A DNA stretch of 28,561 nucleotides from a virus. Positions within the stretch are counted from its first letter, which is position 1, and each line of letters opens with the position of its first letter. Below the pieces are notes generated by a model that made no database searches, was not told where the DNA came from, and saw only the letters and a list, made by a program, of their open reading frames with translations. The stretch spans positions 1 to 28,561 of the IMG/VR virus record IMGVR_UViG_3300042114_000039; one strand, given 5' to 3'. Shown one piece after another: positions 1-28,561 of the stretch. The translations under genes and the position numbers were made by a program.

Positions 1-151
1 ATCCGCGCTGAACTGTGCGCGCACTGTATCCGATGCGCCTGCCAATCTGTGCAACGGTCAGTGGTTTTTTCATAAGATCCACCTCAACCAGCGCGGCTAT
101 TTTTTGTCCATATTTTTCCGCATAACCAGGTTGCCTTGTGTAGAATTTCAT
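1..151 (-). CDS. Helix-turn-helix protein, truncated at window edge
   Basis: This is the first 50 codons of a gene that runs off the left edge. The visible part has a short basic and aromatic N-terminus followed by a likely helix-turn-helix, TVAQIGRRIGYSARTVQR, which fits a small phage DNA-binding protein. The start at 151 is chosen because its ATG overlaps the stop of the upstream gene as ATGA and a GAGGCGAG Shine-Dalgarno lies just before it. A second in-frame ATG at 73 also has a good GAGGTGG site and could be the true start. It is the last visible member of the leftward replication operon. Whether it is a regulator or an excisionase-like factor cannot be decided from the fragment. Confidence 0.6.
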   Translation of the reverse strand, partial: MKFYTRQPGYAEKYGQKIAALVEVDLMKKPLTVAQIGRRIGYSARTVQRG

Positions 152-387
152 TTCTCGCCTCGTAAAAATGGCGCAAGCAATTTTACGATTGCCTCAACCA
201 TAACTAGCAAATCCCCGCGTTCCTCCTGTAACGCCTCGATTTTATTTTCAAGGTCATTTACTTCGTCTAACGCCGCCGCAGCCGTCTCAGGCGCGCTGTG
301 CGCCGTGTACGCTATGCAGCGCTCAATCATGGACAGGCTGCCGCCGCCGCTTTCAAATCTGAATACCAATTCGTTTATTTTTTTCAT
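148..387 (-). CDS. Small hypothetical protein with coiled coil
   Basis: The 79-residue product is not recognised. Its second half (roughly residues 40-70) is a charged heptad-like stretch, EVNDLENKIEALQEERGDLL, that should form a coiled coil and so may dimerise. There is no signal peptide or membrane segment. It overlaps both neighbours by four bases (ATGA), which places it in the leftward early operon with the helicase-loader-like and DnaD-like genes. Its role is unknown. Confidence 0.6.
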   Translation of the reverse strand: MKKINELVFRFESGGGSLSMIERCIAYTAHSAPETAAAALDEVNDLENKIEALQEERGDLLVMVEAIVKLLAPFLRGEK

Positions 388-782
388 AACGTCTCCAGTG
401 CTTCAAATTCCCCTGCGTCGCACCACGCAGACTCTCCGTCATCAGTGGCAACCTGATACCGCGCGTTCGCGTTTCGCTGTCGCACTGTTGCCAATTTGCC
501 GACAAATGACTCTCGTTCCCAATCGCGCCGCCCTGACAGATATACGGCATAATCTGACAGTATCTCAACACGTGCGCCCACCTGCGCCGACCCGCCGCCG
601 ACATTCAGCGATGCGGTAGCGCATGGCCGTGGCGACGCCTCTGCGCGACATTTCGCCGCCATCGCCACGCGCCCAGTCGCATCAAATTCCGCAGCTAGCG
701 CGCTCCACTGGTCGAAATAATCCAGCGGGTATTCGTCCATTCCGACCAATTTATAATATTTATTCATCAGTTCATCATTCAT
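384..782 (-). CDS. Hypothetical early protein, possible SH3-like C-terminus
   Basis: The 132-residue product is not assigned to a family. The C-terminal half, from GARVEILSDYAVYLSG to the end, alternates short hydrophobic strands and turns in the way of a small beta-barrel (SH3/KOW-like) domain; this is inference from pattern only. The N-terminal third is acidic and helical. A strong GGAGG lies six bases before the ATG, and the ATG overlaps the upstream stop, which fixes the start at 782. It is co-transcribed with the replication genes. Confidence 0.6.
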   Translation of the reverse strand: MNDELMNKYYKLVGMDEYPLDYFDQWSALAAEFDATGRVAMAAKCRAEASPRPCATASLNVGGGSAQVGARVEILSDYAVYLSGRRDWERESFVGKLATVRQRNANARYQVATDDGESAWCDAGEFEALETL

Positions 783-1495
783 TTTGCGCCTCCGTTTTTT
801 CTTCTCATGCCGTCGCTTAATCGCGCCATTTCGCCTATTGCGAATTTTGCGTCAGGCGCGACGGCGTCCAGTAATTTGGTGCGTGTTTTTTCTACAAAAT
901 CCCGTACATCACCGTGCATAATTGCGCGCTTTTTCTCGCGTTCTACAATCTCGTTGTACGCCTGAATAAATCGCGCGCGGTCAGCAACGCTATTGTCAGT
1001 CAGTAGCATTGCTCTGCCGCCTAATAACCTCACGGTTTCCGTCACCGTCCTATGGTGGTAGTCCTCAATCGTTTTGCTCGCGCAGCAAAACGCACAACCA
1101 GTAACATGCGTGTCGTATGCGTTCAATGTGTCCCAGTATTCGTTGCCGATTTTCCCGGAAATCGCGCCATGCAACGCTGCGCCTGTTTCGCAATTTATAG
1201 CAGGGACATTTTTGATTGCGCCCAAAACATAGCCCCACGCTTCCGTTGCTGTTGGAATATCCAGGGCGTCTACCATCAACTCCAGCGCTTTTTGTCTCAG
1301 CGCGCCAATCTGGGGGAAAAACGTTTCTGTTGTTCGGTAGTGTCTCACTGCCATGACTAAAATATCATCAGGGATGTCAGACAGGTCGCTGGCGTACAAA
1401 TCTGCCAGACTGCTTGCTGTTTTGCCATTAATTGGCGAATTCGCCATATATCGCATTTCGTTCAAAATTTCTCCAATTAGTCGTCTGGTCGCCAT
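779..1495 (-). CDS. Helicase-loader-like phage replication protein
   Basis: The 238-residue protein has an N-terminal part that resembles the phage replicative-helicase loader/inhibitor type (G39P-like). A helical segment with LADLYASDLSDIPDDILVMA is followed by the recurring phage motif TTETFFPQIGALRQKA and then TATEAWGYVLGAI. Such proteins bring the DnaB-type helicase to the origin. A CxxCC cluster (CAFCC, near residue 134) could bind a metal, but the remaining ligands are unclear. The gene starts in a TAATG overlap with the stop of the DnaD-like gene, so the two are translationally coupled, as expected for an initiator-loader pair. The family assignment rests on motif pattern, not on a search. 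Confidence 0.55.
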   Translation of the reverse strand: MATRRLIGEILNEMRYMANSPINGKTASSLADLYASDLSDIPDDILVMAVRHYRTTETFFPQIGALRQKALELMVDALDIPTATEAWGYVLGAIKNVPAINCETGAALHGAISGKIGNEYWDTLNAYDTHVTGCAFCCASKTIEDYHHRTVTETVRLLGGRAMLLTDNSVADRARFIQAYNEIVEREKKRAIMHGDVRDFVEKTRTKLLDAVAPDAKFAIGEMARLSDGMRRKNGGAK

Positions 1496-2331
1496 TACGC
1501 CTCTCCATTCATGATTTTCTGTAGAATTACGCTTGCCTCTATAATTTCCTCAGCGCGTTTATTCGTTTTTCCGCCTGCGCTATATTCGCGCTCTGACACA
1601 GGCGACCAATCTCGCCCGTGTTTTTGCCAGTTTTCGAGAATTTTTGAGACGTATGCCCAATTACGCCCGTTATTTTTAACCGCAATTTCAAACGCTGGCT
1701 CGTACCATGAGTCGTCTGGGTATGTAATTGCGGCACTGCGCAATAAATCAAACATTATTGGAACTATCGCTCCGATGTTTTGGGTATATAGCCGTTTCAA
1801 TATCTCAATCCGCTCATTAACATTAAACTCTTTTAACTCTTTATATGTAGGGACTGATTTTTCCCTTGCCAGACTAGAGGGGTCAGCGGCGCGTTTTGCC
1901 GTCCCAACTGGAGGGGTCGAGTTTCTAGAGGGGTCTAGTTTTGGCTCACTTGACGGACTATTTGCACTCCGCGCTGCGAACTCCGGCTTGTAAATGCTGC
2001 GCTTGCCGTCTCTGCGGGTGACGGATAAATACCCCATTTCGTCAAGTTCAGCGATTGCGGCGCGCGTTTCTGACACGCTGTAGCCAGTCAGTTCAGCGAC
2101 CGATGGCGCAGACAGCGCGCACTCGCCGCGCTCATTGATTGACAGCGCGATAACGTGCCACGTTGCCAATTTTGAGCCGCGCAGTTTACGAATGTGTTCA
2201 ATAAATCTGGCGGATGTTTTCACCCACCCCCACGCGCGATATTCCTCCAGCCCGCTATCGCGAATCACGCTAACTTTTCGCGGCGGGTCAATTATCGCGG
2301 CTGGTTGTTCGTATTGCAGTTCGTGTGTCAT
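1495..2331 (-). CDS. DnaD-like replication initiation protein
   Basis: The 278-residue protein has two domains. Residues about 45-115 form a winged helix-turn-helix (SAPSVAELTGYSVSETRAAI, then a wing with VTRRDGKRSIY). After a low-complexity linker (about 120-160), residues about 180-250 match a DnaD/DnaB_2 helical domain ending in WAYVSKILENWQKHGRD, the hallmark of primosome proteins that remodel the origin. It is the promoter-proximal gene of the leftward operon. The ATG has an AGGAGAG Shine-Dalgarno five bases upstream. The role in initiating phage DNA replication with the loader-like gene downstream is inferred from family knowledge. Confidence 0.75.
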   Translation of the reverse strand: MTHELQYEQPAAIIDPPRKVSVIRDSGLEEYRAWGWVKTSARFIEHIRKLRGSKLATWHVIALSINERGECALSAPSVAELTGYSVSETRAAIAELDEMGYLSVTRRDGKRSIYKPEFAARSANSPSSEPKLDPSRNSTPPVGTAKRAADPSSLAREKSVPTYKELKEFNVNERIEILKRLYTQNIGAIVPIMFDLLRSAAITYPDDSWYEPAFEIAVKNNGRNWAYVSKILENWQKHGRDWSPVSEREYSAGGKTNKRAEEIIEASVILQKIMNGEA

Positions 2332-2342
2332 AGGCTCTCCTG

Positions 2343-2351
2343 TGATATAAT
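2343..2351 (+). promoter_or_regulatory. Extended -10 promoter, rightward
   Basis: TGATATAAT is a perfect extended -10 element (TGn followed by TATAAT). No good -35 lies at the right distance, which extended -10 promoters do not require. Transcription would begin near 2358 and run into the terminator at 2387-2427. The start codon of the leftward DnaD-like gene is only 12 bases to the left. Confidence 0.5.
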
Positions 2352-2386
2352 GGTGCTAATATTGCTTCGCATTAGTTCTATCCTTT

Positions 2387-2427
2387 GCCGCCTGACTTCT
2401 TAGAAAAGTCGGGCGGCATAATTTTTA
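2387..2427 (+). terminator. Intrinsic terminator of a short rightward transcript
   Basis: A 12-pair stem (GCCGCCTGACTT with AAGTCGGGCGGC, one G-U pair) has a seven-base loop and is followed by ATAATTTTTA. It lies about 30-70 bases after the extended -10 promoter at 2343-2351. The unit could therefore make an RNA of about 70 nucleotides or attenuate a longer rightward transcript. Confidence 0.65.
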
Positions 2428-2576
2428 TGCCACTTTGCTGTGTTTGCGCTGGTCAGGGTCTCTGCGACGCGGACTCTCACCGCCTCGCCAGCACGGTTTT
2501 TATAATGCGACACAAGGCGTGGGTCAATGAAAAAATGTAATAAAAACATCATATAAATTTAGTGATTAATGCCATA

Positions 2577-2605
2577 TTGAATAACCGCGTGCAATCGTTT
2601 ACTAT
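2577..2605 (+). promoter_or_regulatory. Candidate promoter of the recombination operon
   Basis: TTGAAT and TACTAT are separated by 17 bases; each matches the sigma-70 consensus at four of six positions. Transcription from here would give a leader of about 105 bases before the first gene at 2719, containing the hairpin at 2662-2696. Confidence 0.4.
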
Positions 2606-2661
2606 TTGGGTATGGTAATCAGGGCTGCGCGAGAGCGGGAACCCGTCCATTGAAAATCAAA

Positions 2662-2696
2662 CCCACTCCGTTTTTCCGATGAAAAAATGGAGTGGG
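2662..2696 (+). promoter_or_regulatory. Leader hairpin before the first rightward gene
   Basis: CCCACTCC plus a T run pairs with an A run plus GGAGTGGG, giving a stem of about 14 pairs with a six-base loop. There is no T tract after it on the plus strand, so it is not a rightward terminator. It sits 12 bases before the GGAGG site of the gene at 2719 and may stabilise or regulate that mRNA. Confidence 0.45.
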
Positions 2697-2718
2697 AAAA
2701 CAGTAAACGGAGGCATAG

Positions 2719-3027
2719 ATGGGCAATAATGGGCATGGAAGATTCACCAGCGCAGACGCGCGGCGTTATGTCGCCGCCGTTCAGGATAACGCGGCGTCCT
2801 CTAGCGAGTTTCACGATAGTTTTGAAACCGCCACGAATCGCCTGCGGGATGTACTGGGCGACAGTTTTGTTGAATTTTGGGACTCGTATCCTGTGGAAAT
2901 GACGAAACGCGAATTCCTACCAATTATGTTGGCGAAAATCGCGGCTGTGGAAAGAGAAATGTGCGTCTTACAGGAAGAGTGGTTGGACACCTACGAAACA
3001 CTCCTGTCAGAAATGAGAGGGGCGTAA
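2719..3027 (+). CDS. Hypothetical early protein
   Basis: The 102-residue product is not recognised. It is acidic and mainly helical, with a conserved-looking centre DVLGDSFVEFWDSYPVEMT and a helical C-terminus rich in Glu. No signal peptide or membrane segment is present. The ATG at 2719 is chosen for the GGAGG at 2709-2713. It is the first gene of the rightward operon and stops one base before the ATPase gene, so a role in recombination or its control is possible but unproven. Confidence 0.65.
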   Translation: MGNNGHGRFTSADARRYVAAVQDNAASSSEFHDSFETATNRLRDVLGDSFVEFWDSYPVEMTKREFLPIMLAKIAAVEREMCVLQEEWLDTYETLLSEMRGA

Positions 3028-3028
3028 C

Positions 3029-4150
3029 ATGAGCGCATTCACTTTCAAAAAAGCAACGCGCAAACAGGCTAAAGCCCGCGTTGCGATAGATGGACCCAGC
3101 GGGTCAGGCAAGACGTACACGTCATTGCTCCTTGCCACGCAACTTGCAGACGGTGGCAATATCGCTGTCATTGATACCGAGCGCGGAAGCGCGAGTCTTT
3201 ACGCAGATAAGTTCTGTTTTGATGTTTTGGAACTTAATAACTTTTCGCCCGCTATCTACGTGCAGGCAATTCACGCGGCAGAGCAGGCGGGATATAAGGT
3301 TATTGTGCTCGATTCGCTTTCTCACGCATGGGAGGGCGAGGGCGGCGCGTTGGAGATGGTGGACAATATATCTGCCAAAAGCAAGTCACAAAATACATAT
3401 TTCGCATGGCGTGATGTAACTCCACTACATCGTAAACTCGTAGACTCTATGCTCCAAAGTCCATGTCATATAATAGCTACAATGCGAAGTAAAACCGAAT
3501 ACATCATAGAGAATGTTGGAGGTAAATCCATCCCGCGCAAAATTGGTATGGCGCCTATTCAACGCGCTGGGATGGAGTACGAGTTTACTCTTGTCGCTGA
3601 CATGGACGTTGACCACAAAATTGTGGTAAGCAAAAGTCGCTGCGACGTAATCGCGGATAAAGTAACGCTGAGACCGGGGGCAGATTTTTGGCTTCCGTTT
3701 GTAGACTGGCTCAACAGTGGAGACGCCGCCCCCGTACCTGCACTGACAACCGAACCAACCGAACCAACTGCGCAGGTTTGCGGTGAGCCTGCTCCTCGAC
3801 CTTACAGCCCCGAGCAGTTGAAAAACCGCTTGAAAACGATGGCAACCGCGCTGGAAAAAGAGGTTCTCATGGGTACGGAAGCCCAGACAGTCGCCATGAA
3901 TTTGGCTGACTGTTTCGGTGGCAACGAAGACAAACTGCGTACTGTAGTTTTTTATCTAACGGGCAGTGAGTCCCTCGACAGTGTGGACGATGACATCCTG
4001 AAGGCACTCAAGAAATGGGTCAACCCCACAAGGACAGAAAGCGGTTGGGTAATGGACGGCACTGCCGTTATAGAAGCGCTCGCCGCTTACGACCAGGCGA
4101 TGAAAGAACAGGGGTTGGATGGAGTAATGGATAAGGATAAGGAAAAATGA
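3029..4150 (+). CDS. Sak4-like RecA-fold ATPase (phage recombinase)
   Basis: The 373-residue protein has a P-loop ATPase core in its first 230 residues: Walker A GPSGSGKT at 22-29, DTERGSA at 49-55, and Walker B VIVLDSLSHAW at 91-101. This pattern is that of phage RecA-like ATPases of the Sak4 type, which promote single-strand annealing together with a phage SSB. The next gene is indeed an SSB, overlapping by four bases. The C-terminal 140 residues (after a Pro/Thr linker near 235-255) are helical and not assigned. The start has a GAGGGG Shine-Dalgarno. The specific recombinase role is inferred from family and context; a generic AAA ATPase label is the safe alternative. Confidence 0.75.
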   Translation: MSAFTFKKATRKQAKARVAIDGPSGSGKTYTSLLLATQLADGGNIAVIDTERGSASLYADKFCFDVLELNNFSPAIYVQAIHAAEQAGYKVIVLDSLSHAWEGEGGALEMVDNISAKSKSQNTYFAWRDVTPLHRKLVDSMLQSPCHIIATMRSKTEYIIENVGGKSIPRKIGMAPIQRAGMEYEFTLVADMDVDHKIVVSKSRCDVIADKVTLRPGADFWLPFVDWLNSGDAAPVPALTTEPTEPTAQVCGEPAPRPYSPEQLKNRLKTMATALEKEVLMGTEAQTVAMNLADCFGGNEDKLRTVVFYLTGSESLDSVDDDILKALKKWVNPTRTESGWVMDGTAVIEALAAYDQAMKEQGLDGVMDKDKEK

Positions 4151-4563
4151 CATACCAAACCATTATTATTGCGGGAAATTTGGGGCGCGACCCAGAAATG
4201 CGCTATACACCGTCTGGTCAGGCTGTAACCAGTTTCTCTGTGGCGGTCAGCGAACAATACACCAACGCCAGCGGCGAAAAAGTAAAAAAAACAATTTGGT
4301 TCCGCGTTAGCGCATGGGGAAAACAGGCTGAAGTGTGCAACCAGTATCTGAAGAAGGGCAGTAAGATTTTAGTCGAAGGGCGTTTGTCCGCCGATGAAAC
4401 TGGCAGTCCGAAAATTTACAAAAAAGGCAACGGCGAGAGCGGCGCGAATTTTGAAGTGACCTCATCAACCGTACGGTTTTTGTCATCTCAAAACGCAGCG
4501 GAGCCGCGAGACGGCGGCGTAAATGAATTGCCGTCTGATGATGATGATGAATTGCCATTTTGA
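4147..4563 (+). CDS. ssb: Single-stranded DNA-binding protein
   Basis: The 138-residue protein is a typical bacterial/phage SSB. The OB fold covers about residues 1-115, with the family motifs GNLGRDPEMRYTPSGQAV near the start and IWFRVSAWGKQAE in the middle. The tail ends in the acidic tip DDDDELPF that recruits partner proteins. It binds single-stranded DNA during replication and recombination. The ATG overlaps the stop of the Sak4-like ATPase gene (ATGA), so the two proteins are made together, as in other phage recombination modules. The start and length agree with the family. Confidence 0.95.
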   Translation: MTYQTIIIAGNLGRDPEMRYTPSGQAVTSFSVAVSEQYTNASGEKVKKTIWFRVSAWGKQAEVCNQYLKKGSKILVEGRLSADETGSPKIYKKGNGESGANFEVTSSTVRFLSSQNAAEPRDGGVNELPSDDDDELPF

Positions 4564-4585
4564 TATACAGAATAAGGAACGAAAA

Positions 4586-4960
4586 ATGAACACACAAGAA
4601 ATACTCGAGCAACTTACGAATGCGTACGCTAGGCGAGACTTGTTGAAAATAGACCATGACCGCGCCCGTGACGCCGCCATTCCTGAGGAGGTGGAAGCGG
4701 CTCTCGCGGATATAGATGTGGAGTTTTCGCCAAAATTTGACACCATTGACGCGCTGATTTTGCAGATGGAGGCGCAAGTAAAAGAATTTGTGCTGTCAGA
4801 AGGCAAAACTGCGAAAGGCGGTGCATTGCAGGCGGTTTTTATGACGGGGCGCGTCAGTTGGGACAGTGGCAAACTGGACGGGCTGATGATTGTGTTCCCC
4901 GAACTGGCGCAAGCCCGCAAGCAAGGGTCACCAACCGTAACCATTCGGAAGGTCGGCTGA
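4586..4960 (+). CDS. Phage protein of unknown function, recombination operon
   Basis: The 124-residue product has a helical, acidic first half, and a C-terminal part with GRVSWDSGKLDGLMIVFPEL followed by GSPTVTIRK. I have the impression that this C-terminal pattern recurs in small phage proteins encoded near SSB and recombinase genes. A Gam-like or nuclease-inhibitor link is possible but cannot be shown here. The start at 4586 is chosen because of the AGGA site in AATAAGGAACG; the longer reading frame back to 4523 overlaps the end of ssb and has no ribosome site. Confidence 0.65.
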   Translation: MNTQEILEQLTNAYARRDLLKIDHDRARDAAIPEEVEAALADIDVEFSPKFDTIDALILQMEAQVKEFVLSEGKTAKGGALQAVFMTGRVSWDSGKLDGLMIVFPELAQARKQGSPTVTIRKVG

Positions 4961-4995
4961 CACAGGGGCATGTCAGAAATTCCATTTTAGTCAAT

Positions 4996-5027
4996 GCGCG
5001 TGGGCGGCTGTTATACCGCCCACGCGC
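4996..5027 (+). other. GC-rich perfect hairpin between early genes
   Basis: GCGCGTGGGCGG and its exact complement CCGCCCACGCGC flank an eight-base loop. No T tract follows on either strand, so it is not a classical terminator. It lies 30 bases before the next gene's start and may be an mRNA-stabilising or processing element. Confidence 0.55.
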
Positions 5028-5056
5028 CAGTAACGCAAGCCATTAAGGAGAAAAAA

Positions 5057-5293
5057 ATGACCCCTGAACAAGAACTCGCAAACATTGAATCTTTGCTTGA
5101 TGAACTCAATATTCCAAAGACGCGTGGAATGGCGCAATTTAGCACGTACGGCAGAGTATCCGTGTTGGCAGAGAAATGCGCCAAACAAAACATGCCTCCG
5201 ACTTATGAGGAGTCTGCGCCGTTACAAGCATTATCCACGCCCGAAGTTGATTCTATCGGTGGAGCGGATTCAACCCCACTCCCAGGCGCTTAA
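5057..5293 (+). CDS. Small hypothetical early protein
   Basis: The 78-residue product is not recognised. It starts with an acidic helix (EQELANIESLLDELNIP) and ends in a Ser/Pro-rich, probably disordered tail. The ATG at 5057 follows an ideal AAGGAG site, which excludes the upstream in-frame start at 4994 that lies inside the hairpin. It belongs to the rightward early operon. Confidence 0.55.
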   Translation: MTPEQELANIESLLDELNIPKTRGMAQFSTYGRVSVLAEKCAKQNMPPTYEESAPLQALSTPEVDSIGGADSTPLPGA

Positions 5294-5294
5294 C

Positions 5295-5311
5295 GCAATC
5301 CGTTGGATTGC
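5295..5311 (+). other. Small intergenic hairpin
   Basis: GCAATCC and GGATTGC flank a three-base loop directly after the stop of the preceding gene. A second weak stem (CCCG/CGGG) follows. There is no T tract. Confidence 0.4.
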
Positions 5312-5349
5312 CCTTCGCCCGCGTTCACGGGTGATACAGGAGATAGGTT

Positions 5350-6162
5350 ATGGAGTTCAGGTCATTCAATAAAATTGCGCGTTTCTCACGCGAGATGATT
5401 GTCACCGAAAAAATTGACGGCACAAATGGCATTATCGCAATCGGCGAAAATGGCGAGTTTCAAATTGGTAGCCGTAACAAATGGCTTACCGATGAATTGG
5501 GAAACATCCAAAGCGATAACGCGGGCTTCGCTCAGTGGGCAATCAAGAACCGCGATTCTCTCATGGCTCTTGGTGCTGGCTATCACTACGGCGAGTGGTG
5601 GGGCAGTGGTATTCAGCGTGGTTACGATTTACCAAAAGGTGAAAAACGCTTCAGCCTGTTCAATGTCTCGCGCTGGTCAGATGATAGCGTGCGCCCCGCG
5701 TGTTGCCATGTTGTTCCTACACTTTACTCTGGTATATTCAGTTATGCTGAAATTGAAAGAATCCCATACATGGCTCCAGGTTTAGTCGGTGAAGAAAAAG
5801 CAGAAAAAGGAAAAACCCTTACCGATACTTGGTGGCATACAATTGTTCCTACTAACGGAAAAGAAAAAACTGGTTATCCAACACAAAAGCCTTTGGGCAT
5901 CTTGAGAAGAATTGTAAAGGTGTCAAGTAATCAAGATAGCACTGTTCTTGATTTTTTCGCGGGTAGTGGTACAACTGGCGTTGCATCGCTGGAAAATGAC
6001 AGAAATTTCATTCTGGTAGATAAAAATCTAGAATCTCTTGAAGTAATGGCAAAACGATTTGATGGTGTTACAAATATTGAATGGGTAAATTTCGACCCCA
6101 CGCGCCGCGTCCGTAACCTGCCTAAAAATGGCGGACGCGGCGCAGGTAAAGCAAACTGTTAG
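5350..6162 (+). pseudogene. Chimera: RNA-ligase N-terminus joined to DNA-methyltransferase C-terminus
   Basis: The 270-residue frame is two unrelated partial domains. Residues 1 to about 132 match the adenylation domain of an Rnl2-like RNA ligase: nucleophile Lys21 in EKIDGTNG, GSRNKW at 40-45, and YGEWWGSGIQRGY at 80-92. The ligase ends after HVVPTLYSGIF, before its distal lysine motifs. From about residue 137 (IPYMAPGL) the sequence is the C-terminal part of a beta-class N4/N6 DNA methyltransferase: TDTWWHTIVPTNGKE, GYPTQKPLGILRR, and the SAM-binding DFFAGSGTTG at 201-210. The catalytic DPPY half is absent. Codons after the join are visibly richer in A and T. Both activities are probably lost, so it is more likely a recombination remnant (or an assembly chimera) than a working fusion, though the frame and ribosome site (AGGAGATAGG) are intact. 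Confidence 0.7.
6102..6143 (+). other. Perfect 12-base inverted repeat at end of chimeric gene
   Basis: GCGCCGCGTCCG and CGGACGCGGCGC flank an 18-base loop inside the last codons of the ligase-methyltransferase frame. No T tract follows. It resembles the GC-rich hairpin at 4996-5027 in position and strength. Confidence 0.5.
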
Positions 6163-6197
6163 CCGCCACTTGCTAAAATGTGGCATGGAGAAACAAG

Positions 6198-6416
6198 ATG
6201 GCTTTGAAAATTGAAATCAGCGTAAAAGTGTACGAAGGTGAGCATAGCAGTTATAAAGACCCGAATGGGTACGAAGATGTTACGCTTACCTGTATCGAAG
6301 GCGGCGTGTATGAATTACTTGCTCCGTCCGACCAAATCGCCAGCGCATTACTCAAGGTGGCGCATTTGAAATACCTTGCAGCAGTGGACGCGGCGAATCG
6401 CGCGGCAAACACATAA
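6198..6416 (+). CDS. Small hypothetical protein, last gene of early operon
   Basis: The 72-residue protein is not recognised. Its first 50 residues look like a small beta-rich domain (LKIEISVKVYEG, YEDVTLTCIEGGVYELLA), followed by a helix. The ATG at 6198 is preceded by GGAG with eight bases between; an in-frame GTG at 6180 has no such site and is rejected. The gene ends two bases before the terminator stem and closes the rightward operon. Confidence 0.6.
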   Translation: MALKIEISVKVYEGEHSSYKDPNGYEDVTLTCIEGGVYELLAPSDQIASALLKVAHLKYLAAVDAANRAANT

Positions 6417-6417
6417 C

Positions 6418-6450
6418 AAAAAGTCCCAACCTGAACGGTTGGGACTTTTT
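6418..6450. terminator. Bidirectional intrinsic terminator between converging operons
   Basis: AAAAAGTCCCAACC and GGTTGGGACTTTTT form a perfect 14-pair stem with a five-base loop. Each arm ends in a run of five T on its own strand, so it stops both the rightward early operon and the leftward late operon, whose last genes end at 6416 and 6454. Confidence 0.95.
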
Positions 6451-6453
6451 GTT

Positions 6454-6582
6454 TCAATTCTGCGGCGTCTGTTTTATCGACTCGCCCTGTTCCAGCGTCA
6501 GCCAATTGCATAACACCAACAGGGCGATTTGTGCCACCGTGATTTTACCCGCTAGCCAGCGGGACAATATTTTTTCGTACAC
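6454..6582 (-). CDS. XkdX-like microprotein at end of tail operon
   Basis: This 42-codon frame starts with GTG at 6582 and ends with TGA at 6454, only three bases before the terminator stem. A GAGGTG ribosome site overlaps the end of the upstream gene. The product, with RWLAGKITVAQIALLVLCNW followed by LTLEQGESI, fits the short phage XkdX-like pattern of a Trp, then Gly-x-Ile-Thr, a hydrophobic helix and a second acidic helix. Genes of this kind commonly close tail operons, but their function is not known. A holin is less likely because the hydrophobic stretch is short and ends in a charged helix. Confidence 0.6.
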   Translation of the reverse strand: MYEKILSRWLAGKITVAQIALLVLCNWLTLEQGESIKQTPQN

Positions 6583-6583
6583 G

Positions 6584-6808
6584 TTACACCTCTGTCAATA
6601 TTGTGATAACCATCTCTGCGGCTTCCATCCGCTCGGTGATAGACGGTGTTTTGGGACAGGCGGCGACATACGGCGCGAGGATGATTTTAGCCTGCTCTGC
6701 CTGCGCCGATGTCAGTTTGATGGGTTCGTTGAAAAAATAACCCTCCGCGCCAATTTCTAAATCCGTGACGGCAATCCCCGCCGCTAATAATTCATCGTTT
6801 GCGCTCAT
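6584..6808 (-). CDS. Small hypothetical tail-operon protein
   Basis: The 74-residue acidic protein is not recognised. It has Pro- and Ala-rich helical segments (KLTSAQAEQAKIILAPYVAA). Its ATG overlaps the stop of the fibre-like gene (ATGA), so it is co-translated with it, and its end overlaps the ribosome site of the XkdX-like gene. Similar small proteins after tail fibres include assembly chaperones; that is only a suggestion. Confidence 0.5.
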   Translation of the reverse strand: MSANDELLAAGIAVTDLEIGAEGYFFNEPIKLTSAQAEQAKIILAPYVAACPKTPSITERMEAAEMVITILTEV

Positions 6809-7626
6809 GCTAGTTTCCTCAGAACAACCTGCGTGTACTCCTCATCAACGCCCGAAATGGACGTAGCCACTCCCAGACCGTTTGTACCCTGCGCCGCTTG
6901 TGCGTAATGACGGATTGAAAATGTGGTCTCTGCGGTGAGGGTGAAAATGTGCTTCAATGTAGACGTGGATTGCACTGTAGACGTTGAACCTGAATAACTC
7001 GACATACCACACTTTACCCGCGTAGCGTTGGTAACGTCATATAACCCGATTTTGTGATTATTGGCTCTATACGCTGGCACTTCGGCAACAACCTCCCACG
7101 TCCCCACCGCCAGCGTGAACTGATTAGACGCTAACGAACAATAATCGTTAGTCGCGGGTAGCATGGTGTTCAGCGTGCGCGTCTGAACGCCAGCAACTGA
7201 AGATCCGCCTTGCACTCCCGATGATTTTACATCGGTGAGAATAATTACAATTTGCTCTGCGTCCTTTCCATCCGCACCATCAAGCGCGGCTTGTGTGGAC
7301 ATTTCCCACGACTCGCCCGCCGCCAGCGGTATCGCGCGGATAATTCGCACTGTGCCATTATCGTCCAGCCTCAATGTGACGGTCACGGCGGCAGTGTCGG
7401 CATTATGCAACACAATTTCTGTAACTGTGCGCCGTGCAGACGCGGCTGGTGCAGGCACAATATCAACGGCAGTTGTCCCGTTGAGTTCACCGTTCAAATT
7501 GCCCTCGGTGAACGCGGTGGTCACATCCGCATAACTGACAACGTATGAGGGGTTAGTCGTTGTCGCCGCCGCGCTCATTACCATCTGCAATTTTTTAGTC
7601 GTGGTGTCTAACATGATTGGTTTCAT
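6805..7626 (-). CDS. Tail fibre / receptor-binding protein candidate
   Basis: The 273-residue protein has an N-terminal attachment-like region with a beta-rich domain (about 45-130), a short collagen-like stretch (DGADGKDAEQ, near 113-122), and a C-terminal beta-rich domain (about 145-273). The C-terminal domain has strands such as LAVGTWEVVAEVPAY, STLKHIFTLTAETTFSIRHY and a final VVLRKL. This layout resembles trimeric C1q/TNF-like jelly-roll tips of phage fibres that bind the host surface. The start has GGAG three bases upstream and overlaps the previous stop (TAATG). Its place after the hub and baseplate genes supports the call; receptor specificity cannot be predicted. Confidence 0.6.
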   Translation of the reverse strand: MKPIMLDTTTKKLQMVMSAAATTTNPSYVVSYADVTTAFTEGNLNGELNGTTAVDIVPAPAASARRTVTEIVLHNADTAAVTVTLRLDDNGTVRIIRAIPLAAGESWEMSTQAALDGADGKDAEQIVIILTDVKSSGVQGGSSVAGVQTRTLNTMLPATNDYCSLASNQFTLAVGTWEVVAEVPAYRANNHKIGLYDVTNATRVKCGMSSYSGSTSTVQSTSTLKHIFTLTAETTFSIRHYAQAAQGTNGLGVATSISGVDEEYTQVVLRKLA

Positions 7627-8462
7627 TACGCTCCTATTGCAATTCGTTGCATGGGTTCAATAGACGCGCTGCTCACACTGCCGCCAGCCGAATACAGCCC
7701 GCGCACGTCAATAAAATCTGTAAATCCTGCCGCTGTGCCATTGCCTAGACTGCGACCCTCGCGGATTTCGGTTTGTCCATAATACACACGCACCAATGCA
7801 ATGACATCGGCGGTGTTTGTTGGTACGGTGGGCGTGTTTGCGTATTCATCGCCTGATGGACACAACAACGCCAGCGTGGTTTCTACGCCTTTCGTTTGCG
7901 CAATCGTGCCGCTGGTATCAACGGTCAGCATAACAAGCGCGGCGTTGCCCGCTGTGGTCGGCAATTGCGCTGATAGATTTACGTTCTGGGACGGCACAAA
8001 AATAAACTCTGCGCCAGTCCACACACTGCCGCTATGCACTGCCACCGACAATGACGGAATGGTTGCCATGCCAACACGCAATTCAAGCCACGCTCGTTTT
8101 TCCAACCATAGGGGGTCTTGTCCGCCGCCAGCCGCTAAATAACGGTAATAATTTGCGGGCGCGTATCCGCCGCCCTGCGCTATGTTTTGCGCGTCTGTGG
8201 TGCGCCCCGATAGAATTTGGTACAGCGTGCGTTCCTCGTTAGCGTACCCGACCCACACAGACAGCCCCAGAACGGGCTTGACGCGGGCGCATGACGCGAT
8301 TGCTGTTTGATTTCCAATGCGAACATATACCGATGTTTTGGCGGTGTCAAAATATAACGCGCCGTTGTCATCGCCCAGAACACCGGGCAATTTGAGCAGG
8401 TCGTCAGTTTTTTGCAATAATCGCTGTTCAAGTTTTTTTTGAAATGTTTTTTTTCCGTTCAT
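7626..8462 (-). CDS. Baseplate / tail-tip protein of unknown family
   Basis: The 278-residue product is not assigned to a family. It begins with a Lys-rich helix, then a small beta domain (TAKTSVYVRIGNQTAIA, PVLGLSVWVGYANEE), a Gly-rich linker, and a longer beta-rich domain from about 120 onward that includes repeated valine-rich strands. The mix resembles upper-baseplate or fibre-connecting proteins. It lies between the hub gene and the fibre gene. The Shine-Dalgarno is weak (GAGATAAACG), so translation may depend on coupling to the hub gene eight bases upstream. Confidence 0.5.
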   Translation of the reverse strand: MNGKKTFQKKLEQRLLQKTDDLLKLPGVLGDDNGALYFDTAKTSVYVRIGNQTAIASCARVKPVLGLSVWVGYANEERTLYQILSGRTTDAQNIAQGGGYAPANYYRYLAAGGGQDPLWLEKRAWLELRVGMATIPSLSVAVHSGSVWTGAEFIFVPSQNVNLSAQLPTTAGNAALVMLTVDTSGTIAQTKGVETTLALLCPSGDEYANTPTVPTNTADVIALVRVYYGQTEIREGRSLGNGTAAGFTDFIDVRGLYSAGGSVSSASIEPMQRIAIGA

Positions 8463-8470
8463 CGTTTATC

Positions 8471-11158
8471 TCATGCGGCGCACACGTTATTCAAATTGCA
8501 AAAATTCAGGTTGGCAATGCGCGGTGCGCTGGTTGCATCGCGCAAAATGTAATCCATCGAACCCTCGTTAGTGGTGAACGGGAGCGACGCGTCATTTACC
8601 AAAACGCGCATAGCGGCGTCAGGTGCAACGTAATATTTTCTAAAATACGTCCCGACCAGTGATTCAGCAAATAGCGTGTCGTCACTCAACGCCCCAATTG
8701 GAGAAATCATCAGCCCATGCCGCGCGCCGTCATCTGGTACGGTTGTCCACGCTCCCCCGACCTCATCCACGCAATAATACGACCCGACATTGGTAGTGAA
8801 TGCGTACCCCGTTTCATCAGTTGCCAGAACCGTCCCGCTGGCTATTTCATCGCCCGCGATAAATCCAGTTCCTGCGTCCAGCACAATCTCGAACCCGTCC
8901 ACAACGATAGCGGCGGCTGGTGCGAACGTCGCGTTAATGCCATATAACCCAACGCCGCACGTCGCGGTGATTATTCGAGTGCCTCCTTTCACGCCGTATA
9001 CATGCACACTTGCGTTATCCACACCTTGAAAATATCCCGATATATATATTGACGTTTTGTAAACGCTGTCAGATTTGCGAATGGCGCACGGACACCATGC
9101 GGACGCGGTACGGTCTGCCTCAGTTGCCCCAGTGCCTAGTAACTGCGGCTTACTCCACGTCAACGCGAATTGATTTGCTGGCGCGTTTGTCACGTCCGTT
9201 GATGTTTTGCAATCGGGCGGCGTCACAACGGGGTTGGGTATCACATCGGGGAAGTCGGTCTCAGGCGATGGAAAATCGCCAAAACCGCTAGGCTCTGGCT
9301 CAACTGGAACGACATTATTGTTCGCGGGCTGCGGTGGGTAATAAGGCAGACCATCGCGCGGCGATGTGGCAAACTCAAAATTCAAAACAGTTTTGTAATA
9401 TCCGCCCTCTATTTTGTATTGCACATTGCGAGGGATAATTTTTTGATTTGCGATGACAATACCGCGCGGCGTGTCGGCTGTTGCTACGCTGATTTCGCAA
9501 TATTGCGCGGGCGCAATGTCAATCAACCGATTTTGACCAATCGTCACGCTGAACGCGTCGTATTGCGGGTTGCGAATTGCCAGCAAACAGCCTGCCAGTC
9601 GGTTACATTCCGTCTGGTCAACTGCGGCGTAATTTGACGGCGCGTCATAACCGCCGAACATCAAACCAGTATTGCCGGGCGCGCGGCTGTAAACGGCGCG
9701 TGTTTTGTATCCGTTATACACGTTACATTCCAGTTCAACAATTGAATTATTTGTACTGGTCAATCGCTCTAATTCCAGTTGCCCCTCGTAATCCGCCGTT
9801 GTGATTGTTTGCACAGTTACCAACGCTGCGCGCTGCGCGCTGGTCATTATTTGTGGGTCTGTCTCAATGTATAGTTGCCCCAAATTATTATTGGCGATAT
9901 TGGCAAAAATATTATTAGCGGCGGCGGCGTTGAGTTGCGATAGTAACGAGCCACTTGGTTGGGCTAAAATCGCAATCGGCGTAACGTCATCAGGCAAAAA
10001 ACAATCCATGATTAATGACGCGGTAGACGACCACGCGAGAATTTGAGCCAGCGCTTTACTCGGTGTCATGTTCTGAATTTGTGTCCATTTTGTCGGCGTG
10101 GTATTCACGCTCTCCAGCCCAAACGCGGAGGCTTGAATTTTGTCCATCCAATAAGTCGCGCTGGCGATTGTAAAAGCGACCGTGCCTTGTTCCACATCGC
10201 GCACGATTGTTTCGCCGTCAATCCATCCCGTGCAAACAATATTCTCGTACCCCTCCAGTTTTCCGATATTCGTTTCAACGCCATTATGGTATTCGTGTTC
10301 AGTGTAAAGCGAAACAAGTGCGCGGTCGGCAATGTCTGCCGTTGTCGCGTCCTCGTACATTGTCACGCCGAATGACCAAACGCCGTTTGAGAAATCGCCC
10401 TGGGGCTCTTGCGATATAACGAAATCAGGCGAAACGTTATCCACGATAACCCATCGGTGGGTAGTGGTAACGCGCCCATCAGAGTCTGTTACTGTCAGCA
10501 TCCATCTGTATTGACCCGCCGCCGTATATGTCCAGGAAGCCAGCCCTGTTCCGTCCGTCATGTTGGATGTTGTCGCCGCTCCTGTTGCTGTGTATTGCCA
10601 TGATGATATTGTCGTCCCGTCATAGGAGGCGGATAACGCTGGACTGGGGGGTGTGAATGTTGCCGTGCCATCAACGCGATGAATAACAGCAACCATTGGA
10701 GCGGCGCGTATCATCGCCGAACCTGTGCGGGCGGCGTAAATAATTTCACTGTCAATGTTCATTACGCCGCCCTGCATGATTGCGTTGCGCCCCCAGAGCG
10801 CAAAATCATTGACGACCGTTATATAGTCGTCATTCTCAATTTGCGCCGCCGCCGCGCCGATGTATATTTTTGTAACGGTCGGGGTTTTGCGTATCCTAAA
10901 AACGCCGCGTTCCCGCCCGCCCGCAGTAGTGCCTACATAGACGCTCATGCCGTACAAAACATCAGTAAACGTGCCGACTGCATTGTCGTATTCAAATTCA
11001 ATGATTCCGTCAGTTGTGGCTAACAATTGGTTAACCTGCGCGGTGAATATCACGGCGGGCTTGTTGATTGCGAGACCAAACACCACGCCCTGATTGTTAG
11101 AACGGAGTTTCACAATATCGCCGCTGGTAGCCTCGCGGATGGGTATATTTGCGGTCAT
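8471..11158 (-). CDS. Large tail hub protein with PKD-like domain
   Basis: The 895-residue protein is the largest in the window and probably forms the tail tip. Residues about 170-245 contain a PKD/Ig-like domain (WTYTAAGQYRWMLTVTDSDG). Residues about 250-600 look like the beta-barrel core of siphovirus hub proteins, with segments such as GYENIVCTGWIDGETIVRD and FEFATSPRDGLPYYPPQPA. A Pro-rich linker (about 605-660) leads to a beta-rich C-terminal domain that may bind sugars. The start at 11158 overlaps the upstream stop (TAATG) behind GAGGCGGAAT; the frame extends 99 bases further but only inside the neighbouring gene. No lysozyme or peptidase motif is obvious. Confidence 0.6.
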   Translation of the reverse strand: MTANIPIREATSGDIVKLRSNNQGVVFGLAINKPAVIFTAQVNQLLATTDGIIEFEYDNAVGTFTDVLYGMSVYVGTTAGGRERGVFRIRKTPTVTKIYIGAAAAQIENDDYITVVNDFALWGRNAIMQGGVMNIDSEIIYAARTGSAMIRAAPMVAVIHRVDGTATFTPPSPALSASYDGTTISSWQYTATGAATTSNMTDGTGLASWTYTAAGQYRWMLTVTDSDGRVTTTHRWVIVDNVSPDFVISQEPQGDFSNGVWSFGVTMYEDATTADIADRALVSLYTEHEYHNGVETNIGKLEGYENIVCTGWIDGETIVRDVEQGTVAFTIASATYWMDKIQASAFGLESVNTTPTKWTQIQNMTPSKALAQILAWSSTASLIMDCFLPDDVTPIAILAQPSGSLLSQLNAAAANNIFANIANNNLGQLYIETDPQIMTSAQRAALVTVQTITTADYEGQLELERLTSTNNSIVELECNVYNGYKTRAVYSRAPGNTGLMFGGYDAPSNYAAVDQTECNRLAGCLLAIRNPQYDAFSVTIGQNRLIDIAPAQYCEISVATADTPRGIVIANQKIIPRNVQYKIEGGYYKTVLNFEFATSPRDGLPYYPPQPANNNVVPVEPEPSGFGDFPSPETDFPDVIPNPVVTPPDCKTSTDVTNAPANQFALTWSKPQLLGTGATEADRTASAWCPCAIRKSDSVYKTSIYISGYFQGVDNASVHVYGVKGGTRIITATCGVGLYGINATFAPAAAIVVDGFEIVLDAGTGFIAGDEIASGTVLATDETGYAFTTNVGSYYCVDEVGGAWTTVPDDGARHGLMISPIGALSDDTLFAESLVGTYFRKYYVAPDAAMRVLVNDASLPFTTNEGSMDYILRDATSAPRIANLNFCNLNNVCAA

Positions 11159-11538
11159 TATTCCGCCTCGACCAGATAACGAAACTCGATTGTTACGTCT
11201 CTGTAGGTCGGTCGGTCTATGCGGATAGTGTATCTCGGCGGCGGTAACATAATGCACGAATAACGGACAAATTCGCTGTCATTGTTCAGCGTGGCGATAT
11301 AAACCTGTCCGCTCGCGCCCGTTGCGTATGCCCTCAGCGCGTCATATTGCGCGGCGGTCAGGTATGCAAATGTCCAGTTCGCACGTGGCAAACCATAAGC
11401 ACGCCGCTGTCCGTTGGCGAGTGAAATTTCCTCGGCATATTCGTAAAATTCCGCCATTGGTTCAATTATGCCCGCCGTGACAATATCCGCCATGCCAATT
11501 AGAGTTGCGCCGATTTCAAAATTTGTTGGTGCTGCCAT
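11158..11538 (-). CDS. Minor tail protein (distal tail candidate)
   Basis: The 126-residue protein follows the tape measure gene and precedes the hub, the usual place of a distal-tail or M-type minor tail protein. It is mostly beta-rich: YGLPRANWTFAYLTAAQYDAL in the middle and RDVTIEFRYLV at the end. The latter looks like the closing strand of a small tail barrel. A GGAG lies seven bases before the ATG. Family assignment rests on order and pattern. Confidence 0.5.
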   Translation of the reverse strand: MAAPTNFEIGATLIGMADIVTAGIIEPMAEFYEYAEEISLANGQRRAYGLPRANWTFAYLTAAQYDALRAYATGASGQVYIATLNNDSEFVRYSCIMLPPPRYTIRIDRPTYRDVTIEFRYLVEAE

Positions 11539-12846
11539 TTATATCGCTCCTGCCATCGCGCTCATTACGTCATTGACCAGTAGCGCGCGGTCGGCGTTTG
11601 ATAATCGGCTGTCAATGCGCCGTTGGTCGTTGTATGTGATGCGTTTGCCTGCCGCCAGTGTGGATAATAAATTTTCCTGCGACAACCGCCCGCCAATTAG
11701 AGTTTCGGCGGCTTTCGTTGTGCGCCCGCTCATTGCAAATTCACTGACGTTGCGCTCCGACACGCTGTGTAATCCAGTCGGCATATATCCGCCCGCCGCG
11801 TGACCCGGTATCAGCGATAGCAATCTCGAAATCCCATCCGAAATCCATTGTCCTAATTTCTCCATGCCGTTTGCAATCGCTGTGCCGAAATTAGTGAAAA
11901 ACATGCCGATGCCCTTCAGCAGTCGGTCAATGCCGTAACCAATGATTATCAACGCTTTTTTTCCGTTCTCGCCAATTTGTTTCCATGTGTAATCCGTCCC
12001 CAACAACCAATTCATCAGCGGTTTGATTAGCACCAACGCAGCAGCCGCCCACGTTAGCGGGCTTGCCAAAACGCCTAATATCACTGTTCCGATTGCGGGC
12101 AATGCGGCGGTAATTGCAGACGTTAACGCTGTTGCCATTCCAGCCGCGCCGCCCGCACCACCAACCACGCCCGCGCCAGCCATTAGACCCTGTATGGTCG
12201 CCAGCGTGCCAGCGACCTGAGCGAATGTCCCCATAATTCCACCCGCCGCTATCAGCCCGCCTCCAATCGTAAGCGCGGCACTGACAAGCCCAGGATTTTT
12301 TTCGAGAAACGCAATTGCCTTATCAACGTATGGGATGACCTTTTCCAGCAGCGGTAATACCTGCTCGGTGGTCAGTTTACCCAGGCGCGTCTGCACCGTC
12401 TCTAACTGCGCGCCAATTGCCCGCATTCGTTTAGCGGTTGGGTCGTCCTCGCTGGCAGTCTCCAGGTATTTATTCATTGACAACAAAAACGGGGCGACCG
12501 TTGCGCCGCCAGCCATTATGAGATTCCCGCTGACTTGAGCGAGTTTATCCATTGTGTCGCGTGTGCGGTTAGCCTGGTCGCCAACTTCTTTTAGTTTGTT
12601 GGCAAGTGCCATTTTGCGAGCGGCGGCGTCAATGTCGGCAATTTTATCTTCAATACTCGTGAGATTTTGCTTTGCCTTGCGGACAGAAGCCGCGCCCGCC
12701 CCGTCTATGAGAAGCAAGCCCTTGATTGTTTTTTTTGCTAGTTCGGCTTCCTTCTCTAGCTTGTCGAGTTCCGTTTTGAGTTCCTTAATGCCTTTCGGTT
12801 TTTCAACGTCCAAACTCAAAAGTAGTTCAACTGTTTTTTGTGCCAT
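11539..12846 (-). CDS. Tape measure protein
   Basis: The 435-residue protein has the tape measure layout: N-terminal coiled coil (about 15-110, e.g. KELKTELDKLEKEAELAKKT), a helical region, then hydrophobic Gly/Ala-rich segments (about 180-290) that could insert in the host membrane during DNA entry. The C-terminal region has the frequently seen HAAGGYMPTGLHSVSERN. It is short for the family. At about 1.5 angstrom per residue it would set a tail of roughly 65 nm. It overlaps the end of the frameshifted chaperone frame by 20 bases, the classical arrangement. GAGG precedes the ATG. Confidence 0.85.
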   Translation of the reverse strand: MAQKTVELLLSLDVEKPKGIKELKTELDKLEKEAELAKKTIKGLLLIDGAGAASVRKAKQNLTSIEDKIADIDAAARKMALANKLKEVGDQANRTRDTMDKLAQVSGNLIMAGGATVAPFLLSMNKYLETASEDDPTAKRMRAIGAQLETVQTRLGKLTTEQVLPLLEKVIPYVDKAIAFLEKNPGLVSAALTIGGGLIAAGGIMGTFAQVAGTLATIQGLMAGAGVVGGAGGAAGMATALTSAITAALPAIGTVILGVLASPLTWAAAALVLIKPLMNWLLGTDYTWKQIGENGKKALIIIGYGIDRLLKGIGMFFTNFGTAIANGMEKLGQWISDGISRLLSLIPGHAAGGYMPTGLHSVSERNVSEFAMSGRTTKAAETLIGGRLSQENLLSTLAAGKRITYNDQRRIDSRLSNADRALLVNDVMSAMAGAI

Positions 12847-13467
12847 TGTAATCCTCGCTTATTGCATTATACGCCGCGTCCAATGTGATAATGTCGTCTA
12901 GTAACGCCTCGTCCTCAGCCATTATCGCACTAGGCAAATGCCGCCTGCCAAGAGCGACATACCGCACCCACACATCATACGAGTAATCACGGTTTAGGGC
13001 TATGACAGACGGCAATTCAGAATTGTCGCGTTTTACAATCGCGGTTAATCGGTCATATATATCGCGGGTTATTCGTCCGTTTTTTTTTCTTGGTTCGGCT
13101 GGTCAAACCAGTGCGGGTTTTTGTCATTCGCCGCGCTGGATAATGCCTCGACAATTTCAGCGGGTAACGCCAGCCATTCATCAAGTTTGATATATGGTTT
13201 AACACAACCTGCTACCGCCGCCCAGAGACCTGCATTCATGGCGAGGTCGTAAATTTCACGCTCCATATCGGTTAGCGCGTCATATTGCGCTGGGTTGGTT
13301 TGCACGGACTCTATGGTAGGTCTGTAATCGTCAAGACCGCCCGCCTGTGCAGTTTTGCGCAAATGCGCGGCGGCGACCTGCAACATTGAATTGCGGCGCA
13401 CGCTCTCGTTCATCGTTGCAGTGACAACGACCCATCGGTCTATTTTTACGCGGGTTTCGTCAAGCAT
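12827..13467 (-). CDS. Tail assembly chaperone, -1 frameshift product (GT-like)
   Basis: At the A run 13088-13080 the frame reads GAA AAA AAA ACG, so A AAA AAA is a standard slippery heptamer. After a -1 slip the ribosome reads AAC GGA CGA and continues without a stop to 12827, adding 84 residues to the first 129 and giving about 213 in all. The added segment includes ITRDIYDRLTAIVKRD and SYDVWVRYVALGRRHLPS. Its stop lies 20 bases inside the tape measure gene. This is the arrangement known for lambda G/GT, where both products are needed for tail assembly. The distal part has no good independent start (only a TTG at 13015), which supports frameshifting. A stimulatory stem was not identified. 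Confidence 0.75.
13069..13467 (-). CDS. Tail assembly chaperone, short form (G-like)
   Basis: The 132-residue protein sits between the tail tube and tape measure genes, where siphoviruses encode the G chaperone. It is largely helical, with LTDMEREIYDLAMNAGLWAA and a partly acidic end. The ribosome site AGGTG precedes the ATG. Near its end nine consecutive A bases on the coding strand (13088 down to 13080) encode part of EKKT. A -1 slip there gives the long form described next. Confidence 0.7.
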   Translation of the reverse strand: MLDETRVKIDRWVVVTATMNESVRRNSMLQVAAAHLRKTAQAGGLDDYRPTIESVQTNPAQYDALTDMEREIYDLAMNAGLWAAVAGCVKPYIKLDEWLALPAEIVEALSSAANDKNPHWFDQPNQEKKTDE

Positions 13468-13474
13468 ATTTCAC

Positions 13475-14308
13475 CTAATCGAAATCAACTGCGGCATCTG
13501 CAAATTCGTACATGACGCGCACAATTGCATCCGCAGTCAATCCAGTTCCGAAGGTGATGCCGTTTGCGTCTGCGGTGTAATCGGTGGTATAGGTTTTCAG
13601 AACGCCGTCAACGGTTACAGTAATTGAACCGCTGCCTGTCACGAACGGCAATTCAGTATCAAAATCAAACGCGGTCTGCGCTGATGTTGCGACCCACGCG
13701 GCGAATGTCAGGCGGTGGTTGCTCTGATATTCGATGTACTCGGCGGTAGTGAATCCGTCAGTGCCTGCGATAAATGCTAGTCCAGTTGGATGCGTCTTGC
13801 ATATCTGCGGCTGTACGGTGTAGACATGACTGGACTGCTCGCGTGATTTACCTTTTGAGCCTGGAATAATTGTTGCCTGCGGGAATACATACGTTGAGAC
13901 AATTGCGCTCCCGCCGTTGTCTTTTCCGCGATTATACGCAACCAACATGACGTTAGGCTCGCTGCCCTGTTGGTTAGTTGCCCATCCGATTGAGTTCACG
14001 TCCCCAAACTGACGCACTTTGGTATTCGATAATAACGCGATTGTTGCTGCGTCCGTGCGGGACACATCCATTGTGCCGTTGGCGGCTTCAATGCTCGGCA
14101 GACTGGTTCGCTGTCGCACGCCGTTGTTGCCGGGGTGCGCGATTGATTCAGGGGCGGGGATTTCATACGCAAACGAAACGGGACCGCCAACTTTGATACC
14201 AGAATTAACGCCGCTAGATGATGTGATTAATCCAGTGGATTGGTTGAGTTCGTAAATACGGACGGCGTCTAAGCCCGCAACATAAATTTTTTGTGTAGGT
14301 GCTGCCAT
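13475..14308 (-). CDS. Major tail (tube) protein
   Basis: The 277-residue protein is encoded just before the chaperone pair, where the tube protein is expected. It is beta-rich with few charged clusters. The last 80 residues (from TSAQTAFDFDTELPF, then SGSITVTVDGVLKTY) form an apparent extra beta domain that could decorate the tail surface. An ideal AGGAG precedes the ATG by eight bases, consistent with high expression. The call rests on order, length and composition. Confidence 0.65.
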   Translation of the reverse strand: MAAPTQKIYVAGLDAVRIYELNQSTGLITSSSGVNSGIKVGGPVSFAYEIPAPESIAHPGNNGVRQRTSLPSIEAANGTMDVSRTDAATIALLSNTKVRQFGDVNSIGWATNQQGSEPNVMLVAYNRGKDNGGSAIVSTYVFPQATIIPGSKGKSREQSSHVYTVQPQICKTHPTGLAFIAGTDGFTTAEYIEYQSNHRLTFAAWVATSAQTAFDFDTELPFVTGSGSITVTVDGVLKTYTTDYTADANGITFGTGLTADAIVRVMYEFADAAVDFD

Positions 14309-14319
14309 TTTTTACTCTC

Positions 14320-14787
14320 CTAAAATTGCTCTTGTAATATGACACTGCATTTCACGCCATAAAACCAAACGCCCGAACTGGCGGGGTATTCATATTCTCC
14401 CGCCCATATTGTATATGACGCGGTGATTGTGCCAGCATTGACGCCGTGATTTATGCGCCACAAACGGGATAGTTTTTCAATCCATGCAACCTGATACCGC
14501 GCCATGACGGGGCGCAGCACGTGCGCACCCATGTCGCGGGCGGATGTTTCCAGCAACAGCATATCGGTAATATTCCACGCGCCGTCAATAATACCGCCCG
14601 CGCCGATTGTCCCTGTTTGCTGTTGCCATGCCATGATTAGGCGGATTGGTAAATGTGCGGTCTGTACGCTGTCCATTCTGTCGTTAATGGATAACACGGT
14701 AGGCGTGATAGTCGCGCCGTTTTTGTCGGTGTACGACACCGCCATGCCTGCAATGTCCTCGATGAGCGTTGGGTAAATGGAGGTCAT
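14320..14787 (-). CDS. Tail terminator / tail completion candidate
   Basis: The 155-residue protein lies between the connector and tube genes. In siphoviruses this place is usually taken by the tail terminator that stops tube growth and joins tail to head. The sequence alternates strands and helices (HLPIRLIMAWQQQ, VARYQ-type strand, GVWFYGVKCSVILQEQF at the end), which is compatible. The start overlaps the connector stop (ATGA). A separate head-closure gene is not seen between them. Confidence 0.5.
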   Translation of the reverse strand: MTSIYPTLIEDIAGMAVSYTDKNGATITPTVLSINDRMDSVQTAHLPIRLIMAWQQQTGTIGAGGIIDGAWNITDMLLLETSARDMGAHVLRPVMARYQVAWIEKLSRLWRINHGVNAGTITASYTIWAGEYEYPASSGVWFYGVKCSVILQEQF

Positions 14788-15569
14788 AACACACTCACGT
14801 ACGGCAAAATCAGCGCGTCAACATCGGCGGGAATAACGGACGGCATAATAACCGTTCCGTCAATAGACACAATCGGCGAGGTTGTCCCTGTCTGCTGCGT
14901 GTCTTTTTGGCGATACATCCATGCGGCGAGACGGCGACAGGCGGTAATAATGTCGGTGGGTGTTGACAGTAGCGCAGCGGTGGTGTCTGTGTCGTCGGCG
15001 GCTGCCTGCGCCCACGTTACCGCCGCGCCTGTGTTGGATAAAACCGTAAACGCGCCGTTGAATGAGGTGTCAGCGCACCCAACAATTAACACGGTGGCAC
15101 CGACTTCAGATTGCGCATCAATGACTGCGGCGGTCACGACATTGGATACGCGAGTCAATGCGGTAACGTCTGCCCGCACCATATACGCCCAAATACCAGA
15201 AACAGAAATCGCATTCTGCATATTGGTTTCATAAGTCCATGAATAGTTGGAGGAGGTTTTCAAACCAATTTTGTAATACGGTGTCGAGTTGCGCGGCGTG
15301 CTGTAAATGTCGGCAGTCACGTCAACGCCGTCACCGTTAATAACGCTGGCAATATACGAAATATCGGTATCAAACCACAACTCACTGCGTAGAAAATCCT
15401 CGCCAATGTCAAAATGCCGCTGGCGATTGGCTGATGAATAAAACACGCGCCCGCAACGGCTGTTAATGCGGCTGGTTGCAGCGTCTAGCATTTTCTGCAA
15501 TAGCGAATCATCCGTTGCGGCGGTAATGTTCAGATATGTTTTTAGGTCGGTCAGTGCGCAATACGACAT
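14784..15569 (-). CDS. Head-tail connector with inserted beta domain
   Basis: The 261-residue protein starts like gp6-type connectors (HK97 family): ALTDLKTYLNITAATDDSLL, then KMLDAATSRINSRCGRVF. Helices of the same fold return near the end (DIITACRRLAAWMYRQKD). Between them, at about residues 130-205, lies a beta-rich insertion (VSNVVTAAVIDAQSEVGATV and VLIVGCADTSFNGAFTVLSN) not found in ordinary 100-residue connectors. It may be a decoration domain on the neck. It closes the portal exit and links it to the tail. It begins 60 bases after the capsid gene, beyond a strong hairpin. Confidence 0.7.
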   Translation of the reverse strand: MSYCALTDLKTYLNITAATDDSLLQKMLDAATSRINSRCGRVFYSSANRQRHFDIGEDFLRSELWFDTDISYIASVINGDGVDVTADIYSTPRNSTPYYKIGLKTSSNYSWTYETNMQNAISVSGIWAYMVRADVTALTRVSNVVTAAVIDAQSEVGATVLIVGCADTSFNGAFTVLSNTGAAVTWAQAAADDTDTTAALLSTPTDIITACRRLAAWMYRQKDTQQTGTTSPIVSIDGTVIMPSVIPADVDALILPYVSVL

Positions 15570-15581
15570 CAGTACTCCATT

Positions 15582-15622
15582 GCGCGGCGGGCGTAACGTA
15601 ATTCACGCCAAACCCGCCGCGC
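15582..15622 (-). other. Strong hairpin after the capsid gene
   Basis: On the minus strand GCGCGGCGGG pairs with CCCGCCGCGC across a 21-base loop that can itself pair (GGCGT with ACGCC). It lies between the capsid stop and the connector start. Without a T tract it is more likely an mRNA 3'-end protector or partial attenuator for the highly expressed capsid message. Confidence 0.5.
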
Positions 15623-15628
15623 TGTTGG

Positions 15629-16735
15629 TTAAGCGTGTGTGTTCAGGTAATAAAACGCCTCAGACTGCAAAACGTTGAACCCTCGGAAAATGGTAGCGAA
15701 AATCCCGATTTGCCCGCTTGCCATGTACAGGTAGGGGTTTCGTTGCACAACCATTCCAGGACGTTCAATCAAGCCAAAATAATTGAAATTGCCGAAAATG
15801 ATGGGTTTCTTTGTGGCGGCGATTGCATCCATGTCATCAGAGATATACACGGGCTGATTGAACAATCCATCAAACGCATAATAATTTGTTCCGAAAACGC
15901 CTTTCAAATACCACTCGGTCGCGTTTTTCATAATCCAGCCGACCTCGCCCGGAACGTTGTACCCGTTGGAGAGTTTGCCTGCAACGCTGGCTAATTCCGG
16001 GATGGTAACGGCGGTTGCGGACGCGGTGGTAATGCCCGATGAGGTTGCGCCTGCCATAAGCACGGCGGTTGCCAGCGTATTTTCGGTGACTGCCTCAGCG
16101 CGCGCCAATGCACCAATAAGCCACTGGTCAAAATTGGTTGCCTCGTAATTCACAAATTCTTCGGAGGCTTTTAGCAATTTCGTATATTTGGTCAGCGTCA
16201 TGTCCACCTGTGCAACGGTCGGCTCGTTTTCGTTATACGCGGCGGCTTCGCTGGTGGCAACAAACGCGGTTAGGCTGGTGTCTTCAGTAGGCACAAGTAA
16301 ATGATTAGCGGCGGTACTAAACCGTTGAACGGGAGCGCGGCGCACCCATGAGGCAAGATTGCGTTTTTCGCTGATTTGCGCGTAAAGCGGGTCAGGGACT
16401 AAATACAAACCTGTACCGCCCACGCCGATAGCCATAGCCGCCTTCATGCTATCGGTCGGTTCGATGAGGTCGCTGTTTTTCTCGCCCGATTGCATCCAAT
16501 GGCGGAACGATTTTACCTGCGCCTCTTCCGGGCTGTCGGTGGGTGAAGTGATTTTGTGGAAAGATGGGGCTTTGTTGCCGATTTCCTTCACGGCGGCTTG
16601 GTAGCCCTCGTCCTTTGCCGCTTTGATTTCCGCAAGGCGGGCGGCTTCGGCTTTCTGTTCGGCGTCACGCTGGGCAAGCGCGGTTTTTACTGCATCCTCG
16701 GCAACGCTTTTGACATCTACAATAGGTTCGCTCAT
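15629..16735 (-). CDS. Internal start: major capsid protein without protease
   Basis: Within the protease-capsid frame, ATG at 16735 begins MSEPIVDVKSV and is preceded by GGAG with nine bases (AATAATAAA) between. It is in the same frame, so it would give a 368-residue capsid precursor (delta region plus HK97 fold). This solves the stoichiometry problem of a fusion: few proteases and many capsid subunits. Nested in-frame starts in head genes are known from lambda C/Nu3. Use of this start is inferred from the ribosome site only. Confidence 0.65.
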   Translation of the reverse strand: MSEPIVDVKSVAEDAVKTALAQRDAEQKAEAARLAEIKAAKDEGYQAAVKEIGNKAPSFHKITSPTDSPEEAQVKSFRHWMQSGEKNSDLIEPTDSMKAAMAIGVGGTGLYLVPDPLYAQISEKRNLASWVRRAPVQRFSTAANHLLVPTEDTSLTAFVATSEAAAYNENEPTVAQVDMTLTKYTKLLKASEEFVNYEATNFDQWLIGALARAEAVTENTLATAVLMAGATSSGITTASATAVTIPELASVAGKLSNGYNVPGEVGWIMKNATEWYLKGVFGTNYYAFDGLFNQPVYISDDMDAIAATKKPIIFGNFNYFGLIERPGMVVQRNPYLYMASGQIGIFATIFRGFNVLQSEAFYYLNTHA

Positions 16736-17227
16736 TTTATTATTCTCCAATGGTTCAAAAATTGATTTGATTGTTTGTACCGTGTTTCGGTACTCTGCAG
16801 GCGTGGGCGTTAACGAGACCTCGCCAATGACCCACGTTTTGATGTGGAACGCCTTACCCGCTGGCTCGCGCTCAACTAGATGGGACAGCGCGCCGCTGGA
16901 GTAACCCAACTTTCCAGCCTCAGCCATTTCGTAAATGCGCCGCTCGTACTCATCGCGCATGTTCAACTGTGTTTCTGCCCAAATATCGAAGTTGTCCATA
17001 CGTGACAATTTCGATGTGCCAATGACCCGTTTTTTTAGTTCCACGTCCTTCCCGTGATTGTAGTAAACGTCAAGTGTGTCTTGGAAACGCACATCAGATT
17101 TCGCGCTGAAAAAATCTTTGGCCAGATCGGGTGTATTCTGGTCGGTCATACGGACAAGAACGCCGCCGACTTTGCCATTACCTAATGCCTTCAATTCACC
17201 GCCAAATAAAATTACATCGTCCTCCAT
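15629..17227 (-). CDS. Prohead protease-major capsid protein fusion (HK97 type)
   Basis: The 532-residue protein joins two normally separate head proteins. Residues 1 to about 155 are a U35-type prohead protease with the likely catalytic His58 (YYNHG) and Ser110 or 111 (LGYSSGA), and WVIGEVSLTPTPAEYRN. Residues 165 to about 240 are a charged coiled-coil delta/scaffold region, and about 255-532 are an HK97-fold capsid subunit (GVGGTGLYLVPDPLYAQI, final VLQSEAFYY). The start at 17227 follows GGAG by five bases; the extra 17 codons upstream lie in a terminator-like hairpin. An internal ATG at 16735 has its own ribosome site. The protease presumably cuts itself and the delta region during maturation. 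Confidence 0.85.
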   Translation of the reverse strand: MEDDVILFGGELKALGNGKVGGVLVRMTDQNTPDLAKDFFSAKSDVRFQDTLDVYYNHGKDVELKKRVIGTSKLSRMDNFDIWAETQLNMRDEYERRIYEMAEAGKLGYSSGALSHLVEREPAGKAFHIKTWVIGEVSLTPTPAEYRNTVQTIKSIFEPLENNKMSEPIVDVKSVAEDAVKTALAQRDAEQKAEAARLAEIKAAKDEGYQAAVKEIGNKAPSFHKITSPTDSPEEAQVKSFRHWMQSGEKNSDLIEPTDSMKAAMAIGVGGTGLYLVPDPLYAQISEKRNLASWVRRAPVQRFSTAANHLLVPTEDTSLTAFVATSEAAAYNENEPTVAQVDMTLTKYTKLLKASEEFVNYEATNFDQWLIGALARAEAVTENTLATAVLMAGATSSGITTASATAVTIPELASVAGKLSNGYNVPGEVGWIMKNATEWYLKGVFGTNYYAFDGLFNQPVYISDDMDAIAATKKPIIFGNFNYFGLIERPGMVVQRNPYLYMASGQIGIFATIFRGFNVLQSEAFYYLNTHA

Positions 17228-17244
17228 TTTTCTCCTCTGCAAAT

Positions 17245-17283
17245 AAAAAAAGGCACGCAATACCATTGCTGGTATCACGCGCC
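17245..17283 (-). terminator. Terminator-like hairpin in the capsid leader
   Basis: On the minus strand GGCGCGTGATACC pairs with GGTATTGCGTGCC (13 pairs, three of them G-U) around a six-base loop and is followed by seven T. It ends only 17 bases before the protease-capsid ATG, so it would attenuate transcription into that gene unless overridden. It may also end transcripts coming from the neck genes. Confidence 0.7.
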
Positions 17284-17350
17284 TTTCGGTCTTTGCGTTT
17301 TTCCCTATCGCTCCAGCCGTTCGGCTCTATGGCGAGGTAGGTGATTAATT
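17284..17350 (-). other. Structured RNA leader of the capsid gene
   Basis: Transcription from the promoter at 17357-17384 would produce this leader before the terminator-like stem. On the minus strand CCTA, TCGC and AGCCG pair in order with CGGCT, GCGA and TAGG, forming one long interrupted hairpin (inner stem 17315-17326). A purine-rich linker containing ACGCAAAG follows, then the attenuator stem. Hairpin, linker and terminator before a ribosome site is a typical layout for cis-regulation. No known riboswitch class is matched in full. Confidence 0.4.
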
Positions 17351-17356
17351 TACGTC

Positions 17357-17384
17357 ATTATACACCATTCTTTCTACTTGTCTA
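17357..17384 (-). promoter_or_regulatory. Promoter of the protease-capsid gene
   Basis: On the minus strand TAGACA (5 of 6 to the -35 consensus) is followed after 16 bases by a perfect TATAAT, with a TG one base further upstream. The sequence TGTATAATGACG is shared exactly with the promoter at 23102-23113. It overlaps the end of the neck gene and gives the capsid gene independent expression. Confidence 0.65.
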
Positions 17385-17820
17385 ATTCTTCTAGTGCGAT
17401 TTTCTCTAGGCGAGGCAAATAGTCGTCTACTATTTCATCCGTTGTCTGCCAACCGTGACGTTCTGCCCAATATACCCGCTGGGTTGCGTCCATCAAATGC
17501 GGCGCGTATGTTGCCTCAGTAAACACAGACGCGGTTTCACCCTGCGCCTCTATCCGCCAACTTTTCTGCAATTGTTGGGACGTATTTCTACCGCCCAGTG
17601 TGTCGTTTTTGCGTTTCCATCTCGCGCCGTATAAACGTTGATACCAGTGATTATCCCCGCGTGTGCCGGGTGCTGAATTCCACGCGCCCGCTTCAGGGTA
17701 CACCGCCGCTCTGTCGTGTAATTCAGCGGCGGCACGAATGATAATTTTGCGCCGCGTTTCGGGGCTGATGATACCGTCAATGATTTTTTGGAGTTGTTCG
17801 GTAACTGGAAGTTTCGTCAT
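17374..17820 (-). CDS. Neck / virion morphogenesis protein (gp10-like)
   Basis: The 148-residue protein has the pattern of small phage virion-morphogenesis or HK97 gp10-like proteins: N-terminal helices (TRRKIIIRAAAELHDRAAVY), a basic middle (YQRLYGARWKRKND), the strand-rich SWRIEAQGETASVFTEATYA, then YAPHLMDATQRV and a helical C-terminus. Such proteins act at the head-tail joint or as minor head components. The start overlaps the MuF gene stop (ATGA). The position before the protease and capsid genes is slightly unusual, as gp10 relatives normally follow the capsid. Confidence 0.6.
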   Translation of the reverse strand: MTKLPVTEQLQKIIDGIISPETRRKIIIRAAAELHDRAAVYPEAGAWNSAPGTRGDNHWYQRLYGARWKRKNDTLGGRNTSQQLQKSWRIEAQGETASVFTEATYAPHLMDATQRVYWAERHGWQTTDEIVDDYLPRLEKIALEELDK

Positions 17821-18566
17821 CGCCTCACCAATTCAACAACCGTTTTACATCGGCAATTTGGGTGTGCGGGTGGGCGTTCAATTAGCCCAAATTTTGTCAG
17901 CCATCCGCCATCTTTTTTTAGTTTGTGGTCAAGCGGGGCGCATATTGGGCACACTTTTTCGTCCTCGCTGGTCTGCCATCTAATTTGCGATTCAACGCCC
18001 TGCTCTGATAACCGCGATTGCAGCGCGTCGCTAAAATATCCCTCTGCCCTCGTCAATTCGGTGACGGCGATTTGCTCGGCGTGTCCACTGCTAAACCGTA
18101 TCGCCATGCGCTCTATAATCTCGTCATATGAAACGCCCTGTCCCAACAACGCCTCAAACTGGCGGCGGCTGTTATCTGCTACGCCGCGCGCAACTTCATC
18201 AAACGCCTGCGTCATTGCGGTATCAATGTCAGAGACCGCGCCCGCTTTGTCAATAAATTCGACATAATCCGAATAGTTACTGAACGATTGTTCAATGTGC
18301 TGCCTTAGCGGGCGTGCAATCTGGTGGCGCAATTCACGCTCATAATCATCCCAAAAACCATAGGGAAGCGCGCCACCGCCGCCATTCTCCATGATGTTTA
18401 GATATTTGCGTTCCAACGCCAATATCAGGCGGGCGAGTTTGCGCTCTAACTGCTCACGGTCAATCGGAGCGGCTTTATAAACGTACCTCAGCCGCGCTTC
18501 AAGCGACAGGTTATCTGCCACTGCCGGGAATTTTTGCAGAACATCAAGAATATAATTATCCAGCAT
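17817..18566 (-). CDS. MuF-type phage head morphogenesis protein
   Basis: The 249-residue protein ends in the diagnostic MuF/SPP1 gp7-like motif: TSEDEKVCPICAPLDHK followed by RPPAHPNCRCKTVVEL, with Cys-x-x-Cys and Cys-x-Cys pairs likely to bind metal or form the fold core. The N-terminal 130 residues are helical. A few copies are packaged in the head, bound near the portal, in known phages. It follows the portal gene directly and overlaps its last codons. The ATG at 18566 with AAGG upstream is preferred over a TTG at 18581. Confidence 0.85.
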   Translation of the reverse strand: MLDNYILDVLQKFPAVADNLSLEARLRYVYKAAPIDREQLERKLARLILALERKYLNIMENGGGGALPYGFWDDYERELRHQIARPLRQHIEQSFSNYSDYVEFIDKAGAVSDIDTAMTQAFDEVARGVADNSRRQFEALLGQGVSYDEIIERMAIRFSSGHAEQIAVTELTRAEGYFSDALQSRLSEQGVESQIRWQTSEDEKVCPICAPLDHKLKKDGGWLTKFGLIERPPAHPNCRCKTVVELVRR

Positions 18567-19992
18567 GTGCAGCCTTCTCAATCGCCGCCGCCAGCGTCAA
18601 CAATGGCAATTCAGCAGCCGCGCCGTCAAAGACCGCCTGAATTTCATCCGCCGTTTTCGCGGCGCGCAGACCCGCATTAATACGCAGTGCCATCGCGGGC
18701 GGGATGTGTTTCGTCTCAAAATCGCGTTTGCGTGGGCGTTCGGCGAATGCGCGCCATTTTATCATTTCAATGGCTATGGCATTTTCCTCATCGGTGGGTA
18801 GCGCCATCGGCAAGGGCTGTTCCATTACGGGAGCGGGCGTGGCGGGCGGCTTTGGCTCGTCTGATTTTAGCGCGATAATGGCGGCGGTCTGGTTATCGGT
18901 CAGGTCGTAACCGAGAATATCCATCGCCACCAATGCCGCGTCTGGTTCGGATGTGAACACACTCGACAAAGTAGCCACGCTGCCGCTTTTGTCTGATTCC
19001 TCCCGTTGGAATGCGTCAAGTGACTGAAAATCAAAACGCGCCTCAAACCCCAGAGGCTTCCATATTTGTTCGTTGAAACTGTCCTCAATCGCCTGATAAA
19101 TTGATACGAACACTCCACTAGTTAACCAGATATAAACCAGTGCGTCCATCTCTGTGGCGAATGCGTTATCCGACATGAATATGCCTGACGGGATACCAAA
19201 TGCCGCCGCAATGGTTTCGATTTGTTGGCGGGTGATTTCAATATAAGATCCCTTCAATTCATCCATGCCTGCACCGACTGGCTGCGGGACAAGACTCTTG
19301 GCATTGACGATTTTTACGACCCGCTTCCACGTTCCGCGCATAAATTCAGACAGAATATTCTCAGCGCGTCTGCGTTCTTCTGTCTGAATACCCTCGGCAA
19401 CCGCGAACATCGGTTTTATAAATCCGTTTTCGCCATACGTTCTGATTGTCGCGTCCATTGCGCCGATAATGCCCGCTGGCAACACCGCGTTTGCAATCGG
19501 CGTAATTTGCGCCGCGCCGACCTCAACGGTGTCATCAGGTAGCCAAATATGCAGCATTTCCTCGACAGGAACTATCTCGCGGTGTACCCCGTATTGCCTC
19601 GTGAAATTGACAAGTACGCCGTTATTGTCAAAATTAGGTGTAATTGTTTTTGGCGCGTAATATTGCAAACTCACCAACGCTCGGTCTATGCGCGCAATCC
19701 GCGCGTATGCCGCCCCACCGCATAACGACATTGCCATTTTTAGCATGAGCGTTTGTGGGGATTTCACTCCGCCCCATCGCGGTTCTGTTTCGTTGCCGCC
19801 TCTGTAAAAAGCGTATGGTATTTGCGCGGTCATATTGCCCGTCATCAAAACCGCCTTGTTCAACCACGTTACCGCTCTGCGTAGGTTGTCGGCATTGGTG
19901 GCGTTGCCCGCGCTGGCGGCTAAAAATCCTTCAAGCCCGCCCCAGGGAGAGAAGTCTATCGCTTTGATTGAAACATTTTTCACGATTTGCAT
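18556..19992 (-). CDS. Portal protein (HK97 family)
   Basis: The 478-residue protein is a phage portal. N-terminal wing strands with QIPYAFYRGG lead to the stem and crown region (EMLHIWLPDDTVEVGAAQIT, IGAMDATIRTYGENGFIKP). A conserved IAAAFGIPSGIFM lies near residue 270, and the characteristic SIYQAIEDSFNEQIWKPLGF follows in the clip region. The last 100 residues are helical and Pro/Ala-rich. Twelve copies form the DNA entry ring. The start at 19992 is chosen for the GAGGTG site seven bases after the terminase stop; the longer frame reads back into terminase. Confidence 0.85.
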   Translation of the reverse strand: MQIVKNVSIKAIDFSPWGGLEGFLAASAGNATNADNLRRAVTWLNKAVLMTGNMTAQIPYAFYRGGNETEPRWGGVKSPQTLMLKMAMSLCGGAAYARIARIDRALVSLQYYAPKTITPNFDNNGVLVNFTRQYGVHREIVPVEEMLHIWLPDDTVEVGAAQITPIANAVLPAGIIGAMDATIRTYGENGFIKPMFAVAEGIQTEERRRAENILSEFMRGTWKRVVKIVNAKSLVPQPVGAGMDELKGSYIEITRQQIETIAAAFGIPSGIFMSDNAFATEMDALVYIWLTSGVFVSIYQAIEDSFNEQIWKPLGFEARFDFQSLDAFQREESDKSGSVATLSSVFTSEPDAALVAMDILGYDLTDNQTAAIIALKSDEPKPPATPAPVMEQPLPMALPTDEENAIAIEMIKWRAFAERPRKRDFETKHIPPAMALRINAGLRAAKTADEIQAVFDGAAAELPLLTLAAAIEKAAHAG

Positions 19993-19999
19993 TTTCACC

Positions 20000-21202
20000 T
20001 CAACTAACGTACCAATGTTCACGCGCGCCACTGAGCGCGATAGCCAATGCCATAACGGTATCATCGTGTAAACCGTCAGGGCTGCTGTATCGAATTAAAC
20101 CGCTGGGCAGTTTCACAGAGCGGAACGCGGTCAATTCGTTTATCTGCAATTCATCATCCAATAACTCAATGTCGCGGCGCTCAAACGCCAATTCCAGCGA
20201 ATGTACAATATTCGCCTTTGTTGCGTTGATGGTGTTGAATGGCGAGACGTAGAGTCCCGCATCCTGTAACGCCTCGATATTCGGCAGACCCATATTGTTA
20301 CTTTCTGCAATAATCCGTGCGTCATTGTACCGCTGCGCTAATGCCGTTAACCGCCCGCGCTGACTAGCGTAATCGGTGTTGGTCATGCGGTCGAGAAAAA
20401 CCTGCCGCCGCGCAACTACGTCAATCACGCAAAATACGGTCGCATCGTTAGACCTGCCCCAATCCACGCCAATTACATATTGACCTCCCGTTCGTGGCTC
20501 TTGCGGCTGCAATATTGACGCGGCACGCACGCCACGAAACACGCCACCGCCATCCGCCAAAAATTGCGCCATTATCTCCTGTTGGTAAACGCGCTCTGGC
20601 ATAAGCGTTTTTAGGCTCTCCAGTTCGGACGCTGGCAAATGCGGGTTGCTGTAACTCGACATCTGCCAGCGCGCCCATTCATCGCTGGTCTGGCTGAATA
20701 GCGCAGAAAACCCGTTCATTCCGTTCGGCGTTCCTGCGTACCATTCCACGCCGTGATAATCAATTAGAGTTGGCATAATGACGTTGTTACGGATACGCAA
20801 TAAATCAGACACAAATCCAGCCTCATTTACGAAAAACGCATGGTATTTTTTGCCACGTATACCGTTCGCTGTTTTTGGATTGTCCAGTGAGTAGAATTCA
20901 ATTCTGCCACCCGTCACGGTTTCCAGCCGCATTTCGCTGTACGAACTGCGCGACAAAACAGGCGAAAGAATGTTCTCCAATTCTCTGTAATCGTCTAGCG
21001 TCTGTTTGTACACAGGCGCGCCCCAACCAACATAACGACCGTATGAGGATTCTTCAGCCGCAAGCCCCTGCAAAAACACATTTTTACCCCATCGCCGCCC
21101 GCAACAAAGTGAATTGTGACGCTTGCGCTCCCGATATACCCTCGCCTGCGCCTTATGGCGTCTCGGTAGGCGTATTTTCGCTATCACTTCCATCTGTGCC
21201 AT
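20000..21202 (-). CDS. terL: Terminase large subunit
   Basis: The 400-residue protein has both motor and nuclease parts. The ATPase has a Walker A-like CCGRRWGKN at 33-41 and Walker B FFVNEAGF at 123-130. The RNase H-like nuclease has Asp247 in IGVDWGRSND, Glu300 in IIAESNNMG, and Asp380/381 in HDDTVMALAIAL. It pumps DNA into the prohead and cuts it. GGAG stands seven bases before the ATG at 21202; an ATG nine bases later is also possible. It overlaps the small-subunit candidate by 50 bases. The protein is at the short end for the family but no core motif is missing. Confidence 0.92.
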   Translation of the reverse strand: MAQMEVIAKIRLPRRHKAQARVYRERKRHNSLCCGRRWGKNVFLQGLAAEESSYGRYVGWGAPVYKQTLDDYRELENILSPVLSRSSYSEMRLETVTGGRIEFYSLDNPKTANGIRGKKYHAFFVNEAGFVSDLLRIRNNVIMPTLIDYHGVEWYAGTPNGMNGFSALFSQTSDEWARWQMSSYSNPHLPASELESLKTLMPERVYQQEIMAQFLADGGGVFRGVRAASILQPQEPRTGGQYVIGVDWGRSNDATVFCVIDVVARRQVFLDRMTNTDYASQRGRLTALAQRYNDARIIAESNNMGLPNIEALQDAGLYVSPFNTINATKANIVHSLELAFERRDIELLDDELQINELTAFRSVKLPSGLIRYSSPDGLHDDTVMALAIALSGAREHWYVS

Positions 21203-21539
21203 CTGTCCACTCCACGACAATTTTTGTGATTGGCTTACCATCGCTAGTAACGTCAACGTGTTCCTGTAGTATTTTCGGGTCGAGAACCTGCAATGCCAGT
21301 TTGTTATGCGCGGGGTTGCGCGACGTGAAAAGTTGACGGAGCATTGCGTCAAGCCGCGTCATCTCTGTTTCGTCCTTCCCTATCAATTCGGCTGCAATTC
21401 GGCGCATGTGTTTTCGCATGAGCAGCACATCCTTCGGCACGCCTTTTATATTGCGGCGAGGGTCAAAACCCTTTTTAAACGCCACGCCATTGTTTTTTTT
21501 TGGCAGTGATTCGGCAGTATTTTGTGCGTCTTCGGTCAT
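21153..21539 (-). CDS. Terminase small subunit candidate
   Basis: The 128-residue protein lies directly upstream of the large terminase and overlaps it by 50 bases. The segment FKKGFDPRRNIKGVPKD resembles the Gly/Pro/Arg motif of short phage proteins found in this position, and the middle is helical (LLMRKHMRRIAAELIGKDE). The C-terminus is acidic and Thr-rich, probably disordered. A DNA-recognising small terminase fits position and size, but no helix-turn-helix is evident, so this is inference. The start overlaps the methyltransferase stop (ATGA). Confidence 0.55.
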   Translation of the reverse strand: MTEDAQNTAESLPKKNNGVAFKKGFDPRRNIKGVPKDVLLMRKHMRRIAAELIGKDETEMTRLDAMLRQLFTSRNPAHNKLALQVLDPKILQEHVDVTSDGKPITKIVVEWTDGTDGSDSENTPTETP

Positions 21540-22564
21540 TTTATCGCCTTGTCTAATATCTCAGTGCGCACATGATTGGCTATACTCCTCATAAACAACG
21601 GGGGAACGCTGTTGCCAATGCGATTTTTTGAATTCTTGCGTCCACCAATAAAAATAAAACCATCAGGGAAAGACGCCATGCGCGCCAATTCTCTTTCAGA
21701 AAAAGAACGGCATTCGGTTGGGTGGTATGCGCCTCCGTTGCCTTCTCCTTTTTGCAATGTTTTACATGGTAAATTTTCAGACATTCGCCTGTTTTGATTC
21801 AACTTTCCAACAACTCCACCTTGCCCCGCTTTGTACCAGTATTCTTTGTAAAGCGGAGTAAGTTCAATGTCATGTAAATCTTTTTTAGAAAATAAAACTT
21901 TTCCAATTGCTTCTTTCACCGTCACTGGCACACTCTCCGCCTCTGGGTGGCTCGGTTCAATTCCTAAATCTTCGCGCACGCCGACAAATATCATCCTCTG
22001 CCGTGACTGCGGAACATTGAAGTACATCGCGTTCAAAAGTTTTGCAGACACCTTATACCCGCTTGCTTTCAACTCACGCAATATTTCAACAAATACCAGT
22101 TTCATAACGCCTTTCACCATACCTGACACATTTTCCATGACAAAAACTTTCGGCTTTAGTCCGCGCAATAAGCGGACATACTCGCGGAATAACTGATTAC
22201 GCGGGTCGTCAAGTTGTCGCTTGCCTGCTGTGCTAAAACCCTGACAAGGTGGCGACCCGTCAAGGACATCCAACTCGCCTACATCCAAACCCGTCACCTG
22301 CAAAACTTCATCAACTGATAATTCAGCAATATCCCCATGATAAACAGGTACGTCAGGAAAGTTTAGTTTGAATGTTTCAACCGCGTTATTATCCCATTCA
22401 ACAGCCAGCAATTCACGAAAGCCTGCCATTGAATAACCAAGTGACGAACCGCCTGCGCCAGCAAAAGTACTGATAACCTTCGGGGCGTTGTTTGCTTTTG
22501 GTCGTAAATGTTCCTGCCAGCAAACGTCTAAAAGTGGAATGTAATCAATTTTTCTTAGCGGCAT
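21536..22564 (-). CDS. C5-cytosine DNA methyltransferase
   Basis: The 342-residue enzyme carries the ordered motifs of the Dcm/M.HhaI family: FAGAGGSS (SAM binding, 34-41), GSPPCQGFS with catalytic Cys107, MENV near 143-146, QSRQR near 181, RELARMASFPDGF and GNSVPP near the C-terminus. It transfers methyl groups from SAM to cytosine in duplex DNA. No restriction gene is adjacent, so it is probably an orphan enzyme protecting phage DNA. The target segment (about 215-265) is short. The ATG at 22564 lies inside the ParB-like gene end; a TTG at 22600 is an alternative. It is transcribed with the terminase genes. Confidence 0.92.
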   Translation of the reverse strand: MPLRKIDYIPLLDVCWQEHLRPKANNAPKVISTFAGAGGSSLGYSMAGFRELLAVEWDNNAVETFKLNFPDVPVYHGDIAELSVDEVLQVTGLDVGELDVLDGSPPCQGFSTAGKRQLDDPRNQLFREYVRLLRGLKPKVFVMENVSGMVKGVMKLVFVEILRELKASGYKVSAKLLNAMYFNVPQSRQRMIFVGVREDLGIEPSHPEAESVPVTVKEAIGKVLFSKKDLHDIELTPLYKEYWYKAGQGGVVGKLNQNRRMSENLPCKTLQKGEGNGGAYHPTECRSFSERELARMASFPDGFIFIGGRKNSKNRIGNSVPPLFMRSIANHVRTEILDKAIK

Positions 22565-23099
22565 GTTCGTGTCCACAAGTAGCGCATTTACAAACTTCAA
22601 TACCGTCTGCTATGTCCTCGCCGTACTCTTTGAACTCTGGCACTTTTTTTATCCCCATCCCCTCGACAATATCCGCCAGCATTTTATCTTCTGCCTTCAA
22701 CGCCTGCATAGCAGGGTCAGCCATGACCGCCGCGAGGATGTCAATTTCGGGATTGTACGAAATTCTACCAATTTCGTTGTCTTCCAGCCCCAGAGCATAA
22801 AACTCTGGTGAGCCGGGCGCAATGTCATCACGCACCACGTTAACAATTTGGTTGCCTGTCGTGTGTACGTTGATTATTTCCATCCCCAGCGTGGCGGCGA
22901 TTTCCAGCGTCTGATTTCCGCCCATCACAACGGGAACGTCTGCGCCTTTGCCAGCCGAGAAAATAGAACGCCCCGCGCCCCGTTTCCGCATGGAGTTTTC
23001 ATGCAGTCCACGACCGCGCTGTGTATGTTTGTTTACATTGTTAGGGTCAGGCGTTGCGCCCTGTTCAATTGGAAGTATTTCAATTTTAGGGGTGTCCAT
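22545..23099 (-). CDS. ParB/Srx-fold phage protein with zinc ribbon
   Basis: The 184-residue protein has the ParB N-terminal-like fold found in many phage genomes: NVNKHTQRGRGLHENSM at 21-37, GAGRSIF at 41-47, VVMGGNQTLEIAATLGM at 57-73 and DDIAPGSPEFYALGLEDNEI. The C-terminus has a Cys/His cluster (CKCATCGHEH at 170-179) suited to zinc. Phage members occur next to methyltransferases and terminases and may act in DNA binding, cutting or nucleotide-dependent switching. It is the first gene of the late run. The ATG at 23099 is six bases after a TATAAT, so the mRNA may be leaderless. Confidence 0.75.
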   Translation of the reverse strand: MDTPKIEILPIEQGATPDPNNVNKHTQRGRGLHENSMRKRGAGRSIFSAGKGADVPVVMGGNQTLEIAATLGMEIINVHTTGNQIVNVVRDDIAPGSPEFYALGLEDNEIGRISYNPEIDILAAVMADPAMQALKAEDKMLADIVEGMGIKKVPEFKEYGEDIADGIEVCKCATCGHEHAAKKN

Positions 23100-23105
23100 G
23101 CCGTC

Positions 23106-23111
23106 ATTATA
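23106..23111 (-). promoter_or_regulatory. TATAAT box directly before the ParB-like gene
   Basis: The minus strand reads TGTATAATGACG and then GC before the ATG. A start about seven bases downstream of TATAAT would fall at or next to the ATG, giving a leaderless message. No good -35 is present. The 12-base block is identical to the capsid promoter at 17353-17364, which strengthens it. Confidence 0.5.
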
Positions 23112-23144
23112 CAACAAAAGCCCCTGCCTATTGTGACAGGGGCT
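23111..23144 (-). terminator. Intrinsic terminator before the ParB-like gene
   Basis: On the minus strand AGCCCCTG and CAGGGGCT form an eight-pair stem with a ten-base loop, followed by TTTGTTGT. It ends transcripts from the acidic-protein gene just before the new promoter. Confidence 0.75.
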
Positions 23145-23178
23145 TGCGTAGCCCTAGATTTTTTATTATTTATAAATC

Positions 23179-23285
23179 GCCCCCGCCTATGGCGTGAAGC
23201 CATATCGGGGGCGCGCTGGTCTGCGCCAGCGTTCGGTGTGTCATCAGCACACCACCAAACAGGAGAACCTGATTATATCAGGTTC
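23179..23285 (-). other. Cluster of four consecutive hairpins
   Basis: Four stems stand in a row: GAACCTGAT/ATCAGGTTC (23265-23285, overlapping the upstream stop codon), GGTGTG/CACACC (23235-23253), CGCTGG/CCAGCG (23214-23231), and GCCCCCG/CGGGGGC with an inner TATGGC/GCCATA stem (23179-23212). With the terminator at 23111-23144 nearly all of this gene-free stretch can fold. It could be a structured 3' untranslated region or a small noncoding RNA. Which strand matters cannot be decided by sequence alone. Confidence 0.55.
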
Positions 23286-23578
23286 CCCCAGAACGCACCG
23301 TCACTGTATATGACGGTTTCGATGTTGCGAACTACCTCCGCAATGTTTTCGCTATCTATGGTGTCCGTCTCGTCATCGATAAAGACGGTGACATCCGCCG
23401 AGTAAAAATATCCCCACTCATGGCTGATTTCAGCCTGTGGGTAAATTTTCAGAATTTCAACATTGACAGCCTGCTCGTAAGCAGACTCCGCTTCGTCTTG
23501 ATCGCGGTTCTCGTCCGCCCCGTAGAACCCGTCAAAGTCATGTTCAATTTCAATTTCAATTTTTGTATTTGTATTCAT
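23273..23578 (-). CDS. Strongly acidic small protein, own promoter
   Basis: The 101-residue product contains 25 Asp/Glu but only 4 Lys/Arg. It begins with alternating IEIEIE, has a helical Glu-rich segment, then strands (EWGYFYSADVTVFIDDE) and ends in WGNLI. No family is recognised. Acidic, compact phage proteins include DNA mimics and inhibitors of nucleic-acid-binding complexes; that role here is speculation prompted by its place right after the type IV-like operon. It has a near-consensus promoter, an inverted-repeat operator candidate, a repeat-containing leader and an AAGGAG ribosome site. Confidence 0.7.
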   Translation of the reverse strand: MNTNTKIEIEIEHDFDGFYGADENRDQDEAESAYEQAVNVEILKIYPQAEISHEWGYFYSADVTVFIDDETDTIDSENIAEVVRNIETVIYSDGAFWGNLI

Positions 23579-23593
23579 TTTATTTCTCCTTTT

Positions 23594-23626
23594 GTTTGAT
23601 TGATGTTTGATTGGTTTGTTTGATTG
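23594..23626 (-). repeat. Three direct repeats CAATCAAAC in a leader
   Basis: CAATCAAAC occurs three times (plus-strand 23594-23602, 23605-23613, 23618-23626), spaced by two and four bases, between the promoter and the ribosome site of the acidic protein gene. The stretch lacks G on the coding strand and would be unstructured RNA, so it could be a binding site for a translational regulator. Confidence 0.6.
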
Positions 23627-23634
23627 ATAGAAAT

Positions 23635-23669
23635 ATTTTACCCCTTACGCCGCGTTTTGTCAAGGGGTA
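23635..23669 (-). promoter_or_regulatory. Near-consensus promoter with operator-like inverted repeat
   Basis: On the minus strand a perfect TTGACA (23663-23658) and TAAAAT (23640-23635) are separated by exactly 17 bases. TACCCCTT and AAGGGGTA (23639-23646 and 23662-23669) form an inverted repeat that overlaps both boxes, as an operator would. The TGA stop of the Csf3-like gene overlaps the -35 box. The repeat could instead act as a weak rightward terminator, but no rightward gene needs one. Confidence 0.75.
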
Positions 23670-24394
23670 ATTTTTACAGAACCCCCGGCACGCCACCCCA
23701 GAGAAAATATATCAGGTTTCCACTGTGGACACGCCCACCCGACCAGAGACGCGGGGTCATCAAATTGCAGCCCTAATTCGACCTCTGCGCCTTGCGGGAT
23801 TGCGTGCGTGAGTTTTTCATTTTGCACGATGGTTTGAATATCGTCCCCACTCCACGCGGACACATCCCATTCTGCAATCTCACCGTAACCGATATTACGA
23901 TGTTTTCCCAGCAGACGGATGAGCGGCAACAACTGCATAATCTCATCAGCATTGCCGACACAAAAAGCCTGCCATTGTTTTGATTCGCTTTGCAGGGCTG
24001 GTTTCGGAACGCGACGATCCATCCACCGACCCACATTGGATTTAGGTTGTTTGTCGCTAAATTCAAAACGCCCTAATCGTTTATGCAAATAAACCGTATC
24101 CCTAAAAACTTTTCCAATAGGCAGAAACACGGAAGCCGCCCACAACGGAAAATCTTCCGCCGATGTCCACAATCGTTTGAGCGGAACAGGCAATTCATAC
24201 GACAAAGATTTTTCCATCTCAAATGTATTTACTCTGGCATGTTCGATAACCGCCCGCGCCAGCAAATTATCGAGATAAACAGGGTCGTACATAATGAGAC
24301 CCTGTTTCAATGTTACCGTGATGACCAGCGGTTGAAATTCCATCGCCGCGTATCGGTCTGAATAGGGTTGAAGCGCTAAAAGTTTTGTAATCAC
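23660..24394 (-). CDS. csf3: Csf3-like Cas5 subunit (type IV RAMP)
   Basis: The 244-residue protein looks like a type IV Cas5/Csf3. Its N-terminal ferredoxin-like strand (FQPLVITVTLKQGLIM, 20-35) is followed by YDPVYLDNLLARAV, and the Gly-rich RAMP loop LGKHRNIGYGEIAEWDV lies at 162-178. ASVFLPIGKVFRD and KRLGRFEFSDK complete the pattern. Csf3 caps the 5' end of the guide-bound effector. It starts with GTG at 24394, overlapping the glycosyltransferase stop, behind an AGGAG six bases away. Its TGA overlaps the -35 box of the next promoter. The assignment is from motif pattern plus the neighbouring Csf1/Csf2/CysH genes. Confidence 0.65.
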   Translation of the reverse strand: MITKLLALQPYSDRYAAMEFQPLVITVTLKQGLIMYDPVYLDNLLARAVIEHARVNTFEMEKSLSYELPVPLKRLWTSAEDFPLWAASVFLPIGKVFRDTVYLHKRLGRFEFSDKQPKSNVGRWMDRRVPKPALQSESKQWQAFCVGNADEIMQLLPLIRLLGKHRNIGYGEIAEWDVSAWSGDDIQTIVQNEKLTHAIPQGAEVELGLQFDDPASLVGWACPQWKPDIFSLGWRAGGSVKITP

Positions 24395-25065
24395 ATTTTT
24401 CTCCTGTTCTCATTATGGAGTTTGGTTAGTTCTAACAAAGGTTTTATGTTTTTTATATTTTCAATTCCGCCTTTACTAATACATGGTTCGCCAGTCACAA
24501 AATATTTACCTGGCACACATGGGTAAAACGCATCCGCGCCAAATGATTTAAGAACTTCAAACATTCCTCCGCTTCTTGTATCAACATCATGGTATCCATA
24601 AGAAAAAGTTGAACGGTAATTATTAAAACCAGATTTATAGACGTTAGCAGAGAACATCACATCGTCCAAATAATCTTTGGGATAACCGCCCACAAAATCC
24701 CATGTAGATTTCTTAAACAATAATCCAGCTCCTATCCAGCAAAGTTTTACGGGTTTCAATTCTCGTTTTTCGGTTTTTTTCATGCCGCGCATTATACGGG
24801 TCGTTTGAATACATCCCCAATTCCCAGAGGCAAGCGATAGCGTTTGAGACAAATTAATTTCTTCCGTGAAATAACAATCATCGTCAATACTAAAAACAAT
24901 ATCATCGTCAGCGCACTGAGCGACCCCGATATTTCTGGCATTGGCTGTTGGTCGTTCATTTCGCACAACAACAATTTTGTCATGTTCAACAAAATTCAGC
25001 GTTGACAAACATCTGTCTAATAAATCTTCTCTATTCCATGTTGGAATAACAATTGTTATTTTCAT
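24391..25065 (-). CDS. GT2-family glycosyltransferase inside the effector operon
   Basis: The 224-residue enzyme has a GT-A fold: KITIVIPTWNREDLLDRCL at the N-terminus (nucleotide-sugar binding), ANARNIGVA at 41-49, a metal-binding IDDDCYF at 60-66, GAGLLFKKSTWDFVGGYP at 112-129, and an acidic DYLDDVMFSANVYKSGF segment at 131-147 with the likely catalytic Asp. His159 may help bind metal. It is soluble; no membrane segment is seen. It overlaps both cysH (ATGA) and csf3 (GTGA). It could modify a nucleic acid or protein linked to the effector, or be an unrelated phage gene caught in the operon. The sugar donor is unknown. Its DNA looks AT-rich beside csf2. Confidence 0.8.
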   Translation of the reverse strand: MKITIVIPTWNREDLLDRCLSTLNFVEHDKIVVVRNERPTANARNIGVAQCADDDIVFSIDDDCYFTEEINLSQTLSLASGNWGCIQTTRIMRGMKKTEKRELKPVKLCWIGAGLLFKKSTWDFVGGYPKDYLDDVMFSANVYKSGFNNYRSTFSYGYHDVDTRSGGMFEVLKSFGADAFYPCVPGKYFVTGEPCISKGGIENIKNIKPLLELTKLHNENRRKM

Positions 25066-25796
25066 GTGTAATTACTCGCATCAGGAAATCGTTGAAGTAA
25101 AACAGAAAACAAATCAGGGTAATTGATTCTAAGCCACGCCCATCGTCCATACCGCCGCGCGGTCTCACCTGCCCAATATGAAATTCGTTGCCATTCACGC
25201 GGCAGTTCCCACATTTTGTCGTATGTTTTGCAATAATCAATTCCATTGCTAAAAATATACGCCCAAACATCATCATACGACCAATCTGCTATCGGCTGAC
25301 ACGTGTAAGCACCATAACCATTGTGATAATAAACCGCTCCATGAACTTTGAAATTCATAAACCGCCCCCTGTTTTCGTCTGCCCGCAAGCCAACAACCTG
25401 ACCGTCATATCCCATAGAAACTAATTGTTTTACAGGATATGTAACAGTAGTCCGCATGGTTTCATTTTCTAATTCACGTCCGCCATGCACACCGCCCATG
25501 CGCTCCAACGTATCTAAGAAATCTTCCTGCGCTGGAAACTTCTCAGCGTTCGGAGTATTTTCTAATAATTGGTACGCCTCTGGGAACGCACAATTTGCGT
25601 CAATGTATATTGCTTTACAATTCGGGATAATTTTTCTTGTCAAATGCAATGCGACAGTAGAATCTTTTCCCATTGAAAAAGCAATATATGGATTTTTTGT
25701 TAATCGTGAAAATTCAATAATGCGCGAGAGTGCATTGTCCACTCGACGTTTATATCGAGTGGACAATGCGTGCGCCATAAATGACGCCCTATTCAT
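25062..25796 (-). CDS. cysH: CysH-like PP-loop enzyme (PAPS reductase family)
   Basis: The 244-residue protein belongs to the adenine-nucleotide alpha-hydrolase family. Its PP-loop is AFSMGKDS at 39-46. It also has VVGLRADENRGR at 134-145 and CQPIADWSYDDVWAYI at 166-181, both typical of PAPS reductase relatives. The C-terminal catalytic Cys motif (ECGxH) of true reductases is missing, so it probably activates a substrate with ATP rather than reducing PAPS; this also describes the CysH of type IV-B loci and DndC-like enzymes. The ATG at 25796 overlaps the csf2 stop (TAATG) behind AGGTG. Many phages carry stand-alone relatives, so the CRISPR link rests on the neighbours. Confidence 0.85.
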   Translation of the reverse strand: MNRASFMAHALSTRYKRRVDNALSRIIEFSRLTKNPYIAFSMGKDSTVALHLTRKIIPNCKAIYIDANCAFPEAYQLLENTPNAEKFPAQEDFLDTLERMGGVHGGRELENETMRTTVTYPVKQLVSMGYDGQVVGLRADENRGRFMNFKVHGAVYYHNGYGAYTCQPIADWSYDDVWAYIFSNGIDYCKTYDKMWELPREWQRISYWAGETARRYGRWAWLRINYPDLFSVLLQRFPDASNYT

Positions 25797-27184
25797 TATG
25801 TACACACCTGCGCAGTAGTTCCCATTTTCCCGCTGGCAATTCCCTCAACCAGTGCGTCATGGTTCGCCGTCAGATATTCGTTGTACGGTTGTGTATCGGC
25901 TTTCACGCCGTTCATCCAATCAGCATTGCACCAACCAAAACCACGCGCCGATTGTCCCGCGATAGTCGGCTGTTCGCGGAACTGCTCCACTGCCGCAAAT
26001 AATGCCGATTTCGTCAGTTCAGTTGTAAACGGATGTAGGTTCATCCGCACCATGATATTGAGTCCTTTCGTCAGCGTCTCAAAATTCCAAATCATCTGAC
26101 CGAGACCGCTCTCCGTAGCCTGACGTGTGTGGGTAACGTCATCTAACATATCGAAAATGCTCACACTCGCCAGTGGTAGATTTTCGGCAGATGTGCCTTT
26201 CAATGCGTCGGCATTCTCGCGGCACACCACCCAGCCAGCCAAAGACAAACGGCTCTCGCCTAAATCGAACGAATCGCCCACGCCGCCGAGCAGGTCTAGT
26301 AGTGGATACGTTTCGCGCATGGTCAACGCCAACTGAGCCGCATTGGATGGTTGTTTTGCGCCTGCGCGTATATTACCGCCATTGACAAATAACGCCTCCA
26401 CGCCTGCGGGAACTTTAGACAACCCCAACGATTTCACCAAATGCACCCATCCAGATTCGCGCACAATCTGATGACGTAAACTATTCGCGGTCACTGCGGG
26501 GACATCTAGCGGGAGAAACTCATGCGATTCGCCACCAACCAGAGCCGCGTCAAAATTCATCGTGACGAGTTGCTGAACTTCGGCATTGAGTTTCGCCGCG
26601 TACCAGTCATTCGTAAGTTTTCCAGTGGTATGCCATGCCCGCGCCAGCATTACCACTGAGCGATATTCGCGCACCATCAGCGAGAGAATGTCTTGTTGTA
26701 ATCCGCGCGGCAGTGCGTAGAATGCCAATAGGCTGGAATCATTATCCCCGCCGTGAACAGGTAAGCGCAAATCGTGACACAGTTTTGACCAGAACCCGCG
26801 CAACGAAAATGAACGCGTCGCCGCTGACCGAATGCGAGATTCAAGTTTTTCGTATCTATCCATACCTGAGAACACGCCCACGCCATCGCGTGAGTTATAA
26901 ATATCCAATAGCAAACGAATCAATGCACCTGCCGAAAATTCGGTGAATGAGGATTGCTCGAAAATTGGCTGGAGTTCAATCGGTACTGGATTGGATTTAC
27001 AAAATACCTCCACGCGTTCCTGCGACAGTTGATAGGCGGCGACATCGCGCTGGACAATCTGTGTTTGACGGTTGAAAGTTAACGTATTTGAGCCGTCGCC
27101 CGTTGCGGGGTCGTGGTGGCTCACCTGTGTTGTGAATCTCAGCAACAAATCAAAAGAGTTCTGGTTGTTCGGTTTGATTTTCAT
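25796..27184 (-). CDS. csf2: Csf2-like Cas7 backbone protein, enlarged
   Basis: The 462-residue protein resembles type IV Cas7 (Csf2), which polymerises along the guide RNA. A first RAMP strand FDLLLRFTTQVSHHD (11-25) is followed by a helical region (about 70-215), then the family core DVPAVTANSLRHQIVRESGW (227-246), VEALFVNGGNIRAGA (262-276), the segment DLLGGVGDSFDLGESRLSLA (297-316), and a late strand with NIMVRMNLHPFTTE (376-389) and Gly-rich AGQSARGFGW (409-418). As far as I recall, Csf2 proteins are nearer 340 residues; the helical insertion makes this one longer. The ATG at 27184 lies inside csf1 behind AGGA; the 51 codons further upstream are csf1 in another frame. Confidence 0.7.
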   Translation of the reverse strand: MKIKPNNQNSFDLLLRFTTQVSHHDPATGDGSNTLTFNRQTQIVQRDVAAYQLSQERVEVFCKSNPVPIELQPIFEQSSFTEFSAGALIRLLLDIYNSRDGVGVFSGMDRYEKLESRIRSAATRSFSLRGFWSKLCHDLRLPVHGGDNDSSLLAFYALPRGLQQDILSLMVREYRSVVMLARAWHTTGKLTNDWYAAKLNAEVQQLVTMNFDAALVGGESHEFLPLDVPAVTANSLRHQIVRESGWVHLVKSLGLSKVPAGVEALFVNGGNIRAGAKQPSNAAQLALTMRETYPLLDLLGGVGDSFDLGESRLSLAGWVVCRENADALKGTSAENLPLASVSIFDMLDDVTHTRQATESGLGQMIWNFETLTKGLNIMVRMNLHPFTTELTKSALFAAVEQFREQPTIAGQSARGFGWCNADWMNGVKADTQPYNEYLTANHDALVEGIASGKMGTTAQVCT

Positions 27185-28085
27185 TTTCGATTTCCTTTTT
27201 TTGAGATATGAGTACCGCCATCGCAAATTCTGTTTTCTCACGAAGCGGTTTGAGTTGGTTATCCAAATCAATGACCTGGCGTATTCCAAGCAACTGCACC
27301 CGCGACCATTCACGGAGCAGTGAGTAACGAATACCATTTTTAGAAAAACCCATCGAATAGATATTCTCTACAACGTCCAGTATTTCTAATAGCACAGCCC
27401 AATCAATAACCTGCACCGATGACAGCCCGTTATCAGACACATCGTAAATCATAACTGGTGTCGCGCTTCCCAACACTCCTATTCTGGCTTTATGCCAGAC
27501 ACGTTTTTTCACATCAGTTGTAAGAATCATCAAAACAGGTTCGCCACGTTTTGTAATCCACAACTGACGAACCAAATCAGACCAACAAGGGCGCGCCCCT
27601 GTTTTATCTCGCGCAATCAACGGGTGATAATGCGTGCCATCAGAAAAGATAATGCGCGAACCTAAATTCCACGTCCCTTTGATAGCCCTCGCCGCCGAGT
27701 CTGACACATAACCATTCGTTCCATTCGGCAATAAATCTAAATACTCACCCGCCGTATTTGGGACAACATCCCAAATTGGATACCCATGCGTGATGCGCAA
27801 CCCAGTAATCGCGCAATTTGCAGTAACTGGTTTCGGCGGCACATCCAATGGTGGAATTTTCAATCCGCTGACCAAATATTCTGTAACTGTCATAAGACTC
27901 CTCTCAGGTGATAAAAACGCTGGAAACAATTTCCAGCCATCACTATACAACAAAAACCCTTTTTGTTCCATCTCGTAAATTTTTCGATGAACATCAAAAC
28001 GGCGCAAACCCAATTGACGCGCAATTTGCGCTTGTGTTTGTCCTGGATTTTTTACGAGATGGAACCACACACGAGAAAGATTCAT
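27150..28085 (-). CDS. csf1: Csf1-like protein with N-terminal winged helix
   Basis: The 311-residue protein has a winged helix-turn-helix at 1-55 (TQAQIARQLGLRRFDVHRKI, then a wing before LLYSDGWKLFP). A core resembling type IV Csf1 follows: PVTANCAITGLRITHGYPIW (86-105), YLDLLPNGTNGYVSDSAARA (115-134), PCWSDLVRQLW (166-176), VLMILTTDVKKRVW (184-197) and WAVLLEILDVVENIYSMGF (229-247). Csf1 is the type IV large-subunit equivalent and usually has a four-Cys zinc site; here only Cys91 and Cys167 are obvious, so the site is probably lost. The start follows the upstream stop by one base (TAGgATG). The winged helix could autoregulate the operon or bind DNA targets. Assignment leans on gene context. 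Confidence 0.55.
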   Translation of the reverse strand: MNLSRVWFHLVKNPGQTQAQIARQLGLRRFDVHRKIYEMEQKGFLLYSDGWKLFPAFLSPERSLMTVTEYLVSGLKIPPLDVPPKPVTANCAITGLRITHGYPIWDVVPNTAGEYLDLLPNGTNGYVSDSAARAIKGTWNLGSRIIFSDGTHYHPLIARDKTGARPCWSDLVRQLWITKRGEPVLMILTTDVKKRVWHKARIGVLGSATPVMIYDVSDNGLSSVQVIDWAVLLEILDVVENIYSMGFSKNGIRYSLLREWSRVQLLGIRQVIDLDNQLKPLREKTEFAMAVLISQKKEIENENQTEQPELF

Positions 28086-28086
28086 C

Positions 28087-28470
28087 CTAATAACGGTTTA
28101 CTTGCGTTCTCGCGTGCGGCTTCGAGGATTTCACGCAAAACCGTTGGGCGGCTCTCGCCCAACAGTTTTGCGTGAACGGTTTTTGGTCACGCTCTCCCTC
28201 AACCAGTTTTATAAGCGTGCTTTCACCAATCAAATCTTCAATCGGCGTTTCATCGAGTTCTACTGGCGTAATTTTGCCCGGAATAGAATCAAGCGCGGCT
28301 TGACCCCGTTCGCTAACGTGAATGGTGCGCCCCTGCGCTACGGCTTCCGCCCATGATATGCCTTCTTTTTGTCCGTGCTCATTGTTCGCTTCATTGGCAG
28401 CACTTTGGAGCGCGAATCCGTTGCACATCAATTTACCATTTTCAATTGTTGCTGAATAAATTTTATTCAT
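28087..28470 (-). CDS. Small unknown protein, first gene of effector operon
   Basis: The 127-residue product is not recognised. It begins MNKIYSATIENGKLMCNGFA, has a helical centre (GISWAEAVAQGRTIHVSERG), an acidic stretch (VELDETPIEDLIGE), and a basic tail whose codons form the hairpin at 28132-28174. The ATG at 28470 has an ideal AAGGAG site; the longer frame upstream is not needed. It stops one base before csf1, so it is co-translated with it. It could be a regulator, a missing small subunit or an unrelated gene. The odd composition of the last 30 residues suggests that this end was altered by insertion of the palindrome. Confidence 0.6.
   Translation of the reverse strand: MNKIYSATIENGKLMCNGFALQSAANEANNEHGQKEGISWAEAVAQGRTIHVSERGQAALDSIPGKITPVELDETPIEDLIGESTLIKLVEGERDQKPFTQNCWARAAQRFCVKSSKPHARTQVNRY
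28132..28174 (-). repeat. 19-base imperfect palindrome before csf1
   Basis: CACGCAAAACCGTTGGGCG and CGCCCAACAGTTTTGCGTG pair at 18 of 19 positions around a five-base loop. It lies in the 3' end of the small gene, 47 bases before the csf1 start. No T tract follows on the minus strand. It could be an RNA processing site, an operator for the winged-helix Csf1 or a recombination scar. Confidence 0.75.
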
Positions 28471-28561
28471 AATATTCTCCTTATTACTTAGAGTTTGCGC
28501 CAGTGGTTGGCGTATAAAGTCCACAGCGGACATAACGCCCTCGCACCCCAAACATTTAGGA

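Follow-up and report, generated by a model that had tools for sequence, protein, structure and literature searches.

In late promoters of the lambda type, pR' is followed by a short leader RNA, by the terminator tR' and by the late genes, and read-through is given by the protein Q. The Q binding element lies between the -35 and -10 elements, and a -10-like pause element occupies the first transcribed bases, as described in PMC6606751. Another arrangement is found in phage HK022, where a promoter is followed by an RNA of about 70 nt with two stems (putL or putR) and then by terminators; put antitermination needs no dedicated protein (PMC9378689). A third one is that of bacterial riboswitches and protein-binding attenuators, in which a conserved upstream domain precedes a linker able to pair with the 5' arm of a terminator, the terminator itself and the gene.

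The leader analysed here resembles each of these systems in part. It lies at 17384-17225 on the minus strand of the window, i.e., the whole 28,561-base virus record IMGVR_UViG_3300042114_000039, and is flanked by two genes on the same strand: one without family match in profile scans (17820-17374) and one encoding a fused head-maturation protease and HK97-type major capsid protein (15629-17227; PF05065, 5e-25; TIGR01554, 4e-38). As in a Q-type late promoter, a promoter, a short leader and an intrinsic terminator precede late (here capsid) genes; unlike in the lambda type, the leader has a covarying RNA hairpin and sits mid-operon, directly before the capsid gene. As with putL and putR, a structured RNA of similar size comes just after a phage promoter and before a terminator, but put precedes early genes. 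The bacterial attenuators share with it a conserved upstream RNA domain ahead of an intrinsic terminator and a linker able to pair with the terminator 5' arm, whereas here no known aptamer is found, the gene encodes a phage capsid and the antiterminator is unproven. Judging from sequence comparison, the leader belongs to an RNA family of five members, absent from Rfam, which is set in a widely kept layout of capsid leaders. We think that the stretch is probably a cis-acting transcription attenuator or antitermination leader of the capsid operon.

A first-pass annotation of this DNA had described a good promoter, a long interrupted hairpin, a purine-rich linker with ACGCAAAG and a stem whose seven T stop 17 bases short of the capsid start codon, and we recovered all of these on the minus strand. 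The promoter is of the sigma-70 type, TAGACA-16-TATAAT (17384-17357, with the -35 at 17384-17379 and the -10 at 17362-17357), has 11 of 12 matches and carries GTG directly before TATAAT. The interrupted hairpin spans 17341-17304 and the linker, AAACGCAAAG, spans 17300-17291, with ACGCAAAG at 17298-17291. Fold prediction and a terminator search place the intrinsic terminator at 17287-17245, as an 18-pair hairpin (17287-17248) with seven T (17251-17245). The start codon of the capsid gene is the ATG at 17227-17225. Its open frame extends upstream, reaching a GTG at 17278 within the terminator; the ATG, preceded by a Shine-Dalgarno-like GAGGAG (17237-17232), is the likely start.

The promoter ranks best among ten promoter-like sites in 15000-20000, where shuffled sequences lead one to expect 5.3, and within 190 bases upstream of the terminator the top promoter score is 11, versus 7.5 in 100 shuffles (p 0.01). 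Across 22 leaders of related capsid genes, the mean score before the terminator is 9.4 versus 7.1 when shuffled (Wilcoxon p 4e-5, a rough value since the leaders are related). Taken singly, 10 of the 22 promoters beat their own shuffles at p <= 0.05, and those of L009, L093, L133, L138 and L139 have p > 0.6. When the window promoter was aligned with the 21 others, anchoring on -10 hexamers picked by eye, a TRTG-like element was common to them (T in 17, G in 17 and T in 18 of 22, in adjoining columns) and the predicted start base was an A in 17. At this predicted first base, exactly six bases after the -10, eight of the 22 leaders have the motif AAYYRAAT; two further leaders have it shifted 3 or 8 bases downstream. 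In the window, where the 5' end of the RNA is predicted to lie in AAATTAATC (17351-17343), and in L091, the sequence comes close to the strict motif without matching it. A search for a -10 plus AAYYRAAT on both strands of 25 sources (217 kb) returned six matches, all of them capsid leaders, and skipped L006 and L136, whose -10s deviate from the pattern. The RNA 5' end may thus itself be recognised, independently of the remaining leader sequence. By eye, no conserved direct repeat was seen between -35 and -10 in the 22-promoter alignment, and AAYYRAAT has no obvious likeness to a -10-like hexamer. No antitermination protein, including the Q family, was recognised among 28 ORFs of the window scanned with Pfam, many of which have no match in a record that is possibly a fragment, and scans with PHROGs and NCBIfam gave no Q-family protein.

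The leader (110 nt) folds at -42.2 kcal/mol, compared with -23.9 +/- 3.1 for 200 shuffles, none of which was as good (z -5.9). Its interrupted hairpin is composed of P1a (CCU/AGG, 17341-17339 with 17306-17304), P1b (UCGC/GCGA, 17335-17332 with 17311-17308), an internal loop (CAUAG/GGA, 17331-17327 and 17314-17312), P2 (AGCC/GGCU, 17326-17323 with 17318-17315) and the loop GAAC (17322-17319). We searched viral contigs for relatives of the capsid protein. The locus L006, with a capsid protein 57% identical to that of the window, has the same leader type: P1b is changed from UCGC/GCGA to UUGC/GCAA and P2 from AGCC/GGCU to GUGC/GCAC, and the CAUAG and GAAC loops are unchanged. Further versions of the hairpin were found in L091 and L139. 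A covariance model (R2) built from the window, L006 and L139 and run over 43 sources (313 kb) recovered L091 (E 8.5e-13) and L008/L086 (E 1.2e-5), each directly before a capsid gene. The next-ranked matches were L087 (E 0.2) and the capsid leader of L093 (E 1.7); with E 1.7 and 1.5, the latter is a weak candidate for membership and was left out of the five. In a separate search of 26 records the model matched four, once each and always before the capsid gene, and missed the L008 record.

The covariance modelling with homologous leaders that the annotation had proposed thus finds the hairpin kept by compensatory change in five phages, two of which were brought in by the model. In the five-member alignment, which was fitted to the structure, 54 of 55 cells are paired, 9 of the 11 pairs are changed on both sides, and covariation is 1.04 against 0.29 +/- 0.09 when shuffled (none of 500 as high; slid controls at most 0.14). 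Because of this fitting, we added a count on a structure-naive alignment of three sequences: 97% of the cells are paired, 6 of 11 pairs are doubly changed, and the covariation is reached by none of 500 shuffles. The sides of the internal loop measure 5 and 3 nt in all five members. On the evidence of these substitutions, the fold of the upstream hairpin is under selection. The family is present in only 5 of the 22 distinct leaders. Rfam gave no match at the gathering threshold in the window and 20 related loci, and five sub-threshold matches in 17200-17400. Of the earlier description of the arrangement as riboswitch- or antiterminator-like, the antiterminator or attenuator part is therefore borne out by the covariation of the hairpin and by the kept layout, whereas a small-molecule aptamer is left without support because no Rfam family matches. 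Readings of the leader as GEMM-like, hammerhead or pRNA-like were considered and dropped. Attenuation by a leader peptide was also rejected, the leaders of the window, L006, L091, L139 and L008 having no conserved short ORF: their ATG frames have 2 codons in the window (by eye), encode MSLIKYPTLP in L006, are lacking before the terminator in L091, and have 1 and 8 codons in L139 and 36 in L008.

Taken together, terminator-like sites are no more frequent in 15000-20000 than expected by chance (6 against 7.2), but the one in the capsid leader has 18 pairs and the next such site has 7. We scored the layout in the related loci with a scripted search for a hairpin-T terminator, with four T in a row and five T of eight among the requirements, followed by a start codon preceded by a Shine-Dalgarno sequence. 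The nearer group consists of 29 loci with at least 35% identity to the query that found them, amounting to 22 distinct leaders after merging L096 with L095, L130 and L141 with L125, and L127, L128, L129 and L131 with L126. Excluded from the count were L004, L005, L094, L102, L103, L104, L117, L119, L132, L134 and L143, because their capsid start lacks upstream DNA or their match is only partial, and L007, L089, L092 and L124, which are duplicate records. In 28 of the 29 nearer loci and 21 of the 22 distinct leaders, the start codon follows a strong terminator (dG -16.7 to -41.9) at a distance of 16-38 nt. The exception, L098, has the hairpin without a run of four T. Conservation of both stems, on which the annotation had made its reading depend, is thus seen in different forms: the upstream hairpin covaries in the five phages and the strong terminator is kept in nearly all nearer loci. 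Several of these have an ORF that reaches beyond the capsid match, as if it were extended at the N-terminus. In the distant group (16 loci, 28-34% identity, separated from the nearer one by a boundary set after the result was known), 13 loci lack such a terminator; L105 has one inside a coding sequence, and L110 and L111 have a weaker one (-14.5) ahead of a 585-codon ORF.

A stricter terminator test on ORFs called mechanically on both strands gave 17 of 22 capsid ORFs versus 0 of 184 others, with one row relabelled as capsid (before relabelling, 16 of 21 versus 1 of 185, the one being the capsid frame of L083, which equals L002). L087 is not among these ORFs; at 13781-13818 it has a strong non-capsid hairpin (-28.3, four T only) together with a promoter score of 9 and a gene start. 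Such a hairpin close to the Shine-Dalgarno sequence, seen in nearly all nearer loci, could in principle serve for protection and not for attenuation, stabilising an abundant capsid mRNA that would benefit from it, or blocking decay from upstream, with an incidental T-run. We regard this as very improbable, because the run of four T and the five T of eight recur in 21 of the 22 distinct leaders despite differing stems, and because promoter scores are elevated upstream of the hairpin.

The layout of promoter, leader, terminator and capsid gene persists in nearer relatives whose leader sequence is unrelated. L090, for instance, has a capsid protein 62% identical to that of the window, yet another leader type. 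Inspection by eye suggests a second type in L009, L136, L138, L125, L090 and others, in which a CUAG[AC]CUUUG-like stretch comes right before a CCGG-based terminator; the CUUUGCG of L009 is the reverse complement of CGCAAAG in the window leader. Some loci have additional units. L125 and L127 lie on one contig of 80,305 bases with two related capsid genes, each with its own leader and terminator. In L002, the capsid unit is immediately preceded by a second promoter-leader-terminator unit (about 2185-2290), which stands ahead of a 43-codon ORF resembling, by eye, a homing endonuclease remnant.

A promoter, a compact fold and a strong terminator are also the typical features of small RNA genes, and the linker, predicted to be unpaired in the full-length fold and highly conserved between the window and L006, would suit an RNA of about 100 nt acting in trans from a free-standing gene, with the capsid mRNA arising by read-through from the upstream operon. 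We find such a gene unlikely, since the distance of the terminator to the next start codon is kept within the above range (the capsid ORF, or, in L133 and L142, a small ORF that is the first gene after the terminator and precedes the capsid gene), since the family model matches once per record where it matches, always before the capsid gene, and since the layout is constant while the leader sequences differ between relatives. Both the location next to the capsid start codon and the fact that close relatives differ in leader type argue for an action in cis.

The linker may take part in a switch. As long as the terminator 3' arm is not yet transcribed, the nascent RNA is predicted to fold into a hairpin (17298-17277, minus) of the form ACGC (17298-17295)-AAAGA-CC-GAAA-GG-C-GCGU (17280-17277), which occupies the 5' arm of the terminator and so would exclude it. 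A hairpin with these elements, i.e., ACGC, a bulge, CC, GC or GCC, a four-base loop and GCGU, is predicted for L006, L091 and L139 as well as for the window. L093 has a similar one and L008 also has a predicted hairpin of this kind, which makes six leaders. By eye, two of its pairs show compensatory change. These candidate antiterminators have -5 to -9.5 kcal/mol versus -19 to -34 for the terminators, which outcompete them in the predicted fold of the complete leaders. Their energies are not better than those of shuffled linkers (p 0.18-0.71 with dinucleotides preserved, combined 0.34; p 0.09-0.30 with mononucleotides). Because of these failed controls, we rejected the antiterminator as a proven switch and infer it instead; in the predicted folds, the competing hairpin is a plausible but unproven antiterminator.

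Searches beyond the capsid relatives returned few leaders of this type. DNA patterns around ACGCAAAG gave 0, 13 (one being the L008 record) and 17 (one being the L006 record) stretches in IMG/VR; the remaining ones were judged by eye, on their context, not to be this leader, and L013 and L027 have ACGCAA ahead of an ordinary hairpin with T. In GTDB genomes, the pattern matched 42 stretches, 22 of which are one stretch in Nostoc-group genomes, and by eye none of the 42 is followed by such a hairpin. A hairpin pattern search gave six stretches: two true leaders (L006 and L091) and four with no terminator after them (by eye). A blastn search for the leader in phage records returned none. Of 400 genomes of Chloroflexota, the sole phylum searched, 9 contain relatives of the capsid protein, at 12 loci, none of which matches the family RNA model. 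A strong terminator just before the capsid relative is present in one of them, L149, where TTGACA-18-TAAGAT (by eye) is followed by a leader, a hairpin of -35.3 kcal/mol with six T and, shortly after, an ATG. The other 11 have no such terminator close by, with the orientation of L147, L150 and L151 uncertain because both strands of the match are open. Hairpins lie 500-1000 bases upstream in L144, L145, L146 and L151, and L149 has two more.

The conserved loops of the hairpin suit an RNA that binds polymerase or a protein, and the order of elements is that of HK022 (PMC9378689). The leader alone could then bind RNA polymerase in the manner of put and override this and later terminators of the structural operon with no protein partner. 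We hold this to be improbable: the family model R2, run with filters off on HK022 20000-40751, had no significant match (best E 0.71), and the second stem drawn here overlaps the terminator. Among the matches listed in the open-licence literature on terminators, leaders and structured RNAs at capsid genes, and on Q and put, nothing describes this arrangement.

The window has other features of note. A type IV-like CRISPR effector set is encoded in this phage at 23660-27337 (minus), with Cas5/Csf3 (23660-24394; PADLOC E 3.6e-24), a Cas7/Csf2 protein that includes a Cas11-like part (25796-27337; E 7e-21 and 2.3e-8), a CysH-like PAPS reductase (25062-25805) and, between these genes, a glycosyltransferase; no CRISPR repeat array was seen in 21000-28561 or 1-2800. 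In the ORF at 5350-6162 (plus), the N-terminal part of an RNA ligase is joined to a C-terminal N6/N4 DNA methylase part. A 311-aa phage protein has a weak MarR-like match. By eye, two more promoter-like sites each precede a hairpin with a T-rich tail, one in the divergent region at 2340-2431 (plus) and one at 23290-23110 (minus), the latter with ACGCAAGCCCC at the stem and before a ParB-like gene.

The order of promoter, RNA, terminator and gene implies that transcripts would end early by default and that the capsid gene would be reached by read-through, in line with Q at the lambda late promoter, with put RNA and with many attenuators, and the covariation argues for a signal borne by the RNA. 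From the computed anatomy, covariation and position-specific conservation of the leader, we infer a working promoter and terminator and a regulated read-through with an agent that brings it about. RNA polymerase would start just past the promoter (17384-17357) and make a leader of about 100 nt, transcription would mostly end at the terminator, which leaves 17 bases to the capsid gene, and capsid mRNA from this promoter would require conditional read-through. The hairpin and the ACGCAAAG linker would target RNA polymerase during elongation or recruit a factor of the phage or the host, and may keep the terminator 5' arm paired in the alternative hairpin. More speculatively, and with low confidence, the leaders could be phage RNAs of a new class, which would license read-through into the capsid operon by acting in cis on the polymerase, either unaided or together with a single host factor, with divergent versions across a clade of uncultured phages and the shared 5' end AAYYRAAU as common recognition element.

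The leader thus probably decides the amount of shell protein made. A terminated leader kept at the capsid gene in many related phages, with a fold maintained by compensatory change, points to a regulated read-through that times or doses the shell protein. At about 110 nt the RNA is short enough to be tested, and covarying variants of it occur naturally. It would be a phage regulatory RNA family not covered by Rfam, and may be an antiterminator, protein-free or with a host factor, from beyond the lambdoid phages.
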